From Miscanthus floridulus (taxonomy: Eukaryota > Streptophyta > Magnoliopsida > Poales > Poaceae): a stretch of DNA of 64,000 nucleotides. The notes under the pieces were generated by a model. The model did not search any database. It was given only the letters and a program-made list of their open reading frames with translations, and was not told the DNA's origin. Where the stretch lies: contig NC_089595.1 in assembly GCF_019320115.1 (NCBI RefSeq), positions 108,268,158 through 108,332,157 of the forward strand, read 5' to 3'. Below are positions 1 to 64,000 of this stretch, in pieces. Both the position numbers and the translations under genes were made by a program. Positions within the stretch are counted from its first letter, which is position 1, and every line of letters begins with the position of its first letter.

Positions 1-1460
1 CGTCGCCACGGCCTCCGACGCCCTCGCCGCCTCGAGCTCCTTGACCGACTCCCTGACCCTCTGCTCGACCGCCGCGATCTCGGCGCCGACGGTGTCCGCG
101 TCCTCTCTGACGCACTGGTTCTCCAGCTCCGTCAGCGCCCTCTCCTTCTCCGCTGCCTCGGTCTCCTCGCCCAGCTGCCGCAGCGCGGCCGACAGCTCGG
201 CGAGCACCGCCTCGGCCCTCTCGTCAGCGGCCGTGGCGGCGTCCAGCCGGGTCCTGGCCCTGAGAAGCCTGGCGTTCAGCTGCTGCACCTGCGCGCTGGC
301 CCTCACCTCCTGCTCGGCGAGCCGGTCGATTTCCTCGGTGACACGCGCCGTCTCCATGCGCGTGCGTTCCACGGTGCCGGTGAACCGGGCTCCCTCTTCC
401 TTGATGGACTCCAGCTCTACCCTCGCCGAGGTCAGCTCGGACTCCGCAGCCTGCGGTGACGAGCGGTCGTCGTGTTCGTGCTCACCGTGTTGCACAATCG
501 TCAGTGCGGACTCGGCGTGGCCCGTCTGCTCCGTCGCGGGCACCACCGCCGTGTCCGCGGACTCGAGTCCCACGTCAGAACTGCTCGCCGTGGCGAACCT
601 GTCGTCAGGGTCGCTCGCTCCGAGGCTCCTGTCTCTCCGCAGCACGTCGGCAAGCGCCCTCTTGGCCTGCACGCCCTCGCGGAATCCGCCGGCCACGGCG
701 AGCTCCGCTGTGCCACGGCCACGCTCCTCCTCGTTTTCCTCGCCGGCCTCTCGCTCAACGCCATCGAGCATACGCGAACCGGGGCTCATCCCTCTGGGCG
801 TCGGCGTCTCCGCGTCTCCGTCTCCCTCGGCCTTGGTCTCCCTCGCGGCCTTCACCTCGCGCTGCAGCTCCCAGAGCTCCCTCTTGACGCGGTTCAGCTC
901 CTGCATCACCTCGACGAGCAGCGTGTTGCTCTGATCCCGAGGCTGATGGGCGCCCGGTGCCTCGGCGTCCACCACCAGCCCCAGCTTCTTCCTCCTGCTG
1001 CTAGCGCTGCCGCTGGCATGTGTTCTTTGGAGCTCCGACCTGTGAGAAGACCTCGCCGTGGCGTTGGCCTGCTCGATCTGCCGCTCCAGTTCCTGCGCCA
1101 TGCCAGTTGTCCTCGACAGCTCGGACTCGGCGCGGCCGCGCTCTCTCTCCGTGACGGCCCTGCGCTGGTTCAGCCTCTCCAGGCTGGGTCTCGCCGGTGA
1201 GTCGTTGGCAGGTGAGAATTTCTACATGCGCCACGGTCGATGTCAAATACAGCACAGAGCAGTAGAAATCGGCAGCAAAAAGGACATTAAAGAAAGAAAA
1301 AAAAGGCAGCACATCATTTCCTTTCAGAGATTTGATCAGATGGTACCTTGTGGGTGGCTCTTCTCGTTCTCCTGCTCCTCCCCGGCCTCCTCACGTCGAT
1401 GCTCTGGCCAAAGATGCTCATGGCCTCTCCTGATCTGATCTCTCCAGAGTTCTGCTCCAT
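1..1460 (-). CDS. WEB family (DUF827) coiled-coil protein, 3' part beyond window
   Basis: Two exons are visible. Exon 1 (1460 down to 1347) starts at an ATG and encodes 38 residues including GEAMSIFGQSI; it ends at a clean AAG|GT donor. The intron ends with GTAG at 1222, and exon 2 (1221 down to 1) continues in the same phase with no stop to the window edge, about 407 codons. Exon 2 is Glu/Arg/Ala-rich heptad sequence with the family's typical blocks: ELNRVKRELWELQREVKAA, then QQLNARLLRARTRLDAA, LSAALRQLGEETEAAEKER and RESVKELEAARASEA. This order matches plant WEB proteins (the WEB1/PMI2 group, linked in Arabidopsis to light-driven chloroplast movement through cytoplasmic coiled-coil complexes). 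The exact paralogue and its function here are inferred. No break is seen; the C-terminus lies outside the window. Confidence 0.85.
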
Positions 1461-1508
1461 TTTACCCTCCCTGTTCTTGGAAGGTCTCTTGGAAAGCTGG
1501 AAACTATG

Positions 1509-1516
1509 GTTATATA
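1509..1516 (-). promoter_or_regulatory. Candidate TATA box of the WEB-family gene
   Basis: The minus strand reads TATATAAC about 50 bases upstream of the ATG at 1460. Position and sequence fit a plant core promoter with a short 5' UTR. No transcript evidence is available. Confidence 0.4.
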
Positions 1517-3996
1517 GTAGGATAGAAACAAGGTAAAAGGATTCTGGAGCCGTGTGTGTTAACAGAAATGACAAAGCGTTGGCGCTGAAGTTCCAAGCCT
1601 GAATGCTTGGCAGAATTCAGAGGAGCTCACTAGCAGTACAACACATCGCGGTCGCAGCTATATTATCCATGATGTCACGGCCTCCTTCTAGAAAGCGAGC
1701 AAATATCTGGCTGGTGATTGTGATTTGTCCCCCAGCTCGCATTTCCTTGTTAAATCAGTTGCCTTGGTGGTTCATTGGACAGCATATAAATGGAAGTCCC
1801 AAGATCACTTTGGGTCGATGAAATCAGGAACGGTTTAGGTTGGAGTGAGTCACGCAGCCTCAGGAGGCAGATTACTGCTTCGAAAACATTATGGTGTAGA
1901 TTAGTAGAAGTTCACCGAATATGCGGAGGTTTCATGTTCTTGTTTACATATATTTTGTGAGAACTTACGGGCCCTGTCGTATTCAGCTTCAGCAATCTGA
2001 ATATCTGATAGGCTAAAGCTGATGCTCTCGTCTCCTGCTGCTAAATTACTACCCGGAAAACGAATCACACCGCCTCATAACAGCAATTCCCTGCGTCACC
2101 GAAGTTAACGACATCAATAGAGCTCGTTATATGGGTGAGCAAGATACAATGCCCGTGCCTTGGAGACTCCTACGGACCTACTAACAAATACCAGGTACAA
2201 CCGGTGGATTTTCACTTTGCTGTTGGCGCCTGTGCAGAGGACAAGCTGTGGAATTGTATCATCACCATTGCTGCATGAGCTTCATCCTGGGAATTGCTGT
2301 CAGAGGGTCAGATCAGCAGTGACGACATGTATCATGTATGCAGCCAGAAGACACAACCCTTGATGAACTAATGGTGCGATGCTAAGACAGTTGGCTGCTC
2401 TGCTCCTGGCTGGCAAGACAGTTGGCTGCTCTGCACTTTTGGCATTTAAATTATTTAATATATAATATTTGAATTTATTTTGTTTTCAAATTAATTATTA
2501 ATATAAAATTTGAATTTATTTTGTTGGGGTCCTCCTAAATAGAAGAACACCCTTCAAAATTTAGCGTATGCTGCTAATTGTAGCGAGCACACGGTATTCT
2601 TGAGTAAAAGGCGAAAGAATAGTTCTTTTTGTGCTCACCACGCAGCTGCGTATCTTGTATCAGTGACACTGCCCTTCCTCTTATAGCACACCCCACAATC
2701 CCATCTTAGTAGCTGCACGATATGGTGCTAATTCATCATCAGCTGTCTAACCTTTGCTTTTCCGTAGGCTGTCCAGCAATTCGGTGGGCTGTGGTACATC
2801 CATCCTTGGGCTGTCCAGCAATGCATCCCGCGGAGTCCGGCCCGTCAATGTTTTCACAAGTGAAGCATGTTTGCTTTGCTGAAAAGCTAGGTTGAAAAGT
2901 ACTGTTCGCTTGATAAGTTCAAGCGAACATGGCTGAAAAAACCTTTGCATGTCTGGGCTTGAGTTTGCTGGGCGCGCAGTCAACGCCTCACGATTTTTAT
3001 TTTTTTTTAACTTTTTGGCAAAAAGAACTTCCCAACAAAAAAAAAGTTACATGTCTAACTCGCATCGCCAATTGATATAGCGATATTAACTTATCATCGC
3101 CAATAAACTGGCAGAACTACCTTACCGCCAATTCAAATGGTGGAAACTTTTTTTTACAATGTCTTAAAAATCACATTCTTTTCATATGAAATCAGACAGG
3201 GACAAAAAAAACATAAAATTCATGTAGCTTAACGAGATCTACAACTTCAAAGTTCATGGTTTTTTTTCGTTTGAAGTTATCTTAGTGCTGGATAATTGAT
3301 ACAACACTCACATGTATACAAATATAGATTTGAAACTTGTATTGGTTATTTTGGCATCAAAATGACTTAAAAAAAAGTTGTGTGCTCCTGGACTCGCCGG
3401 TGTCGATCAGACGATCAATCATTACTTGTGGGCTTGTGGCCTTGTGGGTGTAAGAAAAATGTAGAAGCAATGAGGCACGATAGCGGCCAGCCTGCCACCA
3501 TAGCGGCGGCAGCAGCAGAGACACAGAGACGCATGCTGCGTCCCTGCTCATGGCCGCGCTCTGGAGATAGAGCAAGCTGCTTTCCTTCTATTTTTTTCTC
3601 GTTGAACTGCCATTCTCTCATGCGTTGTCAGCGTGTCCCAGAATGTATCTGTTGGTTGACAGATTCTATATCGTAGTCCTCAGCATAATTCAAAAAAAGT
3701 TAAGCATACTTTAGTTGTGATTTAGGATGAATGGCAGTAGGTTGCATTAGGCATAGCTCAGAAGCCAAAGATGTTTAAGACAGTGACACTGAGAATGGAG
3801 TGACGCAAAAAGAGGGCACTGCTTCTTTCAACATCTACTGTGCAGGCAGACAAAATAACCTGTTACCTGGCATACAATGCACCAGATTGCGCTTTGGGCT
3901 CAACCTACAGCTATGAACACCTATCTGTATCTGATGGCATTTAGGCCATACAAAAGAGCAAGCACAATTTTTTTTTAAAAAAAGTGCAACCCGGGG
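1517..3996. other. Intergenic region, no gene recognised
   Basis: No coding frame with domain-like composition was found on either strand. Seen: an AT-rich stretch near 2440-2530 with two copies of the 18-mer ATTTGAATTTATTTTGTT (2467-2484 and 2508-2525); a short repeated GGCTGTCCAGCAAT near 2767 and 2808; and a poly-A/poly-T rich stretch from 2990 to 3370. The stretch next to 3997 would hold the 3' UTR of the phosphatase copy. Confidence 0.5.
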
Positions 3997-6207
3997 TCAA
4001 AGAAAATATGGGACTGCAGTTCTTGGCCCTCGCATCTGGTTGTTTTCTTCTGTCTCCGTGAAAAACTTGACCTCCCTTTCCTGGAAACAGAGCAAAAAAG
4101 ATCAGCAGATAAAAGCACAGGAAAATAACACCACCAGAACTCATGTCAGCACAAACCGGTTGCTGCAATAACTTGGTAGCTTAAAATTCACATGCCGTTA
4201 AAATAGAATAGATGAAAGCCACCATTAGTTTCCTAGTTTAAATTGTTACATCCACGTCATTCAGATGACTGACACAAAGATAAATCTTTCAAAAATTATA
4301 ATGGAATTGTTCAGTTCCAGTCATATAACAATAGTATGTTGTAGGAAGACAAAAAAAAAAAGATGTAAAGGAGCAATTTCTAAGTCTCCTCCCCCACATG
4401 CTTATGTATTAGGACTCAAGCAGCTTCTACAGTCCATCATAGGAAGACATAATGTTACTATGTTAGCACTTTACATCCTAGATATACAACATCAGCACCA
4501 GAACAAAACCTTTTAACACCAAGCAAGTTGGGGTAGCCTACATCCAAGATATACAAACTAGCAAAAACCTTTCTTTGAAATTATCAAAGACCAAAAATCA
4601 AGAGGATTCCTTTAATATTCGTATTATTGTCATTTGAGGATAGCCATCCAAATACCAGGAGCTAGTGCATGAATGAACATGAAGTGACCTACCATATTTT
4701 CACTGAAGCTTAGTATAGAAGCAACATTGCCACATCGGTAACAATAATTAGGTGCAGACCACGCCTGGAAAAAAGAAGATAAAGCCCTAGTGAGCATGTG
4801 GAACTGCATTTTGACACAAATCTACAAGTGATGTTGTGAACTGATAACTCACAGTTACAAGACTTTTGTCAAACATGTACTTTAGACCTTCCTGGACCAG
4901 TTGATGAGCCCGGCAAACTAATTCAATCTTGTTAATATGGTTGAACTGCATTGAAAAAAGGCCAAGCAGTAAGCAAAATCAACTATATACAGTAATAAAC
5001 AAAAGAAAAAAATACCTCTTGAGTCACCCTTGTTCCAAAGAGCCAACCTGCTCCACGGGGACTAACTGCCCATGTATCAATCTCTTCTGGGTCGCTCCAC
5101 ATCAGATCACAGAAAGGCCCTTCATGCGGAATTTCACAATTGCGATCAGTTATTTGTATCTGGAAACAACAAAGATATGGAATATTCATGAGACACAAAA
5201 CTGAGTCAGCATTGTCTGCAAACAGATTCGACCTCATCCAACAGAAAAGTGAAATCACAGGGTCAGATATTTGCTCAGTTGATGCATGAGTTCCACTAAA
5301 CAAGCATTTCGCTATATGCATGGGTGGCTTCCACATTTTTTTCATGACAAGAATATCTCTAGCAGCAAACTAGCATTAAATTTCAAAAAGGCGGCCTACA
5401 CAGTCAACTGGTGGAAAGTTAGTAACTGATAACCACTTACTTTCTGATGCTAGCTAGAATAACCACTCATCATCTGATGCTTTTCTTAATGAAGGTATCC
5501 CTTAAAACAGCTAGAAAGCTACTGAAAGGGGCATAAAGTGTCCCTAACTAATTTACAAAGAAAAAAGGGTAACAAGCCTTAAAATGGCATATTGGCATCA
5601 GAATTCACAAAGCAACATATCTTATATGATATGATAGTTCATCAGGACATTATAAAGAGGCAAAATCTCATCAAAGAAGATGAAGAATCACTAACCTGAT
5701 CTACTGACTGTACATTGGGTGAAAGGCCACCATGAACACAAAGGACCTAGATATTCAGCATGTCAACAAGTATAACTTGTCAGGTTGTTGCTTCTCACTG
5801 GTCATGAAATAAAATCACAAAATTTCTTAACCTGTAACTTACTGTGCCATTAATGATTGCTCATAGCGTAAGGTAATAAAAAACATCAGTACAATATCGC
5901 CATGCATTGGCATTTCCGTATTTCCTTTGACACTCATCATAAAAACCATACACCTAAAACATAAATAAATGTATTAGCCCTTTTCATGATATAAGAACTG
6001 TTGGTTGGCCAGGCGCAGTAGCCAATATTCTCATTCAGAATAAATGAATTGAACTAAATGAGACAGCAACTGCAAAAGAAATGTGAATAAGGAAATTAGC
6101 GAAAATGCAAAATGGGAAAATAATCTTCACATTTGGACATAAGTAGTACCTGTGTCAACTGTCTGCTTTCATGATTCCCACGCAGCAGGGTTATCTGGGC
6201 AGGATAC
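3997..6207 (-). pseudogene. FYPP: PP6-type (FyPP-like) Ser/Thr protein phosphatase catalytic subunit, 5'-truncated with in-frame stop
   Basis: Seven exons with GT/AG borders can be read on the minus strand: 6150-6207 (TLLRGNHESRQLTQ), 5843-5953 ([20 protein letters not shown]), 5696-5746 (VLCVHGGLSPNVQSVDQ), 5016-5159 ([20 protein letters not shown]), 4853-4945 ([20 protein letters not shown]), 4693-4764 (AWSAPNYCYRCGNVASILSF) and 3997-4080, ending GPRTAVPYFL and a stop. The phases join, giving about 204 codons of a family protein of about 303. PP6 catalytic subunits act with SAL/SAPS regulatory subunits; plant FyPP proteins are linked to phytochrome, PIN and ABA signalling. Two defects: the codon at 5861-5863 is TGA where the family has Ser in LTLSAIINGT, and the N-terminal exons with the GDIHG and GDxVDRG metal-binding motifs are absent from 6208-6603 and from 60400-64000. 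A neighbouring Asp is also Tyr (VFYYLTL). The gene is therefore called a pseudogene; a sequencing error at the TGA would not restore the missing exons. Confidence 0.88.
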
Positions 6208-6603
6208 CTATAACATACACAGAATCAATGAAACAATAAATTTAAATGATGCTTCACATAGATTTATAATCTGAGCTTCTTGAATGACGAATTGAGGAAC
6301 AGCCTGCAGAACTAGCGAAACAAGTTGGAATCAAAGAGAATAAATTATTACTATTGATCTATCAAAATGGACTCAAAACAATCTGGTGCTATTAGGAAAT
6401 TTGTTTAGTGGACATTGTTTCATTCTATGGATCAAATAGTATCTAAAACAACATCTTTATGTTCCAACAACTCTACTTAGGTGGCTAAACTAACAGGTGA
6501 AAACTTTCTAGAGTTTTTTCATATTAAATCCCATGTGCCCAGTCACTAACTAGATCACAGTAAATCACTGGCAAGCATTGTTTTAGAAAGCACTATGCGC
6601 TAG
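6208..6603. other. Remnant intron or upstream DNA of the phosphatase copy
   Basis: This AT-rich stretch lies between the most upstream surviving phosphatase exon and the LTR of element A. The preceding PP6 exon was sought on the minus strand and not found. Nothing else was recognised. Confidence 0.5.
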
Positions 6604-7771
6604 TATCGGGGACCAGTACTAGGGTACAAGAAGAGGAGGGGCTAATGATCGTTATACGTTAATCCATCCAGGCAGTCAAGGGTGCGACTACAGCTCCAAA
6701 CGACACCGAGGCCGCGGGCTCCACCTCGCCCGACCCCAAGGTCGTGCGATCCGCCTCGCCCGACCTCTGGGGGCAGGCTCCGCCTCGCCCGACCTCTAAG
6801 GGCGGGCTCCGCCTCGCCCGACACTGAGGCCGTGGGCTCCGCCTCGCCCGACGTCTAAGGGTTGGCTCCGCCTCGCCCGAAGTCGGAGGGCGGGCTCCGC
6901 ATCGCCCGACGTCTGGGGGCAGGCTCCGCCTCGCCCGACGTCTGAGGGCTGACTCCGCCTCGCCCGACGTCTGAGAGCTGGCTCCGCCTCGCCCGATCTT
7001 TCGGGCACGGCTCCTAACGGAAGCTCACGCCGCCGCCAACCACTACAGGCCAGAAAGTACAACCTAAGGTCAAACTTCTGGCATCGTGCGGGGAGCGGTC
7101 ACGTCTCAACATGACCCGTCCTCGCGACATGTCATTCCAGGGAACTCACATCGCCCACAGTGACGGACGCGTGGTCACTATGCTACTTACTCCCAGTATA
7201 GCCATTGATCAGCACGCTGGTTCGCCGTGCCGCCCGCCGGGGCGAAGTGGGACGTCACGACCCGCTGACAACGCCAGGGCATGGCATCATCGGCGGACAG
7301 GCGCCCGGCGTGGAGCTGTCCCTATCACCACTTGCCGTGTCAGCGGGACCCGCACAAAGGAAAAGAAAGGCCCGGCGACCCTGAAGGACTTCCTGCTCCT
7401 CTTGTTCTCCTCTTTTCTCCCGCTGTAACCCATGCTTTCCCTTGGCCTATAAAAGGGAAAGCAGGGCACCCCACTAAGGGGCATCAGAAAAACCACTAGC
7501 ATCAAACCTCGAACACATAGCCGAGTAGCGACCGAGCTCTCGGTACCCATTCGTTCTTTCCACCAGAGACTTATGACATGTTCCTCTCTCGTCCGTTTGT
7601 AACCCCTACTACGAACTTTTTCAGTGCTAGTAACACGAGCAGCAGCAACGAATTGGATGTAGGGACATTCCGCCCGAACCAGTATAAACCTCGTGTCCTC
7701 TTAGCACACCATCCGAGCCAGACGCGCAATATTAGAAATTTACTCGTTGGTGTTTACTCGAAATACCGACA
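6604..7771 (+). repeat. 5' LTR of element A
   Basis: It starts TATCGG (decayed TGTCGG) and ends ATACCGACA just before the primer-binding site. Its last 350 bases closely match the end of the solo LTR at 60639-61749. U3 holds about ten imperfect copies of a roughly 30-bp GC-rich unit containing CTCCGCCTCGCCCGAC (about 6700-7000). A TATAAAAG box lies at 7448-7455. There is no matching 3' LTR in the window. Confidence 0.8.
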
Positions 7772-7772
7772 G

Positions 7773-7791
7773 TTGGCGCGCCAGGTAGGGG
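7773..7791 (+). other. Primer-binding site of element A
   Basis: TTGGCGCGCCAGGTAGGGG begins one base after the LTR end, the expected place for a tRNA 3'-end complement starting TGG. The tRNA was not identified. Confidence 0.6.
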
Positions 7792-7795
7792 TCTT

Positions 7796-10028
7796 TTGCG
7801 CGTCTCGACATCCAACACCAGGCCTCGGATGGCCAGTCACGACACCAGCTGGGTCCCGGACGCACACGTGCGCTTCGGGGACCTGGACTTCATCACCACG
7901 ATGGAGGGAGAGTTGGCGATGGCTCCCGCCGCCGTTCGACCTCTCCACTCCGCCGGCCTCGACACGATCACCGAGGCGCTTGAGGAGCTGCAGCTGCACG
8001 CACCGGAGGCCCACACCCTCGGGAGCAACCAGCTCCTCGACTTCGACTACAGGAGGTTAGAGCGCCAGCTCGACGCCTTCCTGGGACCCGACCATCCCAG
8101 GAAGACCTGCACCACCTCACCTTCTCGTTCGCCAACGTCATGGCGCAGCTCGCTGGAGGGGAGCCACTCTCTCTGGAATACCTCATCCGAAGCTCCCCGA
8201 CAGCGCTCCCGTTCGGTCCCCGCAACACCGCAGGGACCGATGGACACCCTGTGGCACGACGCACGTCTCCGTCCCCCACGAACGACGAGTTCGTGGGGAT
8301 GATAGAATATGTCGCGGAGTCTTTCCACGACCTCCTCGTGGGAGAATCGGAGTCACCCTCCGGCTCTGACTCTAGCAGGGGGAGTCATCACCCCTCTCGT
8401 GAGTGTTTTATGGCAGGTACCCCTGAGGGTCACGTCGAAAGCATCCACGAGGAAGAGGATGCTACAACCGATGAACGACCTCGACGACGGGGTCGAGCGG
8501 GAGACAGGGGCCCCACCCCGCCTGCGGGTGGAGAAGCTAATGGCCCGGAACCTAGAGCTTGAGGAAGCATGACTCCAGCTCGAGCAGGAACACGCGGTGC
8601 TCGATCGGGAGATCGAGCGCCCCGGAGGATCATCGCGGACGATGAAGAACTCCCACACTTCGCCCGGGCAAGCCAGAATATCGCTGCTGTGGCGGCCTTG
8701 TTCCATGGGCTTCCGGGGCCCACGACGCCCGAGGATCGTCGAGCCCACCGCGAGATTCGTACGCTGCTTGAGCGTGCGGCGGCGCAGCAGGCAGAGAGCT
8801 CGTAGTCTCGACGACGCGAGCTCGACGCCAGCCAGCGCTCATCCTCTGAGCGACCCAACAAAGACGCGTCAGTCCACCAGGTGCCACAAGGCGGCAGGCA
8901 GCGCGCCACGGTCCTGGTGCATGAGCGTCTCGGCCGCAACCGTGACGCACGCGACACCCTCGACGCCCGCAGACATACCCGCGACGATCCGAGAGTTGGA
9001 GCTAGCAGCGGCTATCACCCTCGTCGTGGCGAACGCTATGACAGTGGCGAGGACTGAAGCCCGAGCCCCGGCCTGCCGGGGCCTCAGGCCTTCGGATGAC
9101 ACATCCTCAACGCCGCCTTCCAGCCAAGGTACCGACCACCAACCAACATCCCTAAATACTCTGGGGAAACGAACCCCGGACTGTGGCTCGAGGATTATCG
9201 GCTTGCCTGCCAAGCCAGTGGAGCGGATAATGACAGCTTCATTATCCGTAACCTTCCATTGTTTTTGGCCAATTCGGCACGAACATGGTTGGAACACCTT
9301 CCGCCCAACAGAATTCAAAGTTGGGCGAGCCTGAAGGAGATCTTCGTGGGAAACTTCCAGGACACGTATAAGCGCCCTAGGAACCCATAGGATCTCAAGA
9401 ACTACCGACAAAAGGCCAGAGAAACCCTTCGTGGGTACATCCGGCGCTTCTCCCGGTAGTGCAATGAGCTGCCTAACATCGCCGACGCTGACGTTATAGG
9501 AGCTTTCCTGTCTGGGATCACCTGCGAGTCCCTGGTTCACCAGCTAGGATGTAAGGGCCCACGAACCACCAAGGAGCTCCTCGACATCGCCACCAGCTAT
9601 CACTCGGGCGAGGAGGCAGTCGGAGCGATCTTTGACCATCTCAAAGGCAAGGCGAAATAGGACGAGGATGCCGGCGAAGGCGCCTCCAACCGTCCCATCA
9701 AGAAGAAGAACAAGCAGCGGGGCGAGGGCTCGCTCATGGCCATCGTCGAACGCAGGGGGGTCGAAAGCCCATGGAGGGTACCCCGAACCACTTCGAGAAG
9801 CTGCTCGAAGGGCCATGCCCCAACCATGCCTTCCCCATCAAGCATCTGTACAAGGACTGCGGCCTCATGAAGCGGTTCTTATCCGGAGGCTCCAACAAAG
9901 GGGAGCATGGAAAGGACCCTGACCCAACCACGGACGACACCGAGGGGAAGGACGGTGGCTTTTCGACGCCGGATGGCTGCCTCATGATCTTCGAAGGGTC
10001 GGCAGCCTATGACTCCAAGCGCCGTTAG
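7796..10028 (+). pseudogene. Element A gag, decayed
   Basis: Gag-like sequence spread over several frames. An N-terminal part contains FGDLDFITTMEGELA and NDEFVGMIEYVAESFHDLL (about 7830-8560). The central Tat-type gag core, about 9130-9660, includes WLEDYRLACQASG, FIIRNLPLFLANSARTWLEH and GAFLSGITCESLVHQLG. A C-terminal part (9771-10028) has CPNHAFPIKHLYKDCGLMKR. In-frame stops (for example TAG at 9389, 9460 and 9658) and frame changes make it non-functional. The same modules occur in element B on the minus strand, which supports the assignment. The product would have been the capsid-forming protein. Confidence 0.75.
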
Positions 10029-11484
10029 AAGCTCGCACGCCGCGAGGTCTATACGACCGAGCCGGCTGCGCCTACCTTTCTCCGATGGTCGGAGTCCGCC
10101 ATAACCTTCGAACGGACCGACCACCCAGAGAGCATTCCGCAACAGTGGAGATACCCGCTCATGGTCGACCCGATCATCGGCACGAAGCGCCTCACCAAGG
10201 TACTGATGGATGGAGGCAGCGACCCCAACATCATGTATGCTGAGACGCTCGATGCTATGGGCATCGACCGAGCGCGCATCCTACCAACCGGAGCACCTTT
10301 CCATGGTATCATGCTCAAAAAGCAGGCCATGCCACTTGGGTAGATCGATCTGCCCATCATCTTCGGGGATCCATCCAATTATAGGATGGAGACCCTCACC
10401 TTCAAGGTGGTTGGGTTTCACAGAACCTACCACGCCATCCTGGGACGACCATGCTACGTGAAGTTCATGGCCGTCCCCAACTACACCTACCTAAAGCTAA
10501 AGATGCCGGGCCCAGGCGGGGTCATCACCATCGGCACCTCCTTCCAGCGTGCCTACGAGTGCGAGGTCGAGTGCTGCAATCACGCCACGACAATCGTCAC
10601 CTCCAAGGAGCTCGCGGCCATCAGGAAGGAGGTCGCTGAAGAAGCACCCAACCCCAAGCGGTCGCCCAGATCTTTCGAGCCAACGGAGGGTGCCAAGGAG
10701 GTCCTCATAGATCCCAGCGGCTCCAAGAGCAAAGCGGTGCGTATTGGCACCACGCTTTCCTCCGAATTGGAAAGCGCGCTCGTCGACTTCCTCCGCGCCA
10801 ACAGAGACATCTTCGCGTGGAAACCCTCGGACATGCTAGGCATTCCAAGAGAAGTCGTCGAGCATGCCTTGAAGATCAGGCCAGGCTCCAAGCCGGTGAT
10901 GCAACGCCTGCGTTGCTTCGATGAGGGGAAACGTAGGGCCATCGGTGAGGAGATCGCGAAGCTTTTGGTGGCAGGGTTCATCAAGGAAGTATACCACCCC
11001 GAGTGGTTAGCCAATCCCGTTCTTGTATGAAAGAAGAGTGGGAAATGTAGGATGTGTGTTGACTACACGGGTCTCAACAAAGCATGCCCGAAGGATCCAT
11101 TTCCTTTGCCGCGCATAGACAGAGTAGTCGACTCTACCTCAGGGTGCGAAACCCTTTGCTTCCTTGATGCGTACTCCGAGTACCATCAGATCATGATGAA
11201 AGAGTCCGACCAGCTCGCGACATCTTTCATCACCCTATTCGGATCGTTCTACTACGTCACAATGCTGTTCGGTCTGAAGAACGCTGGGGCTACATAACAG
11301 CGTTGTATGCTCAAGTGTTTCAAGGACCTCATCGGGCGGACCATTGAGGCCTACATGGACGACATCATGGTCAAGTCCAAATGGGCTGACCAACTCATAG
11401 CTGACCTTGAGCAAACCTTCTCACAACTTCGAGCAAATGGCATTAAGCTCAACCCTGAGAAATGCATTTTTGGGGTTCCGAGAA
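10026..11484 (+). pseudogene. Element A protease and reverse transcriptase, truncated
   Basis: After a TAG at 10026 the frame continues with a protease motif of the Tat kind (VLMDGGSDPNIMY, 10200-10240). RT follows: MCVDYTGLNKACPKDPFPLP near 11050, FGLKNAGAT near 11270 and the catalytic YMDDIMVKS near 11353. The sequence stops making sense after NPEKCIFGVPR (11484), where RT is joined to spacer repeat. RNase H and integrase are absent. In-frame stops include TAG at 10341, TGA at 11028 (Arg CGA to TGA is the simplest origin) and TAA at 11295. Confidence 0.85.
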
Positions 11485-14281
11485 ACCTACGCCTTGGCGG
11501 CTACGGCGCCTTTGCTCACCAGCGTGATTAGAGTTTTTTCACACCCTGAGCTTTTTGGCCTTAGCTATGAAAAGTGTCAGTGCGTGTCTAAGAGTTTATC
11601 CACTTGGCCAACTTTCTCTATGCTCGACCCCCTCTCATGTTAAGACTTAGGAGTTAGGGTTGCGGGACACAAACTGTGAGTATAACTGGTCAGACTGCGA
11701 GAGACCTACGCCCAGCGGCTACGGTGCCTTTGCTCACCAGCATGATCAGAATTTGCTCACCTGCACCCCGAGCTTTGAGACCTTAACAACGGAAAGGGTC
11801 GGAACGCGCTAACCTTTTTATACAAAAAGGGGAGAAGGGCTAAAAAGTTGTTTAGGCTATAACGAAATTTAAGAGCTTGTCTATTTTTCACAAGTTCACC
11901 GCCTGGCTTATCTACCTAACTAATTTCTCGCGTAGGATGTTCTCATCCTCTATCTCTATAGGAAAGTCCTGTCCCGGTGGGTCATACAAGTTGATCGGAT
12001 GACTTAGCCATTGCCGAGGGATGGGTAGGGAGCAGCAGGATGCCCCACGCGGGTTATGCCAACCTCGTCATGTACGGCGGACCCGGTTTCCGCTCGAACA
12101 TAGCCGGTAAGAGCTCTTCGAACCCATCACTTATGCCATTGAGGTAAGCTCTGTGCCGGCGGGTCACCTAAATCAATCGGACGATTCGGGCCGCTGCTAA
12201 GAGATGGGCCACCCTTACTTTACACATGTTTTCTTGTATTAATTTCGCTATCGAGCCTTCAACCCTAACAACGGTGGGGGGTTGGGCCTCGCACGGGGGC
12301 TGGCAGGGGTGTCTATTCGGTAGACATTCTTTCTGCCCGACCCCTTCTCACGTTAAAAACTAGGAGCAAGATGTGTGGAAACAAACTTTGAGTAAACCTG
12401 GTCGGACTATGAGAAACCTACGCCTCGACGGCTATGGTGCCTTTGCTCACCAACATGATCAAAGTTTCTGTCCCCACATCCCGAGCTCTAGCCTCCGCCT
12501 TCCTAGGAAGGGTTTGGAGGGCCCCACCTGCGGAATCTTCATCGAGGAGAGGCCGGCGGGTCATCCAAGGTTGATCGAATGACTTGGGTTGCGACCAAGA
12601 AACAAGTAAGGAGCAGTAGGGTACCCCATGCAAGTTACGCCAACTCCATCACGAACAACGGATCTGGACCCCACATGGACATATTCGGTAAGAGCTCCTC
12701 AAAACCGTCACTCGAGCCATCGAGGTAACTTTACCAACCCCCACTTTTCTTTTCCAATACACGATCATTCATTCATGCTCATGCATGCATCCATACATTC
12801 ATCCATATATTCATCCATACATTCATCCCATACATCCAAGCATTGCATATGCAATTGCTGCATCACAACACTTTGCGTCGCGTCACGAAGCAGTAGCCGT
12901 CTCATTCGACATGAGCGGCAACCGACCGAGGTTCGAAGGCCATCCCACGAAGGGCTCGAGGCCGCCTCACGTTAAACAGAGCCAGGGGAGAAAACCTGAG
13001 ATGAGCCCCAGCAGCCCTTGTCCGACCCCACTCGGAAGCGAACAGGGACATCTCGACCTTTCTCTTTTGATCCTAACCTCGAGCCAAGCCCACAGAATCT
13101 CCATCGAGGAGAGGCCAGCGGGCCACCTGAGCCTATTGAACGGCTCAGGCATCTATCGGGAGGTGGGTTAAGGAGTAGTGGAATGCTACATGAGGGCTAT
13201 GCCAACCCCGTCAGCGGATGACAGACCCAGATTCTACTCGGACATACCCGTTAGCGAGCTCACCGAGCGCGACACTTGAGCCATCAAGGCAAGTGTCGTT
13301 AGCTCAGCCCCTCCAGTTGTAGAAACTGAGGATGGACTAACACATGAAATTCGGTCGACCCCTACCGAGGCTCGGGGGCTTGAGCCGCCTGATCCGAACT
13401 TGGGAGACCGGAGTTAGAAGGCTACCCATGAAGGGTCCGAGGCCACCTCGCGTCGAACAGAGCCAGGGGAGAAAATGCAGATGAGCCCCAGCGTCCTTTG
13501 CCCGACCCACTTGGAAGCGGACAAGGTCATCTCAATCTTCTCATTCCATCCTAACCTTGAGCCGAGCCCGCAGAATCCCCACTGAGGGGAGGCCATCGGG
13601 TCACCGGAGCCGCTCTCTAGAATAGCTTGGGCATCTGCCGAGAGGCGGGTTAAGGAGCAATGGAATGCCACACAAGAGCCATGCCGACCCCGTCACAAAC
13701 GACAGACCCGAATTCCACTCGAACATGCCTATTAGCGAGCTCACTGAGCACATCACTCAAGCCATCAAGGCAAGTGACGTTAGCTCAACCCCTTCGATTG
13801 CAGAAACCGTGGACGGGGCGACAATCACAAAGACGAGACGACCCTCGACCGGACCCCCACTACGCGCGGGGGCTCGAGGAACGTAGGACTCGCGAGGAGA
13901 CCGAATGCTCAATCGTAGAACAATGGCTCAGATCCTTAGGAGGGGGTACGCACGAAAACAAGAGACACTTTTCTCCTATCAGTTTTGCCATCCTCTCCTC
14001 GATCTTTAGTGACACCCGACCCCAGCAACGACAAAGGGTCAGGCCTCACTCGGGGGCTGATAAGGGTATATATACACCCTTTCTAAAACAGTCGCCACGC
14101 TCGACCTCGTTCTCACGTTAAACCTAGTGGTAAGGTTTACGGAAACAAACGACTGAGCAAGGCTAGTCGGACTGTGAGAGACCTATGCCTCGGCGGCTAC
14201 GACATATTTACTCACCAACATGATCAGAGTTTCCGTCCTATACCTTGAGCTCTATGGTCTTAACAAACGGAAGGGTCAGAA
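11485..14281 (+). repeat. Element A post-pol spacer of dispersed and tandem repeats
   Basis: No coding domain. A block beginning near ACCTACGCC and containing GCCTTTGCTCACCA recurs near 11484, 11703, 12413 and 14182. A second block with GAGGCCGGCGGGTCA-like sequence, followed by an upstream-of-GTAGCATG-like spacer, recurs near 11970, 12150, 12545, 13105 and 13590. The spacing is irregular, roughly 0.2-0.7 kb. An ATTC/ATCC microsatellite occupies about 12765-12840. The region is typical of spacers between pol and the antisense ORF in Tat elements. Confidence 0.6.
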
Positions 14282-17200
14282 TGTAACAGAACCGACCAAA
14301 TCATAAGAACGTAAGTACAAAAACAATCATCGAAGCGATCAAATTCCTGTACTTAAGCTCCCATAATCCCGGTAGTCCGGAAATCACGAAGGATTTCAAC
14401 CAACTCTCGACATACAAACCAAGATCGTAGTGATTCAACACAACACATCATCCGTTACAACATTTCACAAGTAGCATTCGGATTACATCCATCAGAGTTG
14501 AAATAGAATATTACAAACCAGGTTTGAGTGTGCGGAAGCAACATAGTTTGGTACAAAACATCATAGTTTTCGATTACATTGCCAAGTCTGAGTCATGTCC
14601 CACAAAAGCATTATCAGGTACAAGAACTAGTAGAGACCGTACCCAACGGTCTAGTCTTCATCCCCAGCAGGGAGAAGGCAGTACTTGCAGCAACCAAAGT
14701 AGAACTGGTCATCTGCAACAGGTGGGAGATAAACCCTGAGTACGAGAAGGTACTCAGCTAGACTTACCCGTCAAAACCAGAAATAAAAGACACCAAGGAT
14801 CATGCAAGGCTTTTCAGGTGGGCTAGCTTGACACAGTTGCATAAAAGAGCTTATGATTATAGTAACCAATTTAAACTTAGCATCAAGCTTATCATTATTT
14901 ACTTGTCCACTAGATTAGCACCTGTACTAGAGCACTCACTTATTAGGAGCAAACAATATTAACCATAGCAGGTATAATAAGGCTGTCATCATCATATCAT
15001 CATTTCCGAACCATTATGTTATTAAGTGTATCTACATTGGAGATAAGCCCGTCAAGTTCTCACTAATCGAGAGAGACGGCGACTCGAATCGAATTACAAC
15101 TCAGCTGAGGGGGTATTCCTAACTCTCACCCTGGCATACTTAGCAAGGGTAGCCGTGGGTTACCTTTGGGACAACTCAGGAACCAAATTCGTGGGTTCAA
15201 TCAGCGCCAGCACTCTCAGGGATTACCCTTCTGCCAGGACGATCAGGACTTTTAAATCACCTACCCTTGGACTCACGCCTATGGCTCCCTTCCGAGGCAC
15301 ACTTTATACTTATCGACTCCTGGCCTGAGGTGAGCTACTCGGCTTCGTGGTCGGTCTCCAGACCCGGCCAACTAAGAGAGAGGCATGAGTTCAACATGAA
15401 CAGGAAAGGCTCCAAGAATCAGTCCTTAAGCGACACAGACGGAGTCACTGCAAACCAGCAAGCCCCCGCCCGGTCTTCATTTCAAATTAAGACTGGTTCT
15501 TTTCCACGATAGCAAATATAGCCAACCGTGCCACATGTATCTTCCTATATCTCGCAGGTGACAGGAAATCACCCGACTTCTACCGCGTTCAAGCAGGGCT
15601 AAGCACTACTCGAGCCTGAGCTACATAGGATTCAGGGTATCAATATCTGGACAAGGAATGGATAACCAATGCAGCAAGTGTTTGCATCCAACACCTAAAC
15701 TTAATGCAACAATATATGTAATAATAATACTGTAACTGCAGTTCGGAAATTAGGAGGCTTAATATGCTCCGGGGCTTGCCTTTCACAAAGTTGCAAGGAC
15801 GGTGGTCTGGGCACTCAACGGTGACCTCGTCTGGCACTTCTCCTGAAGGCTGCTCCTCCTGAATCTCCGGCGTCGGCTGCTGCTGCTCGCTCGGTTCCTC
15901 GAATTCCAGCAGGGTTACTCCTTCTGGTACACCTATTGCATGCCGATGCAAAAGATAAATATCATGGATGCATAAGGAATGACATGATGATTATGATGAA
16001 TGAATCACAGTACGTGTTTACCGAAAACATCACTGGACACTCGTTTACCGAGTAATTAGCTCTATTCAAATCACTTTAAGCATGTATCTACTTAACTTAA
16101 AGAACAAGATCAACTTACCTAACTTGCATAACCTAAGATAAAGATGCTCATCTTCAGTTAAAGGTCTAACACCTAAGAACATTACCACAAACTTAGAATA
16201 GTAAAGGTATACATAATTTAACATTTAAAGTTTCATATGCATACAAGTAGTCCCTTAATTCAATCACAACCAAAGTTCTACAATTCCAAATGACTTGCAT
16301 GAGGACATCCTGGAAAGCTTATGAAATTTTCTACAAATCAATGGTAAACAGCAAAGCATGATTCTTATGTTAACCAAATCAATTTCCAGCAAACCTAGAA
16401 TCTGTCCAGAAATGACAGGGTTACTAACTTAATTATTTAATGATTGTGCAAAAGCATAATTTGATCAAACCAAGTTTACCAACTTGTTTTTCATACCTAA
16501 GAAACATCAGAAAGTATAGTGCCAACTTCTAAATAAATTATTTAATATCCTTTTCCAATTTATTTAGTTAATTAGGTGATTTAAGAAATATATAGTAAAA
16601 CTATTCATAAAAATCTACAAAAATTACAGTAGCTATCTCATGCTGCACATAGACTACCATAAAAATTTCAAAGCCATTGGGCAAGTAGAACTTGCTGTAT
16701 CCAAAATAACAGGTGGCATGTCTATTTTTAGCATAATTAGGAAACCTTATTAAAAAGTGTCAAGCAACAGATTTCCCATTTTTCCTAGCATCATTCTAGC
16801 ATAAGAATAGCACTCACCAAATTTTACCGTTACTGGATCTATAGAAAAATTATGAAAATTCATACAAGATCCATCCATTAATAAAAGGAATTTCTATAAC
16901 TCAAAAACTACACATGCACTAGCTCTGAAATTTTAACCAGAGATTCTACTAAGCAATAATAGATTACCCACAAAATTTCATAATTTTTGGACCACAGATA
17001 CTCAAGATAAAATTCAAACAAGTTTGCATGTATCCAAAAACATATTTCAAAGTCCTATTTAATTCATCCAGAATTTCTAAAACATATGCCCATATAATAT
17101 TTTTATTAAATACTAGACATTATCATGAACTCAACAAAATTGGAACCATATCCTTTGGATCTACCAAACTTGAGTTACATATTTTTGAATCTATACACCA

Positions 17201-18963
17201 AACTGTGAAATAATAAAACAAAACAAATAAGGAAACAAAACTCAGCCACAGTTGGGCCGGCCCGAAGGAACAGCGGCCCGCGAACAACGCTGGCGTGGCC
17301 CAAGACGCGGCGTGGCCCACGCTGAGCTCCCGCCTCAGCCTCGGCGGCTGACAGCCGGGTCCCGCGAGACAGCGAGACAGGCAGGGGAGCGGAGGACGAC
17401 GACGGCGCAACTCGCCGCCGGTGGCTCCTCCGACGAAGGCAACAGTGCCAACAGTTTTGCCTCACCCTAGCAGACCTAGGGGAACCATCGATTGCAGCTA
17501 CGGACGTAGCTAGAGGGGGTGGCGATGGCCACGACGGCGCTCGGCCACGGCACGGCCGGCTCCGACGACGCTACGGCGCCGCAGCCCTAACGGGTGGCTC
17601 GAGGAGCTTCGGTGGTGTTCCTAGGACCTAGCGCGAGCCAGAGGAGGGGATGGGAATGGCATGAGGAGAGCTGGCCACGCGGAGTGCTAACTCCGGTGAG
17701 GTCCGACAAGGCGGTGGTGGGGAAAAACCGGCGATTGGCCCTTACCGATGCACGATTGACTCGCTAGCACGGTGGAAAAGGGAGAGGGGATCACGGCGGG
17801 GCTCTGGGTGAGCTGGGCAACACGTTTTTGCCAAGACGCGGGAGCTAGGCGAGAGCGAAGTTCCGACGGCAATGGCGGGCGGCTCGGTGCTGCGCTGTGG
17901 GAGGCGAAGAATGCAAACAGGGGCGTGCGAGTGCGTCGAGCAGGCGCGGGGTGGCTTCAAGACGCGGCTGGCCGTGCCAGGGCGCCCACGGCGCGTGGCC
18001 TGCATGCTCAGGCGATCGGCGACGGGTGGCGCCACGCGTCGAAGGTTTTCTGAAACGGTCGGCCATGTTCACTGAACGTTTTCTAAAAACGCGATTCAGA
18101 GCTCCACGACGGTGACTGACCGAGCGAGTTTGACGATGATTACCTCCTAAACCGTGACAATCTGGGTTAAGTTGTAGTTAACAAAGTTGGAGACCTACGT
18201 GAGTACTACAAATTTGCTAATTGGAGCTCGAGCTAGTTTGGCTTGGTTAGGGAGATACAAGGTGACAAAGCTGGGTACATGAAACTGCAACACACATAAG
18301 GACTTAGAAAAATTTCTAAGTCTGAATCAGCATGTACTTCTGACTTGTGGGCCATGTTTGACCATGTTCCACACATTTTCATGGGTTGGTCATAAAACAA
18401 CTTTTGTTCCTTGATAAATTAGCTACAACTTTTGTAAAGAGTGCACAGCCATGCAAAGTCTCTAAGTTGGACTTTTGAATCAGTCAAATAGTGGCACTCT
18501 AGGGTTCACTTCAAGTCAAACCTCCATTCAAGGGCAATCTTGTCATTTTGACCTACATGAACAATGTTCCAACAAGTAACCTAAGTGTAGTTAAGGTGTA
18601 ATAGACCATGATCAACCACTTAACCAAATTGTTATACCACTTCTAATGATCACATGTGATACAGAAATTAAAACAAGCAATTCATACATATGTTTCAATA
18701 CAATGTTTCACATGTTGCATGACCTTGTTGTTATCCTATACTTGTCACATTACTACCATGTTGCCATGCTTCAAGATATGAGAAATGCATGTTGCATTCA
18801 TATGTTGCACTACTACCATTCACAAGCAATCAAGTACAAAACAAACAGAATATGCGAATGTTTCATATGTATGTTTCATGGACAATGGCATGATGACATA
18901 GTTGATGCATATGTTTATGAGATGAAATGCAATTAGTAGAAGCCAAACACCTAGGGTGTTACA
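14282..18963 (-). repeat. Solo LTR, Tekay/Del-like, inserted in element A (TSD CAGAA)
   Basis: It starts TGTAACAG and ends GTGTTACA, flanked by the perfect 5-bp duplication CAGAA (14277-14281 and 18964-18968). The ends and the segment around 14700-14760 resemble the LTRs of element F. Compared with F it lies in the minus orientation. At 4682 bp it is longer than F's LTR (3689 bp). No internal region is present, so it is a solo LTR left by LTR-LTR recombination. ORFs inside it are not gene-like. Confidence 0.85.
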
Positions 18964-19099
18964 CAGAATGCATTAACCCCTTTTCACACATAAAAGGGGA
19001 GGAAAAACAAATCCGTTCGCACCAAAACAAAGGAACATACTTGGTCAAATGAAACAAAATGACAAGTTTATTTAAAGCAATACGCAAAGGTCAGCACAT

Positions 19100-22000
19100 G
19101 TCCTCTAATTACAAGAGTGATCGACCTATTGAACTAACTAACCCCTCTAGGGGAGAACTATGCTCTCTATCATGTCCGCTAGGTCCTGCGAAAGGGGAGC
19201 CACCGCTGCTTCCATCTCCTCCAGCTCATGGGCCTCATAGCTAGGCACGAAGCCGTGGCTCATCATCTCCAGGTCGATACTGTCCCCATAAGGATTGATT
19301 CACCCCAGTGTGAAGAGCACTTCTCTCAAGCTAGCGCACCAGCGCTGAGATCTCGATAGCACGGGCCACGAGTGAGCTGGTCCCCTCCAATCGCACCACC
19401 TCAAGGTCATCGTAGACCACTCTGAGGGCAGCGCTTAGGATACCAAGCTCGTCACTCTCTGCTTGAAGATTCCTTCTTGCCTTGGCGAGGTCCACGACCA
19501 TCCCAGCAGAAACGCTCTCGACCTCTAGCTTTCTGAGCTTGGCCTAGAAGGAGCCGACCTTCTACTGCACGCCATCGTGCCCTTGGCAGGCCTAGTCATG
19601 CTCTCAGATGGCCTAGCTGTGCTCCTCATGAGTCACGCCATGCTCCGAGTGGAGCCTCTCCATGGTTTGGAGCAGCTCATACCGCTCCTTGCGTAACCAC
19701 GCAATTGCCGCAGCGTCTAGGCTCGCCCTCTTCTCTAGAGCCGCGAGCTTCTCCTCGACCCTCAGCATCAACTTCCTTTCCTTCTCAACCTTGGCCAGAA
19801 GGTCGAGGATCTTCTGGCAGGCCACGACATCCCTCTAGAGCAGCTCGTCCTGCTCCTTCCTAACCTTGGTGGCCTCCTCATCATCTTTCCGCGACCTCAC
19901 CGACAGGGCCTCGAACACCCTCTCGGCCTCGTCAGCATGCCGACAGGCCTTAGCCACCCATGACCGAAGACTACCTGCCTCCTCAGCAAGGGGAGTCAGC
20001 GCAACCACCTTTTGCTAGGCGGCAGCAAGCAGAGCCGTCACCTCCCTACACAGCCACGCCTCCTCGATAAGGTGGTCCTAGGTTTCCTTCTCCTCATGAA
20101 GGAACCGTGACTTCCCCTAGCTACGAGCGATGAGGGACTAAAAGAAGATGATGGTCAGAATATAAAAATATGCGAAGAAAGGAAAGGGTAAGAAGTAGGA
20201 TCAAGCAAATACCCAGCCAGCGGGAACGACAACATTGGTCAAGGCATCCCAGACATGGTCTAGGGCTTCGAGCACGGACATGACTCCCACATCGAGGCTC
20301 TCCTGCTCCATGCTCTCGACGTCATCGTCGAGGGTGAAGAGCATCGACGCTGGGTCCTGCGGATTTGTCCATCGGAGCAGGGGCTCGCCCCGCGCAGGTG
20401 AGTCACCACCCACCGACGTTAGGGCTAGAGACGACTCCTCGCCGGCTTCGAGCGCTGCCGAGTCCTCTCACCGTGACGTTCTCGCTGGGACGCCCCCTCC
20501 GGCGATGGAAGGGGTCAGCGGTACAAGCGCTGACCTCTCTCCAAGCACCACGATGTCCGAGGACCCCTCGGTCGTGTCCCCCTCCATCAGGCCCATGCTA
20601 GACTTCGTCGCCTAGGCTGCCGATGGCGCAGATCGTGCCGGTACCTTAGGCGCCACCATGATAGCGCCCGGCTATGACCCGCCTATCACAGCCACTGCCA
20701 CCCCACCTACGTTGCGGGGTCACGACCGGCTACGTCGCACCCACCGCAGTTGGTAGCCTCGTTCGCCCCATCATTGACAGCGGTGTCACCACCATCGCTG
20801 GCTGCTCGGTGACCTCCGAAGGCGCCCCTTGGGCCCCCATGTCTACCCATCTCGTTGAGGGCACGGGCACCACCGTGGGCATTGCCTATCCGGCCGGAGA
20901 CGGGGTCACACTAGCGTCGCTCCTGCCCAAAACAGGAGTGGCATCAGCCGACGGCTACCACCTCGCTTGGAGGGCAACGCTCTTCTTTGGTGCCAACGCC
21001 AAAGGATTACGCTGCCTCCCGATGATGTAAGAAACAAAAAACATAAGTCACGATGAAATCCACACAAAATAGAGGAAGCAGGGGAACTGATAACTTACCT
21101 CAGCGCCGTCGGGCGGCATATATGTTTGGGAGGCGAACCCCCCGACCTCTGCTCTGCCTCATTAGGGTGAGGCTGCTTCGAGCCCACCCCCTGCTCCTAA
21201 GCAGAGGGGCTCACTCCCCTTGACTCTTGGGGTACGACAGTGGAGCCGCTTGCCTCCGCCGGCATTTCAGGCGCGGCAGCAGAGCTGCCCACCCCTATTG
21301 ACTCCCGAGGGAGGCCGACGGTACGTCCCACCTCCGCTGGCTCCCCGGACGTACCCTCCCCTCCGTGGAACGGAAATGGTCCTGACTCCTGCAAGGGCGA
21401 ACCACTACCTATCAGCGCATCTTTGTTCTCAAGGATGCCCCACTCGACATTGTCGGCTACCTCGTCGTCGTCGCCATCATCGTCGTCGTCGTCGCTGTCG
21501 GTGTCCTCCCCTCATTCCCGCGCTTGCAGCTTCCACTGCCTTTTCCTCCTCTTGTCGTCCTTTGCCTTCCTCAGCCGCTCGCCCTCAGCGCGATTCGCTG
21601 CCCTCACAGATGAATCCCTCGACAATGGAGCCATGTGATCCATGAACATGAGGTCCCTCGACTGGTCCCATCCCCCTTAAAGTTAGTATCAAGAGGTCAG
21701 GAAATCAACTAAAGAAAAGACGCGGAAAGGGGAAACTTACGAAGATGATGTGATCGGGCTCTGGTCGCATTAGAGGATGCCCCGACACTAGATAAATGAA
21801 GTCGAGGGGGGTGCCCGTGTCATCCCACGAAGGCTCCTTTGCCTCCTTAATTTGTTGCGCGATCTCGGAGTTGGAAAGCGTCCCCTCGACAAGCGTCGTT
21901 CCATCGAACGACACCTTGGGCGCCATTGCGTATAGCGGGAGCGCATGCATCATCAATAGCGCCACCCTCCTTGCGTGGTAGGCCCTGATGATGCCCGACC

Positions 22001-22175
22001 CCTTTAGGCCGCTCTCCTTTAGGATGTGGATGGTGGCGATGTGATCCTGGATCTTCTTCTTGTCCTTCTCCAGGATGCCCCACTTCCTCCCTGACTCCGG
22101 GGCCTCCTCGATCAGGCGCCCGGTGAACTCCATAGGGCAGCGGCGGCAGTGTTCTTGAGGTAGAACCACTGTGAG
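19100..22175 (-). pseudogene. Antisense accessory ORF of element A (putative gypsy-type transposon domain, coiled coil), decayed
   Basis: Read on the minus strand, opposite to gag and RT. The N-terminal side (22169-21705) has SQWFYLKN and MEFTGRLIEEAPESGRKWG, like the plant 'putative gypsy type transposon' domain. Next comes a charged stretch with an Asp run (21455-21520), a Gly/Pro/Ser-rich linker, then long coiled coil (about 20100-19500: KILDLLAKVEKERKLMLRVE, LRKERYELLQTMERLHSEHG). The C-terminal tail near 19330 reads LERSALHTGVNQSL. Stops are frequent and mostly TAG. The function of these antisense ORFs is not known. The upstream end is cut at the junction with element C. Confidence 0.65.
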
Positions 22176-22957
22176 TTATCTAGCAGCTGTAAAAATTTGA
22201 GCTTCATTTGACTTCTAGATTGCTACCAGATTTCAATTATTCCACCACTGCTACATGCTGAAAACGGCTGCACTATAGCTGATAAGTTTCACTCCAAAAC
22301 TAAGGCATCTCTTATCCAATTCTCATGAAATTTCTACAGCATCTCATAACATAAGTCTAGAGCATGTACACCAATTTTCATGTCAATCCAATAAGTTTTG
22401 TTCACTCAAACATGGCTAAGATCACAACTAGCTTAGATTTTCAATATAGGACAGATTTCAATCACTTGAGCTATACTTCATCAAGTATGAATCAAACTTG
22501 AAACCAACTTATTTGAATACTTTCACAAGACATAAATCCAATCAATATACTTACTAAATGTCATCTCATTAATTTATCCAACACAAATCAATCCAAACTT
22601 GATTACTAAGCAATTATCCATTCAATCAACTTATAGCAAGCAACATTGCATATTTATCCAATTCAATCAACTCATATGCACCCAAATAAAATGATCAACA
22701 AAAGATATACCTTGGTTAGCTCATGATCATCCAATTAGCAAGTTTCAACTCAAATATTTTTGCAAGCCATCAAATATTCTAATAAATCACCCCAACTTGA
22801 ATATGACACTTGTATGTTGATAGCACTTGGACTTCACTCAATTTTCACTTGGCATTGGGTTTGGATATGCACTAGGCTTCATATCTTGACTCAACATATG
22901 ATGATCAATATAAAATCAATTGAATCAAGTCTCTAATGCCAATGGTACCTATAATCA
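22176..22957 (-). other. Non-coding internal remnant of element C
   Basis: AT-rich sequence downstream of the gag stop. No DSG protease, integrase or RT motif was found on either strand. It may be 3' untranslated sequence of a gag-only element or an unrelated piece. Confidence 0.4.
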
Positions 22958-24962
22958 ATCATCCACTTTTTGATGGTACCCAAATAAGTTTGGGTCCTCT
23001 CAAGTTAGGAGCAACATACTTAGGCATAGCCTTAGTATGAGTAGCGGGATGTATTGCAATAGTAATCATAGAGGTACCATTACCATCCTTTCTAAGCACA
23101 TTATTATCAACAATTGAAATAGGCTTAGAAATGTCATCTAGGGGACATGAATGTGCCATGTGTCCCCTTTTCCGACATGAGTAGCACTTTCTATTTGCTT
23201 GAGCCTTTTCTTCATTGATCATGTTGTGCTTCTCATTGCCTTGCTTCTCCTTGTTTGCTTGAGCCTTCTTCTCAAGCTTGTTTGGACAACCCGAAGCTAG
23301 GTGGCCCAATGTGTCACAACTAAAGCATCTCATGTGAGCAATCTTCTTCATTTTCTCTTCTTTGTTCTTGCTAACTTGCTTTGCATCTTGATTCATCCTT
23401 GGACGCATTGCTCTTTCTCTTGCTTTTCCACCCCTTCTAGTTTTCTTCTTCTTTATCATTAAATCACCACCATCTTCATGGTTGATCTTGACTTGCTCTT
23501 AGGGTGTCTTCTTTTGCTCAACTTGTGACTTTGGTTGAGGCTTTTCTAGTTGCTTCACCAATTGCTTGGTTGGGCACATTGAGATAAGATGACCCCAAGT
23601 GCGGCACTTGAAGCACTTCACATGCTTGAGCCTCTCTTCTTCTTTTATCTTCTTGAGCTTCTCAAGGTTAGGGCAACCATTTGCAAGGTGTCCCGCTTCA
23701 TGACACCGGCAGCACATGGTTTGAGAGAGCTTTCTTTGTTGTAACTTCTTCATCCTTCTTTCTCTCTTTCTTTCGTCCTTTGTCATCTCCTTCTTGAAGC
23801 CAAAGCCACACTTGTCACCATAGTTTCTTTGAGTCTTCAACATGTGCTCAAAGGTGACTTTTGAGTTGTAGCACCTCTCTAACTTGTTGCTCAAATTTTT
23901 CACTTCATTTTTGAGCTCATTGTTCTCCTTCAAAAGGTTAGCCTCACAAGACATAGAAGTAGAACAAGCATCTAATTGTGAAGAACATGGAATTTCTAAT
24001 AAATCATCACTAGAGGTGGATACATGCTTCTTGCCTACATCACAAGGGTTAGCAACAATATGTGATTGATCAATTGACCCATGTGATGAGCTCTCACTAG
24101 TTTTAGTTTTTCCATTAGAAATCTCCATAGTGAGAAAAGCATGGTCTTGTACCAAGTTATCATGAGCAACACTAAGTTTCTCATGAGCCAATTTTAGCTC
24201 CTCATGTGAACAATTAGTAACATAAAGTAGATATTTTTGTTGTTCACATGTGTTCTTTAGAAAAGAGTTTTCATTTTTCAATTTCTCAGTTTTAGCCATC
24301 TCTTTTTCTAAAGCTTTGATCATGCCACCATATCTATCTAGAAGCTCCTCATATGAATCAAGATCAATCACATTTGTATTAGATACCTTAGTGTCACCTT
24401 ATGACATGAAGCAATGTGATGTAGTTGGAGAGCTTGAAGAAACATCACTCTCATACCCCGAGCATGATCCATTATTATCACCATCAAGTGTGCATGGAGT
24501 AGCATCATCATTGGCATCACTTGTGGCATCATCATCAATCTTGTCAAGTGATCTTGTGATATGATTATTATCATCATCACTTGACCATGAGGTGGAGCAA
24601 TCTTTCTCCATCACCACATTGTGATCATGCTTGACACACTCATGCGCCTCCTTCTTGGGCTCATCATCATCATCGAAGACTGTCCCATACTTCTCATTGA
24701 GATAACTCCAAATCTCATGGGCGGTCTTCATGTCAATGATCTCTCCAAAGATGTTATCATGCAAGGATCTATACATGATGTTAGTAGCTTGGATATCGAG
24801 ATCTAGGTATTTCTCTTGTGCTTGAGTTAGATTATCTTCATCCAACACATGAGAAAAGCCTACATCTACCATCCACCATATTTGAGGGCAAATAAACTTA
24901 AAATTGCATATCATCCAATTTTTCCATTGTGTAAAGTGTGTGCCATAAAAATGTGTGGACAA
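22958..24962 (-). pseudogene. Element C gag with four CCHC zinc knuckles
   Basis: One minus-strand frame with two TAA stops (24399 and 23499). The N-terminal part matches Copia gag: THFTQWKNWMICNFKF and AQEKYLDLDIQATNIMYRSL, AHEIWSYLNEKYG. A coiled-coil middle follows (ENNELKNEVKNLSNKLERC). Four knuckles of C-X2-C-X4-H-X4-C form come next: CCRCHEAGHLANGC, CFKCRTWGHLISMC, CFSCDTLGHLASGC and CYSCRKRGHMAHSC. It ends GPKLIWVPSKSG and a stop, the place where Sirevirus gag passes to pol. Element E's gag has two knuckles. The role would be capsid formation and RNA binding. Confidence 0.8.
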
Positions 24963-25025
24963 TCAACATCTAGCCCATAAGCCGCCATCCTCTCGGGTCG
25001 GTGAAGACCACAAATGAGAGACCTA

Positions 25026-25037
25026 GCTCTGATACCA
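25026..25037 (-). other. Primer-binding site of element C
   Basis: The minus strand reads TGGTATCAGAGC two bases inside the LTR, the standard complement of initiator methionine tRNA used by plant LTR elements. Confidence 0.8.
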
Positions 25038-27124
25038 CTTGTAGGGTCGAGATGGTGACTAGAGGAAGGGTGAATAATCGTTACTAAAACTTAATCGCGC
25101 CGGCTAACCAAAACAAGTGTGGAATTAAAACTATCGGTATAGCCAAGACTACACCCCTCTATCTATGTTTTCTAGCACCTCGCTAAGATCCTAATTAAGC
25201 AACAAAGGTGTCGGGCTAGCTAGAGCTCACCTAACCAATTCTAGGAGCAAGGTCACACAAACCTATGCCACTAGTACTTCAAGCAATGAGGGAGCTCCTA
25301 CACATGCTAATAAGCAAAAGCACAAAGCCAACTAAGCTCACTAGCAATGCTCAATAACAACTTAACAAGACAACCAATGCTAAATTAGAGAGCACAAATA
25401 CTTAGCTACACAAACTAAGCATTGTGGCTAACAAGGTTACACAAACCAAATTAGCCACATAAGGGAGCTACTTCTATGCTACACAAGCAAGAAGGTAACT
25501 AGTGAGCTACACACGCTAACTAATTACAAGAGCAACTACACAAGCACAATGTATATAAAACTAATCTCAAGCTTGTGTAAAGGGATTGCAAACCAACGGG
25601 AAGAACAAGGTTGACATGGTGATTTTCTCCCAAGGTTCACGTGCTTGCCAACACGCTATGTCCCCGTTGTGTTGATGGCTCACTTGGTGGTTTGGTGGCT
25701 AATTGGCATCACCCACCAAGCCCGCACATCGGGCACCGCAAGAACCTACCCCGAAAGTGAGGGTAGCTCAATAACACGCTCAACTAGAGTTGCTCTTCAC
25801 GGCTCCCTTGGGGCGAGCACAATGCCCCTAACAAAGCTCCTCTCTGGAGCACCGCACAAGCTTCTTGTGGGCTTCGATGGAGACCACCACCAAACCGTCT
25901 AGGAGGTGGCAACCTCCAAGAGTAACAAGCACCACCAGCTTACAACTCGATCACCTAGTGCCACTCGCTGTAATCTCACAATGCAACGCGCTAGAATCAC
26001 ACTCACTCGCAATCGATTCACACTCTTGCAAGCACAAGTGAGTTAGAGGGCATCCAAGCACTCCTACATAAGCCACATAGGCATGAGGGTGCTAAGCAAC
26101 CAGCCCAAGGCTGGCCACATACTCCTTTTATAGCCCCAAGGGCTAAAATAGCCGTTACCCCTTCACTGGAAAAAGCACGTACTGACTGGACGCGCAGGTC
26201 ATAATGATCAGACGCTGAAACCTAGTGTCCTGTCACTTACAGAGAGGTTCTAGAGACATTTTTCAGCGACCGGACGCGTCCGGTCATCACTGACCGGACT
26301 CTCCCAGCGTCTGATCGCTTCTGGACATGCTAAAAACATTAACCGGACACTGTGACCGGACTCGCAGGTGCTGATCGGACGCTGGACCCTAGCGTCCGGT
26401 CGTTTTTCATGCCAGCGTCCGGTCACAGACCTTTCAGCGCTAAAACAGCTATAACTCTTAGCTCCGAACTCTGATTTTGATGATCTTGGACATTTTGGAA
26501 AGCTTACTCAGAGGGATACACATCCCACATGCATACTTGATCCAAATCACAATGGATCAAAATAGTATTCCAATCCAAGGACCATCCTATAGTTTGGAGT
26601 ACACTAAAAAACCTTTTTCTCTTCTCTAAGTTGATTCACGATAACTCTAACTTCTTCTCCTTTGCAAATATGCCAACACCACTAAGTGTGCACCACCATG
26701 TGTATGTGTGTTAGCTTTTCACAAACAATTTCCAAAGGATTAGCCACTCAACTTGCCACGCCACTCGATCCTAGCAATGATGCAAAGTTAGATCACTCGA
26801 GTGGCACTAGATGACCGATATGCAAACAAGTTTGCCCCTCTTGATAGTACGGTCATCTATCCTAAACCCAGTCATCAACTTCTCTACACACCTATGACCG
26901 GTGAAATGAAATGCCCTAGGTTATACCTTTGCCTTACGCATTTCATTCCATCTCCTCCAATGTTGATGCAACACATGCACCAACATGATCAACAATGATA
27001 TGATCCACTTCATATCATCACATGATCATATTGGTTCATCGATCTTGACTTCACTTGCTTTTCACCATTGCCTTCGTCCATCGGCGCCAAGTCTTGCTCA
27101 AGCTTCACCGCCATGCGGTCCATC

Positions 27125-30100
27125 TGTGGCAGAACCTCCTAAGTTATAGGGCCCACATGCACCTGTCACTGTCCGACGACCTTTGACATTTATGCATATG
27201 TTTCCAATAACTTAAAAAGACTGTCGGTTGTCCTCGGGGAACCCCGAATCATCCACGATTTCCGAGCAAGATCACGTTACAGAGTCATTGCAGTATTACA
27301 ACATTTATTCAATTATCGACACCAGAGTAAAAACAGCGGAAGTCTTACGATAACATAGTTTACAAACCAGTTGTTTCAAACCTTACAAACTAAGTTCGAT
27401 AATTATTACAAACCATAGTAGTAGTGGAGTGGCATAATTAACATATACATAACACACAAAATAAACATCCTGCCCAAGGATCACACATTTACTTCTCATC
27501 GTCAGAACGAACGATAGTCATGCAGCACGATCCAAAACAGATCTGCTCATGAGGCTCACCTGCAACAAGGGTCAACGAACCCTGAGTACAAAAGTACTCA
27601 ACAAGACTTAACCGAAATATTAACTGATAACTTAGGAATGCAGGCTCAGGGATTCAAGGTATGGCTTTAGCAATAATCAAAGTTCTTTTGCGTAAAAGCT
27701 CTTTAACAAGATTCTTTTTATTAACATATTTGTCTTCAAAAGATCATATACAAAGCTGACATGATCCGTAATGAGATCATGAAACTTCATAACCAATACT
27801 TTCTCAAACCTTACTCAAATTCTAGTTATTATTACTACGATGATGAACAGTGAGTTGAGTCTCCATAACCGAGGAGCAACGACGATTTGAACCGATTATA
27901 ACCCAGCTGGGGATTCTAGACCACACGACATATGCAGGTCCCCGACCTACATATACCAACCTACCCTCGGATCCTCTAAAACAAGAATGGGTCCGCGCCA
28001 CCCGAGAATACAGTACTCCACCATTCCAGCCCATGGCCACGTGGGTACACGCTATTCCCGCCATCTCTCCACTCCCAGTGCGCGAGTAGCCCTTCTCATA
28101 ATAGAATAGCCGAGTAAAGGCTTACCGGAGTATGTGGTTAGTACTACAAATTCTCACCTCATGCAATTCAACAACGGACGTGCCTTAATCGACACAGGCG
28201 GAAAGAACCCGCTCACAAGACCTCCATGTCTTATGGCTCACACACACCGAGTCCACCCGGTCTAGATTTATTACTCCACATACCCATATCACATGCTCAC
28301 ATAATTAACCAATGTTCCATTTAAAACTTGCAGGTGACAGGTAATCACCCGACTTTCATCGTTCTACGCATAGCTAAGCAAAACTAAGCATATACGAATT
28401 TAAAACTGGTAATATGGTAAATATGGAATAACAAGGGTGGAAATGCACCAATTAGGCTCTTACTTAACTCCTAATCATTTAATGCAGTAACGGAAAGCAA
28501 AAGCGAAATTAATTTATAAAACACAAGGTAGGGTTGTATGCATCCGGGGCTTGCCTTCGTTGACGGAAAAGTCTGGTTCCTGCGACGTTTCACAAGTATT
28601 CGATCCGACCACAACAGACGGATCAACCTCCTCCGCAACTTGATTAACTACCACGTGTTCACCTTCGTTTACTACACGTAGTAACATTGCCATGTTTAAC
28701 ATGATGCGGAATATGAAACATGATGCTCGATGATGGATGCAAAAATTAATAAATTGGATAAAATTTTCCTTCGCAGTACAGTTACAAACCAAACTAACCA
28801 AACCATATTCGTAACTGATGTGACCACGCCAGCACCGATCACTTTGGCGAGCTCTCCGACCACTTCGGTGAACTCTCCGACCACTACGGTGAACTCTCCG
28901 TACACTACGGCGAACTCTCCGACCACTACGGCGAACTCTCCGACCACTACGGTGAACTCTCTGACCACTACGGCGAACTCTCCGACCACTACGGTGAACT
29001 CTCCAACCACTACGGCGAACTCTCCGACCACTACACTAGCTGATACACCACTCCAATTCCATACTGGACTGAGCACAGCGATGACCATGGCGGCACGACG
29101 GCACGACCGCACTACACCGGTGACACAAGCACGATAGAGGTTAAACACTAAACATAGAAGGGTTCAGCACCTCACCCCGAACACGACTGAGCAACGAGCA
29201 GGGTCGGAGGAGCAACAGAGAGGCGTGACGACGACTATGGTGATCACGGCGGAGCAAAGATCGTCGGTGAGGGAGAACCGGCGACTGTAGTGATCAAAAT
29301 GAGTAAACAACAACTGACTAAGTACTACAGCATCGAGATGAAGCCGTAAGTACACTGATTACGGACAACGGCTCACCGGAGGGCTCTGGCCACGATGACA
29401 CGCCCGCAGCGGTGAAGTTGCCGACCGCGAGGAAGAAAGACGTGGACAGCGGATTCTCGGCAATTTCAGGCGACCAATGTTAGCTGGCTAGATTCGCAAG
29501 GAAAAGACGGAACTAGGACGGCCTTTACCGAGATGGCAACGGCGCTGGGGAGACGATGCGAGCTTGTTGGAGCGATGACAACGGCGGTGGTGAAAACAAA
29601 GGAAGAAGAAAAACGACGACGATGGCGTCTTGGTACTTATAGCGCGGCGCAGAAGCTCAAGGAAGCCACGACGGAGCCGTTTCCGCGCCAGCGCGACATT
29701 AAGGACGGCCACGACACGCCTGGAACGCCGAAGAAGGTCCGACGGCAATGTAGCTTAGGCGGTGAACACTGTTCACAGAAATTACAAAATTGCCATTCGC
29801 CAAAATTCACAAATTACTCACAAATTTTCATAACAACTTAAAAAAACTCCAAAAACAAACTTTGTATAACTTGCCAAGCTCTACACTTTTGCTTTTAGGC
29901 TCAACCCCAAAATATACTTAGATTTTGAAATGGATTTTTAGGGTAGGATTTAAATGCTGAAAATCAGTGTTTTCTCGAAAAATTCAAAATCCAAACAAAC
30001 TTTGAACTTGAGTCAAACAATACAATTCAACACATACCACATGAATATAAACTTGTTTTAGTGTATGCATCTCAAAGTTTTTTTAATATGACCAATTGCC

Positions 30101-30157
30101 TTGCAATGCATATGATGATATGGCAGTTTTAGTATTTTAAACACCCGAGGTGTTACA
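27125..30157 (-). repeat. Solo LTR, Tekay/Del-like, inserted in the LTR of element C (TSD CCATC)
   Basis: It starts TGTGGCAGAACCTCC and ends GGTGTTACA, the same termini as element F's LTR. It is flanked by the perfect duplication CCATC (27120-27124 and 30158-30162). It is 3033 bp, in the same minus orientation as F. It contains a 21-bp minisatellite. No internal domain is present. Confidence 0.9.
28845..29035. repeat. 21-bp minisatellite inside the solo LTR
   Basis: About nine copies of a 21-bp unit (GAACTCTCCGACCACTACGG plus C or T) with few substitutions. The unit length is a multiple of three, so both strands stay open here. It is not a CRISPR array, because there are no unique spacers. 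Confidence 0.9.
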
Positions 30158-30453
30158 CCATCGCTCCAAAGCCTCTGACTTGCCCTTCACGCTTGCAACC
30201 GGTCCATCAAGCCAAGTCTTGTCTTGATCTTCTCCACCTTGATCACATGACTCAATGTCATATCTCATGTGCAATAAGCTCCTTCATCATCACATGTGTG
30301 AGCTTTGCAACATCTCCAAACCATTTTCACCTTCACGGCATATGTTGCTCACACACTTGTACTTGTGGACTAATCACTTGTGTATCTCACATAAACACAA
30401 TTAGTCCACCTAGGGTTGTCACTCAATTACCAAAACCACACAAGGACCTTTCA

Positions 30454-31367
30454 AGGGGATGGCTATTTCGGTGACACACGCCTCTCTGTAGTGCACTTTA
30501 TGTTGGCGCTTGGAGTAGATGGCATCGGATCCCCCAAAGATCATGAGGCATTCCTCGAGATTGAAAAAGCCGTCCCCATCCTTGCCTGCCACGCCTCCGT
30601 TCTTAGCTGCTGCCTCCTTGCCCTTTCCTTCTTTTGGTCCACCGGCCTGTCGTAGAAAGCGCTTGAGGAGCTCACAGTCCTTGTAGAGGTGCTTGACAGG
30701 GTAGGCATGGTTGGTGCATGGGCTCTCCATGAGCTTGTCGAAGTGGTTGGGCTGGCCCTACTAGGGCTGCTTGCCCGCACGATCGGCCATGGCGACCAGA
30801 GCGGAGTTGGCCGATTGGCGCCGATCCTTCTTGTTCTTTTTGCCCCTTTACGTGGAGGGGCCCTCGTCTTGGTCCTCGCGCTTGCCCTTATCCTAGCCTC
30901 CACTAAAGACCGCTCCGACAGCCTCCTCACCGGAGGCGTGGTTCGTGGCGATGTCGAGCAGGTCGCGGGTGGTACGAGGCTTCAGACAGCCGAGCTTGTG
31001 GATCAAGGACTCATAGGTTGTCCCGTAGAGGAACGCGCTGATGACGTCCACGTCAACAACATCAGGGAGGGAGTTGCATCATTTTGAGAACCTACGAAAG
31101 TAATCCCGCAGGGACTCTTTAGGCTCCTGCTGGCAGCAGGTCCCAGGAATTCCTAGGACGGACTTACATCCCCTAGAAATTCCCAATGAAGACCCTCTTG
31201 AGATCCGCCCGATCGCGGATGCTGTCAGGTGGGAGGAATTCGAGCCATGCTCGAACATGCTCCCCCAAGCAGATGGGGAGGTATTGAATGATGAAGTGGT
31301 CATCATCCACTCCTCCGGCTCGGTAGGCAAGCCAGAAGTCTTCGAGCCGTATATCGGTATTTGTTTC
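30454..31367 (-). pseudogene. Element B gag, central and C-terminal part
   Basis: Motifs in order on the minus strand: DFWLAYRAGGVDDDHFIIQY, EHVRAWLEFLPPDSI and DLKRVFIGNF (31350-31175), then a TAG, then the remaining gag core to 31080. A further part to 30462 includes CTNHAYPVKHLYKDCELLKR and LEECLMIFGGSDA. Element A carries the same blocks on the plus strand. Frame changes and a stop show decay. It ends abruptly at the LTR of element C. Confidence 0.8.
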
Positions 31368-32948
31368 TGAAAGGATCAAGATGCCCAAGAGGGGGGTGAA
31401 TTGGGCTAATTCTAAATTTTCTTGCAATAATCAAATCCTACGGATAGCCCAATTAACCCCTTGTGCCTAGAAAAGTGTTTCTATTAAACTAACGCATAAA
31501 GGACTTGCAACCTATGTTCCAAACTTACTCTAGCATGACAATTCTATGAATGTAAAGACAAGTATTGAATTGCTCAAAGTAAATACTCAAAGTAAATGCT
31601 CAAAGTAAAGAGAGAGAGGAACGCGGTGATGTTTTGCCGAGGTATCGGAGAGTCGCCACTCCCCACTAGTCCTCGTTGGAGCACCCGCGCAAGGGTGTAG
31701 CTCCCTCTTGATCCGCGCAAGGATCAAGTGCTCTCTACGGGTTGATTCTTCGACACTCCGTCGCGGCGAATCACCCAAAGCCGCTCACAACTTGAGTTGG
31801 GTCACCCACAAGCTCCGCCGGGTGATCACCAAGCTCCCAATCACTACCAAGCCATCTAGGTGATGGCGATCACCAAGAGTAACAAGCACGAACTCTCACT
31901 TGACCACGCGAAGCCTAATGAGAAGATGAATGCACACTTTGCTACTCTTGATTCACTAATGAGGCCACTCTCTTGGATTCTCAAATCTCAATCACCTCAC
32001 TAGGACCTTGCTCTTCTTGGCACTCACAAACGTGTTTCTCAGCTGTTGGAATAAGCAAAAGTAACTCCACACGCGAGTGGAGCTTCTATTTATAAGACAG
32101 CCTGAAAAACGAACTGTTATGAGCTTTTGCGGGGTGACCGGACGCTCTGGTCATGTTGACCGGACGCTCCGGTCAGTTCAACCCACGAACCAGTAAAAAT
32201 GAGTTGACCGGACGCTGGCAGGGTCCAGTCACCACTGACCAGACGCGTCCGGTCACATGAAACCCTTACTAGAACCTTACTGTACTCGACCGGACGCTGA
32301 ACCCCCAGGGTCCGGTCAGTACTGACCGGACGCGTCTGGTCACAGATTCCCTTCTCTGGAACCTTACTGGAGTCGACCAGACACTGCCCCTTAGCGTCCG
32401 GTCACTTGACCCCTCCAGCGTCCGGTCACACCGAACGCAGTCTGTTGATCAAATGAACTGACCGGACCCTGCGGCCAGCGTCTGGTCGCACCGGAGCCAG
32501 CGTCCGGTCAGCATTTGACCCTCCATTCACTTCTAACTCTCGATCATATGTGAATGAAGTTTGCTCCAAAGGATCTTAGGCATTCATAGGAGCTACCTAT
32601 AGCTAGTTTTAACAAGTGTGCACCACACCTAACTCACTAGACTCATCTAGGTCAAGCTACCTGTCCATACCCCTCTTAATAGTACGGCCAAAGGAAAAAC
32701 AAAGTCCTAAACTACTCTAAGTGTCACTCCAACTCCAATCGACACTTAGAACTAGTCATCCTTAACCTTGTCGTCCATCCTTTGAAAACCAAAACGATTT
32801 CCATCATAGGAGCATGACCACCTCGAATGCCCAATCGATCTCCATTACCATGACCTAACTTAATTGCTTCTGCAAAACACACGTTAGTCATAGTAATATT
32901 GTATTGACATTAATCACCGAAATCCAACTAGGGGCCTAGATACTTTCA
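31368..32948 (-). repeat. 3' LTR of element E
   Basis: TGAAAG...CTTTCA termini and TATA-type TTATAAATA at 32087-32095 on the minus strand. Between 32130 and 32515 there are more than ten CCGGACGC or GCGTCCGGTC motifs in both orientations. Confidence 0.93.
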
Positions 32949-32979
32949 ATCTTCCCCCGTTTTGGTGATTGATGACAAT
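32949..32979 (-). promoter_or_regulatory. Polypurine tract of element E
   Basis: The minus strand runs ...ATCACCAAAACGGGGGAAGAT directly into the 3' LTR, the plus-strand primer site conserved in Sireviruses. Two further G5 tracts (TTAGGGGGAGC) lie at 33371-33380 and 33388-33397. Confidence 0.8.
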
Positions 32980-33399
32980 ACCACCTCGAGTATGTGAAAG
33001 AGTGAGGTTTTTGACGGGCTTGGTTCATATAAGCTTTTGTCAATAAGAACAAAAGTGTTAGGCAAGCTTATATGACCCAAGCCAACACAATGTACTCAAA
33101 GGATATGAATTAAGCATGAGTACAAATAACAAAGCTCATTTGCGTCGGAGTATAAATGCGGAAGCAAAGGCAAATGAGCATTACACAAGTGATATGACAT
33201 ATAAATAATGCAAAGTAGAGAGCACACATGTCATATATCACAATCACGTAGATAGCACTATCACATATATATAATAGTATGCATGAAAGTAAACACACGA
33301 ATGCATAAGTAATAGTGTATCACACAAATAAAACTCCAAATGTATATAATAAGCTAATACTATATAACTAGCTCCCCCTAAATGTCGCTCCCCCTAAGT
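32980..33399 (-). other. 3' untranslated region of element E with extra polypurine tracts
   Basis: AT-rich sequence between the env-like frame and the 3' LTR. No ORF of note. It contains the two extra G5 tracts described with the polypurine tract. Confidence 0.6.
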
Positions 33400-35886
33400 C
33401 TACATACTCGAACCCTCTCCTCCTTTGGTGTCAAACACCAAAACCTAGGGGTCGGTCGGCGGGGCTACAGCGAATGAGCCGGGCGCTGAAGTACGTGGAG
33501 CAAGATGAAACTGAGCGCCATCATCATCTGACCCTGAGCTCTAAACTGACTGACCCTCTGTGGCTGGCAATGTCTCTGAAGTGGTCTAGGTCTGAGCTAG
33601 GGCAGGTGCTGCCTATGATGCTGCAAGTACGTCTGTCGTAGGATCTGAAGAGGCAACAGACGATGGGAGCCTTTGAGTAGTCACGGTGACAGGGGCTGCT
33701 GTAGAAGGACCGGTGGCATGCATATGTGGAGGTGTAGACATGCCGATCAACTCACTGAAGGATGCTCCAAGACTCCTGGAGACTGACGTGTCAGGCACAA
33801 ACAGCGAGGGTGACTGCTCCGGTGAGAAGCCCATGTGATATGGAGTGAACTGCGGGGCTACCACCGGTGAGGACAACCACTGGGACACCTTAACTGTGGG
33901 TGAAGCAAATGGAGCTAGAGGCTGTCCCTGACTCTGAAGCCCACTGGGCTATACAGCTAGAGTCGTCGAAGTGGTGGTAGGCTGAGCAAGCTGGGGCGAA
34001 GGCTGTGGCTGTGGGGCCCCAAGAGCTATCACTACATGCTGCATAAATCCCATGAGCTGCTGCTGCATAAGTAACTGCTGGTGCTGAAGGAGCTGCTGCT
34101 GCCGCTGGAACTCGTCCTGATGAGCCTAAAACTGTGCAAAGTTGGTAGCTGTCTCCTGAGCCTATCGTGCCTGCTCCCGCTGCATTCGCTCAAGAATGGC
34201 AATCAATGCGGGGTCCGTCTGCGGTGCGGGTGGTGCTAAGCTGGAACTGCCGGCCTCTGCATCATGTCTGCATGGAGGCATCTGAGGTATCGGCTGATAG
34301 TCATCATCCGAGCTATCACTGGACTCGGTCATCCCCTACCGTGCCTCAAGCTGCTCCTCCTCTGTAGCGGCTATGCCTCTAATGATCTTGTCCTACTGAG
34401 CTGCTGACTCGGGAACATCTGGACGACAACTGGGCTAAGCAGGTGCCTGTGGAGTGCTGTGCCTGATCCTCTGTGCCATGTTATATGCTGGAAACTCTGC
34501 GGTGGCACCTCTGTACTCTGCAACCATCTTAGGGGTCTGAACCTGCACTGACTGAAGCATCAGGAAAGTGATCCAATGTGCATACGGAAGCTGCCTGCGA
34601 CCCTTGAAGCCCTCAGCTATAGTATCCTCCATCTCTAATAGAAGGAGGTCCCAAATGTCGAACACGGTCTGCTGCATCAGGGCGTTGAGGAGCTAGAGCT
34701 ATAAGCGAGTCAGACCCTCCCTGTATCCCAACCTAGGAAGCAGTGTCCTCCTGATAATGGCCTCTAGCACTCGTGCTGTAGGAGTCAGGTCACTGGGGTT
34801 CCTACTCGACCCCTCACCAAAGGGCTCCTTGAAGCAATGTCGCACCAGATCTGTAGGGGGCACCAACCCTCCATGAGGACGCCTGAGAGGCTCCTGCTGT
34901 CCATAGCATACCTCATGCAATTTGATAGGCTGATCCTATAGCCTCAGTATCTCCCGGGCCCTGAAACTCATCACCCTGTAGTCTCTGCCATTGAATGCAA
35001 AGTGAATGAAGTTGTGATGCGGATCAACGTAGAGTGAAGAATAAAACTGCCAAACCCAAGATGGTACATATACTCCTGTCCGGCCAATCAGATCTGCGAG
35101 CCCCGGCAAATATGACAAGAAGGGGCGGATGTGCTCTCCGGCTGCTGCCACAATAGACTCTAAACTACAGACTCTCTGAGATCTGAACACTGCCCCACTG
35201 TTGAGATAAGCATTATAGAAATCCTCCTCGAGCGGCGTGTAGAACCCCTCTAGTGCTCTCTCATCCCTCCTTGGAGGGAACCATGCATCGAACTCAACAA
35301 ACCTCAGCTGGCAAACCTGTCTGGCTGTGGTGGCCCTCAAGTCAAGGTGTACTAATGGAGGCGGACCCTGTGGTCTGGGCGGTGGGCATGAACCCCTACG
35401 CTGTGTAGCTGGCCTCACTGGAACTGTAGCACTGGTATGACCAGAGCGGCGTAGCTGGGGTGTCGGCTCGGTCTCCTCGGCCTGCTGGCCCTCCTGAGTT
35501 GCCCGAGCTGGCTGAGGCTCTGCTGGTGGGGGCTGCTGCTAGGACTCCCCCTGAGGTCGAGCCTCCTCAATAGCCAGTCGACGACCTGCCATCATGACAG
35601 TCCCAGGTGGACCACCATGACGACGCTCAGCCTCCTCAACTGCTGCCCTCTGTGCTGGTGTAAGCTGCGGATCTACAATGACCACACCACTGCGAGCACC
35701 GCCTCTCTCGGCACGCTCTGTTGCTTCAGCGACTGCTGCTGCTCTCGCTGTCTCTACGTCGAGGTACTTGCATTTCTTGGATGTCACTTGCTTTGTTGCT
35801 TTGCCTTTTGGTCCTGTAGGCTAGCGAGGCAGAGGCCTCCGATCATCATCTCCTGGACCACCACCAACGTTCTTGGTGCGAGCCAT
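33400..35886 (-). pseudogene. Element E 3' accessory (env-like) ORF, putative plant transposon domain, amber-riddled
   Basis: One frame of about 829 codons on the minus strand, starting with ATG at 35886 and MARTKNVGGGPGDDDRR. It continues through a Lys/Glu/Ala-rich part (CKYLDVETARAAAVAEATER), a Pro-rich linker, and a conserved globular part (FDAWFPPRRDERALEGFY, PSWVWQFYSSLYVDPHHNFI, 35320-34990) like the 'putative plant transposon protein' domain. Then come an alpha-helical part (34677-34435), Gln-rich repeats (34140-34030) and a Ser/Thr/Pro-rich tail. About fifteen in-frame stops are present and every one I read is TAG. I saw no frameshift. In Sireviruses ORFs at this position are called env-like; no convincing signal peptide or membrane segment is seen here, so the name is positional. 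Confidence 0.75.
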
Positions 35887-37343
35887 CTAATCTGACAAGA
35901 GGATGAACTACCGCTGATGAAGATCAACTGTCAAACTAACACTCTCAAGGCTTGGCCTCGATCCTTACTCACGAGCTTGGCTCCGAGTTGACTGCCAACT
36001 GCCACAAGAACCTCAACGGCACCGACTCGCTGCACGATAGAATAGATGGATATATGAATAAATACAATATATCTAATAGATGCGAAAGACCTAGGAAGCA
36101 AGCAATGTAGGTGCAAAATTGAGACGATGGGCAAGCTACCTGACGATCAGCGATCCGGGAAAAGAAAAGACATCACGCGGGGGAACCTTAGAACCGACTA
36201 GGGTAGATCGAAAGCCCTGAATGTGATTGGAAATCAGTGCATTGCAATTGATCTAGCTCACAGGCAAAACAAATTTGGAGCAAAGGTCTGGCCTTACCAA
36301 CGATGGAGGAGGTAGGGCTAGGGCACTGGAAACGGCCTTGAGTGGCGCTTGGTGCCTGAGAGCCGACGGTGGCACACGTGGGCGACGATGGCATGGCGAA
36401 GTGCTCGACTACGGGCTTGGCTGCGGCGACGTGGTGGCGAGCGAGGCTAGCGGATGCGATGGCACGAGGGGTTCGGCATGGGGCTGCGGTGGCGCAGCGA
36501 GCTACGACGGCGTTGGCACGGGAGAGCTGCGGCGGCGACGAAGGCACAAGCAGAGGCTAGGTCATGGCGGAATAGGTTAGCAAGGGGTACGGCAGATGCG
36601 ACTAAATAGATCCCCCCAACGCGACAGATAAGGAAACAGAGAAAGAGTCCTGATGCCGCGTGAAACCCACTGACCGGACGCTCCGGTGGTAGCGACCGGA
36701 CACTACCACCCAGCGTCCGGTCGATTCCAGAGAGGTCCAATACCTCTGGAATCGCGACCGGACGCGTCCGGTGGTCCATGACCGGACGCAGGCAAGGTCC
36801 AGTCAGTACAGCCTGTTTCTTCACCAAACGACCGGACGTTGTATCCCTTCCTGACCGAACGCACAAACGCAGCGTCCGGTCACTCCTTCTGCAGTAGTTC
36901 ACCTCCTGTGAATTGACCGAACGCTGGACAACAGCGTCCGGTGCAGCGTCCGGTGCACCTTTTTCAGCAAATCTTTAAAGTTTCTTCGCTCTGCCTGTTC
37001 TCAATCAAGTCCCAACTTGAATAAGATCCAAATAAACACCAATTGGGACTGATGTGAGTGACCTCTCTCAAACCCTCATATTTTTCAAAATATTTTGCCT
37101 TAGGCTATAATTCTTTTTAAGAAAATAGGCAATAAGAGAGCAAATAGAACAAAACGACAAGACAACATCCATGCATATGGAATACTTTGTAAGTAAATCT
37201 AGTTGCTTATCAAGTTTGATCCAAGGTCAAGCTTCTTCACATGCTTTTCGGAGGTTATCTTAACCATGTTAGACAAACCCTATATGCATTGCCAAAAATT
37301 AAACATGTTGCATATTACAATGAATGCAAGGGACAACACAAGC
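35887..37343 (-). promoter_or_regulatory. Region between pol and the env-like ORF with a CCGGACGC motif cluster
   Basis: No ORF on the sense strand belongs here. Between about 36665 and 36960 there are about a dozen CCGGACGC or GCGTCCGGT motifs in both orientations, the same type of cluster seen in U3 of this element's LTRs. It lies 0.8-1.1 kb upstream of the env-like ATG in sense orientation. A role as internal promoter or enhancer is inferred. Confidence 0.5.
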
Positions 37344-40300
37344 TTAATTTTTAGAGAAGTTGCTAAAGTCAAGTACATTGAGCTCATTCCGCAATCTACA
37401 AAATGTAGCCTCATCTAGTGGTTTAGTGAAGATATCCACTAATTGATCTTTGGTTCTTACACCTTCTAGTGATATATCATTTTTAGCAACATGATCTCTT
37501 AGAAAGTGATGGTGGATATCTATGTGCTTGGTGCGAGAGTGTTGAATCAGATTATTAGCAAGTTTTACCGTACTTTCATTGTCACACAAAAGAGGTACCT
37601 TTTCTAGAACTACACCATAGTCTAGCAAAGTTTGTTTCATATATAAAATTTGTGCACAACAAGCACCCGCGGCAATGTATTCCGCTTCGGCGGTGGACAA
37701 AGCCACACTATTTTGTTTCTTGGAGGACCAAGACACAAGTGATCTACCAAGCAAATGGCACCCTCCGAATGTGCTCTTTCTATCAACTTTGCATCCGGCG
37801 TAATCCGAATCGGAATAGCCAATTAACTCAAATAAAGCTCCTTTGGGATACCAAAGGCCAATGTTTGGTGTGTGCTTAAGATACCTAAGGATTCTTTTTA
37901 CGGCAATTAAATGTGTTTCCTTAGGACTAGCTTGAAATCTAGCACACATACACACACTAAACATGATGTTGGGCCTAGATGCGGTTAAATATAACAAGCT
38001 ACCAATCATAGAATAGTAGAGAGTTTAATCAACCGGGTTACCTCCCTCATCTAGGTCGAGATGTCCATTGATAGGCATTGGTGTCTTGATTGACTTACAT
38101 TCATCCATCTTGAATCTCTTGAGAAGATCTTTTGTGTATTTCTCTTGAGAGATGAAGATGCCTTCTTTCATTTGCTTGACTTGAAAACCAAGAAAGAATG
38201 TAAGCTCACCAATCATTGACATCTCGAACTCCTTCGACATCAATTCACCAAATTCTTTGCATGAGTCTTCATTTGATGATCCAAAGATGATATCATCAAC
38301 ATATACTTGACAAATGAAGATATGCCCATCAAGCTTCTTGGTGAATAGTATGGTGTCGACCTTCCCAATGGTGAAGCCCTTCTCAATGAGGAAGTCCCGA
38401 AGGCGCTCATACCAAGCTCTTAGGGCTTGCTTAAGCCCATATAGTGCCTTAGACAACCTATAAACATGATTAGGATATCTAGGGTCTTCATACCCGGGAG
38501 GTTGATCAACATAGACTAGTTCATTAATAAAGCCATTTAAAAAAGCACTTTTCACATCCATTTGATATAGTTTCATTTCATGATGTGATGCATATGCAAG
38601 AAGGATACGGATGGCTTCTAATCTTGCAACCGGTGCAAAGGTCTCTCCAAAATCCAAACCTTCAACTTGAGAGAACCCCTTTGCAACTAGTCTTGCCTTG
38701 TTCCTCACAACAACACCTTGATCATCTTGCTTGTTGCGGAACACCCACTTTGTTCCAATGACTCTTGCACCTTTTGGTCGCTCTTCAAGAGTCCAAACTT
38801 CATTGCGAGTGAAGTTGTTCAACTCTTTATGCATGGCATTGATCCAATCCGGATCTTTAAGAGCTTCTTCTACCTTGGTAGGCTCATAACAAGAGACAAA
38901 AGAGTGGTAAGCAATAAACGAAGCAAGTTTTTGAGATCGAGTCATTACACCCTTTGATGGACTCCCTATGATGAGATCTTGTGGATGATCTTGTAGGAGA
39001 GGTGTATTTCTTCTATTGACCACTTGAGGAGGAGGTTGTGGAGCATCAATATCTTGTGCTTGTACCACCATTTGCTCATGGGAGATATGAGTATCTTCAT
39101 TTTCTACTCTCCCATCTTTTTTCACCATCTTGTGGCACACTTGATGAAGAAGGTTGGTTAATGACTTATACATCATCTTCATCATCTTTTGGCTTGATGT
39201 CTCCCACCGGAATATTCTTCATAGCCTCCCTCAATGGTTCATCACCTACATCATCAAGATTCTCATGTGCTCCTTGGGAGCCATTAAATTCATCAAATTC
39301 CACATCATATGTTTCTTCAACCAAGCCGGTGGCATGATTAAATACTCTATATGCTTTGGACTTCAATGAGTAACCAACAAGAAAACCTATATCACAACGT
39401 CTTTGAAACTTCCCTAGGTGTTGCCGCTTCTTGTAGATGTAGCATTTGCAACCAAACACCCTAAAGAATGAGACATCCGGCTTCTTTCCATTGAGCAACT
39501 CATAAGGTGTCTTGCCAAGGAACTTTTGAAGGAATATGCGGTTGGATGCATAACATGCGGTGTTGATTGCTTCCGCCCATAGAACTTCGGGGGTGTTGTA
39601 CTCATCTAGCATTGTCCTTGCAAGAGTGATCAAAGTTCGGTTCTTCCTCTCAACTACACCATTTTGTTGAGGAGTATAAGTTGCGGAGACTTCATGTTTG
39701 ATTCTAACTTCATCACAATAGGCTTCAATGTTTGTGTTGTCAAATTCTTTCCCATTGTCACTTCTAATCTTCTTGAGCTTCACTTCAAATTCATTTTGAG
39801 CTCTCTTGGCAAACTTCTTAAAGCAAGATGCAACTTCGGATTTGTCATGAAGGAAGAACACCCATGTATACCTTGAATAGTCATCCACAATCACAAGACA
39901 ATAGAGATTCCCTCCCAAACTCTTGTATGTTGTTGGTCCAAATAAATCCATGTGTAGGAGTTCTAGCACTCTTGTGGTTGACATAAAAGCTTTGGTTGGA
40001 TGAGTGTTTGCAACTTGCTTGCCGGCTTGACATGCACTACAAAGCTTGTCCTTCTCAAACTTCACATCCTTCAACCCTCTCACCAAATCATTCTTCATAA
40101 GCTTCTTGAGTGAGCTCATCCCAACATGAGCAAGTCTTCTATACCATAGCCACCCAAGTGTTGTTTTGGTGAATAGGCAAGTCTTCAAATTTGCATCTTC
40201 GGAGGTGAAGTCAACTAGATATAAGTTGTTGTATCTAAATCCATTGAATATCACTTGATTGTCATCTATCTTGGATACAACAACCTCCTTCTCGGTGAAC

Positions 40301-40572
40301 AAGCATTGAAAGCCAAGATCACACAATTGCCCAACGGATAGAAAGTTGAAGCTCAATGAAGCAACATAGAGCACATTGGAGATGGAATGATCATTTGATA
40401 TTGCCACTTTGCCCAATCCTTTAACCTTGCCCTTTGAATTATCTCCAAATGTTATTTTCTCTTGTCCATCTACCTCTTCATCTAGTGAGGTGAACATACG
40501 AGGATCACCGGTCATATGTTGAGTGCAACCACTATCAATAACCCAATGACTTCCACCGGTCTTGTAGTTCAC
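37344..40572 (-). pseudogene. Element E pol (protease, integrase, RT, RNase H), broken by stops
   Basis: Three adjacent minus-strand pieces. 40572-39166 has the protease (WVIDSGCTQHMTGD) and integrase (HVGMSSLKKLMKND with CSACQAGK zinc finger; catalytic D in LHMDLFGPT, D in RSDNGKEFD, E in GVVERKNRT). 39185-38025 has RT ([30 protein letters not shown], catalytic YVDDIIFGS). 38009-37344 has RNase H (YSDSDYAGC, STAEAEYIAAG, RTKHIDIHHHFLRDH). Integrase before RT proves Copia. Breaks: a TAA near 39166 with a frame change before RT, and TAA at 38025 where the family has Gln. Three stops also separate gag from protease (40606, 40588, 40575). Confidence 0.92.
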
Positions 40573-40608
40573 CTACACATAAGAGATTCAAGCTTTAGGA
40601 ATCCAAAC

Positions 40609-42990
40609 TTATTGAGGGCCCTTCACCTTCTCAACAAGTGACTTAGCCACACAAATCTTCTTAGGCCTACTCTTGTTAGGGGGTCCTAAGAACATGACTT
40701 TCATCTTTCCTCTAAAATCTTTTCTAAGCATGCAGTGAGCATTAAAAGCAAAGGGTCTAGCATGCTTGGGCAAGGGTTGTGGCGGTGGAGTTTGACACTC
40801 ATGAGCAAAGTGGCCTTCTTGTCCACACTCAAAACATCTCTTTGGCTTTGGCTTTGGCTTTGATTGTTGTTGTTGAGCTTGAGCCTTCTTCTTCTCTACA
40901 CTTGCCACATATCCAATACCACTTCTATCCATCTTCATGATGGTGTTCATAAGTAGCTCACTTTGAAGGTGCTTGCCTCTAGCAAACTTGCTCAACCCAA
41001 TCTTGAGATGCTCTTTCTCCAACTTAAGCTTCTTATTTTCTTCCTTTAGAGCCTCATCTTTCTTCTCTTCCTTGAGCTTCTTGTTTTCTTCTTTGAGCTT
41101 CTCATTCTCAAGGATCAACTCTTTGTCATGATCAAGAGTTTCTAGCACAATGATGTTGTGGTTTTTCATCTCTTCAAGATCTTTCATGAGCTTCTCATTA
41201 TTACTCTTGAGGTTGACATACTCATCATAGTCATTGCACTCAACCACTTGCTTGCCTTTGCTACTAGATCCTTGCTCAATGCTCTCATCAATTAAGTCAT
41301 CACATGAGGTAGCTATATCAATCTTGACAATATGGTTAGTAGCATCATGTGGCTCATTTGGTAAAAATTCTTGAGCAATAACAAGCGTATCATGATTGAT
41401 CTTAAGAGTAGTGTATTCATCTTTTAGCTTGTTGTGGCTAGTGATGAGCTCATTGTGCACCCACTCAAGTTTATCATGTTTATCTTTAAGCTCTTTCTTA
41501 GAAGATTTGAGCTCCTTGAGTTTGGATGATATAGCATCATTAGTTTCTCTAAGCTCATCATTAGCCTTTTCCAATGTATCACATTTTGCTAAAAGTGAGT
41601 CATTTTTAGCATCAAGCTTTTCATTTGTAGCTCTACTCTTTCTAATGATCTTAGTGTATTTTCTTAGTATTTTGACAAGATCATCATATGTAGGTGAATC
41701 ATCATCATCGCTATCACTATCATCATCACTAGCTTGCTCATCATCACTACTATCATCATTCTTAGTTACCTTGCGTTCACCCTTGGCCATAAGGCATAGG
41801 TGTGTAGAGGATGATGGCAATGGTGACGGTGAAGATGCAAGATCAATAGCAATGGCGGCCACCTTCTCATTGTCACTATCATCATCGGATGATCCACTTG
41901 ATGAATCAATGTCCGTGAGCCAATCACCGACAATGTAGGCCTTTTCACCCTTCTTCTTCTTGTAGAAGTCCCTCTTTTTGCCATCTCTCTTCTTGTATGG
42001 CTTGTTCTTTTTCTTCTCATCTTCATCTTCATTGCTTGAGTCATCTTTCTTGCCCTTGTTCTTGTTCTTGAACTTGTCTTTCTTGGGCTTTGTGCATTGA
42101 TGAGCTAGATGGCCAAGTTCACCACAATTGTAGCAATCCATCTCAGAGATTGGCTTTCTTCTTGAGCTAGTGAAGAACTTCTTCTTCTTGCCATCAAACT
42201 TGATGCCACTCTTGTTTAGCTTCTTTAGCATCTTGGCGGTCTTCTTCACCATGAGAGCAAGACTTTCTTCATCATCTTCTTCATCACTTGAGCTCTCATA
42301 CTCAAGTCTTGCTTTGCCCTTATCTTGGCTAGCTTTGAATGCTAAGTCCTTCTCTTTCTTCTTTGTAGAGGACGAGCCATCTTGTGGCGTGATGTGCATA
42401 TACATCTCATGAGCATTGATCTTTCATAAGATTTGTGTCGGTGTAGCGGCGGAAAGATCACCTTGATGTAGCACGGTCACAATGTGCCCATATTTGTCAA
42501 TAGGGAGGACACTCAAGATCTTTCTCACAACGTCGGATGGTGACATTTGAGTAAGTCCAAGCCCATTGACTTCCTCTACAAGAACATTTAAACGAGAATA
42601 CATTTCATTAGCACTTTCTTTGGGAAGCATCTTAAAAGAATTTAGCTTTTTAATCACAAGATGATAGCGTTCCTCACGCTCACTCTTGGTTCCCTCATGG
42701 AGCGCACAAACGTCTGACCATAGTGCATGGGCGTCTTTGTGGTTCCTTACACGGTTAAACACATCTTTGCAGAGGCCTCTAAAGATGGTGTTTCGAGCCT
42801 TTGCATTCCATTTTTCATAGTTAACCTCATCGCCTTGTAGGTTAGTAGCATCCCGAGGTTTTGGGAAGCCTTGAGAGGTGGCTCTAAGAATACCAACGTC
42901 TAGAGCTTCTAAGTACGTCTTCATGTGGATTTTCCAATATGGAAAGTCATCTCCCTCAAAGATAGGAGGAGGTCCATCCCCGTGAGACAT
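40609..42990 (-). pseudogene. Element E gag (two zinc knuckles, long coiled coil), one internal stop
   Basis: The N-terminal 188 codons (42990-42424) form the Copia gag core: FPYWKIHMKTYLEALDVGI, ARNTIFRGLCKDVFNRV, YHLVIKKLNSFKMLP. A TGA at 42424 (family usually Gly, GGA) splits it from a 598-codon open part. That part has a first knuckle CYNCGELGHLAHQC, Lys- and Asp-rich low-complexity tracts, about 250 residues of coiled coil, and a second knuckle CFECGQEGHFAHEC. A long coiled coil plus two knuckles is characteristic of Sirevirus gag. One base separates it from an uninterrupted frame of about 794 codons. Confidence 0.9.
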
Positions 42991-43028
42991 CTTGCTCTAA
43001 GCGATTAAGCTTAAAACGTGAGCACAAG

Positions 43029-43040
43029 GCTCCGATACCA
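43029..43040 (-). other. Primer-binding site of element E
   Basis: The minus strand reads TGGTATCGGAGC two bases inside the 5' LTR, one transition away from the initiator-methionine site in elements C and F. Confidence 0.8.
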
Positions 43041-43042
43041 AT

Positions 43043-44623
43043 TGAAAGGACCAAGATGCCCAAGAGGGGGGTGAATTAGGCTAATTCTAAATTTTCTTGC
43101 AATAATCAAATCCTACGGATAGCCCAATTAACCCCTTGTGCCTAGAAAAGTGTTTCTATTAAACTAACGCACAAAGGACTTGCAACCTATGTTCTAAACT
43201 TACTCTAGCATGACAATTCTATGAATGTAAAGACAAGTATTGAATTGCTCAAAGTAAATACTCAAAGTAAATGCTCAAAGTAAAGAGAGAGAGGAACGCG
43301 GCGATGTTTTGCCAAGGTATCAGAGAGTCGCCACTCCCCACTAGTCCTCGTTGGAGCACCCGCACAAGGGTGTAGCTCCCCCTTGATCCGCGCAAGGATC
43401 AAGTGCTCTCTATGGGTTGATTCTTCGACACTCCGTCGCGGCGAATCACCCAAAGCCGCTCACAACTTGAGTTGGGTCACCCACAAGCTCCGCCGGGTGA
43501 TCACCAAGCTCCCAATCACCACCAAGCCATCTAGGTGATGGCGATCACCAAGAGTAACAAGCACGAACTCTCACTTGACCACGCGAAGCCTAATGAGAAG
43601 ATGGATGCACACTTTGCTACTCTTGATTCACTAATGAGGCTACTCTCTTGGATTCTCAAATCTCAATCACCTCACTAGGACCTTGCTCTTCTTGGCACTC
43701 ACAAACGTGTTTCTCAGCTGTTGGAATGAGCAAAAGTAACTCCACACACGAGTGGAGCTTCTATTTATAAGGCAGCCTGAAAAACGAACCGTTATGAGCT
43801 TCTGTGGGGTGACCGGATGCTCCGGTCATGTTGACCGGACGCTCCGGTCAGTTCAACCCGCGAACCAGTAAAAATGAGTTGACCGAACGCTAGCAGGGTC
43901 CGGTCACCACTGACCGGACGCGTCCGGTCGCATGAAACCCTTACTGGAACCTTACTGTACTCGACTGGACGCTGAACCCCCAGGATCCGGTCAGTACTGA
44001 CCGGACGCGTTCGGTCACAGATTCCCTTCTCTGGAACCTTACTAGAGTCGACCGGACGCTGCCCCTTAGCGTCCAGTCACTTGACCCCTCCAGCGTCCGG
44101 TCGCACCGAACGCAGTCTGTTGATCAAATGAACTGACCGGACCCTGCGGCCAGCGTCCGGTCGCACCGGAGCCAGCGTCCGGTCAGCATTTGACCCTTCA
44201 TTCACTTTCAACTCTCGATCATATGTGAATAAAGTTTGTTCCAAAGGATCTTAGGCATTCATAGGAGCTACCTAGAGCTAGTTTTAACAAGTGTGCACCA
44301 CACCTAACTCACTAGACTCATCTAGGTCAAGCTACCCGTCCATACCCCTCTTAATAGTACGGCCAAAGGAAAAACAAAGTCCTAAACTACTCTAAGTGTC
44401 ACTCCAACTCCAATCGACACTTAGAACTAGACATCCTTAACCTTGTCGTCCATCCTTTGAAAACCGAAATGATTTCCATCGTAGGAGCATGACCACCTCG
44501 AATGCCCAATCGATCTCCATTACCATGACCAAACTTAATTGCTTCTGCAAAACACACATTAGTCATAGTAATAGTGTATTGACATTAATCACCGAAATCC
44601 AACTAGGGGCCTAGATGCTTTCA
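43043..44623 (-). repeat. 5' LTR of element E
   Basis: Same length and termini as the 3' copy. TATA-type TTATAAATA at 43762-43770 on the minus strand. CCGGACGC-type motif cluster at about 43808-44190. Confidence 0.93.
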
Positions 44624-44684
44624 GTTTCCCTGGTGTATTTGGCGATGTTGGTAGGGGTTGGAACTGCTATGGGAACGACACTTT
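44624..44684 (-). pseudogene. 61-bp sliver of element B gag between elements E and F
   Basis: Minus-strand sequence encoding VPTPTNIAKYTRET, which precedes the gag core in the 31367 piece and follows the 57819 piece. It includes one copy of each element's duplication (GTTTC at 44624-44628, ACTTT at 44680-44684). Confidence 0.85.
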
Positions 44685-47600
44685 TGTGGCAGAACCTCCT
44701 AAGAAATTGGGCCCACATGCACCTATCGTTGTCTTAACAGACCTCGGATAGCGTACAAGAGTTCCCAACAACTCAACAGGTCTGTCGGGTGTCCTAGGGA
44801 GACCCGAATCATCCACGATTCTCTTTTCAAACAGGATCCCAATCACAGTCATTGCAGATTACAACAGTTTATTCAAATATATACCAGAGTAAAAGATAGC
44901 GGAAGTCTTAAGATAACATAATTACAAACCAGTTGTTTTCAAACTTACAATACCATAAGTGTTATACAACCATAGTAGCGGGATAATATTACATTAACTT
45001 TATTTATCAAACAAACTAGTGCCTTGTCCAAAGGCCATTCATTACTCCTCATCATCATCGTTGACTTCAAACACTGACATGCAGCAGGGACCAAAACAAG
45101 CCTGCGCATGCGACTCACCTGCAACAAGGGTTAACAAACCCTGAGTACAAAGGTACTCAACAAGACTAACCCGACGTAACGGGGTGTAATACTTTAGAGA
45201 TGCAGGGATTTGGGGCAAGGTAAGGATGTAGCAAGATTCAAAAGTTCTTTGCCAAAAGCTTACTATCCTTCATTCTATTTTCAAGTTTACCACTAAGTTC
45301 TTTTAGTTCATTATCTCAACTAAATATACATTTCCCATATTCCATTCCTTCCCATTCCATTCTTTTTCTCATATTTTAGTAATTCACCAGTACTACATTG
45401 CTTCTGTAATGAATCGAGTCTCCATATCCGTGGAGCACCGGCAATTCGAATTGATTCAAGTCCCAGCTGGGGATTCCTTATCACACGACATATGTAGAAC
45501 TTAATCTTGCATATATCAACCTCGCTATCGGATCTTCCTATACTAAGCCGTCTCCACGCCACCCGAGAGTACAGCACACCTCAAATCCGGCCACATTCCA
45601 GCCACGAGGGTACACGCTACTCCCGCCATCTCTCCACTCCCAGTGCGCGGGCATTCGTCTTAGTATCGGATTAGCCGAAGTAGGCTTACCGGAGTATGTG
45701 ACCAGTACTACAAAGTGTCTCGTTCAGAAGATCCACAATGAGTGGCCTTTAAGCGACATAGTCGGTAACATTACCCAACATTCAAGATAAGTCACCCGGC
45801 TAGTCTCTAATTCATTCTACATTCTTTCTTTCTTTGGCCAGTATGCCATCTTTGATTGTATCAAAACTTTTGCTTTGAAAGCCTATCATAAAGCATACTA
45901 AGCACACTACGCCTTTATAAATGAAAACATCTTCAAGGATGGTAAACAATTATCAAGGTAGGTAATGCATCAAGTAGGTAACATTTGAATTAAACAACTT
46001 AATGCAATAAATAACATAGGTGATAACTTTTCAAAGTAAACAAGGTAAGGGCTTAATGCATAAACCGGGGCTTGCCTTCGTTGACGATTTCCGGTTCCGG
46101 ATTAGGACCACAATTATCAAATCCCGTGACAACCGGGGATTCTTCCAGAACTTGCTCAACTAGAATCGTTTCGTTCTCGGATTCTACACGAAATGATAAC
46201 ATATGCTTTAACATGATGATAATGTAAACATGATGCTTCCACAGTACATAAAATGTAAAAACACCCGCAAACGATTTGATTTCGCGGTACAGTTGTAAGC
46301 CAACAAAACCAACCCGTAACCCTATCATCAAGAACCACACATGAGACTTGACCTAATGGATCTTGGAACCCTACTAGTCACAAAACATGACCAAAACAAG
46401 ATCCATCACTAATCAACACTTAGGGTTTCGACGAGTTAACTTGTTAATGACCTTGGTTATCACATGAAATGTCATTAAGACTTACTAATCACAACATAGA
46501 TATTAGTTCAAAAACTAATTAAGGTACTAAGGATCATTATAAGTTAATGACCCAAGTCAACAATCAATTCTAAAATCAAACAAAATCTTAATTGATTAAA
46601 CATTGATTAAATGAATAATTAATTAAATACTTAAGTCTATATTAGGTACAAATTAAACTTTGTCCAATTAAGCTCAAATTTTTATGTAAGCTTCCTCATG
46701 ATAAATTAGTGTACCAAAATAAATTTCATAATTTTTGGAGTTATATAGTGACCTACAAAAATCATGGAAATTGCATTTTTCAATTAAAGGAGTGAATATT
46801 TGAACATTCAAAATTTAACTAAATTTCAAATTTCAAATTTTTAAATCATACTAGAACATGTACAGAAGCTACACAAAAATTTTCAGAATTTTTGAATGTG
46901 TAAATAAATTCCTACAAAATTGCCAAATCTCTGCACTATTCAAAATCAGAAAATCATCAAAACTCACTATTCTTCTTCCTCAGCATCACTGACAGCCTGA
47001 CCCCACGCGTCAGCGGCAGTGGGCAAGGCACGGCGGCACGGCCAGCTCCGGCCAGCAAAACGCGCCGGTGATGACTCTCCGACGCTACGGATTGCTCCTA
47101 CATGATCTTCTACTTCCTACGAATCGAACTCGGCTATCAGAACGGAATAAGGTACACCGGAGACACCTCCACACCGGGCATGGCGGGCGGAGCACGTCGG
47201 TGAACGGCGTAAACACGGTGATGGTACAGTAGGGACTGAAGCGAAGTGATAAACACGTTCAGGAGCTTACTGCGATCACGATGGCGGACTCGGTGCAGCC
47301 GGAGATGGTCTGGAGCAGCCTGGCCACGGTGAGGCAGTCGCGGCGGAGCTCCGACCGGTCACGGGGAAGATGGGTTACGCCGGGCGATTCCGGCCAACAC
47401 CAGCGACGTGAGTAAGTCGAGGAGGAGCGCAAGACCAATGCGATCACGTTGACGTAGCTGGGAACGACTGACGCGGCTCGACGAGACCAACGGCGAGCGG
47501 CGGAGCTATGCGGTGGCGGAGCAGAGCAGAGGGAAGAAATGGGAGCGACGGCGATGACGGTGGCTATTTATAGCCTGGAAGGAGGCGTACGGTGTCGCCA

Positions 47601-48373
47601 ACGCACGGGCGAACTCGCCACGGTGACAACGGCGTGTCACCGCGCGTGAAAGCGGCGAAGAAGGGCGGCGGCAAGCTGACTGCGTGTCGACGGCGGTGAG
47701 CAGTGAGGTGGAGATGAAATTTTGAAAAATTTACAAAACTGCCATTGCGTCCATTTCTCAAATTACTCTTAAATTTTCTAAAGAAGTTGAAAATCTCCAA
47801 AAATGAAAGTTGCACAACTTTTCAAGTACTACAACTTTGATTTAAGAAACATTTTCAAATTCTACCTCCATTTTGAATTTCACATTTGGGGTACATTTAA
47901 AGATTTGAATCATTTCAAAATTACTCCAAATTTTATATGTAAACTTGAAAAACTTTGAATACCAAAGTTGATCCTTATAAAATAATCTCCAACTTTGCTT
48001 TTTACCTCAACCCCAAATTCCTCATGGATTTTGAATTAGTAAAAAGGGGCAAAAAGGACTTTTAAAATTTGAATATGAATTCAAATTTGATTTGTCTTCC
48101 TTTTACTTAAATTTTGATTTTTGACCAGTAACATGGCCCATTAGGGTTATTTGAGTCAAAGGACATATGACCTCACATGATCACATGAAATTTAACCCTT
48201 GTGGTCATGATCTGTATTTAGGGTTTTTGAAACATATCACATGAAATAACAACATTATGAAATAAACCTTATTTAGTGAATACATTCAAAACTTTATACT
48301 AAATGAATGCTTTACAATGCACATGATGACATGTCAAATTTTAGTATTAGGTCAAAACACCAGAGGTGTTACA
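44685..48373 (-). repeat. 3' LTR of element F
   Basis: On the minus strand it runs TGTAACACC...GCCACA. TATAAATA lies at 47565-47572. Short ORFs inside are duplicated identically in the other LTR and are not genes. Confidence 0.97.
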
Positions 48374-48388
48374 ACCCTTCCCCCTTAA
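48374..48388 (-). promoter_or_regulatory. Polypurine tract of element F
   Basis: The minus strand reads TTAAGGGGGAAGGGT directly before the 3' LTR, the expected plus-strand primer. Confidence 0.85.
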
Positions 48389-48542
48389 AGAAATCTCGTC
48401 CCGAGATTTAAAACTTAAGGCTAAGTAATGGAAAAGGAAATGTGTCAAGCTAACACATCATAACTTTATTCAAAAAGCTAGCGAGGGGGTTTTTCATTCT
48501 GCTGACAACAAGACAAGTTACAATATAGACAAGGTATTGCAA

Positions 48543-51500
48543 CTAGATAGAAGCGAAAAAGTCAGGAAAATTTTCTTCCAAGTAATCCTCGGACTCCCAA
48601 GTAGCTTCATCTTCAGTGTGTTGATTCCATTGTACTTTGTAGAACTTGATTGTACGTCTACGAGTGACTCGATCTTTCTGATCTAAGACTTTAATGGGGT
48701 ACTCGGCATAAGTCAAATCAGGTTCTAGTTCTACACCACCAAAGTCGATTTCCTGGTCAGGTACTTGAAGACACTTCTTTAACTGAGATACATGAAAGAT
48801 ATCATGCACCGCTGACATGTGATCTGGTAGCTTGACGCGATAGGCGACTGGTCCACATCGCTGTTGGATCTGAAAAGGACCGACATAACGGGGCGCCAAC
48901 TTTCCCCGAATCCCAAAACGATGAACTCCTTTCATCGGTGATACCTTGAGGTAGACATAATCTCCCACTTTAAATTCTAGCGGTCGTCTCCTCTTATCAG
49001 CATAGCTTTTCTGTCGGGACTGAGCTATCTTCATATTAGCTTGTATGAGTTTAACTTTCTCTTCCGCTTCCTTGACCACATCCGGTCCAAAGAACCAACG
49101 TTCTCCAGCTTCTGACCAATTTAAAGGCGTTTGGCACCTACGGCCATACAATGCTTCGAATGGTGCCATTTTAATGCTCTCTTGATGGCTGTTGTTATAT
49201 GAGAATTCAGCCAAGGGAAGACATTCATCCCATTTAGTACCAAAGGAAAGAACACATGCTCTTAACATATCTTCAAGAATTTGATTTACCCTTTCGGTCT
49301 GTCCGTCTGTTTGCGGATGATAAGCAGAACTACGGATAAGTTTAGTTCCTAAAGACTCATGTAAACTTTTCCAAAACTTGGATATGAACAATGATCCTCT
49401 ATCAGAGACAATGGTCTTGGGTGCCCCATGCAGACTGAAAATTCTATCAAGATAAAGCTTTGCATACTGCTCCGCTCGATATTTATCTCTGACTGGTATG
49501 AAATGAGCTATCTTGGTTAGACGATCAACAATAACCCATATTGAATTGTAGCCTGCAGATGTCCTAGGCAATCCCACGATAAAGTCCATACAAATATCTT
49601 CCCACTTCCAAGATGGAACTGGCAACGAATGTAATGGACCTGCAGTCTTCATATGAACCGCTTTGACTCTCTGACAAATATCACACTTGGCTACATATTG
49701 AGCTATTTCTATTTTCATTTTGGTCCACCAATATCTCTTTCTCAGATCATGATACATTTTGTTGCTACCCGGATGAATGGAGTATCTTGTAGAATGAGCT
49801 TCATCGAGAATCTGCCTTCGTAGCTCCGGATTTTTGGGTACTACCAACCTATCCTTAAACCATACAACATCCGACTCATCAATCTTGAAACAGGTTGGTT
49901 TTCCAGATTTGACTTTATCCTTAATATGGGCTATGCCCTTACTTTTCTGTTGAGCAGCAATGATCTGGTCTTCGATAGTGGACTCAACTACAATATTGGA
50001 CAGGGAACCTTGTTCTATGATTTGTAAATCCAGATGCTCCATCTCTTGACACAATGTTTGCTGCATAGGTTCTACAATTAGGCAATGACAATGACTCTTG
50101 CGACTCAGGGCATCGGCAACCACATTAGCCTTGCCCGGATGATAATGCACTTCTAAGTCATAATCTTTAATAAGTTCTAACCATCTCCTTTGCCTCATAT
50201 TCAGCTCTGACTGGGTGAAGATGTATTTCAAACTTTTGTGGTCCGTATAGATATGACATATATTGCCCAATAAATAATGTCGCCAAATTTTGAGTGAATG
50301 GACAACAGCAGCTAATTCAAGATCATGGGTGGGATAATGTTCTTCGTGCTTCTTGAGTTGTCTGGAAGCATATGCTATGACTCTGCCTTCTTGCATAAGA
50401 ACACAGCCAATACCAACTCCAGATGCATCACAATAGATATCGAATGGCCTCTCGATATCAGGTTGTGCTAATACTGGTGCCGTTGTCAACAACTTCTTCA
50501 ATGTCTGAAAGGCCTCCTCACATCCGGTTGACCATACGAACTTTGTTTGATTTTTCAACAGTCCAGTAATTGGCTTCGCAATTCTGGAGAAGTCAGGGAT
50601 AAACCGACGGTAATACCCTGCCAACCCCAGGAAGCTACGAACTTGATGAACAGTTGTAGGTGCTTTCCAATTAAGGACTTCTTCTACTTTGCTCGGATCA
50701 ACAGCTATACCTTCAGCAGATAGCACATGACCCAGAAATTGTACTTCCTCCAACCAAAATGCACATTTGCTGAATTTGGCATATAGTTGGTGATCTCTTA
50801 ATCTTTGTAGAACAATACGGAGATGTTCCGCATGTTCCTCTTTGCTCTTAGAGTAGATAAGAATGTCATCAATAAACACCACGACAAACTTATCCAACTC
50901 AGGCATGAAAACTGAGTTCATCAGGTACATGAAATGAGCCGGGGCATTGGTCAGCCCAAAAGACATGACTAGATACTCATATAGTCCATATCGGGTAGTA
51001 AACGCTGTCTTTGGCACATCTTCACGTCTGATCTTAATCTGGTGGTAACCTGATCTTAAGTCTATCTTAGAGAATACCTTAGCTCCCGCAAGTTGATCAA
51101 AAAGCAAATCAATTCGGGGTAAGGGATATTTGTTCTTGATGGTGACTTCATTTAATGGCCTATAGTCAACACATAACCTTAAGGTTTGGTCCTTCTTCTT
51201 CACGAATATAGCAGGGCATCCCCAAGGTGATGAACTGGGTTGAATGAAACCCTTGTCTAACAACTCTTGTAGTTGCATTTTTAATTCTGCTAATTCTTTC
51301 GGTGGCATCCTATATGCTCTTCTGGACACTGGTGCTGTCCCTGGTTTCAAATCAATTCTGAACTCTACGTCGCGGTCTGGTGGCAGACCAGGTAGGTCAT
51401 CGGGAAAGACATCCGTAAACTCACATACCACTGAAATTCCCTCGGCTCCTTCAATAATAGTTGCACTAACTGTCTCCACTGTGCTCTTAGGAAAAGGAAG

Positions 51501-53039
51501 TTGGATGAGAAGTCGGGTTTTGCTGTCAGGTGCATTTACCCTTATTGTTCTATGTAGAACATCTATGATAGCCTCGTGTTGAGTTAGCCAGTTCATACCA
51601 AGGATCACATCTATATCTTGATCCTTTAATATCAGCATATTAGTAGGGAACTCATAACCTCCCAAATCAATAGGTACATGCTGAACTACCTCCCTTGTAC
51701 AGATTCGTCCCCCAGGCGACTGTATATGATAGGGTTCTTTTGTTTCCCCAATAGCTATCCCATGCTTCACGACAAATGTACGATTGATGAATGTATGGGA
51801 TGCACCAGAATCAAATAAGGTAATTGCAGGATGCTTAGCAATGGGAAACATACCCATCATAACTGGTTCTCCTTCTGGAATAGATTCCACTTGCGTATAG
51901 AATACCCTTCCAGTTTTCTTCTCAGCCGGACCCTTTTGATGGTTCTGAGCATTGCCCTTGTACTGATTTGGAGTTTGATTAACAGGGGCTTTGGTTGCAT
52001 TAGGATTGTTCTTCCGAGGATACGGACATTCTCGGGAAAAATGCCCGGGTTTACCACAATTATAGCATGGAAAATTGTGATTCTGAGGAGTAGCATTGCG
52101 GTTTGCATTATTGGCATTGTTCTGCTGTTGTGGTACTTGATGAGTATAAGGTGTATTAATTGCAGGGCGAATGAAGATTTGCTGCCTGCTTTGGCCTTGT
52201 TGTGGGCGGAATGGCGTACGGCCATGATTCTGAGGATGGTATACTATCTTCTGACGCTTGCCACTTGATGATCCGGAAGCAAATATTTTCTTCTTCTTCG
52301 CCTCTTTGTGTCGGCGGTAATTTTCTTCCGAAGCGATAGCAATGTTGATTGTTTCGTGGTAAGTTGCATTACCACAGGCTGCCATCATTGTCTGCAGTTT
52401 AGTGTTCAAGCCTCTAAGAAAATGATTCTTTTTCTTTCTGTCCGTATTGACGTACTCAATAGCATACTGAGACAGATGGTTGAAACGCCCAACATAATGC
52501 ATCACCGGGTGCTCCCCTTGCTTAAGAGCCAAGAACTCTTCCAGCTTCATGGTCATCACACCGTCCGGAATATAATGTGCCCTGAAGGCATCCTTGAACT
52601 CCCTCCAGTTGATTTGGTGACCAACGGGCTGTACTGCTATCAAATTTGCCCACCAAGCACCAGCAGCTCCTCGGAGTTGCTGTGCCGCAAACCTTGGTTT
52701 TTGAACCTCAGTACAGTGGATTAGCTCGAACTTTTGCTCTATTGTCCTAAGCCAATCATCAGCTTCTAAAGGTTCGTCTGCCTTTGAGAATACAGGCGGA
52801 CGTGTGTCAGTAAAATCCACATATGTTGACTCGTCGTTTCCATTATTACGACGGCCACGATTAGGGTATGGTGCCTGCTGGTTCTGCGCCAACTCCCTTA
52901 ACAGCCTGGCATTCTCTACCGTTGCGTTGACGAGTGCAGCTATGGCATCTGCCATAGTCGAGGGCATTGGTGGAGGATTTGGGCACTCATCATCATCATG
53001 CGAGCCACTAGCACCAGTTCGGGTGATAGGACGAGGCAT
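48543..53039 (-). CDS. Element F gag-pol polyprotein with C-terminal chromodomain, intact
   Basis: 1498 residues in one frame. Gag core about 85-260 ([28 protein letters not shown]); CCHC knuckle 325-338 ([14 protein letters not shown]); aspartic protease with DSGA at 410-413. RT about 580-760, with [11 protein letters not shown] and FIDD at 722-725; RNase H from about 865, with catalytic D871 in CDASG. Integrase zinc finger residues include C1119 and C1122, and the catalytic triad is D1152, D1213 and E1249. The chromodomain is about 1442-1490 (EYPIKVLDQ...[18 protein letters not shown]); of the three cage aromatics of HP1, Tyr1447 and Trp1471 are present and the third is His1474. RT before integrase marks Gypsy, and the chromodomain marks a chromovirus. 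Catalytic residues are all present, so it is probably functional. Confidence 0.97.
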
Positions 53040-53198
53040 CTGTTAGAGAAACACATTTACTTACATTATTCTTTATTGAAAGCTTTTAAAAGGTTGCATA
53101 CCACAAAGGGTTCTTATTTATATTACATGTCTTGTATCCCACAAGACAACCCTGGTTTTCTAGGAAAGCAGTAAAGGAACTACTTCTACTCCAAGCTT

Positions 53199-53735
53199 TC
53201 AGTCTTCGGCATCCGTGCCCGTATCAGACGAAACCTCATCTTCATCTGAGAAGTACACTAACTCCTCAGGATCCTCCTCCTCTTCTTCATTCTCGACTTC
53301 TCCTGGAGCTACAATCATTTCTTCATCGGTAACTTCACCATCCCCATGAGGAGGATGAAGTTGAGCATACAGCATATGGACATTCTCATGCAGGATGGCA
53401 TTGTCCATCTCCAGGTCCTCTACATAGAACTCCAACTCATTGACGCGTTCATTGGCCGCATCTTCTCGTGTCCAGGCTTCATTCCGCAGCTCCATGGTCA
53501 TGGTGATACCCCTTTGCATTTCCGCCAGCTCTTCTTGGTCTTTAGCATGAGCTCGACGAAGAGTGTTGAGCTCCTTGTTAAGGTTCTCGACGTTGGCGGG
53601 GTTGCTCGAAGATCCTTCCTCTCCTGGGTTCTTGGAACTTCCTTCACCAAGCTCGTGATTTCTTGGTGCCAATTGGTGACAAGGGACTCCATGAGGTCCG
53701 GTGGACTTGCGTGCGGTTTTCTTGGTCTTTGCCAT
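53199..53735 (-). CDS. Accessory ORF of element F: H3-tail-like N-terminus, coiled coil, acidic C-terminus
   Basis: 178 residues on the sense strand between the primer-binding site and gag. Residues 2-13 (AKTKKTARKSTG) match histone H3 residues 1-12 at 10 of 12 positions, with the differences R2K and Q5K. Lys4, Lys9 and Ser10 equivalents are kept, and a QLA three residues after a Pro echoes the H3 stretch that follows. Residues about 50-130 form coiled coil (NVENLNKELNTLRRAHAKDQ to LEMDNAILHENVHMLYAQL). Residues 135-178 are strongly acidic (EVENEEEEEDPEELVYFSDE). There is no transposition domain. No function is known to me. The frame is open and stop-free, as expected for a very young copy. 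It could be translated from the genomic RNA upstream of gag or from a spliced RNA; neither can be seen here. Confidence 0.7.
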   Translation of the reverse strand: MAKTKKTARKSTGPHGVPCHQLAPRNHELGEGSSKNPGEEGSSSNPANVENLNKELNTLRRAHAKDQEELAEMQRGITMTMELRNEAWTREDAANERVNELEFYVEDLEMDNAILHENVHMLYAQLHPPHGDGEVTDEEMIVAPGEVENEEEEEDPEELVYFSDEDEVSSDTGTDAED

Positions 53736-54110
53736 AGCCTGAAGAATTTAGGGTAGGACTATAAGAATAGCTTGAGGATAACGGAGGTTAGCAAGAATGG
53801 GATTGACATTACTTACCCAACCACTATTAAGGGGAATTAATATGCAATGTGCTTAAGCATGATGCATGAATCGATCTTACGAATCTAAGTACCAAAAGAT
53901 TAATATAATCATGAGTACTAGATTTTTATAATACATAGGACAAACCTAATCATATTATCCGCCACAAACTTTTCAAATAAGTCAGGATTGAGTCTGGATC
54001 AAAGGTAAGAAGAAAGAAATTGAACTTTCAAAATATCATGTTTACTTTCCTTGATCCAAATCATTTTGAAGGTTTTCCAAAGTAACCTACAATGATCTTA
54101 GATGGGAACT

Positions 54111-54122
54111 GCTCTGATACCA
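54111..54122 (-). other. Primer-binding site of element F
   Basis: The minus strand reads TGGTATCAGAGC two bases inside the 5' LTR, complementary to the initiator-methionine tRNA 3' end. Confidence 0.9.
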
Positions 54123-54124
54123 GC

Positions 54125-57100
54125 TGTGGCAGAACCTCCTAAGAAATTGGGCCCACATGCACCTATCGTTGTCTTAACAGACCTCGGATAGCGTACAAGA
54201 GTTCCCAACAACTCAACAGGTCTGTCGGGTGTCCTAGGGAGACCCGAATCATCCACGATTCTCTTTTCAAACAGGATCCCAATCACAGTCATTGCAGATT
54301 ACAACAGTTTATTCAAATATATACCAGAGTAAAAGATAGCGGAAGTCTTAAGATAACATAATTACAAACCAGTTGTTTTCAAACTTACAATACCATAAGT
54401 GTTATACAACCATAGTAGCGGGATAATATTACATTAACTTTATTTATCAAACAAACTAGTGCCTTGTCCAAAGGCCATTCATTACTCCTCATCATCATCG
54501 TTGACTTCAAACACTGACATGCAGCAGGGACCAAAACAAGCCTGCGCATGCGACTCACCTGCAACAAGGGTTAACAAACCCTGAGTACAAAGGTACTCAA
54601 CAAGACTAACCCGACGTAACGGGGTGTAATACTTTAGAGATGCAGGGATTTGGGGCAAGGTAAGGATGTAGCAAGATTCAAAAGTTCTTTGCCAAAAGCT
54701 TACTATCCTTCATTCTATTTTCAAGTTTACCACTAAGTTCTTTTAGTTCATTATCTCAACTAAATATACATTTCCCATATTCCATTCCTTCCCATTCCAT
54801 TCTTTTTCTCATATTTTAGTAATTCACCAGTACTACATTGCTTCTGTAATGAATCGAGTCTCCATATCCGTGGAGCACCGGCAATTCGAATTGATTCAAG
54901 TCCCAGCTGGGGATTCCTTATCACACGACATATGTAGAACTTAATCTTGCATATATCAACCTCGCTATCGGATCTTCCTATACTAAGCCGTCTCCACGCC
55001 ACCCGAGAGTACAGCACACCTCAAATCCGGCCACATTCCAGCCACGAGGGTACACGCTACTCCCGCCATCTCTCCACTCCCAGTGCGCGGGCATTCGTCT
55101 TAGTATCGGATTAGCCGAAGTAGGCTTACCGGAGTATGTGACCAGTACTACAAAGTGTCTCGTTCAGAAGATCCACAATGAGTGGCCTTTAAGCGACATA
55201 GTCGGTAACATTACCCAACATTCAAGATAAGTCACCCGGCTAGTCTCTAATTCATTCTACATTCTTTCTTTCTTTGGCCAGTATGCCATCTTTGATTGTA
55301 TCAAAACTTTTGCTTTGAAAGCCTATCATAAAGCATACTAAGCACACTACGCCTTTATAAATGAAAACATCTTCAAGGATGGTAAACAATTATCAAGGTA
55401 GGTAATGCATCAAGTAGGTAACATTTGAATTAAACAACTTAATGCAATAAATAACATAGGTGATAACTTTTCAAAGTAAACAAGGTAAGGGCTTAATGCA
55501 TAAACCGGGGCTTGCCTTCGTTGACGATTTCCGGTTCTGGATTAGGACCACAATTATCAAATCCCGTGACAACCGGGGATTCTTCCAGAACTTGCTCAAC
55601 TAGAATCGTTTCGTTCTCGGATTCTACACGAAATGATAACATATGCTTTAACATGATGATAATGTAAACATGATGCTTCCACAGTACATAAAATGTAAAA
55701 ACACCCGCAAACGATTTGATTTCGCGGTACAGTTGTAAGCCAACAAAACCAACCCGTAACCCTATCATCAAGAACCACACATGAGACTTGACCTAATGGA
55801 TCTTGGAACCCTACTAGTCACAAAACATGACCAAAACAAGATCCATCACTAATCAACACTTAGGGTTTCGACGAGTTAACTTGTTAATGACCTTGGTTAT
55901 CACATGAAATGTCATTAAGACTTACTAATCACAACATAGATATTAGTTCAAAAACTAATTAAGGTACTAAGGATCATTATAAGTTAATGACCCAAGTCAA
56001 CAATCAATTCTAAAATCAAACAAAATCTTAATTGATTAAACATTGATTAAATGAATAATTAATTAAATACTTAAGTCTATATTAGGTACAAATTAAACTT
56101 TGTCCAATTAAGCTCAAATTTTTATGTAAGCTTCCTCATGATAAATTAGTGTACCAAAATAAATTTCATAATTTTTGGAGTTATATAGTGACCTACAAAA
56201 ATCATGGAAATTGCATTTTTCAATTAAAGGAGTGAATATTTGAACATTCAAAATTTAACTAAATTTCAAATTTCAAATTTTTAAATCATACTAGAACATG
56301 TACAGAAGCTACACAAAAATTTTCAGAATTTTTGAATGTGTAAATAAATTCCTACAAAATTGCCAAATCTCTGCACTATTCAAAATCAGAAAATCATCAA
56401 AACTCACTATTCTTCTTCCTCAGCATCACTGACAGCCTGACCCCACGCGTCAGCGGCAGTGGGCAAGGCACGGCGGCACGGCCAGCTCCGGCCAGCAAAA
56501 CGCGCCGGTGATGACTCTCCGACGCTACGGATTGCTCCTACATGATCTTCTACTTCCTACGAATCGAACTCGGCTATCAGAACGGAATAAGGTACACCGG
56601 AGACACCTCCACACCGGGCATGGCGGGCGGAGCACGTCGGTGAACGGCGTAAACACGGTGATGGTACAGTAGGGACTGAAGCGAAGTGATAAACACGTTC
56701 AGGAGCTTACTGCGATCACGATGGCGGACTCGGTGCAGCCGGAGATGGTCTGGAGCAGCCTGGCCACGGTGAGGCAGTCGCGGCGGAGCTCCGACCGGTC
56801 ACGGGGAAGATGGGTTACGCCGGGCGATTCCGGCCAACACCAGCGACGTGAGTAAGTCGAGGAGGAGCGCAAGACCAATGCGATCACGTTGACGTAGCTG
56901 GGAACGACTGACGCGGCTCGACGAGACCAACGGCGAGCGGCGGAGCTATGCGGTGGCGGAGCAGAGCAGAGGGAAGAAATGGGAGCGACGGCGACGACGG
57001 TGGCTATTTATAGCCTGGAAGGAGGCGTACGGTGTCGCCAACGCACGGGCGAACTCGCCACGGTGACAACGGCGTGTCACCGCGCGTGAAAGCGGCGAAG

Positions 57101-57813
57101 AAGGGCGGCGGCAAGCTGACTGCGTGTCGACGGCGGTGAGCAGTGAGGTGGAGATGAAATTTTGAAAAATTTACAAAACTGCCATTGCGTCCATTTCTCA
57201 AATTACTCTTAAATTTTCTAAAGAAGTTGAAAATCTCCAAAAATGAAAGTTGCACAACTTTTCAAGTACTACAACTTTGATTTAAGAAACATTTTCAAAT
57301 TCTACCTCCATTTTGAATTTCACATTTGGGGTACATTTAAAGATTTGAATCATTTCAAAATTACTCCAAATTTTATATGTAAACTTGAAAAACTTTGAAT
57401 ACCAAAGTTGATCCTTATAAAATAATCTCCAACTTTGCTTTTTACCTCAACCCCAAATTCCTCATGGATTTTGAATTAGTAAAAAGGGGCAAAAAGGACT
57501 TTTAAAATTTGAATATGAATTCAAATTTGATTTGTCTTCCTTTTACTTAAATTTTGATTTTTGACCAGTAACATGGCCCATTAGGGTTATTTGAGTCAAA
57601 GGACATATGACCTCACATGATCACATGAAATTTAACCCTTGTGGTCATGATCTGTATTTAGGGTTTTTGAAACATATCACATGAAATAACAACATTATGA
57701 AATAAACCTTATTTAGTGAATACATTCAAAACTTTATACTAAATGAATGCTTTACAATGCACATGATGACATGTCAAATTTTAGTATTAGGTCAAAACAC
57801 CAGAGGTGTTACA
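54125..57813 (-). repeat. 5' LTR of element F
   Basis: Identical in length to the 3' copy with two substitutions noticed. TATAAATA on the minus strand at 57005-57012 would start the genomic RNA. GC-rich U3/R sequence lies upstream of about 57150. Confidence 0.97.
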
Positions 57814-57818
57814 ACTTT

Positions 57819-59286
57819 CTGGATGCGACGGCCAAAGGCTCGTGGTCCTAGGCCGTCTGGGCTGGGACTCTGGTCGTCTGGTCGACGACCAAGCCTAGGG
57901 TGCGTTTCCCCGCTCCCCTCGATGGTCTAGCTAGGGCACGTGCCGCCTGCTCTCACCGCCCCATGACGAACTTCATCATCACGTCGGGCTTGATGCCGAT
58001 TGTTGATGACGCTGCGAGCATCTCAGTTCGGCCCGAGTCGTTCACGAATAGGTGGTCGGTGTGGAGCGGGCGCCGGGTCAGGCCATGGTGCAGCTGCGGC
58101 CTCCTATTCCATGCTCGGTGGCTGTAGCAGTGAGCGGATGGAGCGGTTTGACTGGTGCGCCCCCATTCCCCTAGTGAGGAGAGAGGCCATGAGTCGGTGT
58201 CACGACACAGAGCTCTCCGCCTATTGAACGACGGCGGTTTCCACCAGTGCCCAGAGGTTCCGATGGATCGCTTGTTCCTAGGGGTCGTCAGGCTCGGGAA
58301 GGCCGCGCAGAAGCATCGCCGCAGCGGCGATGTTCTGACCAGCCTGAGCGAACTATGGGGGATCGTTTCCTCCATCAATGATGTTGCGCTAGACCTGACG
58401 AGCGTGATCTCGGGCACCGCTCGTCGGGTTACGCGCACGTGGCGCAGCGTGCTACACCGAGCGCGCCAGCGCAGGTGGCGGCTGCTCTGCCGCCTTTATC
58501 GTAACTCCTCGTTGTGCTCCTGTGCACGCGAGGGCCTCCGCACGAGGGCCAGAGGGGTGTGAGTCTGTAGGGACTCCACTACCACCGGTGGCTATCCTAG
58601 AGCGTCCGCCATAGCGCACTACCAGGACAGAGGGTGGCTAGGTGCCACGACATCGCCGATGCTGGAGCCGTCGCTTTCAACCTCATCATCCAAGAGGTCG
58701 TGGAAAGAGGTGGGAGCGTAGCTCGCCATCCCTATGAATTCAGATATGAGAGGGGGCGACATCAGCATCTTTCGGAACCCTCGTGCGTACGTGTCCGCGG
58801 GGGACGTGAGGCCATAGGGGAACCGGTCGCACAATGGTTACGGTGGGGACAATGGGGTCCCTCCGGAGAGTCGGCGAAAGATATTAAATAGCGAGTAAAG
58901 AACAATATGTACGTTACTCATAGTGGAGTTTGAGCCTAGCGTGGGCTTGGGGCGAAGCACAGGTGTCTTGTCGTTAAGGTCGTCGGGTGGGCCAGAGTCG
59001 ACGGAGGGCGCTCCACCTCCGACTGGCGTCGGGACAAGTGCCTCCTCACGGAGGCGAAGCACGCTGAGTTGGTCAGCGACGAAGTCTAAGCTTCCAAAGA
59101 GGAAGGTCTGGGATGGCTCGAAGATGGGAGGGACCCACGTCCCAACAGGTGGGAGCGTAGGAAACTCCAGCAAGCCGAAGCAAATTGTATCGCTTGAGCC
59201 CGTCATGCCGAAGATGGTGGAAAGGTGGGCCATCCGCTGACCAAAAAACATGAACGTACGGCGTCCTCCCCACGGACGGCGCCAAC
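57819..59286 (-). pseudogene. Element B gag, N-terminal part
   Basis: Minus strand, beginning after the primer-binding site with an ATG near 59252 (MFFGQRMAHLSTIFGMTGSS). It includes FGSLDFVADQLSVLRLREEA, comparable to FGDLDF at the same place in element A, and further down ISEFIGMASYAPTSFHDLLD (58740-58680), matching element A's EFVGMIEYVAESFHDLL. The frame changes several times, so it is decayed. It continues in the 44624-44684 sliver. Confidence 0.65.
59269..59285 (-). other. Primer-binding site of element B
   Basis: The minus strand reads TTGGCGCCGTCCGTGGG one base inside the LTR, of the TGGCGCC type common in grass Gypsy elements. The tRNA was not identified. Confidence 0.65.
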
Positions 59287-60399
59287 TGTCGGTGCGAAAA
59301 GTGACCAACAAGTAAATATTTGTAGTTTTGCCATGCGTTGTGATCGGATGTGGCCTAGCACTCAATGACACAGGGTTTATACTGGTTCAGGCAATGTATC
59401 CTACATCCAGTTTTAGTCGGTCGGTGACTTTATTCCTAAGCCTAGGTGCTCGAAGTTTGTTGTGGGGTTACAAACGAGTGGAAATAGAAGAGGGATGTTA
59501 AAGGTCCGGTCGGACTCTGGACCGAAGGGCCAAGAGTGACGGGAGCTCCAACATGTGCTAAGTATTGGAACATACGCTCTGCGTAGCTTGAGAGCTTTAG
59601 AGTTCTAAAGCCTAGTAGAGAGAGAGTCAAAATGAGTCGTTTGTCTGTCACTGTTGGGAGAGAGAGCATCCCCTTTTATAGGTGAAGGGGATGGCCTTAC
59701 ATGTAAGAGAGAGAGTGTGTGTGTGTGTCTATCCTATCTTGTTGCCCACGCCATAGGGTACAAGATAGTTTGTTGGCGCCCACAATACTATTGACGCCTA
59801 GATGCATGTGGCAGGCTCCATCGTGTTCTTCTGGTATGGCAAATGTCGGCGCCTACCATACTGTAGGACAAATGTCAGCGCCCACAATATTGTTCGTGTT
59901 CTAATATGTCTGGAAGATTGCAGGGCACCCTTCTGACATGTCCTAGTGGTACTGTCCTACAGGCATACAGGGTACGGTCCTCGGTATTGCAGCTGACTTA
60001 AGCGTCTTGTCTTATTTGTTCCGCCTGATTCTTGGGTCCTCACCGAGCGGGTGTCCCCGATCGATCGTTCTCAGTCGGCTCCGACCGCGTCGGTCGGAGT
60101 CATAAGCCGTAAGCTGAGGTTAGACATATTCTCGGTCAGAAGAGCGGGTCAGAGTCAGAAGCGAGCATCGTTCCCCCCTTGGCCAGGCCTTCCGGTCGGA
60201 GACTACGAGTCAGAGTCGGAAGCGAGCGTCGCCCCCTCCATGGCCAGACCTTCCGGTCGGAGACTGGATCACTCTTTTGGCCTATCGTTAGGTACCTAGG
60301 CCGGCCCAGGAGTCACGCGTTGTCGTAACATCGTCTGCTAGGCCGAGCTTTTTGCTGGGAAGCGGGACCATTGGGGACCCCGGGTTTATGAACCCGACA
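59287..60399 (-). repeat. 5' LTR of element B
   Basis: 1113 bp with TGTCGG...CCGACA termini. On the minus strand TATAAAAG lies at 59673-59680. It contains a short TG microsatellite (about 59711-59727) and a duplicated unit of about 66 bp around 60125-60262 (CTTCCGGTCGGAGACT repeats). It differs from the LTR of element A except for the terminal hexamers and the TATA region. Confidence 0.8.
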
Positions 60400-60638
60400 G
60401 TGTGCGTGTCTTCCTCTCTCCTCATGTTGGGTACCAAGCATAGTGTGCGTGTCTTCCTCTCTCCTCATGTTGGGTACGTGTGTTTTGGGCTGGGTGTGCG
60501 TGTGTTGTGTGCATGCTTGAATTTGGGTGTTCATACCTCTATTTTTGCACTTATTATCTCAGCTCTAGTAGTAGCTTAACAGATATGGTAAAAATATGTA
60601 ATAGAGCATCTTTTGGATGCTATTGTTAAAAACCTTAG
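60400..60638. repeat. Right flank of element B with a 43-bp tandem duplication
   Basis: A 35-bp stretch starting GTGTGCGTGTCTTCC occurs at 60400-60434 and again perfectly at 60443-60477. The rest is AT-rich and ends with CTTAG, the duplication of the next LTR. No gene was seen. Confidence 0.7.
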
Positions 60639-61749
60639 TGTCGGATATCTATACCCGGAAATCCGAGCCAAAGGATTAATGAGCGTCACGTCGGCTCATC
60701 CGATGGTTAAGGATGCAACTGCGACCTCATCCGACCCCCAAGGGCCGGGCCACGCCGCGTCCGACTCCGAGGACGAGGTTTCCGCCTCGTCCGACCCCAA
60801 GGCGTGGGTTGCGACTCCTCTGACCACAAGGCATGGGTTGCGACTCGTCCGGTCCCGCGGGGAGGGCTCCGCCTCATCCGACCCCCGAGGGTCGGATTCC
60901 GTCTCGCCCGGCCCCCATGGCGAGTTTTCGCCTCGCCCGTTCCCTGGGGGTCGGATTTGCTACCGGGCGAAAGCAGTGGCCCCAGGGTCGGACCCGAACC
61001 ACTTCAACCACTACAGCGTGGAGGCGCACGCCCGAGAGCATGTCTCGGGCGCGTCCTGATGCGACTGGCGGTCGCGTCAGGCCATGCTGGGAGACTCATG
61101 TCGCCCACCGCGTCAACAGGCCAGCACTGTGCCGCCAACTCCCTGCTTGACCACCGTCCAACATCAGTCGACCGGCGTTAGTTGACTGGCACTGTATCGT
61201 CAGCCCCCCGTATGGCCTCTGTCAGGGGACCCTTTGACCATTCCGTCTGCTCAGATGGGATGGAAGACAAGAACGGCGTACGACTCCCGCACGTATGCTG
61301 CAGCGGACAACATGATCCCGGTGCGACGCCACTACCACCACGATCTACAGGGTCGGCGGGACCCACGCGAAGAGGAGGACGGCACACCCCAGGAGCCTTA
61401 TTTCTCTTTTTTTCCTCTTCCTCTCTCTCGGTCTCGGGTATCCTGTTTGCTCCCCTTGGTCTATAAAAGGGAAGACAGGGCACCGTTCAGAGGGAGATAT
61501 TAACCGACTGATAGATTGAGCAGTAGAAGCATCGAGCAATCGAACCACAGAGACTTGGGAGCTCCTCCCTCTCTCGACAGTTTGTAACCCTCTACTACAA
61601 ACTCAGTGCTTGTAACACGAGTAGCCCGAAACTGGACGTAGGGACATTCAGCTCGAACCAATATAATCCTTGTGTCCTCTTAGCACATCATCCGGGTCAG
61701 ACGCGCAATATATAAATTTACTCGTTGGTGTTTACTTGAAATACCGACA
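60639..61749 (+). repeat. Solo LTR of the element A family (TSD CTTAG)
   Basis: TGTCGG...CCGACA termini, flanked by CTTAG at 60634-60638 and 61750-61754. The last 350 bases closely match the LTR of element A, including TATAAAAG at 61462-61469. U3 has several degenerate copies of the GC-rich unit (CTCCGCCTCATCCGACCCC-like, 60730-60960). No internal sequence is present. Confidence 0.92.
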
Positions 61750-61754
61750 CTTAG

Positions 61755-62768
61755 TTTTTTCTCTTTTTTAATTTTATCTTTTAATAGATCTAATTTTCCT
61801 TTTCTGCACAGTGTGTCACAAGATCCTTAAGGTATATGGACTACGGCCTTTAAGGCATGTACAACCCATAGACAAAGATTGTTTGTATAAGTCTTGAATC
61901 TAACGTATAGACAGCTAATCAGACAAGTCATGTAATGGGTAGTAGGCTATCAGCAAAAGCAACTCAATCCACGGTCCAGAGTTGGGCCTACTCAGCGCCA
62001 GCCGCAACGGGCCAGAAATCTTGGAATTTCGCGACCCAACGGCCGAGCTAGTCGTCTCCAACAAATCCCAGCGCTCTCTCCTAGCCGGCGTCTCTGGCGC
62101 TGGACCCAGACCCAGGACGCGGAGCGCTGGTGCCTGGTGGTTTGCTCGGCGCGCGTACGTGACGGCGTGTGCGCCACCCGTGGGCAGACACGCGAGGGGC
62201 GCGTGCCGCGCGTGCCGGGACCGCCGCAGGTCACCCGTTTCCTCGCGGCGACCCCGACCGGCGCGCGAGGCGGCACACGCCGCGCCCGGCTCCGCCGAAA
62301 GAGGACAGGGCGCATCGCCGTACCTGCGTGGCGTTTGGGCCCGCGAATACGATCTCGCCGCGGCGATCGTTTGGCATCTCTGTATGCGACGATGCGATCC
62401 TCCTTCCGGCTTGGCAAACCTGATCGATAGACGCCGCAAGTAGAGTCGGAGGCCTCATCGAGTCATCACCTGGACGGCTGGCTTGGACCCACTGCACTGG
62501 TCGCATGCCGTGCCCCCGTGCATGATTCACGCTAGCTTCTCGTGATTGTACCTCGAGAGTGGAGACAGGGAATTTCCAACAAAAAAAAGAGTCGAGACAG
62601 GTCATGATTCATCGCCTCATCATCGGGTTCAGAGTGCCAGCAAGGCGTGCAGAAAGTTCCGTCTCGGTCGATCTAGTATTCGGTGCGACCCAGGGCCGAC
62701 ACGTTTTTTTTGTTCGTTTGTGTATCAGGCTATCAGCAAAAGCATATCAGATGGATGCATCAGAGCAA
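61755..62768. other. Non-coding flank with a GC-rich block between 18-bp direct repeats
   Basis: The perfect 18-mer AGGCTATCAGCAAAAGCA occurs at 61944-61961 and 62727-62744. The 765 bases between are GC-rich, with long overlapping open frames on both strands that show no domain signature and look compositional. A short A8-9 run lies near 62580 and a T8 run near 62704. The block could be an inserted segment or a CpG-rich promoter. No gene is called. Confidence 0.5.
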
Positions 62769-63112
62769 GGGTGTTTGATTTCACCTCCTAAACTAACTTT
62801 AGTCGTTGTTCTATCAGATGTCTAGACATATGTATGGAGTATTAAATATAGACTAATTACGAAACTAAATACATAAATTGAAATTAATTTGCGAGACGAA
62901 TTTTTTAAGCATAATTAGTCTATGATTTGACAATATGGTGCTATAGTAAACATGTGCTAATGACGGATTAATTAGGCTTAATAAATTCGTCTCGTGGATT
63001 ATTGACGGATTCTGTAATTTATTTTTTTATTAGTATCTAAACATCCTATATAATACCCCATGACATCCGATGAAACATCTCTTAAACTTTAGTCCATGCA
63101 TCAAACACACCC
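62769..63112. mobile_element. MITE with GGGTGTTTGA termini
   Basis: 344 bp with imperfect inverted termini (GGGTGTTTGAT at the left, ATGCATCAAACACACCC at the right). The inner sequence is typical of a very common grass MITE group: GAGACGAATTTTTTAAGC on the left arm mirrored by TTAATAAATTCGTCTCG on the right. No clear target duplication was found, so the superfamily is left open. Confidence 0.75.
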
Positions 63113-63415
63113 TAACGTGCATCAGGGTTCCCACTTTCTCGGCAGTCCTTGCTTGTCACCTATTCAAAATGTCACCATCGCCTTTATTTTTCTCAGTATG
63201 AGCCGTCAGGGACCAGTTTGGCCGGACCCGGGCTAATATGGTGCAACCACGATCACATGTAGTGGATCAGTTCGGTTTTGCTGGATCACACAGAGTAAAT
63301 ATAACTACTTATATATCACAATTATATTCACAAGTGACCCGACCATTTGGGACGGCATGACCAAATATGCATGGCCCACTGGCCTGGCCACCTCCACGGC
63401 TCCACCTGGGTCGAA
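63113..63415. other. Intergenic, nothing recognised
   Basis: Mixed-composition sequence between MITEs, with no coding frame or repeat signature. Confidence 0.5.
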
Positions 63416-63858
63416 TGCGGCATAGTTTTCTTTAGTGTGTGGTCCAGTGTATTTACGGTCATGGCTAGTTAATAGTTAAGCTAAAAATTAATATAAATTA
63501 GAGTCTACTTAATACAAGAACTAAATTCTAGCTAGCTAAAAATTAGCTCTAGCGCATCTAAATATGAGAGCTAATAAGTGAACTAATTTTTTAGTCAAAT
63601 CATCAACTAACTAGCCAACCATAACTATTTTAGGCTAATTTTTAGCCATAACTAGTAACTGCCCCGACTAACTGTGGTTGGTTACTGTGGTTGGTTAGCT
63701 AGTTAGCTAACAACTAGTTGAAGACTTGACTAAAAAACTAGTCGACTTATTAGCCCTCTTGTTTGGAGATGAGCTAACTTAGCTGCCTAACAATTATTCT
63801 ATAATATCTAAACATGCGTTTAGTATGATTCTAGCTGGCTAGCTATATATATTATATA
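63416..63858. repeat. Foldback (MITE-like) element rich in TAGCTA
   Basis: Long inverted arms: 63566-63596 (GAGAGCTAATAAGTGAAC and onward) pairs with 63728-63758 (GACTAAAAAACTAGTCGACT and onward) with few mismatches, and weaker pairing extends outward. The loop holds TGGTTGGTTA repeats. The outer ends and target duplication were not defined. Confidence 0.55.
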
Positions 63859-63980
63859 GGCCCCCGTTCGTTAAATCCGATTTTATCCGCTTCTTTTTTT
63901 ACCTGGAATAGCGTTTTTCTTTCACAAATTTCTCCGAATTCCTCCAGATTTCTCCAAAATTCCTTCGAGCGAACGGACCC
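63859..63980. mobile_element. Short MITE-like element with CCGTTCG / CGAACGG termini
   Basis: 122 bp between GGCCCCCGTTCG and CGAACGGACCC, imperfect inverted termini. Both flanks are TATAT-like, which may be the target duplication but is too simple to be sure. No ORF. Confidence 0.5.
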
Positions 63981-64000
63981 TATATTCGGGGCCGGACGAG

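Follow-up and report, generated by a model that had tools for sequence, protein, structure and literature searches.

Extra open reading frames are common in plant retrotransposons, and most of them have no assigned function. According to published work, the frames upstream of gag in grass Tekay/Del chromoviruses (ORF0s or 5' ORFs) are inferred to encode mostly hydrolases, and an ORF0 type of this kind is reported as limited to grasses (PMC3485330). The 5' ORFs of maize and sorghum Tekay elements are described as an alpha/beta part followed by a long helix and were compared with a dsRNA-binding protein (PMC11728184). The ORF0s of Retrosat2, RIRE3, RIRE8, Z. mays Tekay and Sb7 resemble, by description, the ORF0 analysed here: they are located upstream of gag in elements with long LTRs and a Tekay polyprotein, and they combine disorder with a long helix. 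The survey of Neumann et al. (2019) set a minimum of 250 codons for extra ORFs (PMC6317226), so the present ORF0 of 178 codons falls outside it. Unlike the published readings as hydrolases (PMC3485330) or dsRNA-binding-like proteins (PMC11728184), the reading given here concerns a start that resembles the tail of histone H3. A term count over the main texts of PMC3485330, PMC11728184 and PMC7264820 gave no instance of the word "histone", and a description of an H3-tail-like ORF0 in plant retrotransposons was not found among the listed literature matches from open-licence papers. The nearest parallels are viral histone mimics, parasite proteins with a short histone-tail-like stretch, namely hepatitis delta antigen (PMC6972770) and the disputed case of ARKS in SARS-CoV-2 ORF8 (PMC10833455). 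The ORF8 stretch is ARKS or ARKSAP (PMC10833455), whereas in ORF0 24 N-terminal residues align from the first residue of H3, in a retrotransposon protein and ahead of a coiled coil.

The LTR retrotransposon to which the ORF0 belongs is intact and very young, and it lies on the minus strand of the window (the whole stretch of 64,000 nucleotides that was analysed). According to the repeat comparison, the 5' LTR (54125..57813) begins TGTAACACC and ends TGCCACA, the 3' LTR corresponds to 44685..48373, and the pair shows 2 differences across a 3691-bp match. The preliminary description had called the element young, which agrees with these 2 differences in 3691 positions; if 1.3e-8 substitutions per site are assumed for each year, the insertion age is estimated at about 20,000 years. 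The flanking sequence contains the target-site duplication AAAGT (element orientation) at 57814..57818, with its partner at 44680-44684. The primer-binding site TGGTATCAGAGC (54111..54122, minus strand), read from the sequence 2 bases off the 5' LTR, is presumably of the tRNA-Met type.

The gag-pol polyprotein (48543..53039, minus strand; ORF list and Pfam) is intact, with 1498 aa in a single frame. Its Pfam matches are ordered as gag, zinc knuckle, protease, RT, RNase H, integrase and C-terminal chromodomain, the order found in Tekay/Del elements. The integrase core (29.9 bits, cut-off 32.6) and Chromo (23.2 bits, cut-off 25.1) matches are both slightly below their cut-offs, and the zinc-binding integrase part is well over its own. 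The C-terminus of the integrase (48546..48755, minus strand) carries a Tekay-type (type II) chromodomain according to Pfam, motifs and a PDB match to the MPP8 chromodomain (E 0.0019). Tekay chromodomains are characterized by (K/R)-x-(L/T)-R-x-(K/R) and EExTWExE, with W45 kept (PMC3350952). The corresponding motifs here are RVTRRR and DEATWESE, in which the first E is D and the cage Trp is retained. His occupies the third cage position, and by reading of the sequence the first cage residue appears to be missing too. By its domain order and chromodomain motifs, the element is assigned to the Tekay-type chromoviruses.

Other repeats are present in the window. A minus-strand element at 31368-44630 was recognized by eye as copia-type. 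Its LTRs of 1.59 kb (31368-32956 and 43043-44630) are 96.5% alike, the interval 37344-40572 contains pol-like ORFs, and two knuckle-like motifs occur in an ORF at 40609-42405. Between the outer end of this element and the 3' LTR of the chromovirus there are about 55 bp. About 1 kb at 27120-28150 is 70% alike to the chromovirus LTR and is probably a piece of an older related element. Tandem-like repeats (79-83% alike) are located at 6701-7014 and 12924-13816.

ORF0 (53199..53735), supported by the ORF list and by relatives, encodes an accessory protein of 178 aa between the primer-binding site and gag, as an extra forward ORF of a grass Tekay element does. The interval had been given correctly in the preliminary description; the strand, as specified here, is minus, with the first base of the ATG at 53735, and the plus strand contains stops across the interval. 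The stop at 53199-53201 is read through by four relatives of the window's family (P0024, P0027, P0041 and P0063), which continue with WELGV.IV..., so the end of ORF0 is not fixed. In the 64-kb window, tblastn with eight relatives gave no significant match for a second ORF0. Pattern scans for DNA relatives gave 74 matches in viral contigs and 15 in genome contigs, none of which was confirmed. The leader of 389 bases carries 8 ATGs ahead of ORF0. By consensus look, a possible intron of 78 bases (53739..53816, minus strand) extends from a donor-like GTAAGT at 53816 to an acceptor-like TTCTTCAG that ends at 53739, immediately before the ORF0 ATG. ORF0 and gag share one reading frame; the spacer between them (53040..53198, minus strand) is in the same frame with stops, and it ends in TTTCTCTAACAG, which is 3' splice-site-like and directly precedes the gag ATG. 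Judged by this consensus look only, alternative splicing could yield ORF0 and gag-pol from a single transcript.

The N-terminus of ORF0 is MAKTKKTARKSTG. Residues 1-25 (MAKTKKTARKSTGPHGVPCHQLAPR; 53661..53735, minus strand) form the H3-like module as defined by alignments, shuffles and relatives. In the AlphaFold model, built with a 53-row alignment, residues 1-45 are mainly disordered, residues 46-126 (53358..53600, minus strand) form a single long helix, and the acidic end, residues 127-178 (53202..53357, minus strand), is disordered. The pLDDT of the helix is 96-98 in the blocks of 51-120 and 89 in 121-130. The hydrophobic moment of the helix peaks at 102-104 degrees, and 74% of the a/d positions are hydrophobic, as in a heptad-repeat coiled coil. 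The net charge is +6 for residues 1-25, -3 for 26-45, -10 for 46-126 and -23 for 127-178. The proposed architecture of a coiled coil plus an acidic tail is thus borne out by the model and the heptad analysis. Because of the heptads, ORF0 is likely to be a multimer, in which several tails would be displayed together. Pfam matches to ORF0 are all below the curated cut-offs, and no histone family is among those listed; in place of a histone fold, the long helix follows the tail.

The first 12 residues of ORF0 after Met (AKTKKTARKSTG) match those of H3 (ARTKQTARKSTG) at 10 of 12 positions without a gap, and P..QLA follows with a displacement of one residue relative to H3. Both features had been noticed at the outset and were reproduced by alignment. 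The 25-residue start aligned to H3 1-26 scores 54, which none of 20,000 composition-keeping shuffles equalled (best 48); the Gumbel P is about 2e-5. The tails of H4, H2A and H2B score 18-22. In a PDB search with the full window ORF0, an H3 peptide chain appeared as the second of 6 matches at E 0.77. Since the whole protein finds H3 only at this E value, the resemblance judged from the window copy by itself is suggestive only, and the case for H3 likeness rests on the relatives.

The whole-length ORF0 search gave 143 proteins with E up to 1, of which the best 120 were used. The search with a 15-row alignment, in which scoring was confined to the 7996 candidates with the most words in common, gave 2241 proteins with E up to 0.1, of which the best 120 were used. 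With the N-terminal 48 residues of P0070 as the key, 38 proteins were found. The total was 256 distinct sequences including the window, and 173 of them give a pattern-aligned start block of 24 residues. Among the remaining 83, 75 start downstream or are partial, and 8 contain an HQL that the pattern missed; these include P0010, P0033 and P0255, which carry an H3-like start all the same. A PDB search with residues 1-28 of P0082 yielded 120 matches (best E 0.018), and the 60 of these that were listed all bear an H3 tail, one being named Cse4 but H3-like at its start. Two shuffles of the P0082 start gave 0 and 2 matches, with no histone among them. The shuffle tests and the PDB matches of the relatives' starts, together with the shuffle controls, indicate that the tail match exceeds chance, as the preliminary description had supposed.

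Simple patterns split the 173 blocks into family A (n=27, the window's family), B+ (n=33) and C (n=113). K9 is present in 171 blocks, T6 in 170, Lys or Arg at position 4 in 172 and at position 2 in 151, and R8 in 150. The position of H3 K18 is Lys in 0 of 173 and that of K14 is Lys or Arg in 32, so that K9 is the sole H3 lysine retained throughout. The families carry their own replacements: R2 is Lys in A (25/27), K4 is Arg in C (111/113), A7 is Pro in B+ (30/33), and position 14 is His in A (27/27), Lys in B+ (32/33) and Ile in C (107/113). Families A, most of B+ and P0255 begin M-A-[RK]-T-K. Family C has Pro at position 1 in 94 of 113 blocks, its typical start is M-P-P-R-T-R-K-T-A-R-K, and some members may have upstream in-frame starts, for example MHHAKNYVNK...MPPRT. 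Because of this Pro, and because 98 of the 173 blocks have no Met directly ahead, a free A1 is not general. An N-terminal position suited to H3 readers and writers, as first proposed, thus holds for A, most of B+ and P0255; it does not hold for family C with Pro at 1 and Arg at 4, nor for blocks that do not follow Met, and it is weakened by Pro at A7 in B+. A reader of free A1-R2-T3-K4 as the common target was considered and dropped, since family C shifts the register.

A lack of the start in other family copies had been named earlier as one possible refutation. At the protein level the relatives retain the start, according to the 173 blocks, the family alignments and the identities among representatives, though A1, A7 and K4 vary by family. 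Among nine representatives, the mean identity is 78% in the start block and 30% in the body, with the start higher in 36 of 36 pairs. This sample is biased, since four of the nine (P0250, P0251, P0253 and P0255) came from the N-terminus-keyed search; among the five from whole-length searches, the start exceeds the body in 10 of 10 pairs. Within families (full-length sequences, 17 of A, 9 of B and 110 of C), the variation of the start block relative to the body is a factor of 0.63 (A), 0.67 (B) and 0.37 (C). Body windows of equal length are less variable than the start in 52 of 130 cases in A, 7 of 140 in B and 0 of 143 in C; family A thus has stretches that are more conserved than its start. 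Changes of Arg to Cys, His, Gln or Trp, such as the decay of methylated CpG leaves behind in copies that are silenced, account for 5 of 24 changes within the block in A, 6 of 18 in B and 35 of 133 in C. Cys19 of the window ORF0 may have arisen by such decay.

P0255 provides the closest likeness to H3. It is a single sequence of 326 aa on one 1043-bp contig and starts MARTKQTARKSTGGRVPRHQLAPRN. Its module MARTKQTARKSTGGRVPRHQLAPR is identical to H3 at 19 of 24 positions without a gap, with a score of 91 that was reached by 0 of 20,000 shuffles (P about 2e-9). The start gave 136 PDB matches (best E 3.1e-5), and the 60 listed comprise H3 and its variants, H3 chimeras and one chain that bears the name Cse4 but has an H3-like start. 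P0255 has V, H, P, R and N in common with the other ORF0s. It agrees with H3 in having Q5 and G13 and in lacking the extra residue. As judged from these residues, it is an intermediate between H3 and the other ORF0s. Its single-sequence model shows a helix, three strands, a helix and then a helix of 125 residues, with low confidence outside the long helix; this alpha-beta-beta-beta-alpha arrangement plus long helix fits the maize and sorghum Tekay 5' ORFs as outlined in PMC11728184. Homology of the P0255 body to the other ORF0 bodies was considered, and the best score (11.4 bits, to P0253) is not convincing.

The unit to be explained is a module of 24 residues that matches H3 1-23, is common to proteins with strongly diverged bodies, and is followed by a linker, a helix and an acidic tail. 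Residues 1-12 are nearly identical to H3 in the window copy, and most relatives continue with P-R-x-Q-L-A-x-[KR]. Unlike H3, ORF0 has no histone fold, the acetylation sites are mostly replaced, and an extra residue is present in the families seen, except in P0255. On a tree of 19 proteins, from which P0255 was left out, A7, K14 and R2 are scattered in such a way that the simplest account takes the H3 residue as ancestral, by reading of the tree and not by formal reconstruction. The families share derived residues and each retains different H3 residues. This nested pattern is as expected if the start of an H3 gene was captured once and then diverged; repeated gain by selection is another possible source. 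We consider it very probable that the module is either H3-derived or H3-selected.

We propose that an ancestral form of these ORF0s acquired the module from a gene for host H3 and that selection has preserved it. ORF0 would oligomerize, and several H3-like tails, with K9 beside Lys or Arg at position 4, would be on show. The use as such a multivalent ligand, with K9 methylated or not, is the one that we favour; the ligand could bind host readers or writers of the K4-unmethylated/K9 state. The silencing machinery would then be titrated or redirected, or the complex of the element would be tethered to chromatin. SHH1, which reads unmethylated K4 together with methylated K9, and the SUVH/KYP class are among the plant readers or writers of this state and are candidate partners, as is ADCP1. 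In family C, Arg4 is not lysine-methylatable and might resemble a permanently unmodified K4. The plant protein ADCP1, which reads H3K9me2, makes contact with R2, K4 and K9me2, and not with A7, R8 or S10 (PMC6318295). Among the H3-binding patterns known to us, this one is the best fit to the residues conserved in the families, namely K9 and a positive charge at positions 2 and 4. That the module works through H3-tail-binding chromatin factors, as a decoy or a tether, has in our estimate somewhat less than an even chance. Of its variants, the decoy is possible but doubtful, and the tether is an unlikely candidate.

An explanation without mimicry starts from the part of the module that is kept most strictly. 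In the 15-row alignment the invariant N-terminal columns (window numbering) are P14, G16, V17, P18, H20, Q21, L22, A23 and R25, and in the 53-row alignment they are M1, H20, Q21, L22 and A23. V, H and R of these columns depart from H3, and the P-x-G part contains the extra residue. The stretch varying least is GVPRHQLAPR, in which V, H, P and R depart from H3. By these alignments, the H3-like half is conserved with changes specific to each family, while the second half is under stricter conservation and resembles H3 less. The second half plus its flank gave 3 PDB matches, none of them a histone, so that part of the constraint is not H3 mimicry. An H3 fragment may have given the ORF its start, with selection now acting on a basic disordered peptide around GVPRHQLAPR for RNA or another partner, and with no binding of H3 factors. 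The fixed departures from H3 within the most invariant stretch, the missing H3 match of the second half, and the loss of A1, K4 and A7 each in some family fit this history. However, K9, T6 and Lys or Arg at 4 are almost invariant and are located outside GVPRHQLAPR, and we regard the history without mimicry as unlikely.

The module could instead be a nuclear-import signal borrowed from H3, through which importins would bring ORF0 with a complex of element RNA or cDNA into the nucleus. Kap123 recognizes H3 1-28 as an import signal (PMC5677370), and the 5' ORFs of grass Tekay elements are predicted to be nuclear (PMC11728184). The best-kept stretch corresponds to H3 15-24, and the charge at H3 K23 is kept (Lys or Arg in 167 of 173). 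Kap123, however, uses K14 together with K23 (PMC5677370), and a positive residue at position 14 is found in only 32 of 173 blocks, family C having mostly Ile and family A His. The conservation of K9 and T6 is also not required for import. We consider this explanation improbable.

The module might also be a ligand of the type II chromodomain of the element itself, such that ORF0 tails bind the integrase C-terminus and ORF0 is held in the integration complex. Both parts are encoded by one element, type II chromodomains have no known partner according to PMC6317226 and PMC3350952, and the cage Trp is retained. On the other hand, with His as the third cage residue and the first seemingly absent, the cage is only partly kept, and dicot Tekay relatives have no ORF0 or a dissimilar one (PMC3485330 and PMC11728184). 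This arrangement is very unlikely. A chance likeness of a basic N-terminus, which could be argued from the window copy with its P of only about 2e-5 and its whole-ORF0 E of 0.77, is hardly credible given the relatives, chiefly P0255 (P about 2e-9; E 3e-5), and the conservation across families.

Returning to the reading as a ligand of chromatin factors, we hold as a tentative possibility that a lineage of plant LTR retrotransposons captured the host H3 tail and keeps it as a multimer displayed by a coiled coil, which would be written and read by the K9 silencing machinery of the host. The element would then compete with, or ride on, its own silencing marks. A conserved H3-tail module offers a concrete and testable function for these extra ORFs, and the peptide is short enough for immediate testing in vitro. 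As the same element carries a type II chromodomain, the ORF0 module may help to identify the partner of that domain. It would also connect a protein encoded by a transposon to the H3K9 pathway, by which plants silence transposons.
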